Below, in pieces: positions 1 through 64,000 of a stretch of DNA of 64,000 nt. The DNA lies in the NCBI RefSeq assembly GCF_017795745.1, contig NZ_CP059067.1:1426001-1490000 (forward strand). Direction: 5' to 3'. The translations under genes and the position numbers were made by a program. Within the stretch, counting starts at the first letter, position 1. Each line of letters opens with the position of its first letter. The notes beneath the pieces are model-generated. The model had not been told where the DNA came from and ran no database searches. It saw only the letters and a list, made by a program, of their open reading frames with translations. Origin of the DNA: Rhizobacter sp. AJA081-3 (GTDB lineage Bacteria > Pseudomonadota > Gammaproteobacteria > Burkholderiales > Burkholderiaceae_C).

Positions 1-1
1 G

Positions 2-2434
2 GCACTTGTCGTCGGCATGCTGCTACCCGACTTCGGGACCGAATGGCCACCGACGCCGTTGTCGACGCCCGCGAGGCTGGCGTGGCTGGCTCGCGCCCAC
101 GCCTCGGCGACGCGCAGTCCAGCGGGCGACGAACTGGCGCAGTCGATCCGCGCGCTGGCGATGCAGCAACTCGGCTTTCCGGCGTCGCTGCCCGCGCCAT
201 CAGCCGCTTCGGCCAGCGACCCCGTCGTCGGCAAGCTCATGGCACTGGCGAGACTGGACCGCGTCGATCAGGCCCCGGTGCAGTCGACCCGCGAAGAACG
301 GGCGCGCAGAGTTGGCGCCATCGTGCGCGACATACCCGCCTTCGCCTCGGTGCTGGTGGGCTACCGTGGCGAGTTGCTGGATGCTTTCGGCGAGATCGAC
401 CTGTGCGAAATCGAGCTCGTGCTGCCAGGCGCGATGCCGCGCGAACGATGCCGTGCCACACCAGGGCGCTCGACAGCGCCGGCACGTTCTGCAACGCCGA
501 TCGAGCGCCTGGCCTACCAGGAGTGGCGCATCGCAGGCCCCTACCGCGACCTGTTCCGACTGTCGCAGAGCCTGGGTCGGCGCCAAGCCACAGATGCGCT
601 GATCGCGAGCCTTCCGGCCGATCTGGCGGCACACCCGTTCGTCGATCGGCAAGTGATCCGGCAATCGCAGCGCCCGACATCCAGCCCTGGCTTCGATGAC
701 GCACTCGCCGCGACGCGGCGGTCGTCGCAAAGGATCCTGTCGAATCACGTCAATCTTCAGCGCGGGGACACCTGGGCGCGGCGCTGGTCCATCTCGGAGC
801 GCCCGGTCTCGAGCAACATGAACATCGTCAACGACGATCAGGTTCGTGTATTCGCCGATGACGAGCTGCGTCTGATGTCTGTGATGAAGTTCGATCGATT
901 CGTGGACAACGGGCTGCGCAGTGAACGAAGGGTGGCCGGCGAACGGGCCTTCTTTCTCGCGCCGGACCGTGGTCAGGTGCAGTTCGCGAAGATGCAGGCC
1001 ACCATGAAGCGAACGCCGATGCCGGCCGCGTCCAAGGGGGCGCTCGGTTCCGCCCCGATCGCACGGGTTCCGAATCATCCCTTCGGTCAGTCGTTGTCCA
1101 ACCGCGGCGAATCGAACGAAGCTGCTCTGGCCGATCGCGTGGCGGCGTCTCCTCTGGATCTGGACGCACGGCTGCGACTGGCCTTGTATCGGATCAAGCG
1201 TGGTGGATCCGTGGCCGACGCCGTGATGATGATCAGTGCCCGGCCCGACGACAAGCGGCGCGACGAGCGCATCGGCGAGTCTCATGCTTGGGCGACTCCT
1301 GCACATGCCTTCTTCTTCTCCGGCGAACTCGAGGCCGCAGGCGTGTTCTACGAGAAGGTGATTCAGATCGGCACCGGCAGCGACTCCGACCTGCTGGCGC
1401 GCAGTCGACTGCCGCAGATTGCCGGACAGTGGACGCAAATGCTCGAGGCCTCGCAGCGTCGACTTCAGCGATACGACACCGAAGCCGCGCGGCGGGACGT
1501 AGCGGCGCTGATGTTCATGCGTCGAGAGCCTGCGTCGGCCTGGCAGACGCTGCTGCCGCGCATTGCTGCTAGCGATACCGTCAATCTGTGGCATGGTGCC
1601 ATGGTGGGGCACCGCATCGAGGGGGCCGACATCAAGCAGGTCGACGCCTGGATCGTCCAGAATCGGCTGGAGAAATCGCAAGTCGACCATGCCGACGCCG
1701 ATCGTCTCTATCAGCATCTGCTTTCCGTGATTGATCGCGTTCCCACCGAGGCGCAGTTGGCTCGCCTCAAGCAGCGCGGTGCCAGCGTGTACACGGGCAC
1801 GCAGCCACGGCTGGCGGCTTCTGCACTGCTGCTGCGTTCTGCCCTGACCGGTACCTCGGCGGAAGAGGCCCGCAAGGCCGTTCTGGACGTGGTGATGGAC
1901 GAAAACGGCCAGCAGAATCGGTTTCTCATGCCCGGCTTCACCTGGGTGGCATGGCAGGCCACCAACGGCCGGGAGACGCTGCTGGACGCCGTGCGGGCGC
2001 TCAACCTGGACTCCGACTTCTATGGTCTTCTGTCGAAGTCGATGCTGCTTGCCCAGGAAGCGGAAGTCGACGAATCGCTCAAGTACTTGCGCGCTGCTCG
2101 TTTCGAGTTGTCCCAGATCGGACTGGGCTCGTCCATGCTCCAGTCCAGCACGGTACCTGCACCCTATCAGTGGGCTCTGGCTGGCATTCTCATGCACAGA
2201 AAGACGGGACGTGAGGAGTACCGTCAGGAGGTGCTGCGCATGGCGCGCGCCTACCAGCGGGTGCAACCCTACTTCGGTTGGCCCTTTGCCGTCGAGGCAC
2301 TCTACGAGAAGGAACCTGAGCGGCGCCGGGCCGCGGCTTGTCGGGCGCGATTCCTCGACCGCCAATCATTCTTTCTCGGAGAGGCACGGGTGAGCGGGTT
2401 GGATGATGCGCAGTGCCGCCGCTTTCTCTGGTAG
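2..2434 (+). CDS. Large protein of unknown function, 5' end outside window
   Basis: The reading frame is open to the left edge, so the true start is probably upstream; the first ATG in the window is at 17. At least 810 residues are visible. I recognise no family. The C-terminal two thirds (from about residue 360) is helix-rich with alanine/leucine spacing like degenerate TPR repeats, and the protein ends in a short Trp-terminated tail. The first residues (ALVVGMLLPD) could be the end of a membrane segment. Codon bias is weaker than in ppk1 next door, with more A/T in third positions, which may mean more recent acquisition or low expression. The reading frame is convincing because of its length and codon pattern; the function is not known. 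Confidence 0.7.
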   Translation, partial: ALVVGMLLPDFGTEWPPTPLSTPARLAWLARAHASATRSPAGDELAQSIRALAMQQLGFPASLPAPSAASASDPVVGKLMALARLDRVDQAPVQSTREERARRVGAIVRDIPAFASVLVGYRGELLDAFGEIDLCEIELVLPGAMPRERCRATPGRSTAPARSATPIERLAYQEWRIAGPYRDLFRLSQSLGRRQATDALIASLPADLAAHPFVDRQVIRQSQRPTSSPGFDDALAATRRSSQRILSNHVNLQRGDTWARRWSISERPVSSNMNIVNDDQVRVFADDELRLMSVMKFDRFVDNGLRSERRVAGERAFFLAPDRGQVQFAKMQATMKRTPMPAASKGALGSAPIARVPNHPFGQSLSNRGESNEAALADRVAASPLDLDARLRLALYRIKRGGSVADAVMMISARPDDKRRDERIGESHAWATPAHAFFFSGELEAAGVFYEKVIQIGTGSDSDLLARSRLPQIAGQWTQMLEASQRRLQRYDTEAARRDVAALMFMRREPASAWQTLLPRIAASDTVNLWHGAMVGHRIEGADIKQVDAWIVQNRLEKSQVDHADADRLYQHLLSVIDRVPTEAQLARLKQRGASVYTGTQPRLAASALLLRSALTGTSAEEARKAVLDVVMDENGQQNRFLMPGFTWVAWQATNGRETLLDAVRALNLDSDFYGLLSKSMLLAQEAEVDESLKYLRAARFELSQIGLGSSMLQSSTVPAPYQWALAGILMHRKTGREEYRQEVLRMARAYQRVQPYFGWPFAVEALYEKEPERRRAAACRARFLDRQSFFLGEARVSGLDDAQCRRFLW

Positions 2435-2459
2435 CCCGCGAAGCCTGATTCACTGAGCC

Positions 2460-2493
2460 CTGTCACGCCACTGACTTAAAAGCTTCATAGACT
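2460..2493 (+). promoter_or_regulatory. Candidate Pho box and -10 element for ppk1
   Basis: Two 7-base units, CTGTCAC (2460-2466) and CTGACTT (2471-2477), are separated by 4 bases, the layout of a PhoB site (consensus unit CTGTCAT; matches 6/7 and 5/7). Ten bases further on is TAGACT (2488-2493), a plausible -10, and the ppk1 ATG follows after six bases. In Pho promoters the box replaces the -35 element. Phosphate control of ppk is known in other proteobacteria; here it is inferred from sequence only. Confidence 0.5.
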
Positions 2494-2499
2494 GCCCGG

Positions 2500-4596
2500 A
2501 TGAACGATCGGGCTCCCTTGCCTCACGAAGAACCCGACAGCGCGCTGCCGGCCGGCGCGCCGCCGCTGCCGCCGCTGCTCAACCGCGAGCGCGCCATGCT
2601 GGCGTTCAACCGCCGCGTGCTCGCGCAGGCCAGCCGGACCGACGTGCCGTTGCTCGAGCGGCTGCGCTACGTGTGCATCGTTTCGTCGAACATGGACGAG
2701 TTCTTCGAGGTGCGCTTCTCCGACTTCCTGGAGGCGGCGCGCACCGGGCAGCTCGGCGCCTCGCAGCGCGACCTGCAGGCGGTGGCCGCCGAGGCGCATC
2801 GCATCATCGACGACCAGTACGCCGTCTTCAACGACGAGCTGATGCCGCTGCTGCGCGAGCAGGGCATCGTCATCCTCAATCACGCCGACCGCAATGCCGC
2901 GCAGCGAGCCTGGGTCGATCGCTTCTTCCAGGGCCAGGTGCGGCCGCTGCTCGTGCCGGTGGGGCTGGACCCGTCGCACCCCTTCCCGCAGGTGGCCAAC
3001 AAGTCGCTGAACTTCATCGTGCGCCTGGGCGGCCGCGATGCCTTCGGGCGCGCCAACGGCATCGCCATCGTCAAGGTGCCGCGCGTGCTGCCGCGGGTGA
3101 TCCGGCTGCCCGACGAGCTGGCGCCGGGGCAGCAGGCCTTCGTGCTGCTGACCAGCGTGATCCGCGCGCACCTGGGCGAATTGTTCCCGGGCCGCGAAGT
3201 CGAGGCCTTCTCGCAGTTCCGCGTCACGCGCGACTCCGATCTCGAGGTCGACGAAGACGACGTGCAGAACCTGCGTCAGGCGCTGCGCACCGGATTGACC
3301 ACGCGCCACTTCGGCCAGGCGATCCGTCTCGAAGTGGTCAACTCCTGCCCCGACGAACTGTCGGAGTTCCTGCTGCAGCAGTTCGGGCTGCCCGAGCCGG
3401 CGCTGTACAAGGTCAACGGGCCGGTCAATCTGGTACGCCTGAACCAGCTGATCGACCAGGCTGACGCGTCGGCGCTGCGCTTCCCGGCGCACGAGCCGGC
3501 CTGGCCGGTGGGGCGGTTGCCGCGCGAGCGTTCGATCTTCGAGCGTCTGCGCCAGGGCGACGTGCTGCTGCACCACCCCTTCGAGTCCTTCGAGCCGGTA
3601 GTGCAGTTCCTGCGCGAGGCGGTCGACGACCCCGAAGTGCTGGCGATCAAGCAGACCATCTACCGAACCGGCAGCGAGTCGCCGCTGATGGAGGCGCTGA
3701 TCGAGGCGGCGCGCCGCGGCAAGGAGGTGATGGTGGTCGTCGAGCTGAAGGCACGCTTCGACGAGGAGGCCAACATCAACTGGGCCGACCGCCTCGAAGC
3801 GGTGGGCGCGCAGGTGGTCTACGGCATCGTCGGCTTGAAGACGCACGCCAAGCTGCTGCTGGTGACGCGCCGCGAAGGCGGGGCGATGCGCCGCTACGCG
3901 CACCTGTCGACCGGCAACTACAACCCGAAGACCGCGCGCCTGTACACCGACGTCGGCTACCTGACGGCCGATGCCGAGCTGACCGCGGATGCCGACGCCG
4001 TATTCCAGCAGCTCGCCAGCCTGGGCAAGATGCGCCCGCTGCGCGCGCTGCTGCAGGCGCCCTTCACGCTGCACCGGCGCATGAGCCAGCTCATCGAGCG
4101 CGTGGCCGAGTCGGCGCGTGCCGGCCGCCCGGCGCGCATCGTCGTCAAGGTCAACGCGCTGACCGACACCGCGCTCATCGAGAAGCTGATGCGCTGCGCG
4201 CAGGCCGGCGCCTCGATCGACCTGATCGTACGCGGCGCCTGCATGCTGCCGCCCGGGGTGCCCGGCGTGACCGAGCGGATCCGCGTGCGCTCGGTGGTCG
4301 GGCGCTTCCTCGAGCACAGCCGGGTGTTCTATTTCCGCTGGGGCGAAGCCGAGGCCGACGAGGCGCTGTACCTGTCCAGCGCCGACTGGATGGGGCGCAA
4401 CATGTTCCGCCGCATCGAGGTGGCCTGGCCCTTGCGCGAGCCGGCGCTTCGCCAGCGTGTCATCGACGAATGCCTGGTGCCCTACCTGCACGACCACCAG
4501 GATGCCTGGCGATTGCTGCCGGATGGCCGCTACGAGCGCGACGGCAGCGACGGGCCCAGTGCGCAGCAGGCGCTGCTCGCGCGGTACGGGAGCTGA
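2500..4596 (+). CDS. ppk1: Polyphosphate kinase 1
   Basis: Makes inorganic polyphosphate reversibly from the terminal phosphate of ATP. The 698-residue length is normal for PPK1. The N-terminal domain has the SSNMDEFFEVR motif. The autophosphorylated histidine is His449 in KTHAK, and the second conserved histidine is His468 in AHLSTGNYN; their 19-residue spacing matches E. coli His435/His454. The start at 2500 has no Shine-Dalgarno sequence and lies six bases after a -10-like hexamer, so the mRNA may be leaderless. sixA follows after 5 bases, and ppx lies about 6 kb downstream in the opposite direction. Confidence 0.97.
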   Translation: MNDRAPLPHEEPDSALPAGAPPLPPLLNRERAMLAFNRRVLAQASRTDVPLLERLRYVCIVSSNMDEFFEVRFSDFLEAARTGQLGASQRDLQAVAAEAHRIIDDQYAVFNDELMPLLREQGIVILNHADRNAAQRAWVDRFFQGQVRPLLVPVGLDPSHPFPQVANKSLNFIVRLGGRDAFGRANGIAIVKVPRVLPRVIRLPDELAPGQQAFVLLTSVIRAHLGELFPGREVEAFSQFRVTRDSDLEVDEDDVQNLRQALRTGLTTRHFGQAIRLEVVNSCPDELSEFLLQQFGLPEPALYKVNGPVNLVRLNQLIDQADASALRFPAHEPAWPVGRLPRERSIFERLRQGDVLLHHPFESFEPVVQFLREAVDDPEVLAIKQTIYRTGSESPLMEALIEAARRGKEVMVVVELKARFDEEANINWADRLEAVGAQVVYGIVGLKTHAKLLLVTRREGGAMRRYAHLSTGNYNPKTARLYTDVGYLTADAELTADADAVFQQLASLGKMRPLRALLQAPFTLHRRMSQLIERVAESARAGRPARIVVKVNALTDTALIEKLMRCAQAGASIDLIVRGACMLPPGVPGVTERIRVRSVVGRFLEHSRVFYFRWGEAEADEALYLSSADWMGRNMFRRIEVAWPLREPALRQRVIDECLVPYLHDHQDAWRLLPDGRYERDGSDGPSAQQALLARYGS

Positions 4597-4601
4597 GGGC
4601 G

Positions 4602-5063
4602 ATGGATCTCATCCTCTGGCGCCACGCGGAGGCCGTGCTCGAGCGCGAGGGACTGCCCGACCTTGACCGGGCCCTCACGACCAAGGGGGAACGTCAGGCC
4701 AAGCGCATGGCCGAGTGGCTCAACCACCGGCTGGCGCATTCGACCCGCGTGATCGTCAGCCCGGCGCGGCGCTGCCAGCAGACGGCCAAGGCGCTCGATC
4801 GCAGCTACAAGACGCTTGAGGCGCTGGCGCCCGAGGCGAGCCCCGAGGCGCTGTTGAAGGCGGCGCGCTGGCCCGAAGGCTCCGAGCCGGTGCTGATCGT
4901 CGGCCACCAGCCGACGCTCGGCCTGCTGGCCGCGCAGCTGCTGGCCGGCGTGGCGCAACCCTGGCCGATCCGCAAGGGCGCGGTGTGGTGGCTGCGCAGC
5001 CGCGACCGCGAGGGCACGGCGCAAGTGGTGCTTCAGGCGGTGATGGCCGCCGATCTGCTGTAG
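4602..5063 (+). CDS. sixA: SixA-type phosphohistidine phosphatase
   Basis: A 153-residue histidine phosphatase of the phosphoglycerate-mutase-like superfamily. The catalytic RHA motif lies at the N-terminus (LILWRHAEA) and the second conserved histidine is in VGHQPTLG. SixA removes phosphate from phosphohistidine on signalling or PTS-related phosphocarriers. The frame extends upstream to 4470, but the ATG at 4602 gives the typical SixA N-terminus and lies 5 bases after the ppk1 stop, so the two genes are probably co-transcribed. Linkage of ppk and sixA suggests a role in phosphate or polyphosphate signalling, but this is inference. Confidence 0.9.
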   Translation: MDLILWRHAEAVLEREGLPDLDRALTTKGERQAKRMAEWLNHRLAHSTRVIVSPARRCQQTAKALDRSYKTLEALAPEASPEALLKAARWPEGSEPVLIVGHQPTLGLLAAQLLAGVAQPWPIRKGAVWWLRSRDREGTAQVVLQAVMAADLL

Positions 5064-5145
5064 CCGCAACCGGCCCCGGGTGAGCCCGGGCTTGCGGACA
5101 CACCGCAGTGGCTCGACACTGCGCCGGCTCTCGAGGAGCTCGACC

Positions 5146-6387
5146 ATGCCGGACTTGCCCGCCACGCCGCCAGTGCCTCCTGCGGCCATCGACATGCGCT
5201 CGCCCGCCTTCCGCGATGACCCGCATCCGCTCATGCGCAGCGTGCGCGAAGCTGGTCGGGTGTCGCGCGACGTGGTCGGCATCTGGCTGCTGTGCCATCA
5301 CACCGACGTGAGCAGCGGGCTGCGCAGCACGCGCCTGAGCCGCGAGCCGTGGCGCTCGCCGGTGTACCGGCAATTGCGCCCCTTCGTTGCCGACTCCATG
5401 CTGGAGCGCATGGCCGAGCAGTGGATGCTCTTCAACGATCCGCCCAAGCACACGCGGCTGCGTCGGCTGGTCAACGGCGCCTTCAAGCCGCCGGTGATCG
5501 CCGCGCTGCGCGAGCGCATCGTTGCGGTCGCCGACGAACTGCTGGACGCGCTGCCCCGCGACGGCACGTTCGACCTCATGTCGGGCTTCGCCCAGCAGCT
5601 GCCGGTGCGCGTGATCTGCGACGTGCTGGGCCTGCCGGCGCAGGACTTCGCGAAGACGAAGCTGTGGTCGGACGCGCTGGCACTCATCGTCGAGCCGGTG
5701 GTGCGGCGCGAGCAGCGTCTGGCAGGTGCACGCGCCGCCGATGAGATGGTCGAGTACCTGCGTGGCCACATCGCCGCGCGCCGGGCCGGGCCGCCGCGAG
5801 ACGACCTGTTCGGCCTGCTGGTCTCGGCGCAGGAGGGCGAGGGCTCGCTCAGCGAGGACGAACTGCTGGGCAACCTGATCCTGCTGTTCGTGGCCGGACA
5901 CGAGACCACGACCAACCTGATCGGCAATGGCATGTTGACGCTGCTGCGCCATCCGCAGCAGCTGCTGCGCCTGCGTGCCGATCCGTCGCTGGCCGGCGGG
6001 GCGGTGGAGGAAGCCTTGCGCTACGAGGGTTCGGTGAACATGGTCTCGCGCGTCACCGTCGAGCCGTTCGCCGTGGGCGAGCTGCTCATTCCGCCAGGGG
6101 AGGTGCTGTTCTACATGCTCGGCCCGGCCAATCGCGATCCGGTGGTGTTCGAGGATCCCGAGCGCTTCGACATCGGCCGGCAGGCCAATCCTCACCTGGC
6201 CTTCGGCGCCGGCATCCACTTCTGCCTTGGCGCGCCGCTGGCGCGGCTGGAGGGCGAGATCGCGTTCACCCGCCTGCTGGCGCGCTATCCGCGCTTGGCA
6301 TTGGCCGATGCCATGCCGCGCTGGCGGCCGCTGATCAACTTGCGAGGCCTGGAGTCGTTGAATCTGGCCATTCAGGCTGCTGGGTGA
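5146..6387 (+). CDS. Cytochrome P450
   Basis: A soluble bacterial P450 monooxygenase of 413 residues with all hallmark motifs: I-helix AGHETT, the ExxR motif in EALRYEG, and the heme loop FGAGIHFCLG with Cys360 as thiolate ligand. The start at 5146 is chosen because GAGGAG lies 7 bases upstream; a longer frame from 5080 has no ribosome site and an atypical Arg/Ser-rich N-terminus. No ferredoxin or ferredoxin reductase gene is nearby, so redox partners must come from elsewhere. The substrate cannot be told. Its last 53 bases overlap the end of the convergent gene at 6335-6739. Confidence 0.95.
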   Translation: MPDLPATPPVPPAAIDMRSPAFRDDPHPLMRSVREAGRVSRDVVGIWLLCHHTDVSSGLRSTRLSREPWRSPVYRQLRPFVADSMLERMAEQWMLFNDPPKHTRLRRLVNGAFKPPVIAALRERIVAVADELLDALPRDGTFDLMSGFAQQLPVRVICDVLGLPAQDFAKTKLWSDALALIVEPVVRREQRLAGARAADEMVEYLRGHIAARRAGPPRDDLFGLLVSAQEGEGSLSEDELLGNLILLFVAGHETTTNLIGNGMLTLLRHPQQLLRLRADPSLAGGAVEEALRYEGSVNMVSRVTVEPFAVGELLIPPGEVLFYMLGPANRDPVVFEDPERFDIGRQANPHLAFGAGIHFCLGAPLARLEGEIAFTRLLARYPRLALADAMPRWRPLINLRGLESLNLAIQAAG

Positions 6388-6739
6388 GCCACTCGCGCAA
6401 GCGGCGGCCCGGCACCGCGCCCAGGGCCAGCGCGGCGGCATTGGCATGCGAGATCACACCGTCCTCGAAGGTCGACGACGCCTCGCCGATGCGGGCGCTT
6501 TCGTGAGACACCGTGCAGGCCGCGATGCCATGTGCCTGCAGCAGATCGAGCCCGGCGATGCCGGCGCGATCGCGCCCGACGCCGGCATCGTTGAACACCG
6601 CCAGACGCACCGCGGCCTCCAGCGCGAAGCGGCCGGCGCTGATTCCGCCGTGCGAGCCGCTGACCACGCAGCGCCCGGCGCCGGAGCCGATGGCCTCGGT
6701 GATGCTGTCGACCAGCAGGGGTGACGTGTCGGGAATCAT
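6335..6739 (-). CDS. Conserved hypothetical protein, GSHGG motif
   Basis: A 134-residue protein in a well-formed frame with a conserved look: a SGSHGGISAGRFALEA motif followed by VFNDAGVGRDRAGIAGLDLL and later a VSHESARIG segment. I believe similar short proteins occur in other proteobacteria, but I cannot name a function. The glycine-rich loop after a short beta strand suggests phosphate or nucleotide binding, which is a guess. The gene runs against the P450 gene and overlaps its last 53 bases. The start at 6739 has no clear Shine-Dalgarno sequence. Confidence 0.7.
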   Translation of the reverse strand: MIPDTSPLLVDSITEAIGSGAGRCVVSGSHGGISAGRFALEAAVRLAVFNDAGVGRDRAGIAGLDLLQAHGIAACTVSHESARIGEASSTFEDGVISHANAAALALGAVPGRRLREWLTQQPEWPDSTTPGLAS

Positions 6740-6784
6740 GCGGCGGGATTGATCCGGCCGAAGCCTACACGTTCACGCGGACCG

Positions 6785-6790
6785 TAGACT
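6785..6790 (+). promoter_or_regulatory. Possible -10 element of the CoA-transferase gene
   Basis: TAGACT occurs 28 bases before the ATG at 6819, between the divergent gene at 6739 and the CoA-transferase. The same hexamer is the likely -10 of ppk1. No good -35 is seen. The gene has a clear AGGAGA ribosome site at 6807-6812. Confidence 0.3.
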
Positions 6791-6818
6791 GGGCTGGCAC
6801 CGCGACAGGAGACACGCC

Positions 6819-8747
6819 ATGCACCTCAACCCGGCCAAGACCGGCGCCTCGAACCCGGCCCGCCCGAACAAGATCGTCACGGCCGCCGAAGCCGTGCGGC
6901 TGATCCACGACGGCGACACCGTGGCCACGGGCGGCTTCGTCGGCATCGGTTTCGCCGAGGGCATCGCGGTGGCGCTGGAGGAGCGCTTCCTCGCCACCGA
7001 GGCCGAGACCGGCAGCGGCTCGCCGCGTGCGCTGACGCTGGTCTATGCGGCGGGGCAGGGCGATGGCAAGGAGCGAGGGCTGAACCACTTCGGCCATGCC
7101 GGCCTCGTCAAGCGCGTGATCGGCGGCCACTGGGGCCTGGTGCCCAAGCTGCAGGCGCTCGCGGTGGCCGGCCAGATCGAGGCCTGGAACCTGCCGCAGG
7201 GCGTGATCACGCACCTGTTCCGCGACATCGCGGCGGGCAAACCGGGGACGCTCAGCCGCATCGGCCTGGGCACCTTCGTCGACCCGCGCCATGGCGGCGG
7301 CAAGATCAACGCGGCGACCACCGACGAGCTGGTGCGGCTGATGGAGATCGACGGCGAGGAGGTGCTGTTCTACAAGGCCTTCCCGATCCACGTGGGCATC
7401 ATCCGAGCCACCACCGCCGACGCCGACGGCAACCTGACCATGGAACGCGAGGCGCTCACGCTGGAAGCGCTGGCCATCGCGATGGCGGCGCACAACAGCG
7501 GCGGCGTGGTGATCGCGCAGGTCGAGCGCCTGGCCGAGCGCGGCTCGCTCAACCCTCGGCAGGTGAAGATCCCCGGCGTGCTCGTCGACTGCGTGGTGGT
7601 GGCCGAGAAGCCCGAGCATCACATGCAGACTTTCGTGACGCAGTACAGCGCCGCCTTCGCCGGCGAGATCCGCGTGCCGGTGAACACGCTGGCGCCGATG
7701 GCCATGGGCGAGCGCAAGCTGATCGCGCGGCGCGCCGCGCTCGAACTGCACCGCAATGCCGTCGTCAACCTGGGCATCGGTATGCCCGAGGGCGTGGCCG
7801 ACGTGGCGGCGGAGGAGGAGGTGATCGACCTGCTCACGCTCACCGCCGAGCCCGGCGTGATCGGCGGCATCCCGGCCAGCGGCCTGAACTTCGGCGCGGC
7901 GGTGAACACGCAGGCGATCATCGACCAGCCCAACCAGTTCGACTTCTACGATGGCGGCGGTCTCGACGTGGCGGTGCTCGGCCTCGCCCAGGCCGATGCG
8001 CAAGGCAACCTCAATGTGAGCAAGTTCGGCCCGCGCCTGGCCGGGGCCGGCGGCTTCATCAACATCAGCCAGTCGGCGCGCGAGGTGGTGTTCGTGGGCA
8101 CCTTCACGGCGGGCGACCTGCAGGTGAGGATCGAAGGCGGGCAGGTGCACATCGTCAGCGAAGGCACGCAGAAGAAGTTCGTGCGCGAGGTCGAGCACCG
8201 CACCTTCAGCGGCGAGCGTGCCCGTGCGCGCGGCCAGCGCGTGCTCTACGTCACCGAGCGCTGCGTGTTCCGCCTGGGCGAGGCGGGCGGGCTGGAGCTG
8301 ATCGAGATCGCGCCGGGCATCGACCTGGAGCGCCATATCCTGTCGCAGATGGACTTCACGCCGGCCATCAGCCCGGAGCTGCGGCTGATGGACGCCGCGC
8401 TGTTCGACGATGCGCCGATGAACCTGCGCGAGCGCATGCTGACGCTGCCGCTGGCCGAGCGCATCGAGTTCGACGAGCGCGGCCGGGTGCTGTTCATCAA
8501 CTTCGAGGGCCTGGCGGTCGACAGCGTGCAGGACATCGCCGAGATCGAGACCGAGGTGTCGCGCCGCGTGGCGCCGATCGGCGCGCGGGTGGACGTGGTC
8601 GTCAACTACGACCACTTCAGCATCCGCCCCGAGCTCATGGATGCCTACAGCGCGATGGTGCAGCGCCTGGCCGACCGACACTACGCGCGGGTGACGCGCT
8701 ACGCGGCCAGCGGTTTCCTGAAGGCGCGGCTGGAGCACCGCGGCTGA
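6819..8747 (+). CDS. Acyl-CoA:acetate/3-ketoacid CoA-transferase (YdiF/propionate CoA-transferase family), C-terminally extended
   Basis: A class I CoA-transferase that moves CoA between acyl-CoA and a free acid such as acetate, propionate or a 3-keto acid. Both halves are fused in one chain: an alpha-like half with [12 protein letters not shown] near residue 37 and a beta-like half carrying the catalytic glutamate, Glu344, in EPGVIGG. The chain is 642 residues against about 520-530 for YdiF or Pct. The extra 110-130 residues at the C-terminus, after the usual [11 protein letters not shown] segment, form a separate alpha/beta unit. The start has a good ribosome site (AGGAGA, 6 bases). It stands alone between a divergent hypothetical gene and a lipoprotein gene. 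Confidence 0.9.
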
Positions 8748-8783
8748 GGGGTTCCGAGCGCACGCCGGTCCCTCCTCGGCCGA

Positions 8784-8789
8784 TATGAT
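8784..8789 (+). promoter_or_regulatory. Possible -10 element of the lipoprotein gene
   Basis: TATGAT (5 of 6 matches to TATAAT) lies 21 bases before the ATG at 8811, followed by a GGAGGAG ribosome site. No convincing -35 is seen at the usual distance. Confidence 0.4.
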
Positions 8790-8810
8790 GGCCCGCGGGA
8801 GGAGAACACA

Positions 8811-10826
8811 ATGCACCAGTTCGATTGGCGTCGGGGCATGCGCCGCGTCGCCGTGGCCATGTCCTGTCTTGTCGTGGCCGCGTGCGGTGGTGGCGGAGGT
8901 GATGCACCTGCTCCGCTGCCGGACCGAGAGGCTCCGCTGTCGTTCTCCGCCAACAACGTGGTGGATGTGGCCGGCGCTGCGCTGGACTATGGCGGTCTGG
9001 CGCTCGCCGTGGGTCAGGTTGCGGTCGACTGGATCGACGCACTCGCGCTGGCGAATGTCTCCGATCTGACCACGGCCTGCATCACCGGAGGCACGCAGCG
9101 CCTGCGGCTGACGGACAGGGATGGCAACGCACGCGCCAGCCCAGGAGACCGCATCGACGTCACGCTGGACGCCTGTTATCTGCGGCCGCTGGACGAGGCC
9201 TTCTACGGCAGTCTGGCCATCGAACTGAGAGCACCGGGCGCGGCGCAGCAATGGGCGGGCGAACTCGCCTTTGGTGGCGACTTCGGCCTGCTCCCCGGAG
9301 CGGTCAACGTGCGCATCGAAGGCGGGCTGCGCATCGAGTACACGGCAGACAGGCTGTCCAAGGTCGTGCGCGTGCTCAGCCTGGGTCAGCCCTTCGCCTT
9401 GTATGGGCAGTCGGGCTCGACCGTGTTGCGCGATCTGGTGACCGGGCTTGACGCAAGACGCGAAGTCAGGCGTGACACGGCGCGCGCTACCACGTCGATG
9501 CAGTACCGGCTTGCCAGCGATTCGCTGGGCGGCCGCATCGACGTGGCGACCGCCACTCCCTGGCGGAGCTGGTTCGAGTGCTATCCCGATGCTGGCGAAC
9601 TCGCGATCACGGGCGCGCCCGGCAGCACGGCGGGCTTGCGTGCCTCGCCGATCGGCGCGATGCAGATCGACGTATTGCTCTCCGGCGCATCCGTGGGGTT
9701 CGTCAACGGCGGTGAGGCGGTTTTTCTCTGGTCGGGCGCCGGGTGGCTGCCGCCCCTGCAGAACGGGCTCGGGTACGTGGCCGGGCCGCCTGCCAACAAT
9801 CCGTTCAAGCAGTTCACCGAGCCCTCCGTGACGGTGCTGCGGCCCAACCCCGCGCCGCTCGAGTGGACCTACTCACGCCCCCTGGCCTCGGGTGCGGTGT
9901 CGAGCGCCGTCTTCCGCCGGTCGTTCATTGGTCCTGGCGAGCCCTGGGCGCCCGCGGAGATTCCCGCCACGGTGAGCATCGAGGGTGCGGTGCTGACGGT
10001 GACTCCGAATGCACAGCTCGAGCCCGGGGACAGTTACGACCTGGTCTTCGATGGTGGTGTTGTCGGCGACCTGAGCGATGAGTTTGGTGCTCGCCTGCTG
10101 AAGCCACGATTCTCGGCGCCGGTGGCGATGACCATTCAGGCGGTTGCCTTCGTGGGAACCCCGGGACTGGTGCTCGGACCCGGAGAAGCTCTGCCCCTCG
10201 ATGCCTCTGCATCGATGGCTGACGGCAGCGGCGTCGTGGTGACGCGCTGGCGGCAGCTTTCGGGGCCCGCCTTGAGCTTCTCCGCCACGAACGGCGCCGC
10301 GGTGACGGTTCAGGCGGCAGCCGCGGTGAACGGTACGGCCGTGGTAGAGGCGGAGGTCGAGAACTCAGCCGGCGAGCTCGACCGACAAACGCTGAGCTTC
10401 AGGGTGCTCGGCGATCTCTCGCAGGTCTTGGTCATCGCCTCTCGACCCGCAAACGCTGTGCTGTCCGTCGTGACAAGCATCGACGAAGGGGCAACGACCT
10501 CCTACGTTCGGCGCCTGGATGTGAACAATACGCTCGACGTTGTCTTGGGAACGAGCCGCCTGCTCGCGCAGTTGCCCGGCCTGACCTGGCAGACTGGCGT
10601 GGACATCGACTTCGGACCCGGCAGCGCCAGCGGAGCGAGCGGTTTGTGGATCTCGCCGGGTGCGCTGTGCACGCCGCAGTCAGGCCAGCTCGCGGTTCTG
10701 GACTACGCGGAGGACAGCACAGGCTTCCTGTTGCGTCTCGCGCTCGACTTCGAAACATCGTGCAGCGGTGGCGCCATCACCACGGGTTCCATCCGCTTCA
10801 ACTCGTCGGTGCCGCTTCGCCGCTAG
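8811..10826 (+). CDS. Predicted outer-membrane lipoprotein with Ig-like domains
   Basis: A 671-residue secreted protein. The N-terminus has basic residues, a hydrophobic stretch and the lipobox LVVAAC followed by a glycine run, so the mature protein probably starts at the lipidated cysteine (residue 25). A strong ribosome site (GGAGGAG) supports the start at 8811; an internal Met10 would also leave a full signal peptide. Around residues 330-440 there is a segment resembling SbsA/SwmB-type bacterial Ig-like domains (PNAQLEPGDSYDLVFDGG). Residues 445-530 resemble a PKD/K319-like domain (LDASASMADGSG, RWRQLSGP). The N-terminal half is not recognised. Likely a cell-surface protein of unknown role. 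Confidence 0.8.
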   Translation: MHQFDWRRGMRRVAVAMSCLVVAACGGGGGDAPAPLPDREAPLSFSANNVVDVAGAALDYGGLALAVGQVAVDWIDALALANVSDLTTACITGGTQRLRLTDRDGNARASPGDRIDVTLDACYLRPLDEAFYGSLAIELRAPGAAQQWAGELAFGGDFGLLPGAVNVRIEGGLRIEYTADRLSKVVRVLSLGQPFALYGQSGSTVLRDLVTGLDARREVRRDTARATTSMQYRLASDSLGGRIDVATATPWRSWFECYPDAGELAITGAPGSTAGLRASPIGAMQIDVLLSGASVGFVNGGEAVFLWSGAGWLPPLQNGLGYVAGPPANNPFKQFTEPSVTVLRPNPAPLEWTYSRPLASGAVSSAVFRRSFIGPGEPWAPAEIPATVSIEGAVLTVTPNAQLEPGDSYDLVFDGGVVGDLSDEFGARLLKPRFSAPVAMTIQAVAFVGTPGLVLGPGEALPLDASASMADGSGVVVTRWRQLSGPALSFSATNGAAVTVQAAAAVNGTAVVEAEVENSAGELDRQTLSFRVLGDLSQVLVIASRPANAVLSVVTSIDEGATTSYVRRLDVNNTLDVVLGTSRLLAQLPGLTWQTGVDIDFGPGSASGASGLWISPGALCTPQSGQLAVLDYAEDSTGFLLRLALDFETSCSGGAITTGSIRFNSSVPLRR

Positions 10827-10843
10827 TGGGGTGGAGCAGAGGC

Positions 10844-12373
10844 TCAACCGCGCAGCGCCAGCTTCAGCACGCCGCCGCGCGACCAGGCCTGCGCCTCCTC
10901 CTGCAACAGGAAGAGCGTGCGCGGGTGCAGGGCCGACCACTCGGCCGGGAAGTCGAGGCTCGCCTGCGTGCCGCTTCGTGCCAGCGACAGCACGTCGGCT
11001 CGAACCTGGCCGCGCGCATGGCACTTGATGATCGCCAGCCGCAGGCACAGCACCTGCCAGGCGAAGGTCTCCTGCGCCAGGCTGGCCTCCACCTTGCGCA
11101 GGCCGCCGCGCTGGCCGAGCACCAGGTCGGCCACACGGCGCTGCTGGCTCTGCGAGAAGCCCGGCGCATCGACATGGGCCAGCAGGTAGGCGCTGTGGCG
11201 GTGGTGGTCGTGGTGCGACACCATCATGCCCATCTCGTGCAGCGCGCAGGCCCACAGCAGTTCGCGGCGCGCCTCGCGGCCGGCGCGCGGCTGCACCTGC
11301 TCGTACAGCCGTTCGGCGATCGTCGAGACGCGCTGCGCCTGCTGCGTGTCGACCATGAAGCGGCGCTGCAGCTCGCGCACCGTGGCGTCGCGGATGTCGT
11401 GCCCATCCTGCTCGAGCGCGGTGGCGTGCAGCCGCTCGTCGAGATCGAAGATCACGCCCTGGCGCAGCGCGCCGCGTGCCGGCTGCAGCACGTCGATGCC
11501 GAAGTTGGCGGCCAGCGTGTACAGGATGGCCAGGCCGCCGGCGATCACGGCACGGCGGTCTTCCTTCAGGCCGGGCAGGTCGATCCGGTCGACGCGTCCG
11601 GCGTGCAGGCAGCGCTCGATCAGCCAGCGCAATCCCTCGGCGGTGATGCGGCCATCACTGATGCCGCTGGCGGCGAGCAGCTGCGACACGGCGCCCACCG
11701 TGCCCGACGAACCGAGGGCCTCGTGCCAATGCACGGGCGCGAAGGGCTCGAGCGCTTCTTCCAGCTCGGCGCCGGCGGCCACCTGGGCGGCACGGAATGC
11801 CTGCTCGGTGATGCCGCCGTCGCCGAAGTAGCGCATCGACAGGCTCACGCTGCCGACCTGGAAGCTCTCGGCACGCAGCGCCTTGCGGCCCTGGCCGAGG
11901 ATCATCTCGGTGCTTCGCCCGCCGATGTCGATGACCAGCCTCGGCACGTTCGACGGCTGCAGGCGCGCCACGCCGGCGTAGATCAGGCGTGCTTCCTCGC
12001 GGCCCGAGATCACCTCGATCGGCCGGCCCAGCACCGTCTGCGCACGCGCCAGGAAGGCGTCGCGGTTGCGCGCCTCGCGCAGCGTCTGCGTGGCCACCGC
12101 GCGGATCTGCTGCGGCGCGTAGCCCTTCAGTCGCTGTGCGAAACGCGCCAGGCAGGCCAGCCCGCGCAGCACGGCCTCTTCGGTGAGGAAGCCGTTGCTG
12201 TCGAGGCCGGCGCCCAGGCGCACCGTCTCCTTCAGGTAGTCGACGCGCCGGTAGCGGCCCTGGTGCAACTGGCCGATCTCGAGCCGGAAGCTGTTCGAGC
12301 CCATGTCGATGGCGGCCAGTTGGCCTGGCCATCGCGTGTCGAAGTCCGGGGTTCCGTTCGCGGTCGCGGTCAT
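10844..12373 (-). CDS. ppx: Exopolyphosphatase (Ppx/GppA family)
   Basis: Releases phosphate from the ends of polyphosphate; members also hydrolyse pppGpp. The 509-residue protein has the actin-like ATPase fold: phosphate-1 motif [15 protein letters not shown] near residue 20, phosphate-2 motif [10 protein letters not shown], and SGTVG. It continues into the HD-like C-terminal domain ([18 protein letters not shown]). It opposes PPK1, encoded about 6 kb away. The start codon lies six bases after CACAAT and has no Shine-Dalgarno sequence, as for a leaderless mRNA. It is divergent from the dienelactone hydrolase gene. Confidence 0.95.
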
Positions 12374-12379
12374 GCGGCG

Positions 12380-12385
12380 ATTGTG
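12380..12385 (-). promoter_or_regulatory. -10-like element directly upstream of ppx
   Basis: On the minus strand CACAAT is followed by CGCCGC and the ppx ATG. The spacing puts the transcription start at or next to the start codon. The same 14-base string, ACAATCGCCGCATG, precedes the transporter gene that starts at 15612. Confidence 0.45.
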
Positions 12386-12435
12386 CGGTCAAACCCTGTT
12401 GCCACCGGGGTCGTGCAGCGCCAAGCCGCTCTTCC

Positions 12436-12441
12436 TAGAAT
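12436..12441 (+). promoter_or_regulatory. -10 element of the dienelactone hydrolase gene
   Basis: TAGAAT (5 of 6 matches) lies 32 bases before the ATG at 12474, leaving room for a leader with a GCGGAGG ribosome site. The same CTAGAAT pattern precedes the genes starting at 41766 and 50813. No strong -35 is seen. Confidence 0.45.
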
Positions 12442-12473
12442 CGCCGCTCCCCACAACACAGCGGAGGTTCGTC

Positions 12474-13337
12474 ATGCTTCAGCAGGAGATCGACAGTCTG
12501 GTGCCGTCGCGCGAGTTCTCGCGCCGTGGCTTCGTCAAGACGGCCGTGGGCAGCGGCTTCGCCACCGCCGTGCTGCCGGTCACTGCGCAGACCATCAAGA
12601 CCGACAGCGAGGGCCTGACCGTCGGCGAGGTCATGATTCCGGTGGGCGACTTCAAGATGCCGGCCTACCGTGCACAGCCGGCCGGCAAGACCGGCTTGCC
12701 GGTGGTGCTGGTGGTGTCGGAGATCTTCGGCGTGCACGAGCACATCGCCGACGTGGCGCGGCGCTTCGCCAAGCTGGGCTACCTGGCGATCGCGCCGGAA
12801 CTGTTCGTGCGCCAGGGCGACGCGCAGTCGTACGGCGAGATCGCCAAGCTGGTCAGCGAGGTGATCGCCAAGGTGCCCGACAAGCAGGTCATGGGTGACC
12901 TCGACGCGGCGGTGGCCTGGGCCAAGACGAACGGAGGCGACACCTCGAAGCTGGGCATCACCGGCTTTTGCTGGGGCGGACGCACGACCTGGATGTACGC
13001 GGCACACAACCCCGCCGTGAAGGCCGCGGTGCCCTGGTACGGGCCGGTGGCGCGCAGCTATTTCCCGGGTGACAAGTCGGCGCTCGACGTAGCCGCGAAC
13101 GTGAAGGCCGCCGTGCTGGCGCTGTATGGCGGCGCCGACCCCGGCATCCCCAACGACACGGTCGAGAAGATGATGGCGGCGATCAAGGCGGCGGGCAACA
13201 CGAAGTCCGAGCTGGTGATCTACCCGGACACGCCGCATGCCTTCCACGCCGACTACCGGCCGAGCTACCGCAAGGAGCAGGCCGACGATGGCTGGAAACG
13301 CGCCGTTGCCTGGTTGAAGGCGAACGGCGTGGCCTGA
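12474..13337 (+). CDS. Dienelactone hydrolase family protein with Tat signal
   Basis: A 287-residue alpha/beta hydrolase of the carboxymethylenebutenolidase family. The catalytic triad is visible: nucleophilic cysteine in GFCWGG, aspartate in GGADPGIPND and histidine in DTPHAFHADY. The N-terminus has a twin-arginine signal (SRRGFVKTAVGSGF), so the protein is probably exported folded to the periplasm, unlike the classical cytoplasmic enzyme. The start at 12474 follows a GCGGAGG site; a longer frame from 12303 runs into ppx and is not credible. With no ortho-cleavage genes nearby, the substrate may not be a dienelactone. Confidence 0.92.
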   Translation: MLQQEIDSLVPSREFSRRGFVKTAVGSGFATAVLPVTAQTIKTDSEGLTVGEVMIPVGDFKMPAYRAQPAGKTGLPVVLVVSEIFGVHEHIADVARRFAKLGYLAIAPELFVRQGDAQSYGEIAKLVSEVIAKVPDKQVMGDLDAAVAWAKTNGGDTSKLGITGFCWGGRTTWMYAAHNPAVKAAVPWYGPVARSYFPGDKSALDVAANVKAAVLALYGGADPGIPNDTVEKMMAAIKAAGNTKSELVIYPDTPHAFHADYRPSYRKEQADDGWKRAVAWLKANGVA

Positions 13338-13344
13338 CCGACCG

Positions 13345-13779
13345 TCAGCGGACGACCAGTACCGGCACCGTCGAGTGCGTCAGCACCTTCTGCGTCTCGC
13401 TGCCCAGCAGCAGCGCAGTCACGCCGCGGCGGCCGTGCGAGGCCATCACGAGCAGGTCGCATTCGGTGCGCTTGGCGTGGTCGATGATCGCTTCCCAGGG
13501 GTGCAGCGCCTCGACCGTGTGGCCCTGGCAGGCGATGCCGGCGGCCTTGGCGGCATCGACGACGGCGGCCACGCGCTTGGCGGCGATGCGCTCCTGCGCG
13601 TCGAAGAACTCCTGCGGCGGCGTGGGCTGCATCTCCGAGATCGCGCTGTAGGGGAAGGGCTCCTTCACGCTGATCGTGTAGAGCTGTGCGCCCACGGACT
13701 TGGCCAGGGCGATGGCCGTGTCGACGGCCTTGCTGGTGATGTCGGAACCGTCGCTCGGGACGAGGATGCGCTTGAACAT
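13345..13779 (-). CDS. Universal stress protein (UspA family)
   Basis: A 144-residue single-domain Usp protein. It begins with FKRILVPSDGSD and carries the ATP-binding pattern near the C-terminus: MASHGRRGVTALLLGSETQKVLTHSTVPVLVV, reported here in pieces as G-R-R-G followed by the G-S-x-T motif. The start at 13779 follows an AAGGAGA ribosome site and gives the classical N-terminus; upstream in-frame codons do not look like protein. It is a cytoplasmic stress or nucleotide-binding protein whose target cannot be inferred. It is convergent with the dienelactone hydrolase gene, with only 7 bases between the stops. Confidence 0.93.
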   Translation of the reverse strand: MFKRILVPSDGSDITSKAVDTAIALAKSVGAQLYTISVKEPFPYSAISEMQPTPPQEFFDAQERIAAKRVAAVVDAAKAAGIACQGHTVEALHPWEAIIDHAKRTECDLLVMASHGRRGVTALLLGSETQKVLTHSTVPVLVVR

Positions 13780-13864
13780 GTGGATCTCCTTCGAATGACG
13801 GCGCCACGTGGCGCCTGAGTGAAGGCAGTGTCGATCGACAGGGTAGGCCCAGCCTTGACGCGGG

Positions 13865-14716
13865 TCAACCGCGGGCGATGGGCCGCGACGGGTCGGACGA
13901 CCACTCGCTCCACGAGCCCGGGTACAGGCGCGAGCCCGCCAGGCCGGCATGCTCCATGGCCAGCAGGTTGTGGCAGGCCGTCACGCCGGAGCCGCACTGG
14001 TGCACCGTGCGGGCTGCGGCATCGCCGCCGAGCAGCGCGAGGTACTCGCCGCGCAGCGTGCCGGCCGGCTTGAAGCGTCCGTCGGCGGCGAGGTTGTCCT
14101 TGAAGAAGCGGTTCAGCGCGCCGGGGATGTGGCCGGCCGCCTTGTCCAGCGGCTCCACTTCGCCTCGGAAACGTTCGCCCGCACGTGCGTCGACCAGCTT
14201 CACGCGGCCGAGTTGCGCCGCCAGTGCCTCGGCACTCGTGACGGCGGCCAGCGGCTGGCGGTCGGGGTAGGGCGCGGCAGTGCGTGGCGGCGGTTCACTG
14301 CTGTCGACATTGCCGCCGGCGGCTGTCCAGGCTTGCAGGCCGCCATCGAGCACGGCCACCGCCTCGTGGCCCATCCAGCGCAGCATCCACCACAACCGTG
14401 CGGCGTAGGTGCCGCCCTGGCGGTCCACCACGATCACCTGCGTGGCCGGGGAGACGCCGAGCCGGCCGAGCGTGGCCGAGAACACGCTGCGCTCGGGCAG
14501 TGGGTGGCGCCCGTTGCGGCCGGTCTTGGGGCCCGACAGATCGCGGTCCAGGTGCAGGTAGTGCGAGCCGGCGATGTGGCCTTCGCGCCAGGCGCGTTCA
14601 CCGGCCTCGGTGTCCATGAGGTCGAAACTGCAGTCGGCGATCACCGGCGTGGCGCCGTCGGCCAGCATGGCGCGCAGTTCGGCGGCGCCGATCAGGGTGG
14701 TCCAGGTTCGGTTCAT
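13865..14716 (-). CDS. Sulfurtransferase (rhodanese/3-mercaptopyruvate type)
   Basis: A 283-residue protein with two rhodanese domains. The N-terminal domain is inactive; the C-terminal domain carries the active loop CGSGVTA with Cys241. This loop is the one found in 3-mercaptopyruvate sulfurtransferases such as SseA rather than thiosulfate-specific rhodaneses, so mercaptopyruvate is the likelier sulfur donor. The ATG at 14716 lies two bases after the stop of the upstream transporter gene, which suggests translational coupling. Confidence 0.92.
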   Translation of the reverse strand: MNRTWTTLIGAAELRAMLADGATPVIADCSFDLMDTEAGERAWREGHIAGSHYLHLDRDLSGPKTGRNGRHPLPERSVFSATLGRLGVSPATQVIVVDRQGGTYAARLWWMLRWMGHEAVAVLDGGLQAWTAAGGNVDSSEPPPRTAAPYPDRQPLAAVTSAEALAAQLGRVKLVDARAGERFRGEVEPLDKAAGHIPGALNRFFKDNLAADGRFKPAGTLRGEYLALLGGDAAARTVHQCGSGVTACHNLLAMEHAGLAGSRLYPGSWSEWSSDPSRPIARG

Positions 14717-14718
14717 GT

Positions 14719-15612
14719 TCAGCCCTCGAAAGTGGATTGGGTGGCGTCGGCCGGTGCGGCCCGGCTGCGCAACAGCGAGGCGCCCAGGCCCGCCGCGACG
14801 ATCAGCACCATGCCGGCCAGCGACATCCAGGTGATGCGCTCGTCGAACAGCAGCACGCCGTAGACGAATGCGAAGGCGATGCCCAGGTACTGCAGGCTGG
14901 CATTGACCAGCGTGCGGCCGGTGCCGTAGGCGCGTGTCATCAGCATCTGCGCCACGGTGGCAAGCAGGCCGACGGCCAGCAGCAGCGCGGGGCCTTCGAG
15001 CGTGCGGTGCGGCGAGATGCCGGTCCACAGCGTGGTCAGCGCACCGGCCGCAATGCCGCCGCAGGAGAAGTAGAAGACGATGCGGTACTCCGGCTCGCCG
15101 GCGCGCCCCAGCGCGGTGACCTGCAGGTAGGCGGTGGCGGAGATCATGCCCGACAGCAGGCCGATCAGGCCGTGCCAGAGCTGGTCCTGCTCGATGGTGG
15201 GCCGCAGGATCAGGCCGACCCCGGCGAAGCCGAGCAGGATGGTCGCGATCAGCCGCCCGTCGACGCGCTGGCTGCCCAGCATGATGGCGCCGCCGACGAG
15301 GAACAGTGCCATCCACACCGACGACATGTAGTTGAGCGTCATCGCGGTGGCCAGCGGCAGGTTGCCGATGGCATAGAACCACAGGCACAGTGCCGTCACG
15401 CCCGACAGGCTGCGCCAGAAGTGCATCGAGGCCAGCGTGGTGCGCAGCGTGCCGCCCTGCCAGCCCGAGAAGGCCCACATCAGCAACACGCCGGTCAGGC
15501 CGCGGTAGAACACGATCTCGCCGGTGGCGTAATGCGCCGAGGCGAGCTTGACGCACACGCCCATGGTCGCGAACAGCAGCGACGCGAGCACCATCATCCA
15601 GGGAGCCGACAT
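14719..15612 (-). CDS. EamA/DMT-family inner-membrane transporter
   Basis: A 297-residue protein with about ten hydrophobic helices and the internal repeat of two EamA domains. Motifs include FYRGLTGVLLMWAF in the first half and RAYGTGRTLVNASLQYLGIAFA in the second. It is a predicted metabolite exporter; the substrate is unknown. It is likely the first gene of a two-gene operon with the sulfurtransferase, so export of a sulfur compound is possible but unproven. Its ATG follows GACAAT by six bases without a Shine-Dalgarno sequence. Confidence 0.9.
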   Translation of the reverse strand: MSAPWMMVLASLLFATMGVCVKLASAHYATGEIVFYRGLTGVLLMWAFSGWQGGTLRTTLASMHFWRSLSGVTALCLWFYAIGNLPLATAMTLNYMSSVWMALFLVGGAIMLGSQRVDGRLIATILLGFAGVGLILRPTIEQDQLWHGLIGLLSGMISATAYLQVTALGRAGEPEYRIVFYFSCGGIAAGALTTLWTGISPHRTLEGPALLLAVGLLATVAQMLMTRAYGTGRTLVNASLQYLGIAFAFVYGVLLFDERITWMSLAGMVLIVAAGLGASLLRSRAAPADATQSTFEG

Positions 15613-15618
15613 GCGGCG

Positions 15619-15624
15619 ATTGTC
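15619..15624 (-). promoter_or_regulatory. -10-like element directly upstream of the EamA gene
   Basis: GACAAT on the minus strand is followed by CGCCGC and ATG, the same arrangement as upstream of ppx. It implies a leaderless transcript. Confidence 0.45.
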
Positions 15625-15667
15625 GTCTGCACCCGGCCGGCGCCCGGCCCGCCGGCTTCGACGCGGT

Positions 15668-16786
15668 TCAGCCTTCGAGGGCCGGGCCCATCATCCGGCG
15701 GTACCACTCATGGAACTGCTGCATGCCGTCTTCCATCGGGCTCTGGTAGGGGCCGACCTCGTCGTCGCCACGCTCCATCAGCGCGCGGCGGCCGGCGTCC
15801 ATGCGCAGACCGATCTCGTCGTCCTCGGCGCAGGTTTCCCAATAGGCGGCCTGCTCGGCCTCGACGAACTCGCGCTCGAAGGCGGCGATCTCCTCCGGGT
15901 AGAAGAACTCGACCATGTTGAGCGTCTTGTTCGGCCCCTTGGGGAACAGCGTGGAGACCACCAGCACATGCGGATACCACTCGACCATCACGTTCGGGTA
16001 GTAGGTCAGCCAGATGGCGCCGTGCTTGGGCGGCACGCCGTTGCGGTAGGCGAGCACCGCGTCGTGCCACTTGCGGTAGGTGGCCGAGCCGGCCTTGGCC
16101 AGCGCGTTGTTGGCGCCCACGGTCTGCACCGAATGCTGGGCGCCGAACTCCCAGCGCAGGTCCTCGCAGCTGACGAAGCCGCCCAGGCCGGGGTGGAAGG
16201 GCGCGACGTGGTAGTCCTCGAGGTAGACCTCAATGAAGGTCTTCCAGTTGTAGTCGCACTCGTGAAGGTGCACGCTGTCGAACACATAGCCGGAGAAGTC
16301 CATGTCGGCCTTCGGGCCCAGTCGGGCCAGGTCGGCGTTGACGTCTCGCCCGCCGCCTTCGAACAGCAACCCGTTCCAGTTCTGCACCGGGTAGTTGCGC
16401 AGGTTCAGGCACGGGTCGTCGGCGAAGTGCGGCGCGCCCAGCAACTGGCCGTGGGTGTCGTAGGTCCAGCGGTGCAGCGGGCACACGATGTTGCTGCCGG
16501 TGTGGCCGCGCCCGCGCAGCATCAGTGCCTGGCGGTGGCGGCAGACGTTGGAGATCAGCTCCACGCCCTGGGCGGTGTGCACCAGGGCACGGCCTTCGTG
16601 TTCCTGCGGCAGGGCATGGAAGTCGCCCACCTCGGGCACCGACAGTTCGTGCCCGAGATAGCGCGGCCCGGACTCGAAGATCAGCTCCATCTCGCGACGG
16701 TGCAGGCCGGCGTCGAAATAGGTGCTGACGGAGAGTTGCGAGCGGGCGCGCTGCAGCGCCTCGATAGGGACGCTCAGGTCGGACAT
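15668..16786 (-). CDS. Rieske-type aromatic ring-hydroxylating oxygenase, alpha subunit
   Basis: A 372-residue oxygenase. The N-terminal Rieske domain has CxH (CRH) and CxxH (CPLH) ligands for a 2Fe-2S cluster, spaced by 19 residues. The C-terminal catalytic domain has the mononuclear iron motif in [20 protein letters not shown], where the two histidines are visible. No beta subunit, ferredoxin or reductase gene is adjacent, so it may be a homomeric (carnitine or choline-type) enzyme that uses a reductase encoded elsewhere. An alternative ATG lies at 16804. The substrate is unknown. Confidence 0.92.
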
Positions 16787-16879
16787 GATCCCCAGGATCT
16801 CCAAAAACCAATGTCAAACCGCCACCCCGGAAGACCGGGCGTGGGTCACAAGGATCCCGTCTTGCCTGACGGGCCGCGG

Positions 16880-16910
16880 ATTGTACCCGGGGGGTCCTGC
16901 GCGGGGGCAA
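16880..16910 (-). promoter_or_regulatory. Candidate promoter of the Rieske oxygenase gene
   Basis: On the minus strand TTGCCC (16910-16905) and TACAAT (16885-16880) are separated by 19 bases, giving an untranslated leader of about 85 bases. Two short GC-rich hairpins lie in that leader, with plus-strand stems at 16826-16839 and 16856-16873. Confidence 0.45.
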
Positions 16911-16988
16911 AGTCGCAGTGGGGAGTCGCCTCTTCGTCGGCGGGGGCATTGGCGCAACATCGCTGGGCGCCGGCGAAGTGGGGCTGAC

Positions 16989-16994
16989 TACAAT
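16989..16994 (+). promoter_or_regulatory. -10 element of the xseB-ispA-dxs operon
   Basis: TACAAT (5 of 6 matches) lies 18 bases before the xseB ATG at 17013. No convincing -35 hexamer is seen at the normal spacing. Confidence 0.45.
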
Positions 16995-17012
16995 CGAGCC
17001 CAGAGATTGCGC

Positions 17013-17252
17013 ATGGCAAAAAGCACCCCCAAGTCCCCCGCCAACGAGCCGGCCAGCTACGAAGACGCGTTGCTCGAGCTGGAGCGCCTCGTGGCCGGAA
17101 TGGAAGGCGGGCAGCTGCCGCTGGACCAGATGATCGACAGCTACCGTCGCGGCGCCGAGTTGCTGGCCTACTGCCGCAGCCGCCTCGAGGCGGTCGAGAC
17201 CCAGGTGAAGGTGCTCGAGGAAGGGCAACTCAAGCCCTGGATCGCCGGATGA
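17013..17252 (+). CDS. xseB: Exodeoxyribonuclease VII small subunit
   Basis: A 79-residue protein with the family pattern [19 protein letters not shown], then [20 protein letters not shown] and a coiled-coil tail ending in a VLEEGQL segment. Several small subunits bind XseA to make the single-strand-specific exonuclease VII. The ATG at 17013 is chosen because it gives the usual length; the open frame extends upstream to 16722 through the intergenic region. Its stop overlaps the ispA start by four bases, the standard xseB-ispA-dxs order of beta- and gammaproteobacteria. Confidence 0.95.
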
Positions 17253-18136
17253 AGCAGAGCCAGTTCGATGCCTGGGCCGCGGCCGAACTCGACGCCGTCG
17301 AGTCGGCGCTGGACGCCTGGGTGCCGGCCGATGCGCCGGCCGGCCTCGGCCAGACGATGCGCTACGGCGTGCTCGACGGCGGCAAGCGCCTGCGGCCCCT
17401 GCTGGTGCTGGCGGCCGCGCAGGCCGTGGACGGTGAACGCGAGGCTGCGCTGCGTGCGGCCTGCGCCGTCGAGCTGATCCACGCCTACTCGCTGGTGCAC
17501 GACGACATGCCGTGCATGGACAACGACGTGCTGCGCCGGGGCAAGCCCACCGTGCACGTTCGCTTCGGAGAGGCGCAGGCCATGCTCGCCGGGGATGCGA
17601 TGCAGGCGCTGGCCTTCGAGGTGCTGACGCCCGAGCGGGGTGTCGCGCCTGCCTTGCAGGCCCGCTTGTGCGCCTTGCTGGCGCGCGCCGCCGGCCATGC
17701 GGGCATGGCCGGCGGCCAGGCGATCGACCTGGCCAGCATCGGCAAGCCGCTGGACGAACAGTCGCTGCGCGACATGCACCACCGCAAGACCGGTGCGCTG
17801 CTGCAGGGCAGCGTGCTGATGGGCGCCGCCTGCGGGCCGATCGGCTCCGCAGGGTGGGACGCGCTGTCCGTCTACGGCGATGCGCTCGGCCTGGCTTTCC
17901 AGGTGGTCGACGACATCCTCGACGTCACCCAGGCATCCGAGACGCTGGGCAAGACCGCCGGCAAGGACCTGGACAACAACAAACCGACCTACGTCAGCGT
18001 GCTCGGCCTGGAGCGCGCGAGGGCCCATGCGCTCGAACTGCGCGAAACGGCCCAGGCGGCGCTCGGGCGCAGCGGGCTGGCCGACACCACGGCCCTGTCG
18101 CTGCTGGCCGACAAGGTGGTCGAGAGGGACAACTGA
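17249..18136 (+). CDS. ispA: Polyprenyl synthetase (farnesyl diphosphate synthase type)
   Basis: Condenses dimethylallyl and geranyl diphosphate with isopentenyl diphosphate to give C15 farnesyl diphosphate. The 295 residues include the first aspartate-rich motif DDMPCMDND and the second DDILD, with the GGKRLRP substrate motif near residue 47. It sits in the second position of the xseB-ispA-dxs operon, overlapping xseB by four bases (ATGA). Confidence 0.95.
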
Positions 18137-18139
18137 GCC

Positions 18140-20032
18140 ATGAAGTATCTGCTGCTTCCATCCATCAACAGCCCGGCCGACGTGCGCAAGCTGTCGCGCC
18201 TGGAGCTCAAGCAGCTCGCCACGGAGCTGCGCGACTACGTTCTCACGAGCATCTCGCAGACCGGCGGGCACCTGTCGTCCAACCTCGGCACGGTGGAGCT
18301 GACGATCGCGCTGCATCATGTGTTCGACACGCCGAACGACCGGCTGGTGTGGGATGTGGGCCACCAGACCTACCCGCACAAGGTGCTGACCGGCCGGCGC
18401 GAGCGCATGAGCACGCTGCGCCAGCTCGGCGGCATCTCCGGGTTCCCGCGCCGCGACGAGAGCGAGTACGACACCTTCGGCACGGCGCATTCCTCGACCT
18501 CGATCTCCGCCGCCCTGGGCATGGCGATCGCCGCCACCCAGAAGGGCGAGAAGCGCCACGCGGTGGCCATCATCGGCGACGGCGCCATGACGGCCGGCAT
18601 GGCCTTCGAGGCGCTGAACAACGCCGGCATGCCGCACATGGGGCATGTGTCCAACCTGCTGGTGGTGCTCAACGACAACGACATGTCGATCAGCCCGCCG
18701 GTGGGCGCGCTGAACAAGTACCTCGCGCGGCTGATGAGCGGCAAGTTCTACACCGCCGCGCGCGAAGGCGCCAAGACGGTGCTGAAGAACGCGCCGCCGC
18801 TGTTCGAGCTGGCGCGGCGGTTCGAGGAGCATGCCAAGGGCATGGTCGTGCCCGGCACGATCTTCGAGGAGTTCGGCTTCAACTACGTCGGCCCGATCGA
18901 CGGCCATGACCTCGACGCGCTGATTCCCACGCTCGAGAACCTGTGCGACAAGCCCGGCGCGCAGTTCCTGCACGTGGTCACCAAGAAGGGCTACGGCTAC
19001 AAGCTCGCCGAGGCCGACCCGGTCAAGTACCACGCGGCCTCGGGCAAGTTCGACCCGGCCGAGGGCTTCCCGAAGTCCGTGCCGAGCAAGCCGAGCTTCA
19101 CGCAGGTCTTCGGGCAGTGGCTGTGCGACATGGCCGAAGCCGACAAGCGCCTGGTGGGCATCACGCCGGCCATGCGCGAAGGCTCGGGCATGGTGGAGTT
19201 CCACAAGCGCTTCCCGGATCGCTACTTCGACGTCGGCATCGCCGAGCAGCATGCGGTGACCTTCGCCGCGGGCATCGCCTGCGAGGGCCTCAAGCCGGTG
19301 GTGGCGATCTACTCGACCTTCCTGCAGCGTGCCTACGACCAGCTCATCCATGACGTGGCGCTGCAGAACCTGCCGGTGGTGTTCGCGCTCGACCGCGCCG
19401 GCATCGTCGGCGCCGACGGCCCCACGCATGCAGGCGCCTACGACATCGCCTACCTGCGCTGCGTCCCGAACATGAGCGTGCTCACGCCCTCCGACGAAAA
19501 CGAATGCCGCCAGGCGCTGTACACCGCCTTCCAGCAGAACCACCCCTGCGCCGTGCGCTACCCGCGCGGCAGCGGCGCCGGAGTCGAGATCGTCAAGGAG
19601 ATGACGGCTATCCCCTTCGGCAAGGGCGAACTGCGCCGGCAGGGTTCGCGCATCGCGATCCTCGCCTTCGGCACACTGTTGCATCCGGCACTGGCCGCGG
19701 CTGAAAAGCTCGATGCCACTGTGGCCAACATGCGCTTTGCCAAGCCGCTGGACGCTGCGCTGGTGGCGGATCTGGCGCGCAGCCACGAGGCCATCGTCAC
19801 CGTCGAGGAAGGCTGCACGATGGGAGGCGCCGGCAGTGCGGTGCTCGAGGCGCTGGCCGCCGCCGGGCTGAGCACACCGGTGCTGACGCTGGGCCTGCCC
19901 GACGTCTTCGTCGAGCACGGCGACCCGGCCAAGCTGATGGCCCTGTGCGGGCTGGACGCCGCGGGCATCGAGCAGTCCATCCTCAAGCGTTTCGGGGCCA
20001 AGCCGGCCCTGGTGCGCGCGGTGAACCATTGA
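18140..20032 (+). CDS. dxs: 1-deoxy-D-xylulose-5-phosphate synthase
   Basis: The first enzyme of the methylerythritol phosphate isoprenoid pathway; joins pyruvate and glyceraldehyde 3-phosphate with thiamine diphosphate. The 630 residues are normal for Dxs. Motifs: [13 protein letters not shown], the thiamine-diphosphate motif starting GDGAMTAG and ending in LNDNDMSIS, and [15 protein letters not shown] in the transketolase middle domain. It follows ispA after three bases, so precursor and prenyl chain synthesis are coupled. A weak GC hairpin (20066-20080) without a T run follows the stop. Confidence 0.97.
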
Positions 20033-20138
20033 CTTGCACCCGAGGCCATTGAAACGGCTTGAACGGGGGCTTCAAGGCCCCGGCGGCGCGAGGCGGGCGA
20101 TTTGCTGGCATCCTTGTGCCTGAGTTTCGGACAGAGCC

Positions 20139-20930
20139 ATGACCAACCTGAAAGACGCGCTGCACATCCCGGACACGCAAAGTGCCCGCGACGAGCGCCA
20201 CCTGGCGATCCAGCGCGTCGGCGTGCGCAGCGTGCGCTACCCGATGCAGCTGCGCATCGGCGCCGCCGAGCTGTCCACCGTGGCCGAGTGGGACCTCGAC
20301 GTGGCCTTGCCCGCCGAGCAGAAGGGCACCCACATGTCGCGCTTCGTGGCGTGGCTGGAGTCGCTCGACAAGCCGGTGGACGCCGCCGAGTTGCGCGCGC
20401 AGATGGCGGTGATGCTGCACAAGCTGCACGCCACCACCGGGCGCATCGAGGCGCGCTTCCCGTTCTTCCTGCGCAAGCGCGCGCCGGTCTCCGGCGTCGA
20501 GAGCCTGCTCGAATACCAGGGTCGCTGGATCGCCGAGGCGCGTGACGGCCAGGTCGCGATCTGGGCCGAGGCGGTGGTGCCGGTGAAGTCCTTGTGCCCC
20601 TGCTCGAAGGAGATCTCCGACTACGGTGCGCACAACCAGCGCTCGCACGTGACCATTCGCATCGAGCTGCTGGGCGAGATCGGCTGGCCCGAGCTGGTGC
20701 GCTTCGCCGAGGACTCGGCTTCCAGCGAGATCTGGCCGATGCTCAAGCGCGCCGACGAGAAGTGGGTCACCGAGCGGGCCTACGAAAACCCCAAGTTCGT
20801 CGAGGACCTGGTGCGCGACGTGGCGCTGCGCCTGAATGCCGATGCGCGCATCGGCCGCTACCTGGTCGACGTCGAGAACTTCGAGTCCATCCACGCGCAC
20901 TCCGCGGTGGCGCGCATCGAGCGCGGCTGA
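20139..20930 (+). CDS. folE2: GTP cyclohydrolase FolE2 (type IB)
   Basis: Converts GTP to 7,8-dihydroneopterin triphosphate for folate synthesis. The 263-residue protein carries the family motifs [10 protein letters not shown] with the catalytic cysteine, and AHNQRSHV. It belongs to the T-fold type IB family, which is not strictly zinc-dependent and is often zinc-regulated in bacteria that also have FolE; I see no Zur site here. The start is preceded by a weak purine-rich stretch. The gene appears to be a single transcription unit after dxs. Confidence 0.95.
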
Positions 20931-20944
20931 GCCTGCCCCCTGAG

Positions 20945-22072
20945 TCACGTGCTCAGGCTGTGCGGCATCGCGTCGATCCGGGCCGGCAGTTCAAGCGCCT
21001 CGGCTGTCCATGTCGCGTGAAGTGCGGCGGCACGTCGCGCGCGTTCGTCGCGAGCCTGGGCCACGTGGAGCTCGAGGCAGCGCGCCAGCTCGGCATCGCC
21101 GCGACGACGTGCGAGGTCTGCGCGGAGTTCAACCACGTTGGCGGCCGCCGCAGGTTGGGCTTCGATCGCAAGCAGCCGCTCGACCGCGGCGAGTTCCTGC
21201 TCTGCAGCACCGAACGCGTCGCGTTGCAGAAGCACCTCGGCCAGGCGAACGTGAGCCTTGCAGGCCACCATGCGGAAGGCATCTCCGTTGCACAGGGCGA
21301 GGCTCTGGCGCAGCAGCGTTTCGGCACGCTCCGACTCGCCGCATGCTGCCAGCGCGGCACCTGCATTGCTGTGAAGGATCGCTCGTCGGAATGCATTGGC
21401 CTCGGTCTCGCAACGCTGCAACAACGAGTACGCATGGCGCCGCAGGCGCGGCAGGATTGCGGATGATGTCGACCCGCTTGGGTCTCCCGCCACGCGGTGT
21501 GCGCGCAAGGCCTCGAGCAGTGCTGCGGTCAGGGCGTTGAGAACATGTGTGACAAGGTCGTCGTCAGAGCTCTCACGGGCGCGAGACAGCACCTGCAGCA
21601 GCACGGCCTCGGCGGTGTCGACGTCGCCGAGGCGGGCGTGCAGGGATCCGCGCAGCGTGGCGGCGAACAGGGCCTGCATCGTTTCGCCGGCCTGTTCGGC
21701 GCGTTCGAACGCGGCCTGGGCGAGTTCCAGCGCGGGCTCTGTCAAGTCGTTGTCTGTCAAGGCATGGGACAGAACGCGCAACTGATGACACTCTTGCCTG
21801 ACATCGCCGATCTGGCGCCACAGCGACAGTGCGATGGCGCCGTGGGACAGAGCTGCGCCGAAGCGGCCCAACGAGAACTGCGAGTTCGAGAGCAAGGTGC
21901 GTGACTCGGCTTGCAAGCGAACATCGCGCAGCCGCTCTGCGAGAGCGCAGGCCAGGTCGGCGTGGCGCACCACGGCCTCGTGCTGGCCGAGCCGCGCGGC
22001 CTCCCGGGCTTCGGCCAACGCGGCCGCCGGGGTATCGGGCTGGGGCGGGGTAGGTGTTGTGTCGTGATTCAT
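20945..22072 (-). CDS. TPR-repeat protein lacking an output domain
   Basis: A 375-residue helical protein with several TPR-like units (for example RLGQHEAVVRHADLACALAE, SLGRFGAALSHGAIALSLW and ARLGDVDTAEAVLLQVL). The C-terminus is a charged helix (AQARDERARRAAALHATW) like the linker that precedes GGDEF domains in some TPR-diguanylate cyclases, but the chain stops after about 35 more residues and no GGDEF follows. It may be a stand-alone scaffold or a shortened relative of such a cyclase. The start at 22072 is chosen because upstream codons are Arg/Cys-rich and implausible. Confidence 0.75.
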   Translation of the reverse strand: MNHDTTPTPPQPDTPAAALAEAREAARLGQHEAVVRHADLACALAERLRDVRLQAESRTLLSNSQFSLGRFGAALSHGAIALSLWRQIGDVRQECHQLRVLSHALTDNDLTEPALELAQAAFERAEQAGETMQALFAATLRGSLHARLGDVDTAEAVLLQVLSRARESSDDDLVTHVLNALTAALLEALRAHRVAGDPSGSTSSAILPRLRRHAYSLLQRCETEANAFRRAILHSNAGAALAACGESERAETLLRQSLALCNGDAFRMVACKAHVRLAEVLLQRDAFGAAEQELAAVERLLAIEAQPAAAANVVELRADLARRRGDAELARCLELHVAQARDERARRAAALHATWTAEALELPARIDAMPHSLST

Positions 22073-22136
22073 GGGCCATCGGCTGCAGCACAGTCCGTGC
22101 CGGCCTGCCAGTCGGCGGCGTCCGCATGCGCGGCGC

Positions 22137-22775
22137 TCAGCTGGATTCGATCGCCAGCCCGAGCAGCCGCGGGTCGCCGCGGCCCAGGCGCACGAGCACC
22201 GGCGCATCGCCGGTCAGGTCGACCACCGTGGTCGGCTGCATCGGGCAGGCGCCGGCATCGACCACCGCCTGCACCAGCTTCTGGAAGCGCTCGCGGATCT
22301 CGCTGGCTTCGTTCATCGGCTCGGTCTCGCCGGGCGCGATCAGCGTGGTGGCGATCAGCGGCTGGCCGAGCTGCTCGAGCAGCGCCTGCGTCACCGCATG
22401 GTCGGGCACGCGCAGGCCGATGGTGCGGCGCGACGGGTGCGAGAGCCGGCGCGGCACTTCCTTGGTCGCCTCCAGGATGAAGGTGAAGGGCCCGGGCGTG
22501 CCCAGCTTGAGCAGCCGGTACTGCTTGTTGTCGACGCGGGCGTAGCTTGCCAGCTCGCTGAGGTCGCGGCACAGCAGCGTCAGGTGGTGCTTGTCGTCGA
22601 CGCCGCGGATGCGCCGCAGCGACTCGGCCGCCGCCTTGTCGTCGAGGTGGCAGACCAGCGCGTAGCTCGAATCGGTGGGGATCGCCGCCACGCCGCCGTC
22701 GTGCAGGATCTGCGCGGCCTGCTTGAGCAGGCGCGGCTGCGGGTTGTCGGGGTGGACGTCGAAGAGTTGGGACAT
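22137..22775 (-). CDS. Sua5/YciO/YrdC family protein (threonylcarbamoyl-AMP synthase-like)
   Basis: A 212-residue protein of one YrdC-type nucleotide-binding domain (GGVAAIPTDSSYALVCHL, CRDLSELASYARVDN, GPFTFILEAT). The family includes the enzymes that make threonylcarbamoyl-AMP for tRNA t6A. The sequence and its link to a PHP phosphatase resemble E. coli YciO, whose cellular role is less certain than TsaC. The ATG at 22775 lies one base after the upstream EamA stop, so PHP-EamA-YciO form one operon. Confidence 0.9.
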   Translation of the reverse strand: MSQLFDVHPDNPQPRLLKQAAQILHDGGVAAIPTDSSYALVCHLDDKAAAESLRRIRGVDDKHHLTLLCRDLSELASYARVDNKQYRLLKLGTPGPFTFILEATKEVPRRLSHPSRRTIGLRVPDHAVTQALLEQLGQPLIATTLIAPGETEPMNEASEIRERFQKLVQAVVDAGACPMQPTTVVDLTGDAPVLVRLGRGDPRLLGLAIESS

Positions 22776-22776
22776 G

Positions 22777-23724
22777 TCAGTCCACGATGGTATCCGCCCC
22801 GAGGGCCGACACCGGCGCACGGGCTGCAGCGGCTTCCCGAACGTTGAGCCAGGCGCTCGCGGCCCCGCACACGGCCACCACCGCCATGCCGAGCCAGCCC
22901 CAGCCGTCGGGCGCGTGGCTGAACACCAGCCAGCCCACCGCCGCCGCGAAGGCGATCTGCACGTACATGAAGGGCATCAGCGTCGACGTGGGCGCCAGCC
23001 CGAAGGCCAGTACCAGCATCAGGTGGCCGAGCGTGCCCAGTGTGCCGATGGCCAGCAGCAGGCCGATCTGCCCCGGCGTGGCAGCCTGCAGCGTGGCGCG
23101 CAACGGCGTGTCGCTGGCCAGCAGCAGCGCCACCACCACCAGCGTGCCGGTCAGGCCGGTGTAGAAGTGCGTGGTGTACGGGCTCTCCAGCGCCGACAGC
23201 TTGCGCGTCAGCACCTGGAAGCTGGCATAGGCCACCGAGCCGGCCAGCGGCAGCAGCACCGCCCAGCCGAACAGCCCGCTGCCCGGCCGGATGACGATCA
23301 GCGCACCCACGAAGCCGCCCACCACCAGCGCCCAGCGAAGCCGCGACACGTGCTCGCGCAGCAGCGTGGCGGCCAGCAGCGTCACCATCACCGGCGTGAG
23401 CATGTTGATGGCTGTGAACTCCGCCACCGGCAGGTAGCGCAGGCCGAGGAAGCCGAAGGTGGAGCTGGTCAGCAGCAGCGCGCCGCGCACCGCCTGGAAG
23501 CGCGGATGCGCCGAGCGGAAGCCGGCGCCGCCGCGCAGCTGCGATACGGCCAGCCACACGCCCATGCTGGCGGCCTGCACGCCGTAGCGCGCCAGCAGCA
23601 CGACCAGGATCGGCAGCAGCGCGCCGACGTACTTCACCGCCGTGTCCATGGTGGCGAAGCACGCCGCCATGAGCAGGATCAGGGTGATCCCGAAACCGGG
23701 ATGGCCAGGCGCCCGGCCGGTCAT
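22777..23724 (-). CDS. EamA/DMT-family inner-membrane transporter
   Basis: A 315-residue protein of about ten membrane helices and two EamA repeats (ACFATMDTAVKYVGALLP in the first; MPFMYVQIAFAAAVGWLVF in the second). Predicted metabolite exporter with unknown substrate. It overlaps the stop of the PHP phosphatase gene by ATGA and precedes the YciO-like gene by one base, so it is probably translated from the same mRNA. It is one of three EamA genes in this window and not closely similar to the other two. Confidence 0.9.
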   Translation of the reverse strand: MTGRAPGHPGFGITLILLMAACFATMDTAVKYVGALLPILVVLLARYGVQAASMGVWLAVSQLRGGAGFRSAHPRFQAVRGALLLTSSTFGFLGLRYLPVAEFTAINMLTPVMVTLLAATLLREHVSRLRWALVVGGFVGALIVIRPGSGLFGWAVLLPLAGSVAYASFQVLTRKLSALESPYTTHFYTGLTGTLVVVALLLASDTPLRATLQAATPGQIGLLLAIGTLGTLGHLMLVLAFGLAPTSTLMPFMYVQIAFAAAVGWLVFSHAPDGWGWLGMAVVAVCGAASAWLNVREAAAARAPVSALGADTIVD

Positions 23725-24572
23725 TGCGGGCGTTGGATGCGGTCCTGCAGGACGTCCCAGACCGGGGTGAGCGTGCCCGGCAGCTCGGGCAGCGCGCCGA
23801 GGTCGGTGTGGCTCTCGCCGGGGCTGTGGAAGTCGCTGCCGCGCGAGGCGGCGAGTCCGTATTCGAGGGCTGCCTCTGCGTAGCGCACTGCTTCAGCGGC
23901 GCTGTGGCTGCCGGTCACCACCTCGACGCCCAGGCCGCCGTGCGCCTTGAATTCGGTGAACAGCGCATGTTCTTCGTTCGCCGTGAACTTGTAGCGCGCC
24001 GGGTGGGCGATCACCGCCGCGCCACCGGCGTCGCTGATCCAGCGCACGGCGTCGCGCAGGCTGGCCCAGCGGTGCGGCACGAAGCCCGGTTTGCCCTCGG
24101 TGAGGAAGCGTCGAAACACCTCGCTGGTGTCGGCGCACACACCGGCTTCCACCAGGTAGCGCGCGAAGTGCGTGCGCGAGATGAGGTCGGGGTTGCCGAC
24201 ATACTTCAGCGCGCCCTCGAAGCTGCCGCGGATGCCGGCCTGGGCCAGGCTGTCGGACATCTCGAGCGCGCGTTCGCGGCGGCCGCCGCGCGTGGCCGCC
24301 AGGCCGGCCTTCAGCGCGGCGTCGCCGGCATCGAAACCCAGGCCGACGATGTGCACGGTGATGCCGACGAAGCTGACCGAGATCTCGGTGCCGGTGAGGT
24401 AAGGCAGGCCCAGCGCCAGCGCGGCGTCGCGCGCGCGCTGCTGGCCGCCGACCTCGTCGTGGTCGGTGAGCGCCCAGAGCTCCACGCCATTGGCCTTCGC
24501 GCGTGCTGCCAGGGCTTCCGGCGTGAGCGTGCCGTCGGAAACGGAGGAGTGGCAGTGCAGGTCGGCGTTCAT
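23721..24572 (-). CDS. PHP-domain 3',5'-nucleoside bisphosphate phosphatase/RNase AM-like
   Basis: A 283-residue PHP-family metallo-phosphoesterase. The N-terminal ADLHCHSSVSDG motif, ALTDHDEV, GTEIS and IAHPARYKF supply the histidine and acidic ligands of the three-metal centre; GSDFHS near the C-terminus completes it. Homologues hydrolyse the 3' phosphate of pAp-type bisphosphates and trim 5' ends of RNAs (E. coli YciV). The start at 24572 gives the typical N-terminus; an ATG at 24590 is also possible. First gene of an operon with an EamA transporter and a YciO-like protein. Confidence 0.9.
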   Translation of the reverse strand: MNADLHCHSSVSDGTLTPEALAARAKANGVELWALTDHDEVGGQQRARDAALALGLPYLTGTEISVSFVGITVHIVGLGFDAGDAALKAGLAATRGGRRERALEMSDSLAQAGIRGSFEGALKYVGNPDLISRTHFARYLVEAGVCADTSEVFRRFLTEGKPGFVPHRWASLRDAVRWISDAGGAAVIAHPARYKFTANEEHALFTEFKAHGGLGVEVVTGSHSAAEAVRYAEAALEYGLAASRGSDFHSPGESHTDLGALPELPGTLTPVWDVLQDRIQRPQ

Positions 24573-24600
24573 CCAGGAGCTCGGCAACATCGAGCGATCG

Positions 24601-24606
24601 ATTGTA
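24601..24606 (-). promoter_or_regulatory. -10 element of the PHP-EamA-YciO operon
   Basis: TACAAT on the minus strand lies 28 bases before the ATG at 24572 and 10 before the alternative ATG at 24590. A GC-rich imperfect hairpin (24613-24640) just upstream lies between this promoter and the end of the sugar dehydrogenase gene, and may end that transcript. Confidence 0.4.
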
Positions 24607-24645
24607 GGGAGCGGGCCGGGTTCGCGCTGAGCGCGGCCCGGCGGC

Positions 24646-25776
24646 CTAAGGGGCGACGCGCAGGATGCGCCCGCCGCTACCGTCGGTCAGCAGGTACAGC
24701 GCGCCGTCGGGCCCCTGGCGCACGTCGCGGATGCGCTCGCTCAACGACGTGAACAGCGCCTCGCGCCCGATCACGGTGTCGCCCTTCAGGCCCAGCCGCC
24801 ACAAGGCCGTACCGGCCAGCGAACCCATGAAGAGGCTGCCCTTCCACTCGGGGAACAGGCTGCCGGTGTAGAAGGCCAGGCCGCTCGGCGCGATCGAGGT
24901 CGGCGTCCAGGTCGTCAGCGGCTCGACGTAGGCGGGCGCATGCGTGCCACGGCCGATGCGGCAGGCATCACCCACCGGCGCGCCATAGTTGCAGCCGTAG
25001 CTGCGCTCGGGCCAGCCGAAGTTGGCGCCAGCGCGGGCGATGTTCACTTCGTCGCCGCCCTGCGGGCCATGCTCGTTGACCCACAGTTCGCCGGTCGCCG
25101 GGTGCAGCGCGGCGCCCTGCACGTTGCGGTGGCCATAGCTCCAGATGCCAGGCAGCGCGCCGGAGCCCAGACGCGGGTTGTCGGCAGGAATGCTGCCATC
25201 GCGGTGGATGCGCACCACCTTGCCGAGGTGGCTGCCCAGGTCCTGCGCCGGGCTGCCCTTCTGGCGCTCGCCCAGGGTCACGAACAGCGTCTTGTCGCGG
25301 CGGAACACCAGGCGCGAGCCGAAGTGGCCGTTGCCGGACACCTTGGGCTGCTGCCGGAAGATCACCGTCGTGTCCTGCAACGCGTTGCCGACCAGCCGGC
25401 CGCGGGCCACCGCCGTGCCGGCGCCGCCCTCGCCGTTCTCGGCGTAACTGAGGTAGACCCAGGGCGAGGTGGCGAAGTCGGGATCGATGGCCACGTCGAG
25501 CAGGCCGCCCTGGCCGCGTGCATTCACCTCGGGCACGCCGGCCAGCGGGCGCGAGACCTCCTTGCCGTCGGCGCTGACGCGCAGCAGGCTGCCGCCCTTG
25601 AGCGTGACGAGCAGGCTGCTGTCGGGAAGGAAGGCCAGGGCCCAGGGGCGGTCGAGGCGATCGGTGAAGGTGGCCGGCGTCGGCATGTCGGCTGCGCTGG
25701 CGCGCCGGCCGAGCGCGAGCGACGCACCCAGTGCCGTCATCGCCTTCATCACGGTGCGTCGTGTCGAATGGTTCAT
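24646..25776 (-). CDS. PQQ-dependent soluble aldose sugar dehydrogenase (YliI-like)
   Basis: A 376-residue periplasmic six-bladed beta-propeller dehydrogenase of the glucose/sorbosone family. Motifs: LDRPWALAFLPDSSLLVT at the first blade, NGHFGSRLVF, and NEHGPQGGDEVN. The N-terminus has a Tat-like signal (TRRTVMKAMTALGASLALG), consistent with export. The start overlaps the recJ stop by ATGA, so it is translated from the rpfE-recJ transcript, an unrelated pairing. Activity needs PQQ; no pqq genes are in the window. Confidence 0.9.
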   Translation of the reverse strand: MNHSTRRTVMKAMTALGASLALGRRASAADMPTPATFTDRLDRPWALAFLPDSSLLVTLKGGSLLRVSADGKEVSRPLAGVPEVNARGQGGLLDVAIDPDFATSPWVYLSYAENGEGGAGTAVARGRLVGNALQDTTVIFRQQPKVSGNGHFGSRLVFRRDKTLFVTLGERQKGSPAQDLGSHLGKVVRIHRDGSIPADNPRLGSGALPGIWSYGHRNVQGAALHPATGELWVNEHGPQGGDEVNIARAGANFGWPERSYGCNYGAPVGDACRIGRGTHAPAYVEPLTTWTPTSIAPSGLAFYTGSLFPEWKGSLFMGSLAGTALWRLGLKGDTVIGREALFTSLSERIRDVRQGPDGALYLLTDGSGGRILRVAP

Positions 25777-27503
25777 GCGGCTTCACTCCCTTCCACCACC
25801 ATCTGTACGCGCTCGCGGCCGTTGTACTCGTCCAGGCTCAGCCGATAGGCCAGGCGGACGCGGGCTTCGAGCGGCTCGCTGCGGCCGAACCAGATCGCGT
25901 CGCGCAGCGCCCCGGCATGGCGCACCGACAGCTTCATGTGCCGTTCGCCGACGAGCCGCTGCGACACCACCTCGACCTCGTCGCAGAACACCGGCGGCTC
26001 GAAGGCCTGGCCCCACACCTGCGCGTCGAGCTCGCGCACCGTGGCCGGCGCGAACTGCGCGGGATCGAGCGGCCCGTCGGTGAGCAGCGTGCGTGCCAGC
26101 GTGGCAGCGTCGAGCCACTCGCGTGCCACCTGCTGCAGACCCTGCGCGAAGGTGGGCAGGTCTTCCGCCGCGACGGTGGCGCCGGCCGCCATCGCATGGC
26201 CGCCGAAGCGGCGCAGCACGCCGGGGTGGCGCTTGCTCACCAGGTCGAGCGCGTCGCGCAGGTGGAAGCCGGGGATCGAGCGGCCCGAGCCCTTGAGCAG
26301 CCCGTCCTGGCCGCGCGCGAAGACGAAGGTCGGGCGATGCACACGGTCCTTCAGACGCGCGGCGACGATGCCCACCACGCCCTCGTGGAACTCGGCGTCG
26401 AACAGCGCCAGCGCCGGTGGCGGCTCTCCGTCGGGCATGAGGCGCTCGAGCAGCAGCTCGGCTTGCTCGCGCATGCCAGTCTCGAGCTCCCGGCGTTCGC
26501 GATTGATGCCGTCGAGCATCTTCGCCAGTTCGGCGGCGCGGCCGGTGTCGTCGGTGAGCAGGCACTCGATGCCCAGCGTCATGTCGGCCAGTCGCCCGGC
26601 CGCGTTGATGCGCGGGCCGAGCGCAAAGCCGAAGTCGAAGGCGCTGGCGCGGCGCGCATCGCGGCCCGCCGCGGCGAACAGCGCGGCCAGCCCGGGCTGC
26701 ATTCGCCCGGCGCGGATGCGGCGCAGGCCCTGCGCGACGAGGCGGCGGTTGTTGGCGTCGAGCTTGACCACGTCGGCCACCGTGCCGAGCGCGACCAGGT
26801 CGAGCAGTGCATCCAGGCGCGGCTGCTGCTCGGCGCTGAACACGCCGCGCTCGCGCAGCTCGCTGCGCAGCGCCAGCAGCACGTAGAACATCACGCCGAC
26901 GCCGGCGAGGTTCTTGCTCGCGAAGGCGCAGCCGGGCTGGTTGGGGTTGACGATCACGTCGGCCTCGGGAAGCACCACCACGCCGTCGTGCAGCGCCGGC
27001 AGATGGTGGTCGGTCACCACCACCGCCAGGCCCTTGCTGCGCGCATGCGCCACGCCTTCGAGGCTGGCGATGCCGTTGTCCACCGTCACCAGCACGTCGG
27101 GCCGCTGCTGCAGAGCGAGATCGACGATCGCTGACGTGAGGCCGTAGCCGTGCACCGCGCGATCGGGCACCACGTAGGCGAGGTGCTCGCGCGGCGCGCC
27201 GAGCAGTTGCAGGCCGCGGATCGCCACGGCGCAGGCGGTGGCACCGTCGCAGTCGTAGTCGGCGACGATGCAGAGGCGCTCGCCGTCGCGCAGCGCGTCG
27301 GCCAGCCGCCGCGCCGCCTGCGCCGCGCCCTGCAGGCCGGCGGGCGGCAGCAGCTTGCCCAGTCCGTCGTCGAGCTCGTCGATGCTGCGCACGCCGCGTG
27401 CCGCGAACAGGCGCGCCAGCAGCGTCGGCACGCCGGCCTGCTCGAGCGCCCACACGGCTCGCGGCGGGGCCTCGCGGCGCGCAATGATCGGTGAGCTGCT
27501 CAC
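25773..27503 (-). CDS. recJ: Single-stranded-DNA-specific exonuclease RecJ
   Basis: A 5'-3' exonuclease for single-stranded DNA used in recombination and mismatch repair. The DHH-family motifs are present: DYDCDGATA (motif I) and VTDHHLP (motif III), plus the DHHA1 region with GHAMAAG. The GTG at 27503 is preferred because it overlaps the rpfE stop by GTGA and gives 576 residues, almost exactly the E. coli length (577); the upstream extension to 27611 would run inside rpfE. Confidence 0.95.
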   Translation of the reverse strand: MSSSPIIARREAPPRAVWALEQAGVPTLLARLFAARGVRSIDELDDGLGKLLPPAGLQGAAQAARRLADALRDGERLCIVADYDCDGATACAVAIRGLQLLGAPREHLAYVVPDRAVHGYGLTSAIVDLALQQRPDVLVTVDNGIASLEGVAHARSKGLAVVVTDHHLPALHDGVVVLPEADVIVNPNQPGCAFASKNLAGVGVMFYVLLALRSELRERGVFSAEQQPRLDALLDLVALGTVADVVKLDANNRRLVAQGLRRIRAGRMQPGLAALFAAAGRDARRASAFDFGFALGPRINAAGRLADMTLGIECLLTDDTGRAAELAKMLDGINRERRELETGMREQAELLLERLMPDGEPPPALALFDAEFHEGVVGIVAARLKDRVHRPTFVFARGQDGLLKGSGRSIPGFHLRDALDLVSKRHPGVLRRFGGHAMAAGATVAAEDLPTFAQGLQQVAREWLDAATLARTLLTDGPLDPAQFAPATVRELDAQVWGQAFEPPVFCDEVEVVSQRLVGERHMKLSVRHAGALRDAIWFGRSEPLEARVRLAYRLSLDEYNGRERVQMVVEGSEAA

Positions 27504-28429
27504 AGCGCCTCCAGGACGGCGGCGGGATCGGGGTGCTTGAAGCGCCGGCCCAGGCGCGACCACAACGACCCTTCGGCCAAATCGAAACGCTGCGCGAAAC
27601 GTTCGCCGCACAGGGTCAGGCTCGTCGGCTCGCCGCGCTCCAGCGCATCGGCCAGCGGCGCCAGCGCCTGCGCATCCAGTGCACGCCAGGCCTCGGCCCA
27701 GGCCACCCAGTCTTCCGAGAGCAGCGGCGCGCGCAGGCGTGCGTCGATTTGCGGTTCTTCGCCTTCGACGTGCTGCCGGCGGCCGCAGCCGCTGAGCCAG
27801 AATGAATTCACCGGCAGCGCGCCCTGCGCCTCGCGGGCATCGTTCAGCGGGTGCGAGTACAGCAGCATCTGCACCTCGTTCTGCAGGCGCCGCAGAAGCC
27901 GCGCCGGGCGGCCCTCGGGCAGCCAGCGGTCGACGTTGCGGCCGACCACGCGGTCCAGCGAGGCGCAGGGCAGGTCGACCAGGCTCTCGTGCGCCGCGTA
28001 CCAGCGCTGCGGCGCGCCCCAGGCGAGCGCGAAGCCCTCCGACTCGAACAGATCGCGCACCGCGTCGAACAGCGCGCGCGACGAAGCCTCGTCCAGCGCC
28101 AGCGCATCGGGGTCGGCCAGCGTGACCTGGTCGCGGCCGAGGTGCCAGTGCACCGGCGTGAGCAGGCCCCAGGCGAGGTCGAGCACCTCGATGCCGTCGG
28201 CCTGCGCCGCATGGGCGGCGAAGGGCAGGGTGCCGGCGCCGCCCTGCCAGCCGCGCGCCGCGGCCAGCGCGGCCTCGTGCGGCGGCGTGAGGCTGTACTC
28301 GTCGGTGCCCAGGCGGGCGGTGGGGGCCAGGCGCGCGAGGGCGCGGTCGAGGTGGGGCAGGGACAGGTCGCGCAGGGTGTGCCGGCCAGCCTCCGACAGC
28401 GCCGAGGCGAACGGAACGAGCAGGTGCAT
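27500..28429 (-). CDS. RpfE-like regulatory/conserved protein upstream of recJ
   Basis: A 309-residue protein that matches my memory of the RpfE family, named for the Xanthomonas rpf cluster, where it also neighbours recJ; members are sometimes called phosphoglycerate mutase-like. Typical segments are LLVPFASALSE, LTPVHWHLGRDQVTL and LLYSHPLNDAREAQG, then NSFWLSGCG. The biochemical role is unknown. No rpfB, rpfF, rpfC or rpfG genes are nearby, so a diffusible signal system is not implied. The ATG at 28429 lies six bases after GATAAT and lacks a Shine-Dalgarno sequence. Confidence 0.8.
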   Translation of the reverse strand: MHLLVPFASALSEAGRHTLRDLSLPHLDRALARLAPTARLGTDEYSLTPPHEAALAAARGWQGGAGTLPFAAHAAQADGIEVLDLAWGLLTPVHWHLGRDQVTLADPDALALDEASSRALFDAVRDLFESEGFALAWGAPQRWYAAHESLVDLPCASLDRVVGRNVDRWLPEGRPARLLRRLQNEVQMLLYSHPLNDAREAQGALPVNSFWLSGCGRRQHVEGEEPQIDARLRAPLLSEDWVAWAEAWRALDAQALAPLADALERGEPTSLTLCGERFAQRFDLAEGSLWSRLGRRFKHPDPAAVLEAL

Positions 28430-28435
28430 CGCTGC

Positions 28436-28441
28436 ATTATC
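28436..28441 (-). promoter_or_regulatory. -10-like element directly upstream of rpfE
   Basis: GATAAT (5 of 6 matches to TATAAT) on the minus strand is followed by six bases and the ATG. It suggests a leaderless mRNA for the rpfE-recJ operon. Confidence 0.5.
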
Positions 28442-28488
28442 GGCGGCATGCACGGCCCCATGGGCCGCGGCCCCGTCGTCGGCTCGGG

Positions 28489-28494
28489 TAGCAT
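28489..28494 (+). promoter_or_regulatory. -10-like element upstream of the first Lol permease gene
   Basis: TAGCAT lies nine bases before the ATG at 28504, with no ribosome site between. It is arranged divergently with the rpfE element in a 74-base intergenic region. Confidence 0.35.
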
Positions 28495-28503
28495 GCGCCG
28501 GAC

Positions 28504-29760
28504 ATGAACTGGCCCTACGAGTTGCAGATCGGCTGGCGCTACACGCGGTCCGGCCGCGCGGGGCGGCGCAACGGCTTCATCTCCTTCATCTCCGCCGTGT
28601 CGATGGCCGGCATCGGGCTGGGCGTGGCCGCGCTGATCATCGTGCTGTCGGTGATGAACGGCTTCCAGAAGGAAGTGCGCGACCGCATGCTGGCGGTGAT
28701 CGCCCACGTGGAGGTGCGCGCCCCCGGCGACGCCGCCTTGCCCGACTGGCGGCTCACCGCGGCCAAGTCGCGTCAGAACCCGCAGGTGATCGGTGCGGCG
28801 CCCTTCGTCGCGGCGCAGGGCCTGATCGCTCATGGCGAGCAGATGCGCGGCACGCTGGTGCGCGGCATCTCCCCCGATGACGAGGCCAGCGTCACCGACC
28901 TGGCGGCGCGCCTGCGCGGCACCGTGCTGACACGCCTGCAGCCCGGCGCCTGGGGCGTGGTGCTCGGCGGTGAACTGGCGCGCAGCCTCGGTGTGCGCGA
29001 GGGCGACAAGGTGGCGCTGATCGCCCCGGGCGGGCAGGTCACGCCGGCCGGCGTGATCCCGCGACTGAAGCAGCTCACCGTGGTCGGCACCTTCGATTCG
29101 GGCCACTACGAGTACGACGCCGGCCTGGCGCTGATGCAGCTCGACGACGCGGCGCGGCTGTTCCGCGTCGAGGGGCCCACCGGCGTGCAGCTGCGCCTGA
29201 AGGACGTGCACGCCGCGCGCGGCGTGGCCGAGGAACTGTCGAAATCGCTGGGCAAGGCCGTCGAAGTGCGCGACTGGACGCGCAGCAACCGCAACTGGTT
29301 CGACGCGGTGCAGATCGAGAAGCGGCTGATGTTCATCATCCTCACGCTGATCGTCGCAGTGGCGGCCTTCAACCTCGTCTCGACGCTGGTGATGACGGTG
29401 ACCGACAAGCGTGCCGACATCGCCATCCTGCGCACGCTGGGCGCCAGCCCGCGCTCGGTGATGGGCATCTTCATGGTGCAGGGGGCGGCCTCGGGGATCA
29501 TCGGCACGCTCTCGGGCGTGCTGCTGGGCACGCTGGTGGCCGTCAACATCGACGTCATCGTGCCGGCCATCGAGCGCGCGCTCGGCGTGAGCTTCCTGCC
29601 CGGCAGCATCTACCTGATCAGCCGCATGCCCAGCGACCCGCAGCGCGGCGACATCGTGCCGATCGCGCTGATCTCGCTGCTGCTGTCCTTCATCGCCACG
29701 CTGTACCCGAGCTGGCGTGCCAGCCGCGTGCAGCCGGCGCGGGCGCTGCGTTATGAGTGA
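28504..29760 (+). CDS. Lipoprotein-releasing ABC transporter permease, first copy (LolC/E family)
   Basis: A 418-residue inner-membrane permease that, with LolD, detaches lipoproteins from the inner membrane and hands them to LolA. It has one N-terminal membrane helix (GFISFISAVSMAGIGLGVAA), a large periplasmic MacB-like domain (about residues 50-255), then three C-terminal helices of the FtsX type. It starts with MNWPYELQIGWRY. It is followed by a strongly similar second permease and by lolD. The end overlaps the next start by eight bases at ATGAGTGA. Confidence 0.93.
   Translation: MNWPYELQIGWRYTRSGRAGRRNGFISFISAVSMAGIGLGVAALIIVLSVMNGFQKEVRDRMLAVIAHVEVRAPGDAALPDWRLTAAKSRQNPQVIGAAPFVAAQGLIAHGEQMRGTLVRGISPDDEASVTDLAARLRGTVLTRLQPGAWGVVLGGELARSLGVREGDKVALIAPGGQVTPAGVIPRLKQLTVVGTFDSGHYEYDAGLALMQLDDAARLFRVEGPTGVQLRLKDVHAARGVAEELSKSLGKAVEVRDWTRSNRNWFDAVQIEKRLMFIILTLIVAVAAFNLVSTLVMTVTDKRADIAILRTLGASPRSVMGIFMVQGAASGIIGTLSGVLLGTLVAVNIDVIVPAIERALGVSFLPGSIYLISRMPSDPQRGDIVPIALISLLLSFIATLYPSWRASRVQPARALRYE
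29672..29726 (+). repeat. 55-bp direct repeat, first copy
   Basis: These 55 bases near the 3' end of the first permease gene recur without change at 30939-30993 in the second permease gene. They encode the last membrane helix and the YPSWRAS motif. Synonymous positions elsewhere in the two genes differ, so this patch points to gene conversion or very strong constraint. Confidence 0.9.
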
Positions 29761-31027
29761 AGCCGTGAAACGCAAGCCCGAGCTGCCCTACGAGCTGCAG
29801 CTCGGCTGGCGGTACCTGCGCGCAGCGCGCGGCGGCAGCGACAACGGCTTCATCTCATTCATCGCGGCGGTGGCGATGCTGGGCATCGCGCTGGGCGTGG
29901 CGGCACTGATCATCGTGCTGTCGGTGATGAACGGCTTCAGCAAGGAAGTGCGCGACCGCATGCTCTCGGTGGTGGCCCATGTGCAGATCTACGACGCCCA
30001 AGGCGGCGCGCTGCCCGACTGGCGCGCCACCGCCGCGAAGGCGCGACGCCACCCGCAGGTGACCGGCGTGGCGCCGTTCGTGGCCGCGCAGGCGCTGCTC
30101 GGGCGCAGCGACGAATTGCGGCCGGCGCTGCTGCGCGGCATCGATCCGGCACTCGAGGCCGAGGTGTCCGATCTGGCGCAGCAGCTGCGTGGCACGCTGC
30201 TGAAGAGTTTCAAGCCCGGCCGCGGCGAAGTGCTGCTCGGCGCCGAACTGGCGCGCCAGCTCGGCGCCAAGGTCGGCGAGCGCGTCACGCTGGTGCTGCC
30301 CGATGTCTCGCGCCCCGGCGGCGCGCCGCGCATGGTGCCGCTGACGCTGGCGGGCACCTTCGAGGCCGGCCACTTCGAGTACGACAGCACGCTGGCGCTG
30401 GTGCCGATCGCCGACGCGCAGGCGCTGTTCGGCGTCAAGGGGCCCAACGGCCTGCAGCTGCGTCTGGCCGATCGCGACAGCGCACCCGAGCTGGCGCAGC
30501 TGCTCTCTGCCGAACTCGGCCCGGGTATATTGGTGCGTGACTGGACACGCACGAACCGCCAGTGGTTCGAGTCGGTGCAGATCCAGAAGCGCATGCTCTT
30601 CCTCATCCTCGCGCTCATCGTCGCGGTGGCGGCCTTCAACCTCGTTTCCATGCTCGTCATGACGGTGACCGACAAACAATCCGACATCGCCATCCTGCGC
30701 ACGCTGGGCGCCACGCCGCGCTCCATCATGGGCATCTTCGTGGTGCAGGGCGCGGCCTCTGGGCTGATCGGCACGCTCGCCGGCATGCTGCTCGGGCTGC
30801 TCATCGCGTTCAACGTCGGCACCCTCGTGCCGGCCATCGAACGGCTGCTCGGCACCACCTTCCTGCCCGCCAACGTCTACCTGATCAGCCGCATGCCCAG
30901 CGACCCGCGCGCAGGCGACGTGATCCCCATCGTGCTTGTCTCGCTGCTGCTGTCCTTCATCGCCACGCTGTACCCGAGCTGGCGTGCCAGCCGTGTCGAG
31001 CCTGCCCAGGCACTGCGCCATGAGTGA
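29753..31027 (+). CDS. Lipoprotein-releasing ABC transporter permease, second copy (LolC/E family)
   Basis: A 424-residue paralogue of the gene just upstream. By eye roughly two thirds of residues are identical, highest in the last 150, for example [17 protein letters not shown] and IAILRTLGA. Its start, MSEAVK, differs from the first copy and resembles the start of LolD, MSEAIVK; both genes begin at an ATGAGTGA junction with the preceding stop. Topology is as for the first copy. The two permeases probably form a heterodimer like E. coli LolC-LolE, but this pair looks like a local duplication. I cannot say which one contacts LolA. Confidence 0.93.
30939..30993 (+). repeat. 55-bp direct repeat, second copy
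   Basis: Identical to 29672-29726; offset 1267 bases. See the first copy. Confidence 0.9.
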
Positions 31028-31697
31028 GGCGATCGTCAAGGCGCAGAACCTGCACAAGCGCTTCACCGAAGGCGGCCTCGACGTCGCCGTGCTGCAGGGC
31101 ATCGACCTCGAGGTGCAGCCCGGCGAGACGGTCGCCGTGGTCGGCGCCTCGGGGTCGGGCAAGAGCACGCTGCTGCATCTGCTCGGCGGGCTGGAGGAGC
31201 CTTCGCAAGGCACGGTGCTGCTGGCCGGGCGCAACCTCGCGTCGCTCGGCCAGGCCGAGCTCGGCGAGTGGCGCAACCGGCACCTCGGTTTCGTCTACCA
31301 GTTCCACCACCTGCTGCCGGAGTTCACGGCGCTGGACAACGTGGCCATGCCGCTGCGCATCCGCCGCATGGCCGTCGACGAGGCGCGCGAGCAGGCCCAG
31401 GCCGTGCTGGCGCAAGTGGGCCTGGCGGACCGTGTGCTGCACCGGCCGGCTCAACTCTCCGGCGGCGAGCGCCAGCGCGTGGCGATCGCGCGCGCTCTGG
31501 CCGGCAAGCCGGGCTGCGTGCTCGCCGACGAGCCCACCGGCAATCTCGATCGCGACACCGCCGACGCGGTGTTCGCGCTGATGATCGAACTGGCCCGCGG
31601 GCAAGGCACCGCCTTCGTGCTGGTGACGCACGACGAGTCGCTCGCCGCGCGTTGCGATCGTCTGCTGCGGCTGGTCAAGGGCCATCTGGAGCGTTGA
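31020..31697 (+). CDS. lolD: Lipoprotein-releasing system ATP-binding protein LolD
   Basis: A 225-residue ABC ATPase that powers lipoprotein release. Walker [11 protein letters not shown]-loop region [15 protein letters not shown], signature [15 protein letters not shown] and Walker [13 protein letters not shown] are all intact. [18 protein letters not shown] is typical of LolD as opposed to MacB or FtsE. The ATG at 31020 overlaps the second permease stop by eight bases, so all three proteins are translationally coupled. Confidence 0.96.
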
Positions 31698-31702
31698 TCG
31701 CG

Positions 31703-33667
31703 ATGCGCCTGGGCACTGGCCTGTTCGCGGCGGTTCTGGCGATGGGGCTCGGCGTTGCGCCCCCGCCGGCGCAGGCGATGGACCGCGAGCAGTCCGACGC
31801 CATCATCAATTCACTGACCACGGCCCGAGCCTTCCTGCAGGTCAGCATGTCGCCGGACGGGAAGCGGCTCGCCGCGCTGGGCTACAACGGCTTCGGCACA
31901 GGGCTCTTCGTCGGCGACACCGACAAGCTCGATTTCAGGATGGTGCTGGAGTCCAAGCGCGAACAGGCGCTGAGCTACCAATACACGCGCAGCCCGGTCA
32001 GCGCACGATGGATCGACAACGAACTGATCGCGGTCGATTACAACGACGACGAGGCCGAGTCGATCGACGCCGGTGGGCGCAAGATCGCCGAGCTTGGTGC
32101 GCAGTACCTGGGCCGAATCGACGCCGAGATCGACGAGCCCGCGCAGCGCGTGCTGGTCTATCTCGATGCCGATGGCGAAAAGCCGGCGCTGGTGGATCCG
32201 CGTACCGGCGAGCGTCGGCCGGACACCAGCCGGCCTCCGGGCAAGGTGATGCACGCGGCGTTCGACGACCAGGGCTCGCTGCGCGCTGCGACGACGATCG
32301 ACACGACGTTCTGGACCGAGCAGACGACGATTCGACAGTGGTACCGGCCCGATGCGCGTGCGCCGTGGCAACTGCTTCAGGAGAGCAAAGTCACCGACGA
32401 CTACTGGCGGCCGATGTATGTGCCGAAGGAACCGGACAGCATCGTGGTGGAGTCGCGGACGGGCCGGGACACCTGGGCCATCATGCGCTACGACACCCGC
32501 AGGCGCGCCGAGGTCGAGCTGATGGCGGGCCACCCGCGCGAGGACATCGTCTTTGCCAGCGGGCTGGGCAACGAGGTCTTCCAGCGAGTCGTGACCAGCG
32601 GATTGAAGCGTCAGACGCACTGGTTCGACGAGGGCTGGGCGGTCGTCCAGGCCACCTTGGACAAGGCCTTTCCCGGACGCAACAACGACGTGCTGTCGGG
32701 GGATCCGCGGCGACGCGTGCTTGTGCGGTCCTCGTCCGACGCGGATCCGGGACGCTGGTACGTGCTCGATGTGCGCGACCGGACATTGAAGGAGGTGGCT
32801 CAATCTCTGCCGCGACTGGGCAGCGAGAAGATGCGCCCGATGCAGACTCTGCGCTATGCGGCGCGCGACGGGTTGAGCATCCCCGCCTACCTCACGCTGC
32901 CGGCCAGCGAAGGTCCTCACCCCATGGTCGTGCTCATCCACGGCGGGCCCGCGGCGCGCGATCACTGGGCCTGGGACGCGGAGGTGCAACTGCTGGCCCA
33001 GCATGGCTACGCGGTGTTCCAGCCGCAGTTCCGCGGCTCGACCGGGTTTGGTGCGGCCTTCGAGCGGGCGGGCCTCGGCCAGTGGGGTCTGGCCATGCAG
33101 GACGACGTGACCGATGGAGTCCGACACCTGGTCGATCAAGGCGTTGCCGACGCACGGCGGATCTGCATCTACGGTGCGAGCTACGGCGGCTATGCGGCGC
33201 TGTGGGGTCTGGTCAAGACACCCGAGCTGTACCGATGCGGCATCAGTTTCGCAGGCGTATCGGACCTCGACGAGTTCCTGTCGGGGAGATCGGACGTCAA
33301 CCGAAATCCCGTGGCCCGGGAGACCTTCATGTTTCTCCTCAACGCAGGTGACGGTCGCAAACCGGGGTTCGCGGCGGTCTCGCCGTTGAAGCAGGTGGCC
33401 AAGATCCAGGCACCTGTCCTGATCGTCTGGGGCGAGCAGGACCGCCGCGTGCCCCCCGAGCAGAGCGAACGCATGGTGGCGGCACTCAAGGCCAACGACA
33501 AGACCTACCAGTGGCGCAGCTACCGGCGCGAGGGGCACGGTCTCAGCTACGTTGGCAGTCTCCGCGAGCATTACCGGGAACTGCTCGACTTCCTCGAACA
33601 GCACAACGGTGTGTTACCGGCCCCGGTGCCGGGCGCCAGTGCCGCAGCGGGCGCTGCAAGGCACTGA
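31703..33667 (+). CDS. Secreted S9-family (prolyl oligopeptidase-type) serine peptidase
   Basis: A 654-residue protein with a Sec signal peptide (hydrophobic core LFAAVLAMGLGVA, cleavage after AQA near residue 24), a beta-propeller-like middle region, and a C-terminal alpha/beta-hydrolase domain from about residue 390. The catalytic serine is in GASYGG, the aspartate in GEQDRRVP and the histidine in REGHGLS. Oxyanion motif IHGGPAARD is present. It starts 6 bases after lolD and may be co-transcribed. Probably degrades peptides in the periplasm. Codon use is less biased than in the lol genes. Confidence 0.93.
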   Translation: MRLGTGLFAAVLAMGLGVAPPPAQAMDREQSDAIINSLTTARAFLQVSMSPDGKRLAALGYNGFGTGLFVGDTDKLDFRMVLESKREQALSYQYTRSPVSARWIDNELIAVDYNDDEAESIDAGGRKIAELGAQYLGRIDAEIDEPAQRVLVYLDADGEKPALVDPRTGERRPDTSRPPGKVMHAAFDDQGSLRAATTIDTTFWTEQTTIRQWYRPDARAPWQLLQESKVTDDYWRPMYVPKEPDSIVVESRTGRDTWAIMRYDTRRRAEVELMAGHPREDIVFASGLGNEVFQRVVTSGLKRQTHWFDEGWAVVQATLDKAFPGRNNDVLSGDPRRRVLVRSSSDADPGRWYVLDVRDRTLKEVAQSLPRLGSEKMRPMQTLRYAARDGLSIPAYLTLPASEGPHPMVVLIHGGPAARDHWAWDAEVQLLAQHGYAVFQPQFRGSTGFGAAFERAGLGQWGLAMQDDVTDGVRHLVDQGVADARRICIYGASYGGYAALWGLVKTPELYRCGISFAGVSDLDEFLSGRSDVNRNPVARETFMFLLNAGDGRKPGFAAVSPLKQVAKIQAPVLIVWGEQDRRVPPEQSERMVAALKANDKTYQWRSYRREGHGLSYVGSLREHYRELLDFLEQHNGVLPAPVPGASAAAGAARH

Positions 33668-33691
33668 GCGGGAGGCTGAGCCCCGACCGCC

Positions 33692-34738
33692 TCAGGCCAC
33701 GCGGCCGAACCAGGCCACCGACAGCGCCGCGGCGGCGGCCACGAGCAGCGCGCCGAAGACGGCGAAGAGCGCGCTGATCTCGGTCTCCTTCTTCTCGACC
33801 ACGAGCCGCGTCGACAGGCCCTGGTAGACCTTCTTCAGGTCTTCGGCGGTGCCGGCGTAAAAGTAGTCGGCTCGCGTCAGGTTGGCCACCGCCTTGAGTG
33901 CGTCTTCGTCGAGGCGCACGCGCATCGACCAGCCCTCGAAGCCGATGGTCTCTCCGTCCTTGGTGCCGATGCCCACGGTGTAGACGCGCACGCCGCGCTC
34001 GGCGGCCATCTTGGCGGCCTCCAGCGGGTCGGGGCCGGTGGTGCGCTGGCCGTCGGTGAGCATGATGATCGCGGCAGAGCTGAACGATCCCGGCTCGACC
34101 GGCGTGAACTCCGGCTTGGGCTTGTCGTTGGGGCCGGGCGGCATGGCCTTCTGGCCGGTGATCTGCGACAGGTCGATGCCGGCCTCCGGGAAGATCGTCG
34201 CCAGCGACAGCACGATGCCGCTGCCGGTGGCGGTGCCGCGCTGCAGCTGGAAGCGGTCGATCGCGGCGTAGACGTCGTCGCGGCTGTGCGTGGGCGGCTG
34301 CACCACGGCGGCGGTGCCGGCGAACTGCACCACCGCCACGCGCACGCTGCGCGGCAATTCGGCGACGAAGGCCTTGGCCGCGGCCTGCGAGGCCACCAGC
34401 CGGTTGGGCTGCACGTCGGCCGCGCGCATGCTGCCCGATACGTCCATCGCCAGCACGATGGTCTCCTGCTGCGAGGGCAGGGTGATCACCGCGGCTGGCC
34501 GCGCCGAGGCGAGCAGCAGCACGATCACGGCCAGCAGCAGCAGCGCAGGCGGCACGTGGCGGCGCCACGCGGCGCTCTTGCCCATGGCCTGCTTGACCAG
34601 TGCCAGGTTGGCATAACGCAGCGCCGTTTTCTTGCGCCGGCGCAGCAGCCAGACGTAGCCGCCGACCAGCAGCGGCACCGCCAGCAGCAGCCACAGCATC
34701 GTCGGCCAGATGAAGTTCAGCGGGATGGCGCCTTTCAT
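33692..34738 (-). CDS. VWA-domain membrane protein (BatA-like)
   Basis: A 348-residue protein with two N-terminal membrane helices (MLWLLLAVPLLVGGYVWLL and LLLLAVIVLLLA), a von Willebrand A domain from about residue 85, and a C-terminal helix. The MIDAS metal site begins DVSGSM and includes TDGQRTTGPD. In related loci MoxR, DUF58 and VWA proteins work together, often in envelope stress or metalloenzyme maturation. Its start overlaps the DUF58 stop by ATGA. The BatB/BatD-type partners are missing here. Confidence 0.9.
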   Translation of the reverse strand: MKGAIPLNFIWPTMLWLLLAVPLLVGGYVWLLRRRKKTALRYANLALVKQAMGKSAAWRRHVPPALLLLAVIVLLLASARPAAVITLPSQQETIVLAMDVSGSMRAADVQPNRLVASQAAAKAFVAELPRSVRVAVVQFAGTAAVVQPPTHSRDDVYAAIDRFQLQRGTATGSGIVLSLATIFPEAGIDLSQITGQKAMPPGPNDKPKPEFTPVEPGSFSSAAIIMLTDGQRTTGPDPLEAAKMAAERGVRVYTVGIGTKDGETIGFEGWSMRVRLDEDALKAVANLTRADYFYAGTAEDLKKVYQGLSTRLVVEKKETEISALFAVFGALLVAAAAALSVAWFGRVA

Positions 34739-35686
34739 GACGCGGCACTCCGCGGCTCTGTCTTCAGCACGCCCAGGTGCGACGGTGCGCCACCGCCGGC
34801 CGCCAGCCGGCTGCGCTGGCGGCGCAGGTCGGCGAAACGCAGGATGGCGTCGAGCAGGTCGTCATCGGTGGCCAGCTCCAGCGTGTCGACGCCGGCCTGG
34901 GCGAGCGAAGACAGCAGCGCCGCCTCGCGCGCCTGGGCCGCGGCCGCGAAGCGCGCGCGGAAACCGGCATCGTGGGTGTCCACCAGCAGCTGCTCGCCGG
35001 TCTCGGCGTCGCGCATCGTCACCAGGCCGATGTCGGGCAACTCCATCTCCAGCGGGTCGTACAGGCGCACGGCGGTCACGTCATGGCGGCGCGAAAGCTG
35101 CGCCAGCGCCTCTTCCCAGCCGGGCGGGCTGATGAAGTCGGACACCACGAAGATCGTGCTGCGCCGCTTGACGATGCGCTGCCCGGCCAGCAGCAGCTCG
35201 CGCAGCTGCGTGGAGCCAGCGGCCGATTCGGCCGGCCGTTTCGCCATGCGCTGCAGCAGGTGCAACACGTGGAGGCGGCCGGCGCGCGCCGGGATCACCG
35301 TGTCGACTTCCGTGCCGTAGAGCAACGCGCCGACGCGGTTGCCGTGGCGCGTGAGCAGCCGCGACAGCACGCCGACGAACTCGCGCGCCACTCCGCGCTT
35401 GGCGCGCAGGTCGGAGCCGAAGTCGACGCTGGCGCTGAGGTCGACGAGGAACCAGGCGGCCAGCTCGCGGTCTTCGGTGAACTGGCGCACGTAGGGCTGC
35501 TGCAAGCGCGCCGTCACGTTCCAGTCGATGTGGCGCACGTCGTCGTGGTACTGGTACTCGCGCAGGTCGGCCAGGTCGATGCCGGCGCCGCGCAGCAACG
35601 TGCGGTAGTCGCCCTGCAGCAGGCCGTCGAGGCGGCGGATCACCGTCCACTCGAGGCGCTTGAGCAGGGCCTCGGAGTCGGCCGCT

Positions 35687-35712
<26 letters not shown>
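34735..35712 (-). CDS. DUF58 domain protein
   Basis: A 325-residue cytoplasmic protein with the DUF58 signature: GDYRTLLRGAGIDLADLREYQ, DDVRHIDWNVTAR and a degenerate VWA-like fold (LVDLSASVDFGS). The ATG at 35712 is preferred over a TTG three codons upstream. It overlaps the moxR end by 26 bases and the VWA start by four, so MoxR-DUF58-VWA are tightly coupled. The exact biochemical function of DUF58 is unknown. Confidence 0.9.
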
Positions 35713-36700
<988 letters not shown>

Positions 36701-36711
36701 GGAACTCCTGC

Positions 36712-37683
36712 TCAGAACGGCGGCATGCCGGCACCGGCGGCGGCGTTCTCGATCGGCACGGCGAAGCCGATGCCCACGAACACGCGCTGCTTGGTCGGGT
36801 TGAGGATGGCGGTGACGACGCCGACGACTTCGCCTTCCATCGTCACCAGCGGCCCGCCGGAGTTGCCCGGATTGGCCGCGGCGTCGAACTGGATCAGGTT
36901 GGTCAGCACGCGTTCGCCCTCGGGCGAGCGGAACTCGCGCTTCAGCCCGGAGACCACGCCTTCCGAGGCGGAGGGCCCGATGCCGAACGGAAAGCCCACC
37001 GCCATCACGCGGTCGCCCGGGTTCAGGTCGCCGGTGCCGCGCATTGTGGCCGGGTGCAGGTCGTCGGGAATCTTCACCGCGCGCAGCACGGCGAGGTCGT
37101 GCTCGGGCATCACGCTGATCAGCCGGGCTTCCGTCTCCAGGCCGTCCATGAAGGTGACCTTCACCTTCTCGGCGCCGAGCACCACGTGCAGGTTGGTCAG
37201 GATGGTGCCGTTGTCGACGATGACCACGCCGGTGCCCACGCCACGTTCCTGCATGCCGGGCTCGGCGCTGCTCTCGCTCTTCGGCCGGGCGTCGCGAGCT
37301 TCCTTGGCGGCCTTGGCTTCGCGTGGCGGATCGCCGCTGTCGCGCTCGTAGCCGACCACGCGCACCACCGACGGGATGATCTTGTCGTAGGCGCGTGCTG
37401 CGGCCGAGACGAGCGGCTTTTCCTCGATCGACTTGCGCACCAGATGATCGATCTGCTCGAAGGTGAGCACCGGCGGGCCCTTGGGCGCCACGCGCCACAG
37501 CAGTGCGGTGACCACCAGCAGCAGCACCGCGAGCGCCCACAGCCGGCGTTCATGGCGGCGCACGAAACCCGCCAGTCGCTGGCGCGCCGGTGCCGGCGCG
37601 GCGGATTCGACCGGCTCGGGCGGCGGCGGGGTCGGTGCCGCCACGCCCCGGCGTGAACGGCTGTACAGCGGTGCCTTCTTCAT
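36712..37683 (-). CDS. Membrane-anchored trypsin-like serine protease without PDZ domain (S1C/HtrA-like)
   Basis: A 323-residue protein. It has a Pro-rich cytoplasmic N-terminus, one membrane helix at about residues 48-64 (LWALAVLLLVVTALLW), and a periplasmic protease domain. The catalytic triad is histidine in TNLHVV, aspartate in PEHDLAVL and serine in GNSGGPLV. The chain ends right after the protease domain (AVPIENA), so the PDZ domains of DegP/DegS are absent. A charged, low-complexity insert (KAAKEARDARPKSESS) precedes the first strand. It is the first gene of the protease-MoxR-DUF58-VWA operon. Confidence 0.92.
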   Translation of the reverse strand: MKKAPLYSRSRRGVAAPTPPPPEPVESAAPAPARQRLAGFVRRHERRLWALAVLLLVVTALLWRVAPKGPPVLTFEQIDHLVRKSIEEKPLVSAAARAYDKIIPSVVRVVGYERDSGDPPREAKAAKEARDARPKSESSAEPGMQERGVGTGVVIVDNGTILTNLHVVLGAEKVKVTFMDGLETEARLISVMPEHDLAVLRAVKIPDDLHPATMRGTGDLNPGDRVMAVGFPFGIGPSASEGVVSGLKREFRSPEGERVLTNLIQFDAAANPGNSGGPLVTMEGEVVGVVTAILNPTKQRVFVGIGFAVPIENAAAGAGMPPF

Positions 37684-37762
37684 CGGCTGCTCCGGCGCAG
37701 CGAGCGCGGTTCGGGATGCGCTGCAACAGTAGCACGTCGGCCATGACCTGTCACAGGCAGGG

Positions 37763-37768
37763 CATGAT
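37763..37768 (+). promoter_or_regulatory. -10-like element upstream of the tatD gene
   Basis: CATGAT is followed by seven bases and the GTG at 37776. This is the same close spacing as at ppk1, ppx and rpfE. The match to TATAAT is only 4 of 6. Confidence 0.25.
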
Positions 37769-37775
37769 GCGCGCC

Positions 37776-38582
37776 GTGTGGACAGACACTCATTGCCATC
37801 TCGACGCGCCCGAGTTCGACGCCGACCGCGACGCGGTGGTGGCGCGCGCGTTGGCGGCCGGCGTGACCCGCCTGGTCATCCCGGCGGTGGCGATGGCGCA
37901 TTTCGAGGCCACGCGCACGCTGGCGCACCGGCACGGCTTCGCCTACGCGCTGGGCATCCACCCGCTGTTCGTCGACCGTGCCGAGGACGCCGACCTGGAG
38001 CGGCTCGACCAGGCGCTGGTCGACGCGCGCGACGACCCGCGCCTGGTGGCGGTGGGCGAGATCGGCCTCGATCATTTCGTGCCCGGCCTGGACCGCGTGC
38101 GCCAGGAGCGCTTCTACGTCGAGCAGCTCAAGCTGGCGCGCCGCCACGGCCTGCCGGTGATCCTGCACGTGCGGCGATCGGCCGACGCACTGCTCAAGCA
38201 ACTGCGCCGCATCGAGGTGCCCGGCGGCATCGCGCACGCCTTCAACGGCAGCGCGCAGCAGGCGCTGGCCTTTGTCGGCCTGGGCCTGCGCCTGGGCTTC
38301 GGCGGCGCCGCGACCTTCGACCGCGCGCTGCAGATCCGCGAGCTGGCGCGCAGCCTGCCGCTGGAGGCGCTGGTGGTGGAGACCGATGCACCCGACATTC
38401 CGCCGCACTGGCTGTACCGCACCGCCGGGCAGCGCGCGGCGGGCGAGGTGGCGCGCAACGAGCCGGCCGAGCTGCCGCGCATTGGCGCCGTGCTCGCCGG
38501 CCTGCGCGCGATGCCGTTGGAGGAGTTCGCGCGCGCCAGCGGTGCGAACGCGCAGGCCGCGCTGCCGAGGCTGGCGTCGTGA
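37776..38582 (+). CDS. TatD-family metal-dependent hydrolase
   Basis: A 268-residue TIM-barrel hydrolase. Metal ligands are in DTHCHLD, GEIGLDH, LHVRRS, IAHAFNGS and ETDAPDIPP, all in the expected order. TatD proteins act as DNases or on damaged nucleic acids. I chose the GTG at 37776 (MWTDTHCHL) because it gives the family N-terminus; ATGs at 37764 and 37767 add only three or four residues. The stop overlaps the next GTG start by GTGA. Confidence 0.9.
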   Translation: MWTDTHCHLDAPEFDADRDAVVARALAAGVTRLVIPAVAMAHFEATRTLAHRHGFAYALGIHPLFVDRAEDADLERLDQALVDARDDPRLVAVGEIGLDHFVPGLDRVRQERFYVEQLKLARRHGLPVILHVRRSADALLKQLRRIEVPGGIAHAFNGSAQQALAFVGLGLRLGFGGAATFDRALQIRELARSLPLEALVVETDAPDIPPHWLYRTAGQRAAGEVARNEPAELPRIGAVLAGLRAMPLEEFARASGANAQAALPRLAS

Positions 38583-39076
38583 GTGAGACTTTGCAGGGCC
38601 TGCCGCCGGTGATCGGCCGCGCGACGCGGCTGGTGGTGCTGGGCAGCTTCCCGGGCGTGGCCTCGCTGCGGGCGCAGCAGTACTACGCCCATCCGCGCAA
38701 CCAGTTCTGGCCGCTGCTTTCGGCGCTGTGGGGCGTCGACCTCGTCGCCATGCCCTATCGTTCGCGCCTGGCCGAGGTGAAGCGCCGCGGCCTGGGCATC
38801 TGGGATGTCTACGCGAGCTGCCGCCGCGAGGGCAGCCTGGACAGCGCCATCGAGGCCGCCGTGCCCAACGACCTGGCGGGCCTGCGCCGCCGCGCGCCGC
38901 GGCTGGAGGCGGTGGCCCACAACGGCGGCGAGTCGGCGCGGGCGATGGCGGTGACACGCACGCTCGGCGTGCCGGTGCTGCGCCTGCCTTCCACCAGCCC
39001 GGCCAATGCGAGCTGGAGTTTCGAACGCAAGCTGGCGGCCTGGCGCGACGCCTTCGCCGCCCATGGACTGGCCTGA
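38579..39076 (+). CDS. DNA-deoxyinosine glycosylase (hypoxanthine-DNA glycosylase, UDG superfamily)
   Basis: A 165-residue base-excision enzyme. The family motif LGSFPGVASL, followed by QQYYAHPRNQFW, and the second motif LPSTSPANA are intact; related enzymes remove deaminated adenine (hypoxanthine) from DNA. The GTG start at 38579 overlaps the tatD stop, giving a likely coupled pair of nucleic-acid repair enzymes. The frame continues upstream inside tatD but without protein character. Confidence 0.9.
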   Translation: MSETLQGLPPVIGRATRLVVLGSFPGVASLRAQQYYAHPRNQFWPLLSALWGVDLVAMPYRSRLAEVKRRGLGIWDVYASCRREGSLDSAIEAAVPNDLAGLRRRAPRLEAVAHNGGESARAMAVTRTLGVPVLRLPSTSPANASWSFERKLAAWRDAFAAHGLA

Positions 39077-39082
39077 CCCCGA

Positions 39083-39868
39083 ATGATGACGACGAAGAAG
39101 AAGTCCGAACCCGAGCTGGCCCCGGCCACCATCTCCGAATTCGACGGCGTGCGCTACCTGCACCTGGGCACGCCCTGGGTGCAGGGGGCGATGAACCTGA
39201 AGAAGCCGGCCGCGCTGGAGCTGGAGTACATCCAGCGCATGATGGCCTGGATGCTGCTGCGCCCGGCCGCGGAGCTGGCGCGCGGCCATTCGGTGCAGCT
39301 CGGCCTGGGCGCCGGTGCCATCACGCGCTTCACGCAGGGCGTGATGAAAATGAAGACCACGGTGGTGGAACTCAACCCGACCGTCATCGGCGTGAACCGC
39401 GCCTTCTTCCGCCTGCCGGCCGAGGGCGCACGCTTCCAGGTGCTGGAGATGGATGCGCAGCACTACGTCGACGAGGTCGCCGAGCCCGGCTCGGTCGACG
39501 TGCTCTGCGTAGACCTGTACGACCACGAGGCCGCCAGCCCGGTGCTCGACAGCGCGGCCTTCTACCGCGGCTGCGCCCGCATGCTCGCCGAGGGTGGCGT
39601 GATGAGCGTGAACCTGTTCGGCCGCGATGCCAGCTTCGTGCGCAGCGCCCGGCGCATCGCCGCGGCCTTCGAGGGCGGCGCGGTGATTTCGCTGCAGCCC
39701 ACGCGCGAGGGCAACACCGTGGTGCTGGCGATCAAGCAAGGCACCGTGCCCGAGCGTGACGAACTCGTCCAACGCGCGCAACAGATCGACACGCGGTACG
39801 GCTTGCCGGCGCGAAAATGGCTGCGCATGATCCGCCCGCTGCCGGCTGAACCCTCCGAGACCGCATGA
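39083..39868 (+). CDS. Spermidine synthase-like methyltransferase-fold protein
   Basis: A 261-residue Rossmann-fold protein of the polyamine aminopropyltransferase family (QLGLGAGAITRF, VVELNPTVIGVNRAFF, DVLCVDLYDHEAASP). The N-terminal tetramerisation beta domain of true SpeE is shortened and the usual GGGDG loop is replaced by LGLGAGA. It is probably not a classical spermidine synthase; the substrate is unknown. It starts 6 bases after the glycosylase gene and overlaps the ATPase gene by ATGA. Confidence 0.85.
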   Translation: MMTTKKKSEPELAPATISEFDGVRYLHLGTPWVQGAMNLKKPAALELEYIQRMMAWMLLRPAAELARGHSVQLGLGAGAITRFTQGVMKMKTTVVELNPTVIGVNRAFFRLPAEGARFQVLEMDAQHYVDEVAEPGSVDVLCVDLYDHEAASPVLDSAAFYRGCARMLAEGGVMSVNLFGRDASFVRSARRIAAAFEGGAVISLQPTREGNTVVLAIKQGTVPERDELVQRAQQIDTRYGLPARKWLRMIRPLPAEPSETA

Positions 39869-41655
39869 ACGCTGCTGCTCCCCTGCTCGAGACCCCGCAC
39901 GTCGGGCCGCTGGACTGGCGGGTGCTGCTGCGCTGGCTGCGCAAGGACGGACTCATCGACGAGGAGGCCTCGCGCGCCACCGAGAAGCGCTTCCACGGTG
40001 CCGACAGCCGCCAGCACCCGCTGGTGCGCCTGGGCAGCCTGAACCTCGTGCGGGCCAAGGATCCGGGCAAGGGCAAGCCGCTGGACGTGGAGGCGCTGAC
40101 CGAATGGCTGGCCGATCGCGTCAAGCTGCCCTACCTGCGCATCGACCCGCTGAAGGTCGACGTCGGCCGCGTCGCCGAGGTGATGTCGATCAGCTACGCC
40201 GAGCGGCGCCGCGCGCTGCCCATCACCGTGGGCCTGCGCGACGTCACCGTCGCCACCTGCGAGCCCTGCGACACTGCCTGGGTGGCCGAGATCGAGGCGC
40301 ACACCGGCAAGCCGATCAGGCTGGTGGTCGTCAACCCGCTCGAGCTGCAGAAGTACACCACCGAGTTCTACAGCCTGTCGCGCTCGGTGCGCGCGGCCAT
40401 CAAGTCGGGCGAGACCTCCACGCTGGCCAGCTTCGAGCAGCTGGTCGAGCTCGGCCGCAGCAACAAGCAGCTCGACGCCAACGACCAGGGCGTGGTGCAG
40501 GTGGTCGACTGGCTGTGGCAGTACGCCTTCGACCAGCGCGCGTCGGACATCCACCTCGAGCCGCGCCGCGAACGCAGCGTGATCCGCTTTCGCATCGACG
40601 GCGTGATGCACAACGTCTACCAGGTGCCGCTGGGCGTGCTCAATGCGATGATCGCGCGCGTCAAGCTGCTCGGCCGCATGGACGTGGTCGAGAAGCGCCG
40701 CCCGCTGGACGGCCGCATCAAGACGCGCAACCCGGGCGGCGACGAGGTCGAGATGCGCCTGTCGACGCTGCCCACGGCGTTCGGCGAAAAGATGGTGATG
40801 CGCATCTTCGACCCCGACACCACCGTCAAGCCGCTCGACGCGCTGGGCTTCGGCGCGCACGACGGCAAGCGCTGGGAGGAGATGGTGACGCGGCCGCACG
40901 GCATCATCCTCGTCACCGGCCCGACCGGTTCGGGCAAGACCACCACGCTGTACTCGACGCTGCGCCGGCTGGCCACTGACGAGGTGAACGTCTGCACGAT
41001 CGAGGACCCGATCGAGATGATCCAGCCCTCGTTCAACCAGACGCAGGTGCAGAGCAACATCGACCTGGGCTTCGCCGAAGGGCTGCGCGCGCTGATGCGC
41101 CAGGACCCGGACATCATCATGGTCGGCGAGATCCGCGACCTCGAGACCGCCGAGATGGCCATCCAGGCCGCGCTCACCGGCCACTTGGTCTTCAGCACGC
41201 TGCACACCAACGATTCGGTGTCTGCCATCACCCGGCTCGAGGACCTGGGCGTGCCTCCCTACCTGATCGGCGCCACGGTGATCGGCGTGCTCGCGCAGCG
41301 GCTGGTGCGCACGCTGTGCGTGGCATGCAAGCAGCCCGACGATGCCCTGTCGCGCGAGGCGCTGGGCGAGTTCGTCAAGCCCTGGCGCCTCACCGGCGCG
41401 GTGCGGCCCTACAAGCCGGTGGGCTGCCTCGAATGCCGCATGACCGGCTACCGCGGACGTGCCGGGTTGTACGAACTGCTCACCATCGGCGACGTGGCGC
41501 GCGAATGCATCTCGCCGGCGACCGACATGCCGCGTTTGCGCAAGCAGGCGCTGCAGGACGGCCTGCGGCCGCTGCGCGTGGCCGGGGCGATGAAGGTGGC
41601 AGAGGGCGTGACCACCATGGACGAAGTGCTTCGCGCGACGCCCGGCTGGGAGTGA
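39865..41655 (+). CDS. GspE/PilB-family secretion/pilus assembly ATPase
   Basis: A 596-residue hexameric ATPase of the type II secretion/type IV pilus kind. The N-terminal region (residues 1-190) resembles the MshEN/GspE-N domain. Walker A GPTGSGKTTT has Lys358, followed by the Asp box TIEDPIE and Walker B DPDIIMVGEIRD. The zinc-type pairs CVAC and CLEC lie near residues 490-525. No other pilus or secretion gene is near, so it must act with a system encoded elsewhere. It overlaps the spermidine synthase-like gene by four bases. Confidence 0.93.
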   Translation: MNAAAPLLETPHVGPLDWRVLLRWLRKDGLIDEEASRATEKRFHGADSRQHPLVRLGSLNLVRAKDPGKGKPLDVEALTEWLADRVKLPYLRIDPLKVDVGRVAEVMSISYAERRRALPITVGLRDVTVATCEPCDTAWVAEIEAHTGKPIRLVVVNPLELQKYTTEFYSLSRSVRAAIKSGETSTLASFEQLVELGRSNKQLDANDQGVVQVVDWLWQYAFDQRASDIHLEPRRERSVIRFRIDGVMHNVYQVPLGVLNAMIARVKLLGRMDVVEKRRPLDGRIKTRNPGGDEVEMRLSTLPTAFGEKMVMRIFDPDTTVKPLDALGFGAHDGKRWEEMVTRPHGIILVTGPTGSGKTTTLYSTLRRLATDEVNVCTIEDPIEMIQPSFNQTQVQSNIDLGFAEGLRALMRQDPDIIMVGEIRDLETAEMAIQAALTGHLVFSTLHTNDSVSAITRLEDLGVPPYLIGATVIGVLAQRLVRTLCVACKQPDDALSREALGEFVKPWRLTGAVRPYKPVGCLECRMTGYRGRAGLYELLTIGDVARECISPATDMPRLRKQALQDGLRPLRVAGAMKVAEGVTTMDEVLRATPGWE

Positions 41656-41689
41656 GCTGACGCCTGCGCGACAAGGCTCGCGCCGCTAC

Positions 41690-41730
41690 GTGTAAACCAC
41701 ACAGGTTGGTCGGGCATCGCTGCCTAGAAT
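41690..41730 (+). promoter_or_regulatory. Candidate promoter region of tctBA
   Basis: TAGAAT (41725-41730) is a good -10 element, 35 bases before the GTG at 41766. Upstream is a small inverted repeat GTGT-AAACC-ACAC (41690-41702) that could be an operator half-site pair. No clear -35 is seen. Confidence 0.35.
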
Positions 41731-41765
41731 CCTTCGAAGCATTGCAGCTCCCGGAGGAGACACAG

Positions 41766-42227
41766 GTGAAGATCAAGAGCCAGCGCGATTTCTGGTCGGG
41801 CCTCATGTTCGTGGCCATCGGCCTGGGCTTTGCATGGGGTGCGACGAACTACAGCTTCGGCCAGTCGGCCCGTCCCGGCCCGGGTTACTTTCCCTTCGGC
41901 CTGGGCGTCCTGATGGCCATTCTCGGCGGCGTGGTTCTCTTCAAGGCCCTGACCATCGAGTCCGAAGGCGGCGACCCGATCGGCGACATCGCCTGGAAGC
42001 CGCTGGGCTTCATCGTCGGCACCGTGGTGGTATTCGGATGGACCTTGCCGCACCTGGGCCTGGTCATCGCGCTGCCGGCTCTGGTCATCATCGCTGCGTT
42101 GGCCGGCGACGAGTTCCACTGGGGCGAGGCGATCGCCAATGCCGCGCTGCTCACCATCGGCTGCTGGCTCATCTTCATCGTCGGCCTCAAGCTGACGATC
42201 CCGCTGTGGCCGGCGTTCATCGGCTGA
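41766..42227 (+). CDS. Tripartite tricarboxylate transporter small subunit, TctB family
   Basis: A 153-residue protein with four predicted membrane helices, the small integral-membrane subunit of TTT carriers. It begins KIKSQRDFWSGLMFVAIG, a typical TctB start, and has the RPGPGYFPFGLG loop. The GTG at 41766 is supported by GGAGGA at 41753-41758. It is followed by tctA after 10 bases. No periplasmic binding protein (TctC/Bug) gene is adjacent. Confidence 0.92.
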   Translation: MKIKSQRDFWSGLMFVAIGLGFAWGATNYSFGQSARPGPGYFPFGLGVLMAILGGVVLFKALTIESEGGDPIGDIAWKPLGFIVGTVVVFGWTLPHLGLVIALPALVIIAALAGDEFHWGEAIANAALLTIGCWLIFIVGLKLTIPLWPAFIG

Positions 42228-42237
42228 GGACCACGAC

Positions 42238-43746
42238 ATGGACCTGCTCTCCAATCTCGCACTCGGCTTCGGTGTCGCCTTTACCGCGCAGAACCTGCTG
42301 TACGCCTTCGGCGGCGCGCTGCTGGGCACCCTGATCGGCGTGCTGCCCGGCCTCGGCCCGGTGGCCACCATCGCGATGCTGCTGCCCTCGATTTACGCGC
42401 TCGACGCCACGCCGGCGCTGATCATGCTCGCCGGCATCTACTACGGTGCGCAGTACGGCGGCTCGACCACCGCCATCCTGATCAACGTGCCAGGGGAATC
42501 GAGTTCGGTGGTGACCGCCATCGACGGCTACCAGATGGCCCGCCAGGGCCGCGCCGGCGCGGCACTCGCTGCCGCGGGCCTGGGCTCGTTCTTCGCGGGC
42601 TGCGTGGGCACGATCATCATCGCTGCCTTCGCGCCGCCGCTGACCGAACTGGCCTTCAAGTTCGGCCCGGCCGAGTACTTCTCGCTGATGGTGCTGGGCC
42701 TGATCGGTGCCGTGGTGCTGGCCTCCGGGTCGCTGGTCAAGGCGATCGCGATGATCCTGCTGGGCCTGCTGCTCGGCCAGATCAACACCGACGTCATCTC
42801 CGGCACGCCGCGCTACAGCTTCGACATTCCCGAACTGACCGACGGCATCGGCTTCGTCGCCATCGCCATGGGCGTGTTCGGCTTCGGCGAGATCATCGCC
42901 AACCTGGGCAAGCCCGCCGAGCACCGCGAGGTGTTCACGAAGGACGTCAAGGGCCTGTGGCCGACCAAGCAGGACTTCAAGGATGCGTTCCCTGCGGTGC
43001 TGCGCGGCACGGCGCTGGGCTCGATCCTCGGCGTGCTGCCGGGGGGCGGTGCGCTGCTGGCGGCGTTTGCGGCCTACACGGTCGAGAAGAAGGTGGCCGG
43101 CGCCAGCGGCCGCTTCGGCAAGGGCGACATCCGTGGTGTCGCTGGCCCCGAGTCGGCCAACAACGCCGGTGCGCAGACTTCGTTCATCCCGATGCTCACA
43201 CTGGGCATCCCGCCCAACGCCGTGATGGCGCTGATGGTCGGCGCGATGACGATCAAGGGCATCCAGCCCGGCCCGCAGGTGATGACGAGCAACCCGCAGC
43301 TGTTCTGGGGCCTGATCGCTTCGATGTGGGTGGGCAACCTGATGCTGGTGATCCTGAACCTGCCGCTGATCGGCATCTGGATCAAGCTGCTGACCGTGCC
43401 GTACCGCTTCCTGTTTCCGGCCATCATGTCGTTCTGCTGCATCGGCCTGTACACGCTGAACAACAACGCCTTCGACGTCTACATGGGCGCCGGCTTCGCG
43501 GTGGTGGGCTACATCTTCTACAAGCTGTCGTGCGAGCCCGCACCGCTGTTGCTGGGCTTCATCCTCGGCCCCATGATGGAAGAAAACCTGCGCCGCGCGC
43601 TGCTGCTGTCGCGCGGCGACTGGGGCACCTTCTTCACGCGGCCGCTGTCGGCCGGCCTGCTCGTGGCCGCGGCATTGATGATCGTGGTGGTGATGTTGCC
43701 GTCGATCCAGAGCAAGCGCGACGAAGCCTTCCAGGATGCGGATTGA
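42238..43746 (+). CDS. Tripartite tricarboxylate transporter large subunit, TctA family
   Basis: A 502-residue permease with about 12 membrane helices. The conserved glycine-rich segments GALLGTLIGVLPGLGPVATI and YGGSTTAILINVPGE are present, and a second repeat has ILGVLPGGGALLAAFAAY. It moves carboxylates in a cation-coupled way with TctB and a binding protein. The binding protein is not in the window, so the substrate is unknown. A strong terminator follows. Confidence 0.95.
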   Translation: MDLLSNLALGFGVAFTAQNLLYAFGGALLGTLIGVLPGLGPVATIAMLLPSIYALDATPALIMLAGIYYGAQYGGSTTAILINVPGESSSVVTAIDGYQMARQGRAGAALAAAGLGSFFAGCVGTIIIAAFAPPLTELAFKFGPAEYFSLMVLGLIGAVVLASGSLVKAIAMILLGLLLGQINTDVISGTPRYSFDIPELTDGIGFVAIAMGVFGFGEIIANLGKPAEHREVFTKDVKGLWPTKQDFKDAFPAVLRGTALGSILGVLPGGGALLAAFAAYTVEKKVAGASGRFGKGDIRGVAGPESANNAGAQTSFIPMLTLGIPPNAVMALMVGAMTIKGIQPGPQVMTSNPQLFWGLIASMWVGNLMLVILNLPLIGIWIKLLTVPYRFLFPAIMSFCCIGLYTLNNNAFDVYMGAGFAVVGYIFYKLSCEPAPLLLGFILGPMMEENLRRALLLSRGDWGTFFTRPLSAGLLVAAALMIVVVMLPSIQSKRDEAFQDAD

Positions 43747-43762
43747 ACTTGAGTCACTGAAC

Positions 43763-43794
43763 GACGAACCCCGCTGCGGCGGGGTTCGTCTTTT
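43763..43794 (+). terminator. Rho-independent terminator after tctA
   Basis: A perfect 12-base-pair stem (43763-43774 with 43779-43790), loop of 4 bases, is followed directly by TTTT. It ends the tctBA transcript 17 bases after the stop. Confidence 0.88.
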
Positions 43795-43818
43795 GGCACA
43801 GTCTCTTCTCGGCCCGCG

Positions 43819-45411
43819 ATGAGCAGCACCGCTCCCCCCTCTTCGCTGGCCCCGTTGCGCGGGCCGGTTTTCCGCATGCTCTGGCTGGCCTGGCTGGCTG
43901 CCAACGTGACGATGTGGATGAACGACGTGGCGGCGGCCTGGCTGATGACCTCGCTGACCGACAGCCCGGTGATGGTGGCGCTGGTGCAGGCGGCTTCCAC
44001 GCTGCCGGTGTTCGTGCTCGGCCTGCCCAGCGGCGCGCTGGCCGACATCGTCGACCGGCGCCGCTACTTCGCCGTCACGCAGCTGTGGGTGGCCAGCGTG
44101 GCCGTGGTGCTGTGTGCCTGCTCGATCGCCGATCTGCTGACTGCGCCGCTGCTGCTGGCGTTGACCTTTGCCAACGGCATCGGCATGGCGATGCGCTGGC
44201 CGGTGTTCGCCGCCATCGTGCCCGAGGTGGTGCCGCGTCACGAGCTGCCGGCGGCGCTGGCGCTCAACGGCGTGGCGATGAACATGTCGCGCGTGATCGG
44301 CCCGGTGGTGGCCGGCGCGCTGCTGGCCGGCGCCGGCAGCGCTTTCGTGTTCGCGCTCAACGCCGTGCTGTCGATCGGCGCCTTCATGCTGATCCTGCGC
44401 TGGAAGTCGCAGCGCAAGGTCAGCGCGCTGCCCGGCGAGCGTTTCGTCGGTGCCATGCGCGTGGGCCTGCAGCACGTCATGCAGTCGCCGCGCATGCGCA
44501 ACGTGCTGATCCGCATCTTCCTTTTCTTCCTGCAGTCGACCTCGCTGACCGCGCTGTTGCCCCTGGTGGCGCGCGGCATCCACGGCGGCGGCGCCGGCAC
44601 CTTCACGCTGCTGCTGGCGGCCATGGGCAGCGGCGCGGTGGCCGCAGCGCTGTACCTGCCGCGGCTGCGCCAGGCCATCGGCCGCGACCAGTTCGTGCGC
44701 TGGGGCACCGGCGTGCACGCGCTGGCGGCGGTGGCCGTGGTGTTCTCGCCCTCGCTGTGGCTGGCCGTGCCGGCCATGGCGGTGGCCGGCATGGCCTGGA
44801 TCGCCACGGCCAACTCGCTGACGCTGGCCGCGCAGATGGCCTTGCCCAACTGGGTGCGCGCGCGCGGCATGTCGATCTACCAGATGGCACTGATGGGCGG
44901 CAGCGCGGCCGGTGCGGCGCTGTGGGGCCAGGTGGCGAGTCTGAGCAGCGTGCCGGCGAGCATCGTCGCCGCCGCGGTTGTCGGCCCGCTGGTGCTGCTG
45001 ATCACGCGCAAGCTCTCCGTCGACGGCGGCGAGGACGAAGACCACAGCCCCGCCCGTCCAGGCAGCGCCGCGCCGGCGCCGCTCGTCGAGCCGCAGCCCG
45101 ACGAGGGGCCGGTGATGGTGACGGTGGAGTACCTCATCGACCCGTCGCGCGCCGCCGATTTCATCGAGATCATGGAGCAGACGCGGCGCGCCCGGCTGCG
45201 ACAGGGGGCGCTGTCCTGGGGCCTGTTCCGCGACCCGGCCATTCCCGGCCGCTATCTCGAGTACTTCCTCGACGAGACCTGGGTCGAGCACCTGCGCCGG
45301 CTCGAGCGCTTCACCGCGTCCGATGTCGGCCTGCGCGAACGGCGCTTGGCCTTCCACCTCGGCGACGAGCCGCCGAGGGTGCAGCGCTTCCTCGGTGAGG
45401 CGGTGGTCTAG
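43819..45411 (+). CDS. MFS transporter (EntS/MFS_3 type) with C-terminal barrel domain
   Basis: A 530-residue protein. The first 410 residues form 12 membrane helices of an EntS-like major facilitator (WLAANVTMWMNDVAAAWLM at the start). Residues 430-530 are a soluble dimeric alpha/beta-barrel-like domain (VTVEYLIDPSRAADFIEIM, then QGALSWGLFRDP), a known companion of this subfamily. Probably a proton-coupled exporter; the substrate is unknown. It stands alone after the tctA terminator. Confidence 0.92.
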   Translation: MSSTAPPSSLAPLRGPVFRMLWLAWLAANVTMWMNDVAAAWLMTSLTDSPVMVALVQAASTLPVFVLGLPSGALADIVDRRRYFAVTQLWVASVAVVLCACSIADLLTAPLLLALTFANGIGMAMRWPVFAAIVPEVVPRHELPAALALNGVAMNMSRVIGPVVAGALLAGAGSAFVFALNAVLSIGAFMLILRWKSQRKVSALPGERFVGAMRVGLQHVMQSPRMRNVLIRIFLFFLQSTSLTALLPLVARGIHGGGAGTFTLLLAAMGSGAVAAALYLPRLRQAIGRDQFVRWGTGVHALAAVAVVFSPSLWLAVPAMAVAGMAWIATANSLTLAAQMALPNWVRARGMSIYQMALMGGSAAGAALWGQVASLSSVPASIVAAAVVGPLVLLITRKLSVDGGEDEDHSPARPGSAAPAPLVEPQPDEGPVMVTVEYLIDPSRAADFIEIMEQTRRARLRQGALSWGLFRDPAIPGRYLEYFLDETWVEHLRRLERFTASDVGLRERRLAFHLGDEPPRVQRFLGEAVV

Positions 45412-45446
45412 CGTCGCCCACATAATCGGTGCAGGGAGGTCGATCG

Positions 45447-46745
45447 ATGCAATCCGTGCACCCCTTGCGGGAGACTCTGCACCACGAGGTGCATGCGCGT
45501 CCGTACGAGCGCATGAATGCGCCGCTGCTGCTGTCGCACATCGCGCTGGTGGGCAACGCCGGCGGCGCCGAACGCGAGCACGTGGCCAGGCTGCTGCAAT
45601 CGCGGCAGCTGGCGGTGCCCGCCGACGGCGCGAGCCACCTCAGTGCCGACATCGGCGGCCTGCGCCTGCGCTGGGAAAAGCACGGCGAGTTTCACACCTG
45701 CACCTTCTGGAAGCAGCTCGCCGAGGTGCCCGAGGGGTTCGACCACCTGCCGATCGACGACGTGCCGCTCGAGTGGCGCCACGGCCTGCCGGGCGAGTGG
45801 CTGGTGGGCCTGCACGTGCTCGTCAAGCCGGCCGTCACGCCGCGCCACGAGGTGCCCCCGCTGGTACGCAGCATGCTCCATGAAGACAGCCTGGTCGGCG
45901 CGCGCGTGATGGACGGCTCGGCCGATGTCTACACCGACTTCCGCCTCTACGGTGACGGCTTCGCGCGCTGGGTGGTGGTGGCCGGCGACATGACGCCGCG
46001 GCGCCTGGGCCGCCTCGTGCAGCGCCTGCAGGAGATCGAGACCTACCGGATGATGGCGTTGCTCGGCCTGCCGGTGGCGCGCGAGGTCGGCGGCGCATTG
46101 GTCGGGGCCGAACGCGACCTCGCCGACGTGGCCGAGCGCATCCGCACCGCCAGCCCCGACGACGAGCAGGAACTGCTGCGCCAGCTCACCCAGCTGGCCG
46201 CGCGTGTCGAGGGTCTTTACGCCCGCACGCATGCGCGCTTCTCGGCGAGCGCCGCCTACTTCGAGCTGGTGCAGCGGCGCATCGACGAACTGCGCGAGGA
46301 GCGCGTGCACAACCTGCAGACGGTGCGCGAGTTCATGGACCGCCGGCTGCTGCCCGCCATGCAGACCTGCGCCTGGGCCGGGCGCCGCCTGCAGGCACTG
46401 TCGGAGCGCATCTCGCGCGTCTCGAACCTGCTGCGCACCCGCGTCGAGATCGAGCAGCAGCAAAGCAGCCGCGAACTGCTCGACGCGATGAACCGCCGCC
46501 AGAAGGCGCAGTTGCTGCTGCAAAGCGCGGTCGAGGGCTTCTCGGTGGCGGCCGTCACCTACTACGGCGCCGGGCTGGTGGGCTACGCCGCCAAGGGTGC
46601 CAAGTCGGCCGGCTGGAACGTCTCGCCCGACCTCGCGGTCGCCATCAGCATCCCGCTCATCGCCCTGGCGGTCTGGTTCGGCGTGCGCCGGCTGCACCGC
46701 GAGGCGCATGCCGCCGCCCACCGTGATTCGGAGAGTTTTCGATGA
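45447..46745 (+). CDS. DUF3422 family membrane-anchored protein
   Basis: A 432-residue conserved protein. The N-terminus HPLRETLHHEVHARPYERM and the later GDMTPRRLGRLVQRLQEIETYR are typical DUF3422 segments. Two membrane helices lie near the C-terminus (AVTYYGAGLVGY and LAVAISIPLIALAVWFGV), preceded by a long coiled coil. The ATG at 45447 follows a GGGAGG ribosome site. Function unknown. Overlaps the next gene by four bases. Confidence 0.9.
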   Translation: MQSVHPLRETLHHEVHARPYERMNAPLLLSHIALVGNAGGAEREHVARLLQSRQLAVPADGASHLSADIGGLRLRWEKHGEFHTCTFWKQLAEVPEGFDHLPIDDVPLEWRHGLPGEWLVGLHVLVKPAVTPRHEVPPLVRSMLHEDSLVGARVMDGSADVYTDFRLYGDGFARWVVVAGDMTPRRLGRLVQRLQEIETYRMMALLGLPVAREVGGALVGAERDLADVAERIRTASPDDEQELLRQLTQLAARVEGLYARTHARFSASAAYFELVQRRIDELREERVHNLQTVREFMDRRLLPAMQTCAWAGRRLQALSERISRVSNLLRTRVEIEQQQSSRELLDAMNRRQKAQLLLQSAVEGFSVAAVTYYGAGLVGYAAKGAKSAGWNVSPDLAVAISIPLIALAVWFGVRRLHREAHAAAHRDSESFR

Positions 46746-48367
46746 CATCGTCTTTCGACTGGAGCGCCGGCTACCCCAGCCAGCGCCTGCCGGTATTCGG
46801 CCGCAACATCGTGGCCACCTCGCACCCGCTGGCCGCGCAGGCCGGGCTGCGCATGCTCGCTGCGGGCGGCAACGCCGTCGATGCGGCGATCGCCGCGGCG
46901 GCGGCGATGACCATCGTCGAGCCCTGCAGCAATGGCCTGGGCTCCGATGCCTTCGCGATCCTGTGGGACGGCAAGAAGCTGCACGGCCTGAACGCCAGCG
47001 GCTGCGCGCCGCAGGCCTGGACGCCGGGCTACTTCCGAGGCAAGTACGGCGAAGACGCGCGCACGCCGCCCAAGCGCGGCTGGGACAGCGTCACCGTGCC
47101 CGGCGCGGTGTCGGCGTGGATGGCGCTCTCCGAGAAGTTCGGCAAGCTGCCCTTCGCCGACCTCATGGCGCCGGCCATCGAGATCGCCGAACGTGGCTAC
47201 GCCGTGCCGGTGGTGGTGCGGCAGAAGTGGGCCGCCGCGGCGGCGCTGCCCGAATTGACCGACCAGCCCGGATTCGCGCAGGCCTTTCTGCCGCATGCGC
47301 GCGCGCCGCAGGTCGGTGAACTGTTCCGCTTCCACGAGGCGGCGCGCACGCTCAAGCTGATCGCGCAGACGAAGGGCGAGGCCTTCTATCGCGGCGAGGT
47401 GGCGCAGGCCATCGAGAAGCACGCGCGCGCGCACGGCGGCGCCCTGCGCGCGGCTGACCTCGCCGCCTACCGGCCCGAGTGGGTCGAGCCCCTCGCCAAG
47501 CGCTACGCCGGGCACACGCTGCACGAGATCCCGCCGAACGGGCAGGGCATCGCCGCGCTGATCGCGCTGGGCATCCTGTCGAACTTCGACCTGCAGGGCC
47601 TGAAGGCCGACAGCACCGAGGTGCAACACCTGCAGGTCGAGGCGATGAAGCTCGCCTTCGCCGACACCTACCGCTACGTGTCGGACCCGGCCTCGATGGA
47701 GCACACGCCGGCGCAGATGCTCGACGACGCCTACCTCGCCTCGCGCGCGAGGCTGATCGACCGGAACAAGGCGCAGGACTTCGGCGCCGGCAACCCGGTC
47801 AAGGGCGGCACGATCTACCTCACCGCGGTGGACGAGCGCGGCATGATGATCAGCTTCATCCAGAGCAACTACATGGGCTTCGGCTCGGGCGTGGTGGTGC
47901 CGGGCTACGGCGTGTCGCTGCAGAACCGCGGCCACGGCTTCAGCCTGCGGCCGACCAGCCCGAACGTGGTGGCGCCGGGCAAGAAGCCCTTCCACACCAT
48001 CATCCCGGCCTTCCTGACGAAGAACGGGTTGCCGCAGATGAGCTTCGGCGTGATGGGCGGCAACATGCAGCCGCAGGGCCACCTGCAGACGCTGGTACGC
48101 ATGCTCGACTTCCGGCAGGAGCCGCAGGCCGCCTGCGACGCGCCGCGCTGGCGCTTCAACCACGGCCTGTCGATCAACGTCGAGGCGACCATGCCGACGT
48201 CCACCCGCGAGGGCCTGCGCGCGCTCGGCCACCAGGTCGAGTCTTTCCAGGACAGCTACCAGGACTTCGGTGCCGGGCAATTCATCTGGCGCCTGGGCGA
48301 CCCGGCGGTCGAGGGCTACGTGGCCGCCAGCGACCCGAGGCGCGACGGCCTGGCCGCGGCGTTCTAG
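46742..48367 (+). CDS. Gamma-glutamyltransferase family protein
   Basis: A 541-residue Ntn-hydrolase related to GGT and cephalosporin acylases. Conserved N-terminal LAAQAGLRMLAAGGNAVDAA, then PGAVSAWM. The best candidate nucleophile is Thr357 in KGGTIYLTAVD, so processing would cut after Gly356 into about 40 and 20 kDa chains. Family loop MGFGSGVVVPGYG follows. There is no signal peptide, unlike E. coli Ggt, so it is probably cytoplasmic like YwrD-type enzymes. It overlaps the DUF3422 gene by ATGA. Confidence 0.88.
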   Translation: MTSSFDWSAGYPSQRLPVFGRNIVATSHPLAAQAGLRMLAAGGNAVDAAIAAAAAMTIVEPCSNGLGSDAFAILWDGKKLHGLNASGCAPQAWTPGYFRGKYGEDARTPPKRGWDSVTVPGAVSAWMALSEKFGKLPFADLMAPAIEIAERGYAVPVVVRQKWAAAAALPELTDQPGFAQAFLPHARAPQVGELFRFHEAARTLKLIAQTKGEAFYRGEVAQAIEKHARAHGGALRAADLAAYRPEWVEPLAKRYAGHTLHEIPPNGQGIAALIALGILSNFDLQGLKADSTEVQHLQVEAMKLAFADTYRYVSDPASMEHTPAQMLDDAYLASRARLIDRNKAQDFGAGNPVKGGTIYLTAVDERGMMISFIQSNYMGFGSGVVVPGYGVSLQNRGHGFSLRPTSPNVVAPGKKPFHTIIPAFLTKNGLPQMSFGVMGGNMQPQGHLQTLVRMLDFRQEPQAACDAPRWRFNHGLSINVEATMPTSTREGLRALGHQVESFQDSYQDFGAGQFIWRLGDPAVEGYVAASDPRRDGLAAAF

Positions 48368-48377
48368 GCGTCCGGCG

Positions 48378-49565
48378 TCAGACGGGGTCGAGCGTGGTCA
48401 TCGGCGTCCAGTACCAGCTGCCGCCCTGGCCCAGGCCGAGCTGGCCAAAGCGATTGTCGCCCCAGCAGTAGATTCGGTTGTCGGTGCCGATCGCACAGCT
48501 GTGCTGGAAACCGCTGGCGATGGCGCGGTAGCTGCGCCCGCCGGCCACCGGCTGCGGCCCGCGGAACACGTCCGACGCAGCGTTGCCGAGCTGGCCCCAG
48601 TAGCCATTGCCCCAGCACGAAGCCAGGCCGTTCGGGTCGAGCGCGCAAGCATGGTTCCAACCCGTGGCAACGCCGGCGAGCGCCATCGCCACGCCGACCG
48701 TCTGCGGAACGTAGGTTGCCGAGAAGCTCTGCCCGCTGCCGAGCTGGCCGTATTGATTCAGGCCCGTACATTGCACTTGGCCATTGATCTGGTCGGCGCA
48801 GGTGAAGTCGCCCTGAGTCTGCAGCCGGGCGACTGCGGTGCCCAGCGACGAGTTGAACGCGAACGGCACGGCGCCAGACCAGGCGTTCCAGTCCACGCCC
48901 GACTGGCCGTACTGGTTCTGGCCCCAGCAATAGGCGCCTCGATAGCTGTTGACGACATACAGAGCGCAGGCATGCGCGCGCCCGACACTGACCGACTGAA
49001 AGCTGGCATTCGTGCTCAACTGCAGTGGCAGCGCCGCGCTGCCGGCAATGGAGCCCCAGCAGAACAGGCCCTCGGGCGAGGTGCCGCATGTCGAGGTTTC
49101 GCCGGCGCTGATCGTGTGGAACTGGTGGCCGCCGGAGACCGGGAACGGCGTCGGCCTCACGCTGTACGGATCTGGCGCATTGCCGAGCTGACCGTGGCTG
49201 TCGCTGCCCCAGCACCAGGCGGCACCCGCGGAATCGATCGCGCAGGAATGGGCAGCACCCGCCTCGACCTGGCGGCCGGTCATCACGTATCTGGGCCGGG
49301 CGACGCAGGCCACCCCGCCGCACAGCTGGGTGCTCTCGAAGCCGATCTGGCCCTGGTCGTTGCGGCCCCAGCAGTAGGTCTTGCCGTTGAGCTTGCGCGC
49401 GCAAGTGTGGTTCAGCCCTGCGCTGATCTCGACGAAGGACTCGGGATCGGGCAGCGGGAGCGGCCTGATGACGATGGGCCGGATGATCTGTGCCCCGGCG
49501 GCGGCACAAGCCAGCGCAAGCAGCGCGCCCAGCAACCAGCGGGCAGGACGGATGGTGATGGTCAT
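48378..49565 (-). CDS. Secreted RCC1-repeat beta-propeller protein
   Basis: A 395-residue exported protein with a Sec signal peptide (ALLALACAAAGAQ). At least six RCC1-type repeats follow, each with the pattern G..H.CA(L/I)....(Y/S)CWG.N..GQLG; nearly every repeat has a cysteine pair, so disulfides are likely to hold the blades in the oxidising periplasm or outside the cell. The ATG at 49565 follows a GGGAGAG site; a longer frame lacks signal-peptide character. Function unknown. It is convergent with the GGT gene and about 10 bases apart. Confidence 0.85.
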   Translation of the reverse strand: MTITIRPARWLLGALLALACAAAGAQIIRPIVIRPLPLPDPESFVEISAGLNHTCARKLNGKTYCWGRNDQGQIGFESTQLCGGVACVARPRYVMTGRQVEAGAAHSCAIDSAGAAWCWGSDSHGQLGNAPDPYSVRPTPFPVSGGHQFHTISAGETSTCGTSPEGLFCWGSIAGSAALPLQLSTNASFQSVSVGRAHACALYVVNSYRGAYCWGQNQYGQSGVDWNAWSGAVPFAFNSSLGTAVARLQTQGDFTCADQINGQVQCTGLNQYGQLGSGQSFSATYVPQTVGVAMALAGVATGWNHACALDPNGLASCWGNGYWGQLGNAASDVFRGPQPVAGGRSYRAIASGFQHSCAIGTDNRIYCWGDNRFGQLGLGQGGSWYWTPMTTLDPV

Positions 49566-49740
49566 GGAGCTCTCCCTCGGGTGCGGCATCCGGGACGGGC
49601 TTTGCCACCGGGGATGCCGCGACCGGGGGCGCCGCGTGAGCGAGAGGTCGGTCACGCGCTGTCAATCTAGAGGGCGCGACGTTAGGAAGCCGTTATGCAC
49701 TGCGCCGGCGTATAGACTGGCGAACATCGCGACGGAACAG

Positions 49741-49812
49741 ATGGACGCCTTCATGAATGAGCTCACGTGCGTCATCGCCGAAGGCGCCCGGCTCATGGGC
49801 ATGGCCAAGTAG
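49741..49812 (+). CDS. Possible 23-residue leader peptide or small protein
   Basis: ATG at 49741 opens a 23-codon frame (MDAFMNELTC to GMAK) ending in TAG one base before the GTG of the EamA gene. A -10-like TATAGA lies 30 bases upstream (49711-49716). The close spacing suggests translational coupling. No Shine-Dalgarno is convincing and the peptide has no known relative that I can name, so it may be chance. Confidence 0.3.
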   Translation: MDAFMNELTCVIAEGARLMGMAK

Positions 49813-49813
49813 G

Positions 49814-50710
49814 GTGGGGGCGTCTCAGGCAAGGGATGTCCGCCTCGCCCACGCGCTGCTCTTCATCGCGCCGGCGCTGTGGAGCGTCAACTACCTGGTG
49901 GCGCGCTGGGCGCCGGGTGTGATCGCGCCGCATGCACTGGCGCTGGGCCGATGGGTGGTGGCGGCAGGGGTGCTGGCGCTGTTCTGCCACCGCGAGATCG
50001 CTGCCAAGCGGCAGTTCATCCGAGGCGAGGCGCTCCATTTCCTGATCCTTGGCGCGTTGGGCATGTGGGTCTGCGGCGCCTTCGTCTACATCGGCGGACG
50101 CAGCACGGCAGCGGTGAACATCGGGCTGCTCTATGCGGCCTCGCCGGTGCTCATCGCGTTGTTCTCGGCGATCTGGTTGCGTGAGCGCTTCGGCGTGCTG
50201 CAGGGGCTGGGTGTCGCGCTCGCGCTGGCCGGCGTGCTGCACGTGCTGGTGCGCGGCCAGTGGGGCCGGCTCGCCGAAGTGCGGCTGAACCCGGGCGACC
50301 TGTGGATCGCCGTGGCGGTGGTCTGCTGGACGGCCTACTCGCTGCTGCTGCGCGCCTGGCCCTCGGCCTTCTCGCCGGTGGCGCGGCTCACGCTGGTGGC
50401 CTGCGGCGGCATCGTCGTGCTGCTTCCGTTCACGTTGTGGGAGGCCTGGTTCTGGCTGCCCAGCGAACTCTCCTGGCGCAGCGCGGGCCTGGTGCTGGCC
50501 GCCGCGCTGATCCCCGGGGCCGCGGCCTACGGCGCCTATTCGATCATGCAGCGCACGCTCGGCGCAGCGCGGGTCTCGGTGGTGCTCTATCTCGGCCCGC
50601 TGTACAGCGCGCTGATCGGCTGGGCGGTGCTGGGCGAGCGCATCGAGCCCTTCCACGCCCTCGGCGCCCTGATGATCCTGCCGGGCATCTGGCTGTCCAG
50701 CCGTCACTGA
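49814..50710 (+). CDS. EamA/DMT-family inner-membrane transporter
   Basis: A 298-residue protein with ten predicted helices and two EamA repeats (GALGMWVCGAFVYIGGRS and YSIMQRTLGAARVSVVLYLGP, the latter typical of RhaT/YdcZ-like exporters). The GTG at 49814 is preferred because upstream codons from 49757 are not hydrophobic or conserved, and it directly follows the stop of a short upstream frame. Substrate unknown. Confidence 0.88.
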   Translation: MGASQARDVRLAHALLFIAPALWSVNYLVARWAPGVIAPHALALGRWVVAAGVLALFCHREIAAKRQFIRGEALHFLILGALGMWVCGAFVYIGGRSTAAVNIGLLYAASPVLIALFSAIWLRERFGVLQGLGVALALAGVLHVLVRGQWGRLAEVRLNPGDLWIAVAVVCWTAYSLLLRAWPSAFSPVARLTLVACGGIVVLLPFTLWEAWFWLPSELSWRSAGLVLAAALIPGAAAYGAYSIMQRTLGAARVSVVLYLGPLYSALIGWAVLGERIEPFHALGALMILPGIWLSSRH

Positions 50711-50769
50711 GGCGGCACCGGCGTGACGGCGCGCACGCTTGCGCGCCCCCTGAATGCGCCCTGCCAGCC

Positions 50770-50775
50770 TAGAAT
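50770..50775 (+). promoter_or_regulatory. -10 element upstream of the hypothetical gene at 50813
   Basis: TAGAAT in a CCTAGAAT context, 37 bases before the ATG. It matches the motif seen at 12436 and 41725. No good -35 is visible. Confidence 0.4.
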
Positions 50776-50812
50776 TTCTTCGTCGAATCAATGCCTTGGC
50801 CGGACTGCACGC

Positions 50813-51244
50813 ATGTCGAACGCACCTCTCGAATTCCGCCCCTCCGGGACGATCGACTTCGAGCATGTCGAGATCCGGACCGAAGTGGCTTCTCCCGTCG
50901 CCACGCCCGCGGCAGCGCCGGTCGACGACAAGATCGACACCGACCCGCTGTCGATCAACTTCGAGCGCGAGAAGACCGTCAAGCCGACCGCTGCCGAGCG
51001 CATGCTGGCCGGGCCGACGATCGACTGGCTGATCGCCTTCCCGTTCGAGTCCCGTCCGAAGGCGCTGTGCGAGCGGTTTCCGCATGTCGCGAACCGGCTG
51101 GCCAGGGGCTGGGCCGACAAGGCGGTTTCGGCGCAGAGCCTGCGACTGCTCGTCGACGACAAGCGCTGGGGCAGCGCCGGCTTCCCCGCCCAGGTGCTCA
51201 CGGAACTGCAGCGCCTCGCCGCGGCACTGGCCACCGCGACCTGA
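50813..51244 (+). CDS. Conserved hypothetical protein
   Basis: A 143-residue protein with an acidic, Pro/Ala-rich first half (residues 1-65) and a compact second half: TAAERMLAGPTIDWLIAFP followed by ESRPKALCERFPHVANRLA. The second half looks like a conserved helical domain of Burkholderiales proteins; I cannot name a function. The ATG at 50813 is preferred because the frame before it is intergenic and follows a likely promoter. No signal peptide. Confidence 0.7.
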   Translation: MSNAPLEFRPSGTIDFEHVEIRTEVASPVATPAAAPVDDKIDTDPLSINFEREKTVKPTAAERMLAGPTIDWLIAFPFESRPKALCERFPHVANRLARGWADKAVSAQSLRLLVDDKRWGSAGFPAQVLTELQRLAAALATAT

Positions 51245-51604
51245 GCTGCGCGCATGCGCCGGAGCAGACACATCCTGTGTCACCTTTCTGGTGCACTGTG
51301 AACCTGAGTTGAACGGGCCTGCGCTCGCGGGCTGGCCTTGACAGGCATCAACACCGTCATTTCTGAGTGAATACCCGCAGTTCTGCCGGCTGAACGCCGT
51401 CGCGGAATGGCTCTTGCCTTGGCGGGCTCGGCAGTCCGTGTTTCCTCACCCTCCAATGGCGTGACCGTGCGCCCCTGAGTGGCGTGGCGACGCGCGTTGC
51501 CGCGACGTGTGCGTTGCAGGCAGTCGGAGCAGCGTGGCTTCGCTCGTTCGCGCGCGTCGTCGGCGCGCGCGTGCCCTTCATCGAAAAGATCGAGGAGACT
51601 CAGA
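51245..51604 (+). other. 360-bp intergenic region before the DUF1097 gene
   Basis: No gene or RNA family is recognised. A TTGACA hexamer (51338-51343) could be a -35, but the hexamer 17 bases later (TTCTGA) is a poor -10. A GAGGAG ribosome site (51592-51597) serves the next gene. If transcription starts near 51375, the leader would be about 230 bases long. Confidence 0.4.
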
Positions 51605-52090
51605 ATGACTGTGCTGATTGCATTGGCAGTTTCGATCGGGTTGTTGGCCGTTGTCGCGACATGGGTGTTCCTGGGGCCGCTGGCGGCATTCCAGATGCAG
51701 ATCTGGCAGGCCTTCATCGCCTGGGCCTGCTTCTTCCACAGCGGAGGCAAGACGGAGGGTCTGACCAAGACCATCGTGTGCATGAGCTTCGGTGCGGTGG
51801 TGGGCATGCTGTCGGTGATGCTGGCCGGACAACTCGGCGCGCTGGGTGCCTTCGCAGCGCCCGTGGCGGTGGGCATCGGCGCGGCGGCGATCGTGCTGGC
51901 TGCGCACATCGGCGTGCTCTCCACCATCCCGGCCTGCGTCTACGGCTTCGCGTCGGTCGCCGGGCTCATCCTGCTCAAGGGCCTGGCACCGGTGGACGCG
52001 ATCGTGCCGACCATCGCCTCGATCGTGCTGGGCGCCGTCTTCGGCTGGCTGTCGGAGATGCTCGGCGGCAAGCTGACCAAGGCCGCCTGA
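51605..52090 (+). CDS. DUF1097 family membrane protein
   Basis: A 161-residue inner-membrane protein with about five hydrophobic helices. It carries the family pattern WQAFIAWACFFHSGGKTEGL after the first helix. The ATG at 51605 follows GAGGAG with 7 bases of spacing; the frame extends upstream but only through basic, non-hydrophobic codons. Function is not established for the family. Confidence 0.88.
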   Translation: MTVLIALAVSIGLLAVVATWVFLGPLAAFQMQIWQAFIAWACFFHSGGKTEGLTKTIVCMSFGAVVGMLSVMLAGQLGALGAFAAPVAVGIGAAAIVLAAHIGVLSTIPACVYGFASVAGLILLKGLAPVDAIVPTIASIVLGAVFGWLSEMLGGKLTKAA

Positions 52091-52097
52091 TGAACGC

Positions 52098-52119
52098 AGC
52101 GGCGGCGCCAGCCGCCGCT
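52098..52119. terminator. Hairpin between convergent genes (DUF1097 and acyl-CoA dehydrogenase)
   Basis: An 8-base-pair perfect GC-rich stem (52098-52105 with 52112-52119) with a 6-base loop lies between two converging stops. The T tract is poor on either strand, so termination could be weak or Rho-assisted. Confidence 0.5.
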
Positions 52120-52135
52120 TCCTGGCCCGTGCCGC

Positions 52136-53287
52136 TCACATGAAGCGCGAGGCCAGCTCCTTCATGATCTCGTTGGTGCCGCCGTAGATGCGCTGGACGC
52201 GCGCATCGGTGTAGAGCTCGGCGATCGGGTACTCGCTCATGTAGCCGTAGCCGCCGAACAGCTGCAGGCACTCATCCATCACCTTGCCCTGCTGCTCGGT
52301 GACCCAGTACTTGAGCAGCGCCGCGCGGTCCACGCCGAGCTCGCCCTTCAGGTGCGAGACCATCGCTGCGTCGACCATCGCGCGCGCCGCCAGCACCGTG
52401 GCCTGCACCTCGGCGAGCTTGAAGCGCGTGTTCTGGAAGCTCCAGATCGGTTTGCCGAAGGCCTGGCGTTCCTTGGTGTAGGCCACCGTCTCGGCCAGCG
52501 CGCGCTCCATCGCGCCGATGCCGCCCAGCGCCACGATCAGCCGCTCCTGCGGCAGCTGCTGCATCAGCTGGATGAAGCCCTGGCCCTCGGCACCGCCGAG
52601 CAGGTTGGCCGCCGGCACGCGAACCTCGTCGAAGAAAAGCTCGGCAGTGTCCTGCGACTTCAGGCCGATCTTGTCGAGCAGCCGGCCGCGGCGGAAGCCT
52701 GGGGACTGCTCGGTCTCCACCACCAGCAGCGACATCCCCTTGGCCCCCTCGCCGCCGGTCTTGCACGCCACGATGATCAGGTTCGCGTTGCCGCCGTTGG
52801 TGATGAAGGTCTTCTGGCCGCTGAGAACGTAGTGATCACCGTCGCGCCGCGCGCTCGTGCGGATCGCCTGCAGGTCGGAGCCGGTGCCCGGCTCGGTCAT
52901 CGCGATGGCGGTGATGAACTCGCCGGTGGCCATCTTCGGCAGCCAGCGCTGCTTCTGTGCCTCGCTGCCGTAGTGCAGCAGGTAGGGGGCGACGATGCCC
53001 GAATGCAGCCCGCCGCCGAAGCCGCCGAGGTTGGCGCGGGCCGCCTCGAGAATGATCACCGCGTCGTGGCCGAAATCGCCACCGCCGCCTCCGTAGGCCT
53101 CGGGCATGGCGGCGCACAGCAGCCCTTGCGCGCCGGCCTCGCGCCACACCTCGGGTCCCAGGCGGCCGGCCGCCCGCCATTCGGCCGCGCGCGGCACCCA
53201 GCGCTCGGTCAGGAAGCGGCGCACCGCGTCTTCCAGTGCGCGGTGCTCGTCGTTCATCCAGGCCGAGGGGAAGTTGGCAATCGCCAT
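52136..53287 (-). CDS. Acyl-CoA dehydrogenase
   Basis: A 383-residue FAD enzyme that makes the 2,3-double bond of an acyl-CoA. Signature motifs MTEPGTGSDLQAI and ERQAFGKPI are present; the catalytic base is Glu373 in GGTNEI, the medium/short-chain position. LFGGYGYMSEYP is standard. It is the third gene of the SCP2-MerR-ACAD minus-strand operon and starts 11 bases after the regulator. It may act on long or branched acyl-CoA; the substrate is unknown. Confidence 0.95.
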   Translation of the reverse strand: MAIANFPSAWMNDEHRALEDAVRRFLTERWVPRAAEWRAAGRLGPEVWREAGAQGLLCAAMPEAYGGGGGDFGHDAVIILEAARANLGGFGGGLHSGIVAPYLLHYGSEAQKQRWLPKMATGEFITAIAMTEPGTGSDLQAIRTSARRDGDHYVLSGQKTFITNGGNANLIIVACKTGGEGAKGMSLLVVETEQSPGFRRGRLLDKIGLKSQDTAELFFDEVRVPAANLLGGAEGQGFIQLMQQLPQERLIVALGGIGAMERALAETVAYTKERQAFGKPIWSFQNTRFKLAEVQATVLAARAMVDAAMVSHLKGELGVDRAALLKYWVTEQQGKVMDECLQLFGGYGYMSEYPIAELYTDARVQRIYGGTNEIMKELASRFM

Positions 53288-53298
53288 GGTCGGGTCCT

Positions 53299-53754
53299 TC
53301 AGGCGGCGTTCTTGGCGGGGCGCTTGCGCGACTCGAGCTGTGCACGGCAGCTCTGGTTGATGACGCGCAGCTCGGCGAGCGTGGCGTCGATGTGGGCGCG
53401 CTTCTGCTCCAGCTCGGCGATCGCGGTGTCGGTGCGCGTGATCACGTAGTTGAGCTGCTGCGCGCGGCCCTCGCCATGGTCGCCGTACAAGTCGAGGTAA
53501 TGCTTGATCTCGGCCAGCGGCGAACCGATCGCCTTGGCGCGCAGGATGAGTGCCAGCCGCGCCCGGTCGCGACGCGTGTAGACCCGCGTGCCGTTCACAC
53601 GCCGCGGCGCAAGCAGGCCCTTGTCTTCGTAGAAGCGCAGCGCGCGCAGCGTCACGCCGAAATCGCGGCACAGCTCGGCGATGCCGAACAGATCGCCCGT
53701 GCCGTCGTCGCGGTGCGAGGCGACGAAGGCGCGTGCCGAGTCGTCGCGGGCCAT
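53299..53754 (-). CDS. MerR-family transcriptional regulator (LiuR-like)
   Basis: A 151-residue regulator: N-terminal winged helix-turn-helix (FGIAELCRDFGVTLRALRFYEDKGLL, reported as residues 22-48) with RRVNGTRVYTRRDRARL, then a coiled-coil dimer helix. It has a single cysteine in the tail and lacks the metal-binding cysteines of metal sensors. MerR proteins of this kind (LiuR) control branched-chain and fatty acyl-CoA catabolism in proteobacteria. It sits between two genes of the cluster and overlaps SCP2 by one base, so it probably regulates both arms through the palindrome at 54146. Confidence 0.9.
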   Translation of the reverse strand: MARDDSARAFVASHRDDGTGDLFGIAELCRDFGVTLRALRFYEDKGLLAPRRVNGTRVYTRRDRARLALILRAKAIGSPLAEIKHYLDLYGDHGEGRAQQLNYVITRTDTAIAELEQKRAHIDATLAELRVINQSCRAQLESRKRPAKNAA

Positions 53755-54050
53755 CAGACCACGCGCTGCATGCGCAGGGCCACGCTCATGTCGCCCTGCA
53801 CCTTGAGCTTGCCGGTCATGAAGCCGGTGGCCGGCTCCAGGTCGCCGCGCAGCATGGCCGCCAGGTTGTCGAGCGTGATGCCGACGGTGCAGTCCGCGTC
53901 GGCGCCGCGGTTGTCCACCGTGTTCGGCACGGCCTTGCCGTCCACGTAGATGGTGCCGGCCTCGCCGCAGTCGAACTTGAGCGTGGCGTTCAGGCCGCTG
54001 TCGTCTCCGACCTTGGTGCGGATGGCGGTGGTGCAGTCGTCGAGGGTCAT
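53754..54050 (-). CDS. SCP2 sterol-binding domain protein
   Basis: A 98-residue single SCP2 domain: AIRTKVGDDSGLNATLKFDC at the start and DNLAAMLRGDLEPATGFMTGKLKVQGD in the central helices. SCP2 domains bind acyl-CoA or lipid in a hydrophobic tunnel, so it may carry a hydrophobic acyl substrate for the neighbouring enzymes. It is the first gene of the minus-strand arm. A candidate -10 (TAGGAT, 54092-54087) lies about 37 bases before the start. Confidence 0.92.
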   Translation of the reverse strand: MTLDDCTTAIRTKVGDDSGLNATLKFDCGEAGTIYVDGKAVPNTVDNRGADADCTVGITLDNLAAMLRGDLEPATGFMTGKLKVQGDMSVALRMQRVV

Positions 54051-54145
54051 GGGGCAGGGTGGGAGGTCAGTGTGCAGATGGCCGGCATCCTAGGGTCCGC
54101 CGCTGCCGAAGGGTACCGTGTAATCACCAATACGCCAGCGGGATG

Positions 54146-54160
54146 ACGTTAACGTAAGCT
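54146..54160 (+). promoter_or_regulatory. Perfect palindrome ACGTTAACGT and -10 of the carboxylase arm
   Basis: ACGTTAACGT (54146-54155) is a perfect 10-base palindrome in the 118-base region between the divergent arms. TAAGCT (54155-54160) next to it is a possible -10 for the SDR gene, whose ATG follows eight bases later. MerR activators bind between -35 and -10, the position seen here. ACGT-NN-ACGT half sites are, from memory, also seen in LiuR-type operators. Confidence 0.5.
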
Positions 54161-54168
54161 GCGCGGCC

Positions 54169-55074
54169 ATGACGGACCCCACCGAATCGAAGGCCGGCGA
54201 GCGCCGGCGCTACGCCAGCGTGCTGCGCCCGGGCCTGTTCGCCGGTCAATTGATCTGGGTCACGGGCGGCGGCAGCGGCATCGGCCGCTGCGTCGCGCAC
54301 GAGCTGGCCTCTCTGGGCGCCACCGTGGTGCTCAGCGGCCGAACCGCCGAGAAGCTGGAGCGCGTCGCCGCCGAGATCGCCGAGGACGGGGGCCGCGCTG
54401 TCACGCGCGCCTTCGACATCCGCGACGAGGACGCCGTGAAGTCGCATGTCGCCGAGGTGGTCGCCGCCCACGGCGCGGTGCACGGCCTGGTCAACAACGC
54501 CGGCGGGCAGTTCCCGGCGCCACTGATGGCGATCAGCAAGCGCGGCTTTGAGGCGGTGGTGGCGAACAACCTGACCGGCGGCTTCCTGATGATGCGCGAG
54601 CTGTTCCTGCAGTCGATGCAGGCGCACGGCGGCGCCATCGTCAACATGACGGCCGACTTCCGCAATGGCATGCCCGGCATGGGCCACAGCGGCGCGGCGC
54701 GCGCAGGCATGGCCAACCTGACGCAGACGGCCGCCTTCGAGTGGGCGCACGCCGGCGTGCGCGTCAACGCGGTGGCGCCGGGCTGGATCGCCTCCAGCGG
54801 CATGGACAGCTACGGTGGCCTGACGAAGACGCTCATCCCCAAGCTGAAGAACCACGTGCCGCTGCGCCGCCTGGGTGCGGAGGCCGAGGTCAGCGCGGCG
54901 ATCTGCTTCCTGCTCAGCCCGGGCGCGGCCTTCATCACCGGCGTCACGCTGGCCATCGACGGCGGCGCGCCGCTGGGCAGCCCGCTGTTCCCGAGCCTGG
55001 ACCACGACAAGTCGCAGCCCTTCGGCGGCTTTCATCGCGCCACCACGCCCGACGTGCTAAAGGGCGGTGCCTGA
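54169..55074 (+). CDS. SDR-family enoyl-CoA reductase-like protein (PECR-type)
   Basis: A 301-residue short-chain dehydrogenase/reductase. The NADPH loop TGGGSGIG (residues 33-40) and NNAGG are intact. The usual Tyr-x-x-x-Lys is replaced: residues 173-180 read HSGAARAG, as in peroxisomal trans-2-enoyl-CoA reductase (PECR), and the C-terminus (FITG...IDGG, then LDHDKSQP) also resembles PECR. Such enzymes act on enoyl-CoA double bonds instead of keto groups. It occupies the place of atuB in the acyclic terpene operon. No Shine-Dalgarno is clear. Its stop overlaps the next ATG by one base. Confidence 0.88.
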   Translation: MTDPTESKAGERRRYASVLRPGLFAGQLIWVTGGGSGIGRCVAHELASLGATVVLSGRTAEKLERVAAEIAEDGGRAVTRAFDIRDEDAVKSHVAEVVAAHGAVHGLVNNAGGQFPAPLMAISKRGFEAVVANNLTGGFLMMRELFLQSMQAHGGAIVNMTADFRNGMPGMGHSGAARAGMANLTQTAAFEWAHAGVRVNAVAPGWIASSGMDSYGGLTKTLIPKLKNHVPLRRLGAEAEVSAAICFLLSPGAAFITGVTLAIDGGAPLGSPLFPSLDHDKSQPFGGFHRATTPDVLKGGA

Positions 55075-56684
55075 TGCCGGTCATCACCTCGAAGCTCGAC
55101 CCGGCGAGCGCTGCCTTCGCCGCCAACACGCAGCGCATGGCCGAGCGCCTGGCCGAGGTGCAGCGGCTCGAAGGCCTGGTGATCGCCGAGAGCGAATCCA
55201 AGCGCTCGCGTTTCGAGCAGCGCGGCCAGCTGCTGCCGCGCGAGCGTGTCGCGCGCCTGCTCGACCGCGGCTCGGGCTTCCTCGAGCTCAGCCGGCTGGC
55301 GGGCCTGAACATGCACGACGACGACGGCAAGAAGGCCGTGCTCGGCGGCGGCAGCATCGTGGGCATCGGCACGGTGGCCGGCAAGCGTGTGCTGATCTCG
55401 GCCAGCGACAGCGGCGTGAAGGGCGGCACCGTCGCGCCCATGGGCCTGAAGAAGGCGCTGCGTGCGCAGGAGATCGCGCGCGAGAACAAGCTGCCGCTGG
55501 TCTACCTGGTGGAGTCGGGCGGCGCCAACCTGATGTACCAGGCGGAGATCTTCGTCGACGGCGGGCGCAGCTTCGCCAACCAGGCGCGCCTGTCGGCCGC
55601 CGGCATCCCGCAGATCGCGGTGGTGCACGGCTCGTCCACCGCCGGCGGTGCCTACCTGCCCGGGCTGTCGGACTACGTGGTGCTGGTGCGCGGGCGCAGC
55701 AGCATCTACCTGGCCGGCCCGCCGCTGGTGAAGGCGGCCATCGGCGAGGACGCGACCGACGAGGAGCTCGGCGGCGCGCAGACGCATGCCGAGGTGACGG
55801 GTCTCGGCGAGTACCTGTGCGAGAACGACGCCCATGCGATCGCGCTCACCCGCGAACTGCTCGACAAGCTGAACTGGGATGCGGCCGGCCCGGCGCGCCC
55901 CTTCATCGAGCCCTTGTTCGACGAACAGGAGCTGCTGGGCGTCGTGCCCGCCGACGAGCGCGAGCCCTACGACGTGCGAGAGGTGATCGCGCGGCTGGTC
56001 GACGGCAGCGACCTTCTCGAGTTCAAGCCCGGCTACGGCAGCGAGACGGTCTGCGGCCATGCGCGACTGATGGGCCACGCCGTGGCGATCATCGGCAACA
56101 ACGGCCCGATCCAGCCCGAGGGCTCGACCAAGGCGGCGCAGTTCATGCAGCTGGCCGACCAGAGCGGCACGGCGCTGCTCTTCCTGCAGAACACCACCGG
56201 GTACATGGTCGGCTCGGCCGCCGAGCGTGGTGGCGCGATCAAGCACGGCTCGAAGATGATCCAGGCGGTGGCCAATGCACGGGTGCCGAAGTTCACCGTC
56301 GTGCTCGGCGGCAGCTACGGTGCGGGCAACTACGGCATGTGCGGTCGCGGCTTCGACCCGCGCTTCATCTTCGCCTGGCCCTCGGCGCGCACCGCGGTGA
56401 TGGGCGGCGCGCAGGCGGCCAAGGTGATGGACATCGTCAACCGCAGCAAACTCGAGCGCGCCGGCCAGGCCGCCAACGAGGACGCGCTGAAGGCCATGAG
56501 CGACGCGCTGCGCCTGCGCCTGGACAAGGAGTCCACCGCGCTGTTCGGCACCGCGCGGCTGTGGGACGACGGCATCGTCGACCCGCGCGACACGCGCCGC
56601 CTGCTCGGCCTGTGCCTGGCGATGGCCGCCGAGGCCGAAACCCGCACGCTGCGCCCCAACACCTTCGGCGCCGCCCGCTTCTGA
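55074..56684 (+). CDS. Acyl-CoA carboxylase, carboxyltransferase (beta) subunit
   Basis: A 536-residue biotin-dependent carboxyltransferase of the methylcrotonyl-/geranyl-CoA carboxylase group. N- and C-terminal crotonase-like halves carry SASDSGVKGGTVAPMGLKK and NNGPIQPEGSTKAAQFMQL; the acyl/biotin sites have GSYGAGNYGMCGR and MGGAQAAKVM. At the site where MCC has NITGFMVG this protein has NTTGYMVG, so the acyl pocket may differ. It pairs with the alpha subunit encoded at 58641. The ATG overlaps the SDR stop (TGATG). Confidence 0.93.
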   Translation: MPVITSKLDPASAAFAANTQRMAERLAEVQRLEGLVIAESESKRSRFEQRGQLLPRERVARLLDRGSGFLELSRLAGLNMHDDDGKKAVLGGGSIVGIGTVAGKRVLISASDSGVKGGTVAPMGLKKALRAQEIARENKLPLVYLVESGGANLMYQAEIFVDGGRSFANQARLSAAGIPQIAVVHGSSTAGGAYLPGLSDYVVLVRGRSSIYLAGPPLVKAAIGEDATDEELGGAQTHAEVTGLGEYLCENDAHAIALTRELLDKLNWDAAGPARPFIEPLFDEQELLGVVPADEREPYDVREVIARLVDGSDLLEFKPGYGSETVCGHARLMGHAVAIIGNNGPIQPEGSTKAAQFMQLADQSGTALLFLQNTTGYMVGSAAERGGAIKHGSKMIQAVANARVPKFTVVLGGSYGAGNYGMCGRGFDPRFIFAWPSARTAVMGGAQAAKVMDIVNRSKLERAGQAANEDALKAMSDALRLRLDKESTALFGTARLWDDGIVDPRDTRRLLGLCLAMAAEAETRTLRPNTFGAARF

Positions 56685-56698
56685 ACGAGGAACCCGCG

Positions 56699-57853
56699 AT
56701 GAAATTCACCCCCGAGCACGAGCAGATCGCCGACACGGTGCGCAAGTTCGTCGCCAAGGAGCTCAACCCGCACGTGCCCGAATGGGAGGCGGCGCAGGAG
56801 TTCCCCAGCCACGAGGTGTTCAAGAAGCTCGGCGACCTGGGCCTGCTGGGCATCAAGTACCCGACCGAGTACGGCGGCATGGGCCTGGACTTCAGCTACT
56901 CGATGGTGATGGCAGAAGCGCTGGGCGACTGCACCTGCGGCGGCGTGCCCATGGCCATCGGCGTGCAGACCGACATGGCCACGCCGGCGCTGGCCCGCTT
57001 CGGGTCCGACGAACTCCGCCGCGAGTACCTCGCGCCCACCATCGCCGGCGACTACGTGGCCTGCCTGGGCGTCAGCGAAGCCGGCGGCGGCTCCGACGTG
57101 GCGGCCGCCAAGACCAGCGCGCGCAAGGAGGGCAGCGACTACGTCATCAACGGCTCGAAGATGTGGATCACCAATGGCCTGAAGGCCGACTGGTGCTGCC
57201 TGCTGGCCAACACCTCCGAGGGCTCGCCGCACCGCAACAAGAGCCTGATCGTCGTGCCCATGGATGCGCCGGGCATCACCAAGCAGAAGATCCGCAAGAT
57301 CGGCATGGACTCGTCGGACACCGCGCAGCTGTTCTTCGACAACGTGCGCGTGCCGCAGCGCAACCTGATCGGGCAGGAAGGCATGGGCTTCACCTTCCAG
57401 ATGCTGCAGTTCCAGGAAGAGCGCCTGTGGGGCGCTGCGAGTTCGCTGCGGGGTCTCGACCGCATCATCGACAGCACCATCGAGTACACGCGGCAGCGCC
57501 AGGCCTTCGGCAAGAGCATCCTCGACAACCAGGTGGTGCACTTCCGCCTGGCCGAGCTGCGCACCGAGGTCGAGGCGCTGCGCGCGCTGACCTACCGCGC
57601 GGTGGAGATGTACGTGAGCGGCAAGGACGTCACCAAGCTCGCCTCGATGGCCAAGCTCAAGTGCGGGCGACTGTCGCGCGAAGTGGCCGATGCGTGCCTG
57701 CAGTACTGGGGCGGCATGGGCTTCACCTGGGACAACCCGGTGTCGCAGGCCTACCGCGACAGCCGCCTCGTGTCGATCGGCGGCGGCGCCGACGAGGTGA
57801 TGCTGGGCATCATCTGCAAGCTCGAAGGCACCTTGCCGAAGGTGGCCAAGTGA
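56699..57853 (+). CDS. Acyl-CoA dehydrogenase (citronellyl-CoA dehydrogenase-like)
   Basis: A 384-residue acyl-CoA dehydrogenase, clearly different from the one at 52136. Motifs GVSEAGGGSDVAAAKTSA and RQAFGKSI are present; the base is Glu366 in GGGADEV at the C-terminal position. Phrases such as HEVFKKLGDLGLLGIKYP recall the AtuD citronellyl-CoA dehydrogenases. Start has GAGGA upstream. It lies 14 bases after the beta subunit and overlaps the hydratase by four bases (GTGA). Confidence 0.92.
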   Translation: MKFTPEHEQIADTVRKFVAKELNPHVPEWEAAQEFPSHEVFKKLGDLGLLGIKYPTEYGGMGLDFSYSMVMAEALGDCTCGGVPMAIGVQTDMATPALARFGSDELRREYLAPTIAGDYVACLGVSEAGGGSDVAAAKTSARKEGSDYVINGSKMWITNGLKADWCCLLANTSEGSPHRNKSLIVVPMDAPGITKQKIRKIGMDSSDTAQLFFDNVRVPQRNLIGQEGMGFTFQMLQFQEERLWGAASSLRGLDRIIDSTIEYTRQRQAFGKSILDNQVVHFRLAELRTEVEALRALTYRAVEMYVSGKDVTKLASMAKLKCGRLSREVADACLQYWGGMGFTWDNPVSQAYRDSRLVSIGGGADEVMLGIICKLEGTLPKVAK

Positions 57854-58644
57854 GCGAGCCGGTCGTTCTCACGCGCCGGGCCGGCGCGGTGCTGCACCTG
57901 ACGCTGAACCGGCCGCAGGCGCGCAACGCGATGTCGATGGCCATGGTGCTGGCGCTGCGCGAGGCGCTGGCCGAGGCGGAAGCCGACGACACGGTACGCG
58001 TGGTGGTGCTGCGCGGCGCGGGCGGGCACTTCAGCGCCGGCGCCGACATCACCGAGATGGCCACCGCGCGCATGAGGCTGGCCGCCGACCCGAACGCGAT
58101 CGCGGCGGTCAACGCCTCCTTCGGCGAACTCTGCGCCGATTACGCACGCACCGGCCTGGCGGTGGTGGTGGTGGTCGAAGGCACGGCCATGGGCGGCGGT
58201 TTCGGCCTGGCCTGCGTGGCCGACGTCACGATCGCCGGCGAGAGCGCCGTGTTCCGATTGCCAGAGGCTTCGCTCGGGGTCGTGCCGGCGCAGATCGCGC
58301 CCTACCTCGTCGAGCGGCTGGGCACCTCGCAGGCGCGGCGGCTGGCGGTGACGGGCGGGCGCATCGACGCGAAGGCCGCCTTGGCGCTCGGCCTGGTGCA
58401 CGAACTGCATGCCGATGCCGAACTCGACACCGCGTTGCAGCGCGTGCTGGGCGAGATCCTGCAGAACGCGCCACAGGCGGTGGCGGCCACCAAGGCGCTG
58501 ATCGCCAAGGCGCGGCTGCACAGCCCGGCCTCGCTGGTTCAGGAGGCCGCCGAGGTCTTCTCTCGTGCCGCGCTGTCGGCCGAGGGGCACCGAAGGCAGA
58601 CCGCCTTCCTGCAAAAGCGCAAGGCGAAGTGGATGCCGCAGTGA
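57850..58644 (+). CDS. Enoyl-CoA hydratase/isomerase family protein
   Basis: A 264-residue crotonase-fold enzyme. The oxyanion motif SAGADITEM (residues 62-70) and Glu139 (PEASLGVVPA) are present, but the first catalytic glutamate of classical hydratases (GGGCE) is replaced: residues 115-119 read GGGFG. Methylglutaconyl-type hydratases also deviate at this position, so it may hydrate a 3-alkylglutaconyl-CoA, the carboxylated product of the neighbouring enzyme, instead of a simple enoyl-CoA. GTG start overlaps the dehydrogenase stop, and its own stop overlaps the next GTG. Confidence 0.9.
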   Translation: MSEPVVLTRRAGAVLHLTLNRPQARNAMSMAMVLALREALAEAEADDTVRVVVLRGAGGHFSAGADITEMATARMRLAADPNAIAAVNASFGELCADYARTGLAVVVVVEGTAMGGGFGLACVADVTIAGESAVFRLPEASLGVVPAQIAPYLVERLGTSQARRLAVTGGRIDAKAALALGLVHELHADAELDTALQRVLGEILQNAPQAVAATKALIAKARLHSPASLVQEAAEVFSRAALSAEGHRRQTAFLQKRKAKWMPQ

Positions 58645-60605
58645 GCTTCGAGAAGATCCTCATCGCCAACAGAGGCGAGATCGCCTGCCGCGTGATCCGC
58701 ACGGCGCGTGCGCTCGGCTATCGCACGGTGGCTGTCTACAGCGACGCCGATGCCGGCGCGCCGCATGTGTTGCAGGCCGACGAGGCGGTGCGCATCGGCC
58801 CGGCGCCGGCGGCCGACTCCTACCTGAACGTCGCCGCGCTGCTCGACGCGGCGCGCCGCAGCGGTGCCGATGGCGTGCACCCGGGCTACGGGTTTCTCAG
58901 CGAGAACGCCGCCTTCGCGCAGGCCTGCCTCGATGCGGGGCTGGTGTTCATCGGCCCGCCGCCCGCGGCCATCACCGCGATGGGTGACAAGGCCCTGGCC
59001 AAGCGGCGTTTGCACGATGCCGGCGTGCCCTGTGCGCCGGGTTACCTGGGCCACGCGCAGGACGATGCGACGTTGCACGCCGAGGCCCTGAAGCTGGGCT
59101 TCCCGCTGCTGGTCAAGGCGGTGGCCGGCGGCGGCGGGCGCGGCATGCGCCTGATGCGTTCTGCCGACGAGATCGGCGAGGCACTGGCCGGCGCGCGGCG
59201 CGAGGCGAAGGGCGCCTTCGGCGACGACACGCTGATGCTGGAGCGGCTCGTCGAGCATGGCCGCCACATCGAGATCCAGGTGTTTGCCGATGCGCACGGC
59301 CACGTCATCCACCTTGGCGAGCGCGACTGCAGCGCGCAGCGGCGGCGCCAGAAGGTCATCGAGGAGTCGCCCTCGCCGGTGGTCTCGCCCGAACTGCGCG
59401 CGGCGATGGGCCACGACGCGGTGGCGGCGGCGCGCGCCGTGGGCTACGTGGGCGCAGGCACCGTGGAGTTCATCCTCGACCAGACGGGCCGCCACTACTT
59501 CCTCGAGATGAACACGCGGCTGCAGGTCGAGCACCCGGTCACCGAGATGGTGACGGGGCTGGACCTGGTCGAGTGGCAATTGCGCATCGCCGCCGGCGAG
59601 CCGCTGCCTCTGAATCAGGAACAGGTGGCGATGCAGGGCCATGCCATCGAGGTGCGCCTGTACACCGAAGACCCGTACGCCGGCTTCGCGCCACAGACCG
59701 GTACGGTGATCCACTGGCAACCCGAGGCGGCGCTGCAGCCGGGCGTTCGCATCGACCATGGGCTGGCCGAAGGCAGCGTGATCGGCCCGTACTACGACGC
59801 CATGGTTGCCAAGCTGATCGCGCATGGCCGCGACCGCGCCGACGCGATCCGCCGCCTGCGCGCCGCGCTCGCGGCTGCGCCGCTGCTCGGCCTGCGCCAC
59901 AACGCGCACTTCCTGCGCGAGCTGCTCGACCATGCCGCATTCCGCCGCGGCGAGATGACCACGCAGTTGCTCGACGACTGGCAGCGCGACGGCGTGCCGC
60001 TGATGCAGCGGCCGGTGGCCAGCGATGAAGACTGGTGCCTGGCCGCCGCCGCCTTCGCACTGCGCGAGGGCGCCATGCAGCGGCCGGAGAGCGTGGCGGC
60101 CTGCGACCTGCCGTTGCAGCTGGAAGGCCGGCACCGCACGCCCCGCGTGCGGCCGCGGCGCGACGGCAGCGTGCAGGTCACGCTCGACGGCGTGGCGCAT
60201 GAGCTGCGCTTGCTGGCCAGCGGCGAACGCCAACTGCGTTATGCATGGGACGGTGTCGCGCGCCGCGCCGTGGCGGTCTGGCAGGGTGGGGCGCTGCATC
60301 TGGCACGGGAGGCGCATGTCTTCGTCTTCGACGAGCCTTCGCCGGTGCCGCAGTCCGAACACCACGCCGACGCGGGCCGCGCCCTGGCGCCGGTGGCCGG
60401 CGTCGTTGCCAAGCTGGCCGTCCAGCCGGGCGACAGGGTCGCCGCCGGCCAACCGCTCGTGTGCGTCGAGGCGATGAAGATGGAGATGTGGGTCCCCGCC
60501 GGCGCCGCGGGCCGCGTCGTGCGCGTCGTGGTGCAGGCCGGGCAGCAGGTGGCTTCGGGCGCGCTGCTGGTGGAACTCGAACTGGCGGCCGCGGCCGCCG
60601 AATGA
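58641..60605 (+). CDS. Acyl-CoA carboxylase, biotin carboxylase/biotin carrier (alpha) subunit
   Basis: A 654-residue alpha subunit: biotin carboxylase domain (residues 1-445) with KILIANRGEIACRVIRTAR at the start, GGGGRGMR for ATP and EMNTRLQVEHPVTE; a BT linker region; and a biotin carrier domain ending with EAMKMEM, where Lys613 would carry biotin. It serves the beta subunit at 55074. The GTG at 58641 is preferred because it overlaps the hydratase stop as GTGA. Size and layout match MCC/GCC alpha subunits. Confidence 0.95.
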   Translation: MSFEKILIANRGEIACRVIRTARALGYRTVAVYSDADAGAPHVLQADEAVRIGPAPAADSYLNVAALLDAARRSGADGVHPGYGFLSENAAFAQACLDAGLVFIGPPPAAITAMGDKALAKRRLHDAGVPCAPGYLGHAQDDATLHAEALKLGFPLLVKAVAGGGGRGMRLMRSADEIGEALAGARREAKGAFGDDTLMLERLVEHGRHIEIQVFADAHGHVIHLGERDCSAQRRRQKVIEESPSPVVSPELRAAMGHDAVAAARAVGYVGAGTVEFILDQTGRHYFLEMNTRLQVEHPVTEMVTGLDLVEWQLRIAAGEPLPLNQEQVAMQGHAIEVRLYTEDPYAGFAPQTGTVIHWQPEAALQPGVRIDHGLAEGSVIGPYYDAMVAKLIAHGRDRADAIRRLRAALAAAPLLGLRHNAHFLRELLDHAAFRRGEMTTQLLDDWQRDGVPLMQRPVASDEDWCLAAAAFALREGAMQRPESVAACDLPLQLEGRHRTPRVRPRRDGSVQVTLDGVAHELRLLASGERQLRYAWDGVARRAVAVWQGGALHLAREAHVFVFDEPSPVPQSEHHADAGRALAPVAGVVAKLAVQPGDRVAAGQPLVCVEAMKMEMWVPAGAAGRVVRVVVQAGQQVASGALLVELELAAAAAE

Positions 60606-60615
60606 CGGAGAGCAC

Positions 60616-61488
60616 GTGGACAAGGCCATCCTCACCTGCGCGCTGACCGGCGTGCTGACCAACCCGAAGCAGCATCCTGTGCCGGTCACGCCCGCGCAGA
60701 TGGCCGCCGAGGCGCGCGACGCCTTCAACGCCGGTGCCTCGATCATGCATGTGCACCTGCGCATGCAGGAGGAGGGCCTGGGCCACATGCCGAGCTGGGA
60801 TCCGGACGTGGCCGAGTCGGTGGTGAATGCCATCCGAGCCGCCTGCCCCGGCGTGATCATCAACCTGACCACCGGCGTGATCGGCAAGGACGTCTCCGGG
60901 CCGCTGGAGTGCATCCGCCGCGTCAAGCCCGAGATCGCCGCCTGCAATGCCGGCAGCCTGAACTACCTGAAGATCAAGTCCGACGGGCAATGGGCCTGGC
61001 CGCCGATGGTGTTCGACAACCCGGTGCCCAAGGTGCAGCAGTTCCTCGACGTGATGCAGGAGTATGGCGTACACCCGGAGTTCGAGTGCTTCGACGTGGG
61101 CATCGTGCGCTCGGTCGGCATGTACCTCGAGGCCGGCATGCTCAAGCCGGAGATGGGCACGCCCGAATACAACTTCGTGATGGGCGTGGCCTCGGGCATG
61201 CCCTGCGACGCCGACCTGCTGGCCCTGCTGCCGCGCTGGGTGAAGCCGGGCAGCGTGTGGCAGACCACGCTGATCGGCCGCGGCGAGATCTGGCCGGTGC
61301 ACCAGCGCACCGCCGAGCTCGGCGGCATGCTGCGCACCGGGCTGGAAGACACCTTCTACCTGCCCGGCGACCAGCGTGCCACCGGCAATGGCGTGCTGAT
61401 CGAGGCGCTGGCCGCTTGCGCACAACGTGCCGGCCGCACGGTGGCCAGCCCGGCCGAGGCGAGGCAACTGCTCGGCCTGCGGCACTGA
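60616..61488 (+). CDS. BKACE family enzyme (beta-keto acid cleavage, DUF849)
   Basis: A 290-residue TIM-barrel enzyme of the BKACE family, which takes a beta-keto acid plus acetyl-CoA and gives acetoacetate plus a shorter acyl-CoA. The metal ligands are visible in IMHVHLR (HxH) and in ECFDVGIV, with TTGVIGKD and NAGSLNYLK lining the site. GTG start 11 bases after the alpha subunit. It replaces the hydroxymethylglutaryl-CoA lyase that normally ends leucine/terpene pathways, so it may cleave the pathway's keto acid. Confidence 0.9.
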   Translation: MDKAILTCALTGVLTNPKQHPVPVTPAQMAAEARDAFNAGASIMHVHLRMQEEGLGHMPSWDPDVAESVVNAIRAACPGVIINLTTGVIGKDVSGPLECIRRVKPEIAACNAGSLNYLKIKSDGQWAWPPMVFDNPVPKVQQFLDVMQEYGVHPEFECFDVGIVRSVGMYLEAGMLKPEMGTPEYNFVMGVASGMPCDADLLALLPRWVKPGSVWQTTLIGRGEIWPVHQRTAELGGMLRTGLEDTFYLPGDQRATGNGVLIEALAACAQRAGRTVASPAEARQLLGLRH

Positions 61489-61499
61489 CCGACCGCGTG

Positions 61500-61518
61500 G
61501 CCGCCGGCCGCAGGCGGC
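61500..61518. terminator. Hairpin between BKACE and the GGDEF-EAL gene
   Basis: A 6-base-pair stem (61500-61505 with 61513-61518) with a 7-base loop lies between two converging stops (61488 and 61522). It is GC-only without a T tract, so it may serve both strands but is a weak call. Confidence 0.35.
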
Positions 61519-61521
61519 GGT

Positions 61522-63849
61522 TCAGTGCAGCGTGTTCATCTCCGGCGCGTGCGGCTTCCAGCCTGCGGCGAACTTCACCAGCTCGGCCAGCGGCTTGGGC
61601 GGCGAGACCAGGTAGCCCTGCACTTCGTGGCAGCCGGCCTTGGCCACCACGGCGAGCTGCTGGGCTGATTCCACGCCTTCGCAGACGGTGCGCATGCCCA
61701 GCGTGGCGGCGAGCTGCGCGATCATCTGCACGATGGCGCGCGCGTCCTTGCGAAGCAGCACCTCGTTGACGAAGGCGCGGTCGATCTTCAGCGTGTCGAA
61801 CGGAAAGCGCCGCAGGTAGGCCAGCGACGAGTAGCCGGTGCCGAAGTCGTCGAGCGCGACGCGCACGCCCAGGCCGCGCAGCGCATGCAGCTGCTCCAGC
61901 GCGCCGTGGATGTCTTCCATCAGCACCGACTCGGTGATCTCGAGCTCGAGCATTGCCGGCGTCATCTCGAACTCGCGCAGCGCGTCGCGCACGTGCGTGA
62001 CGAAGCGAGCGTCGCGCAATTGCGCCGGCGACACGTTGACCGACACGCACATTCCGGCCAGCGGACCGGTGGCGGCGCGGCAGGCTTCACGGAGCGCCCA
62101 GCGGCCGAGGTCGTCGATCAGGCCGGTCTGCTCGGCCACGGGGATGAACTCCACCGGGCTGACGCGGCCGAGCACGGGGTGCTCCCAGCGCATCAGCGCC
62201 TCGGCACCGACGATCTGCCATTCCGCGATGTCGACCTTGGGCTGCCAGTGCATGGCGAGCTGGTCGTTCGCAATGGCAAAGCGCAGGCCGGCCTCGATGT
62301 CGACACGACGGCGACTGTTCGCGCCCATCTCGGGCGAGTACAGCGCCAGCCGGCCGCGGCCGTCTTCCTTGGCGGCGTAGAGCGCGGTGTCGGCGCGCAC
62401 CAGCAGGTCGTCGACGCCAACTTCGTTCTCGCCGAACATCGCCACGCCGACGCTCGCCCCCACGCGCAAGTGCCGGCCCTGCACGTCGATCGGAAGCTCA
62501 AGCGCATCGATCAGCCGCTGGGCCAGCACACCGGCTTCGTCGGCCGCGCCGGAATGCGTCATGACCACGGCGAATTCGTCGCCGCCCAGCCGTGCCACGG
62601 TGTCGCCGGTGCGCAGGCTGTCGCGCAGGCGCTGTGCCACGCACTTGAGCAGCTCGTCGCCAGCGCTGTGGCCGAGGCTGTCGTTGACGATCTTGAAGTG
62701 ATCGAGGTCCACCATCAGCAGTGCGCCGGGCCGGCCCGCGCGCAAGGCGCTGGCCAGCGCATCGCGCAGCATGAATCTGTTGGCCAGACCGGTGAGCGAA
62801 TCGGTGTGGGCCAGCTGGAGCAGGCGCAGCTCGGTCTCGAACTTGTCGGTCACGTCGGCGATCACGCCGCGCCAGCCGAGCGTGCGGCCGCGGTCGTCGA
62901 GCAGCCGCTTGCCGTTGAACGAAAGGTGGCGCACGCCGTCACCGTCCTTGACCGAGAGGCGCTGGTCACGGAAAGGGTGGCCGTCGTCCAGCGCCTGCTG
63001 GAGTTCGTCCAGGCCCGAGACGGCGCGGCGCTCCAGCAGCGCCAGCAGAGAACGCGAGCGGATGTCGGCGTCGTTGACGCCCAGCAGCGCGGCCAGACGC
63101 GGCGAGAGGTGGTTGAGGTGACCGCCTGTGCTCGTCTCCCAGAGGGCTTCGTCGGCGTGCTGCTCGAAGTCCTGCAGCAGCACCGACAACATGCGTTCCT
63201 GCCGCACCGCGTCGGTCTGTGAGCGCAGCAGGGCCATCGACTTGCGCCAGCTGGCCAGCGAGCCCAGCATCACCATCGGGGCGTACATCGCCAGCAGCGC
63301 GGCGACGGCGTGGTAGGTCGGTTCGGCAGCGCGCCAGAGCGCGCCGAGCGAGGCCACCGAGTAGACGGCCGCGTAGGCCAGTGCGGCCAGCGGCAACGGG
63401 CTGAGCATGAACGTGCCCGCGCCGAGCATGCCGGTGAACAGCGTGGCCACGAGCAGCTGCTGCGCCGGAGACGCCCCCGGGAACCACAGCAGCGGCACGA
63501 CGGCCCAGATGCCGGCGAGCAGCGCGGCATGCACGGTGGCGCGGTGCAGTGCGCGCGGCCGGGCGGTGTGGAGCGCACGCCCGCCGCGGCGCAGCCAGCT
63601 CAGCGTGGCCAGCCCGAGCACCAGCAGCAGGATGCCCAGCCAGGCCAGCATGCCCGTGGGCCTGTCGTCGTGGAAGGCCCAGACGACCAGCGCGCCGCTG
63701 CCCAGATTGGCCAGCATCGCGTAGGGCGTCAGCCGCAGGACGGAGTGGAGCTGCGCGCCGCGCAACTGCGCCGCCACATGGCCGGTGCCGCCGTACAGGT
63801 CGGCGATGCCGGCGCGCAGGCCGGCGAGACCGAGGGGGGGTGCGCTCAC
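61522..63849 (-). CDS. GGDEF-EAL protein with membrane sensor and PAS domain
   Basis: A 775-residue cyclic-di-GMP protein. About six membrane helices (residues 20-190), a PAS-like segment (about 240-350), a GGDEF domain with RLGGDEF near residue 420, and a C-terminal EAL domain with AEALMRWEHP, NVSPAQL and DDFGTGYSSL. Both active-site motifs are intact, so either activity is possible. The GTG at 63849 overlaps the stop of the upstream gene (GTGA); upstream in-frame codons do not look like protein. Membrane position suggests sensing an external cue. Confidence 0.92.
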   Translation of the reverse strand: MSAPPLGLAGLRAGIADLYGGTGHVAAQLRGAQLHSVLRLTPYAMLANLGSGALVVWAFHDDRPTGMLAWLGILLLVLGLATLSWLRRGGRALHTARPRALHRATVHAALLAGIWAVVPLLWFPGASPAQQLLVATLFTGMLGAGTFMLSPLPLAALAYAAVYSVASLGALWRAAEPTYHAVAALLAMYAPMVMLGSLASWRKSMALLRSQTDAVRQERMLSVLLQDFEQHADEALWETSTGGHLNHLSPRLAALLGVNDADIRSRSLLALLERRAVSGLDELQQALDDGHPFRDQRLSVKDGDGVRHLSFNGKRLLDDRGRTLGWRGVIADVTDKFETELRLLQLAHTDSLTGLANRFMLRDALASALRAGRPGALLMVDLDHFKIVNDSLGHSAGDELLKCVAQRLRDSLRTGDTVARLGGDEFAVVMTHSGAADEAGVLAQRLIDALELPIDVQGRHLRVGASVGVAMFGENEVGVDDLLVRADTALYAAKEDGRGRLALYSPEMGANSRRRVDIEAGLRFAIANDQLAMHWQPKVDIAEWQIVGAEALMRWEHPVLGRVSPVEFIPVAEQTGLIDDLGRWALREACRAATGPLAGMCVSVNVSPAQLRDARFVTHVRDALREFEMTPAMLELEITESVLMEDIHGALEQLHALRGLGVRVALDDFGTGYSSLAYLRRFPFDTLKIDRAFVNEVLLRKDARAIVQMIAQLAATLGMRTVCEGVESAQQLAVVAKAGCHEVQGYLVSPPKPLAELVKFAAGWKPHAPEMNTLH

Positions 63850-64000
63850 GCAGGCAGCCCGGTGGCATCGCCCGGTTGAGCCCGAACGCTGGAGAGGCTC
63901 TGCTGCTCCTCGGCGACGAAACCCATCACCCGCTGGGCCGGCAGGGGGCGGCAGAAGAGAAAGCCCTGCAGTTCGGCGCAAGGGGTCGAGCTGAAGAAGG
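63846..64000 (-). CDS. EAL-domain protein, C-terminus only
   Basis: The last 51 codons of a gene that begins beyond the right edge. The residues CAELQGFLFCRPLPAQRVM match the end of EAL domains (the usual form is DELQGYLFSRPLPA). The stop TGA overlaps the GTG of the next gene, so the two cyclic-di-GMP proteins are probably co-transcribed. Nothing can be said of its N-terminal domains. Confidence 0.8.
   Translation of the reverse strand, partial: FFSSTPCAELQGFLFCRPLPAQRVMGFVAEEQQSLSSVRAQPGDATGLPA

Follow-up and report, generated by a model that had tools for sequence, protein, structure and literature searches.

A geranyl-CoA carboxylase-type gene cluster of Rhizobacter sp. AJA081-3 in which a BKACE family protein probably occupies the place of AtuA

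A divergent nine-gene cluster with an atu-like gene order

The window, the 64-kb stretch of DNA analysed here, contains nine genes at positions 52136-61488 in two divergent arms (Table 1), all of which were found as open frames where the first-pass annotation had placed them. The plus-strand genes had been described as nearly contiguous and coupled, and the coordinates bear this out, with gaps of at most 14 bases and overlaps of 1-16 bases: the SDR and carboxyltransferase (CT) beta genes overlap by 1 base, 14 bases separate CT beta from the acyl-CoA dehydrogenase (ACAD1), ACAD1 and the hydratase (ECH) overlap by 4 bases, ECH and the biotin carboxylase (BC) by 16, and 10 bases lie between BC and BKACE. 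On the minus arm, SCP2 and MerR overlap by 1 base, and 11 bases separate MerR from the second dehydrogenase gene.

Table 1. Genes and predicted operator of the cluster, in window coordinates
Feature	Position	Strand	Basis
Second acyl-CoA dehydrogenase (accessory)	52136..53287	-	Pfam Acyl-CoA_dh domains; start read from translation
MerR-family regulator, probably LiuR-like	53299..53754	-	Pfam MerR_1 + MerR-DNA-bind
SCP2 (lipid/acyl carrier) stand-alone domain protein, 98 aa	53754..54050	-	Pfam SCP2, E 2e-15
Predicted MerR operator TGACGTTAACGTAA, divergent promoter region	54144..54157	+	Motif scan of 64 kb
SDR dehydrogenase, AtuB position (accessory)	54169..55074	+	Pfam adh_short_C2
Carboxyltransferase beta subunit, geranyl-CoA carboxylase (AtuC) type	55074..56684	+	PDB match, Gly162, tree
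Acyl-CoA dehydrogenase (ACAD1), AtuD (citronellyl-CoA dehydrogenase) position	56699..57853	+	Pfam
Enoyl-CoA hydratase, AtuE position	57850..58644	+	Pfam ECH_1
Biotin carboxylase with biotin carrier domain, AtuF position	58629..60605	+	Pfam Biotin_carb_N, CPSase_L_D2, Biotin_carb_C, Biotin_lipoyl
BKACE (beta-keto acid cleavage enzyme), distinct subfamily tied to GCC-type carboxylases	60616..61488	+	Pfam BKACE, E 1e-82

The order SDR - CT beta - ACAD - hydratase - BC/BCCP is, as had been proposed, that of the acyclic-terpene (Atu) pathway, whose genes are given as atuRABCDEFGH of Pseudomonas in the relevant passages of PMC4847356 and PMC4097962. Unlike the Atu cluster, the locus has an SCP2 gene, BKACE after the alpha subunit and no ligase among its nine genes. 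The pathway had also been called complete, but family typing of the nine genes revealed neither a lyase nor an acyl-CoA ligase/synthetase of the AtuH type. ACAD1 is 57-72% identical to a dehydrogenase in 13 of 20 geranyl-CoA carboxylase (GCC) loci of AtuA-type genomes, the hydratase scores 155 bits with the gamma-carboxygeranoyl-CoA hydratase model, under its 426-bit cut-off, and the BC translation, read by eye, contains an AMKM motif.

The divergent promoter and the liu operon bear the same palindrome

AtuR is a TetR-type regulator, whereas the present cluster encodes a MerR-family protein. The palindrome TGACGTTAACGTAA occurs at a sole site in the 64 kb (chance mean 0.00). When up to two mismatches are allowed, 75 of the 89 related loci have it 5' of their plus arm, the 89 including at least four duplicates; across the related loci, the presence of the MerR gene goes with that of the palindrome. 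The liu operon of the same genome bears the same palindrome. Out of 21 liu pieces gathered, 11 contain the MCC beta start and were scored, and the palindrome was found in 4 of these. The shared palindrome agrees with the earlier assignment of the regulator to the liu type, and the protein is probably LiuR-like, LiuR being described as a MerR-family regulator in passages of PMC3223726 and PMC5343134. The MerR protein would act on TGACGTTAACGTCA-like sites to regulate the divergent promoter, probably by repressing it, and may regulate the liu operon jointly with it.

The carboxylase is of the geranyl-CoA type

The best PDB match of CT beta was the GCC beta subunit 5ikl with 723 bits, against 537 bits for the MCC structure 3u9r. 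The passage of PMC4673880 that separates the two types does so by a Gly at position 162 and the lack of a three-residue insertion (Phe191 in MCC), and in our alignment CT beta has Gly162 and lacks the insertion. Trees were built from two selected sets, of 44 and 50 rows. In the former, a branch with 100/100 support splits the GCC types from MCC, and CT beta fell on the side of the Pseudomonas aeruginosa GCC; another tree used 17 of the 80 named loci described below, with nine further rows left out. By tree and pocket residue CT beta is clearly of the geranyl-CoA carboxylase type, as is the Atu beta subunit with its Gly162, and the mixed carboxylase identity suggested earlier does not hold.

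The same genome has a separate liu operon with an MCC-type beta subunit and an HMG-CoA lyase (LiuE); the alpha subunit and hydratase of this operon were identified from translations. Since the beta subunit is GCC-type and liu stands apart, leucine is not the main role of the cluster, in line with the role beyond plain leucine degradation that had been claimed. The MerR regulator and the palindrome common to both loci would suit a second leucine/isovalerate (MCC) cluster, and the chemical logic of the two is the same; nevertheless, the cluster differs from liu in having BKACE and no HMG-CoA lyase, and we dismissed this reading as improbable in the extreme on the pocket residue, the position of the beta subunit outside the MCC clade and the separate liu operon. 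Citronellol or geraniol may be the substrate. Gly162 indicates a large pocket only and no particular compound.

BKACE is a constant member of a recurring gene set

The BKACE protein passes the curated cut-off of PF05853 and keeps the HxH and ED residues, which we take to be the metal site. Its predicted model is a TIM barrel (pLDDT 86.5) with BKACE/Kce proteins as the nearest folds, and it is 32-35% identical to four solved family members. In these respects it resembles the known BKACEs (Kce, 3-oxoadipate and 3,5-dioxohexanoate enzymes), but unlike them it is tied to a carboxylase and falls under every NCBIfam BKACE subfamily cut-off (178/382, 168/350 and 147/430 bits). Leu replaces the Glu that presumably binds the amine in Kce.

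A search for the gene set found it again, in varying completeness, in the best 80 of 207 loci, and for this reason the cluster is more than a chance assembly. Rubrivivax gelatinosus and R. benzoatilyticus are among the carriers. The 80 named loci belong to close relatives (77-98% identity), and gene presence was scored with per-gene identity cut-offs of 45-70% where the contig left room. On this scale BKACE was present in 57/57 loci and SCP2 in 67/70; ACAD1 was kept in 66/76 and the hydratase in 60/71, while SDR was found in 21/73 and the second acyl-CoA dehydrogenase in 10/59. SDR and the second dehydrogenase, which the first-pass annotation had stressed, are therefore present as stated but are accessory genes in close relatives. 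In 31/31 further loci, at least four of which are on the same contigs as named loci, a carboxylase gene adjoins BKACE.

Ten loci represent a minimal form, in which no ACAD1, hydratase or MerR gene was seen; the carboxylase is kept, SCP2 is found in most, and BKACE in 9/10, the contig of the tenth stopping within BC. The minimal form suggested carboxylation of a methyl ketone followed by BKACE, a route that we did not keep because ACAD1 and the hydratase are retained in most of the named loci.

BKACE probably occupies the place of AtuA

A profile search for the AtuA family (PF07287), which matched 27/369 genomes and, at E <= 1e-100, 79/300 genomes of the order sample, found no member in the Rhizobacter genome. 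All 24 other GCC-type genomes detected in two genome samples carry AtuA: 9/9 in the class sample, where the GCC threshold was 1e-120 and a score gap lies between 561 and 535 bits, and 15/15 in the order sample, where GCC matches were listed at E <= 1e-175 only, so that weaker GCC types without AtuA may be missed. The BKACE subfamily (E <= 1e-90) occurs in the order sample in the Rhizobacter genome only, hence in 0/15 of the AtuA-bearing GCC genomes, and no BKACE was found in 20 GCC loci of AtuA-type genomes, in 10 of which AtuA itself lies within the examined stretch. On two plasmids AtuA stands directly 3' of BC, the position of BKACE in the window. Among 50 genomes drawn from the best 80 loci, mostly MAGs, 10 carry an AtuA-family gene, close to the order-sample background; AtuA and BKACE are thus not strictly exclusive.

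The carboxylase tree has three GCC-type branches with members that adjoin a gene of this BKACE subfamily, and every pairwise union of these branches was rejected (p-AU 4e-65, 2e-8 and 0.005). BKACE may have arrived three times, or it may be ancestral, with loss in the AtuA types; the base of the BKACE tree itself is weakly supported. The B-type loci were found through BKACE rather than the carboxylase, and for the B and Haematobacter types the AtuA search covered the examined stretches. Seven of eight B-type loci have a TetR-family gene, one of them typed by Pfam. Close loci share recent ancestry and neighbouring genes can be carried along, so BKACE could be a bystander in an otherwise ordinary Atu cluster; its constancy where other genes vary, its presence on three carboxylase branches and its retention in the minimal form led us to reject this idea as very unlikely. 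As judged from these sequence comparisons, BKACE probably takes the place of AtuA in this GCC-type cluster, and the unusual feature is this exchange for the textbook AtuA, with the same swap on separate carboxylase branches.

A putative relay of LiuE and BKACE

For the degradation of isoprenoids by bacteria, the passages concerned leave the cleavage step unsettled: PMC4097962, a review, lists LiuE as isohexenylglutaryl-CoA lyase, and PMC4847356 names AtuA for the lyase step, both with acetate and a beta-ketoacyl-CoA as products. A lineage with a well-understood enzyme family in the place of AtuA makes this question testable. For AtuA, the one member tested had no solved relative by sequence. 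A passage of PMC6365646 describes BKACE as converting a free beta-keto acid to an acyl-CoA and acetoacetate, in a proposed route with mutant support.

We lean slightly towards a variant Atu pathway in which LiuE and BKACE act in relay and the GCC-type cluster removes the beta-methyl branch of isoprenoid or long beta-methyl acyl-CoAs. The HMG-CoA lyase LiuE, supplied by the liu operon, would release acetyl-CoA and the free beta-keto acid R-CO-CH2-COO-; BKACE would convert these two to acetoacetate and R-CO-CoA, which would then enter beta-oxidation. Both reactions, like the substrate, are put forward conditionally. Where R is methyl, the lyase would yield acetoacetate directly, and leucine therefore needs no BKACE; a larger R would require it. 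The lyase products given in the two sources above count against a free beta-keto acid; the palindrome at 4 of 11 scored liu loci and the AtuA-family gene in 10 of the 50 genomes also tell against this explanation. In minimal-form genomes a LiuE relative was found in 10/10 (69-73% identity).

An alternative, which we regard as unlikely, is that BKACE is itself the lyase and cleaves 3-hydroxy-3-alkylglutaryl-CoA directly, leaving LiuE unneeded. None of the clusters yielded a lyase gene (a LiuE query at 60% coverage matched only the Rhizobacter liu locus among the loci searched), the minimal form retains little besides the carboxylase and BKACE, and no LiuE relative of at least 59% identity was found in 5 of the 50 BKACE-type genomes, mostly draft MAGs; among the LiuE matches, one is partial (G691) and one split over two contigs (G707). 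However, the protein has the HxH and ED residues of known BKACEs, whose substrates, as far as described in the source cited, are free beta-keto acids, and it has no significant sequence similarity to the HMG-CoA lyase of its own genome. Moreover, HMG-CoA lyase is missing among the 50 Foldseek matches listed of 404 (E <= 0.001), which comprise BKACE relatives, cis-epoxysuccinate hydrolase, ObcA and other barrels.

Equally, there is only a minor chance that the same pathway serves a non-terpenoid substrate, whether methyl-branched fatty acids, the side chains of sterols or some other beta-methyl acid; BKACE would in that case follow the hydratase or use a keto acid that is unrelated. The large pocket would accommodate this, and the SCP2 carrier, together with the FadD11-like ligase that some relatives have, hints at chains that are long or bulky; an acyl-CoA ligase follows BKACE in 9/111 related loci. 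Gene order and carboxylase type, by contrast, match the geranyl/citronellyl pathway, and the aldehyde dehydrogenase (3/111 loci) and GMC oxidoreductase (4/111) that accompany a few clusters would fit a primary alcohol as precursor. A link of GCC to phytol or phytenic acid is a guess, with none among the literature matches listed, and one lead, PMC4204640, proved unrelated in the part concerned.

Returning to the relay of LiuE and BKACE, it might, as a tentative generalization, make the scheme of leucine degradation applicable to every beta-methyl acyl-CoA. By exchangeability, AtuA would then have the corresponding role in the classical Atu route, and the 'acetate lyase' step as published would have to be revised. 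The analysis also suggests CT-BC-BKACE as a marker of isoprenoid-acid degradation in Burkholderiales, and a function for the BKACE subfamily that includes a Haematobacter member annotated as '3-keto-5-aminohexanoate cleavage protein'.

The cluster encodes a geranyl-CoA-type carboxylase beside BKACE

Open frames and family searches revealed nine genes in two divergent arms on the single 5.40 Mb contig of the Rhizobacter genome: a minus arm with SCP2, a MerR regulator and an acyl-CoA dehydrogenase (second ACAD), and a plus arm with SDR, carboxyltransferase beta, an acyl-CoA dehydrogenase (ACAD1), enoyl-CoA hydratase, biotin carboxylase/BCCP and a beta-keto acid cleavage enzyme (BKACE). The cluster is genuine and conserved, and represents a variant of the Atu pathway in which BKACE takes the place of AtuA. 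Outside the cluster, the window also encodes a secreted-looking protein whose translation contains many CWG-type repeats resembling RCC1 repeats.

Coordinates of the features described
Feature	Sequence	Position	Strand
Nine-gene cluster	window	52136-61488	both
Predicted operator	window	54144-54157	
Secreted-looking repeat protein	window	48378-49655	-
598-aa carboxyltransferase-like protein	L013 (own genome)	9899-11695	-
Glutathione S-transferase	L209 (plasmid)	13317-13955	
Glutathione S-transferase	L211 (plasmid)	13943-14623	

The carboxylase is of the geranyl-CoA carboxylase (GCC) type. Of the solved structures, that of P. aeruginosa geranyl-CoA carboxylase was the best match to its beta subunit, scoring 723 bits where the methylcrotonyl type (MCC) scored 537, and beta-subunit trees split the GCC types, the window's included, from MCC with support 100/100. 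A structural study of GCC describes Gly162 as opening the pocket for geranyl-CoA; MCC differs in having Phe191 together with an insertion of three residues (PMC4673880). In our pocket alignment the window and every AtuA-type and BKACE-type row had Gly162 and lacked the insertion, while the beta subunit of the genome's own liu operon carried the insertion with Phe. This separate operon contains an HMG-CoA lyase (PF00682) and the MCC-type beta subunit; its alpha subunit and hydratase were named from translations.

Other pockets were also seen. Three beta subunits near an AtuA gene (L186, L187 and L188, in genomes G031, G283 and G176) have Ser/Thr at the Gly162 position without the MCC insertion; they may represent a third pocket type, and their genomes are small (0.9-1.3 Mb). 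Two MCC-like beta subunits (L183 and L184, from genomes G314 and G213) have QMA or HMA as the insertion, without Phe, and G213 has an AtuA gene some 2.4 kb from the MCC-like subunit. The Rhizobacter genome itself encodes a protein of unusual domain order, with a biotin-carrier-like start (AMKM) before the carboxyltransferase match.

BKACE at the place expected for AtuA

By gene content, BKACE occupies the place expected for AtuA, which belongs to a different Pfam family. A GCC-type beta subunit was found in nine genomes besides our own in a class sample of 369, all nine with AtuA (background 27/369), and at E 1e-175 in fifteen besides our own in an order sample of 300, again all with AtuA (background 79/300). 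A search of our own genome for AtuA found none; it has one BKACE copy, and among the 300 order-sample genomes the window's BKACE was matched at E <= 1e-90 in our own only. AtuA-family genes occurred in 10 of 50 genomes with the BKACE-type cluster, taken from the 80 genomes of the best 80 of 207 loci, close to the order-sample background. AtuA was present in 24/24 other GCC-type versus 10/51 BKACE-type genomes, own included (Fisher p = 5e-12, kinship ignored), and BKACE was found in 0/20 loci of AtuA-type genomes (E 1e-8, coverage 45%). On Sphingobium and Achromobacter plasmids the alpha subunit gene is immediately followed by AtuA, in the slot that BKACE fills in the window; at several chromosomal loci AtuA instead precedes the beta subunit.

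The BKACE structure model was of high confidence (pLDDT 86.5, pTM 0.88) and nearest to BKACE/Kce structures among the 50 fold matches listed, of 404. HxH and ED residues were invariant in 39 BKACE members, and the position of a Glu that we take to bind the substrate amine in Kce was an invariant Leu, which would suit a substrate with an uncharged side chain. One member of each of three types (A, window-like; B, L139-L146; and Haematobacter) scored under every cut-off of the NCBIfam BKACE models. In the pairs compared, BKACEs of different types were 61-67% identical, and their identity with four solved members of the family was 32-35%.

The carboxylase-BKACE pairing recurs

This BKACE occurred in 42/258 family genomes, own included. 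Of the other 41, 31 were fetched, and a carboxylase gene adjoined BKACE in 31/31, including L150, whose contig begins inside the biotin carboxylase gene. The eight B-type loci have beta subunits 53-57% and BKACEs 62-67% identical to the window's, with a TetR-family gene upstream in 7/8, one of them typed by Pfam. Among 72,556 plasmid records, only Haematobacter massiliensis pOT1-4 had BKACE at E <= 1e-50, in a row with carboxyltransferase, biotin carboxylase, two hydratases, a dehydrogenase and GST. The carboxylase tree rejected grouping A with B (p-AU 4e-65), A with Haematobacter (2e-8) and B with Haematobacter (0.005), indicating that the pairing recurs on separate carboxylase branches. Glutathione S-transferase genes were seen within GCC-type clusters on two alphaproteobacterial plasmids (L209 and L211).

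Conserved core and proposed relay

Gene presence was counted in the 80 closest named loci (best 80 of 207), using only contigs with room; the closest was a Piscinibacter MAG (beta subunit 98% identical). Biotin carboxylase (62/62), BKACE (57/57) and SCP2 (67/70) were nearly constant, followed by MerR (59/67), ACAD1 (66/76) and hydratase (60/71), with SDR (21/73) and the second ACAD (10/59) least frequent. The core is carboxylase, BKACE and SCP2. Ten of these loci lacked ACAD1, and hydratase and MerR were seen in none of the ten, although contigs ended before the hydratase in L079 and before MerR in L070, L079 and L094. BKACE was retained in 9/10; the tenth contig (L079) stops within the biotin carboxylase gene. 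All ten genomes encode a relative of LiuE, the liu HMG-CoA lyase, at 69-73% identity; across the 50 genomes, 45 had one at >=59%, two only at about 40% and three none. This pattern would be expected if desaturation, hydration and lysis can be left to general or liu enzymes, whereas carboxylating a large substrate and dealing with the beta-keto acid derived from it cannot. One cluster (L024) comes from a MAG that is labelled as Akkermansia muciniphila, though its genes match the betaproteobacterial ones at 72-84%; the contig was probably binned in error.

The lyase step, with acetate as product, has been assigned to LiuE (PMC4097962) and to AtuA (PMC4847356). Literature linking BKACE/DUF849/KCE with GCC/Atu was absent among the matches listed, a search with subscription journals mostly outside its scope. 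We infer a relay as the best-supported mechanism, in which LiuE would perform lysis and BKACE would then act on the released beta-keto acid.

Regulation and substrate

The palindrome TGACGTTAACGTAA is the sole such site in 64 kb (<=1 mismatch; chance mean 0.00). It recurs, overlapping and doubled, upstream of the MCC beta gene in the own liu operon. Of the other liu loci tested, those of three relatives have the palindrome and seven do not. In 89 loci (at least four duplicates), allowing <=2 mismatches, MerR and predicted operator occurred together in 75, neither in 8, MerR without operator in 6 and operator without MerR in 0 (Fisher p 4e-8). LiuR, a member of the MerR family, is reported to repress the use of branched-chain amino acids (PMC3223726).

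Substrate-linked neighbours were counted among 111 loci. One acyl-CoA ligase family followed BKACE in 9 A-type loci and another was present in 5/8 B-type loci; thiolase (17) and FadB-type (15) genes lay near the second dehydrogenase in many loci, and aldehyde dehydrogenase (3) and GMC oxidoreductase (4) genes near some clusters. Together, these neighbours suggest that the substrate is a long-chain or bulky alcohol or acid, candidates being citronellol, farnesol, phytol or another such compound.
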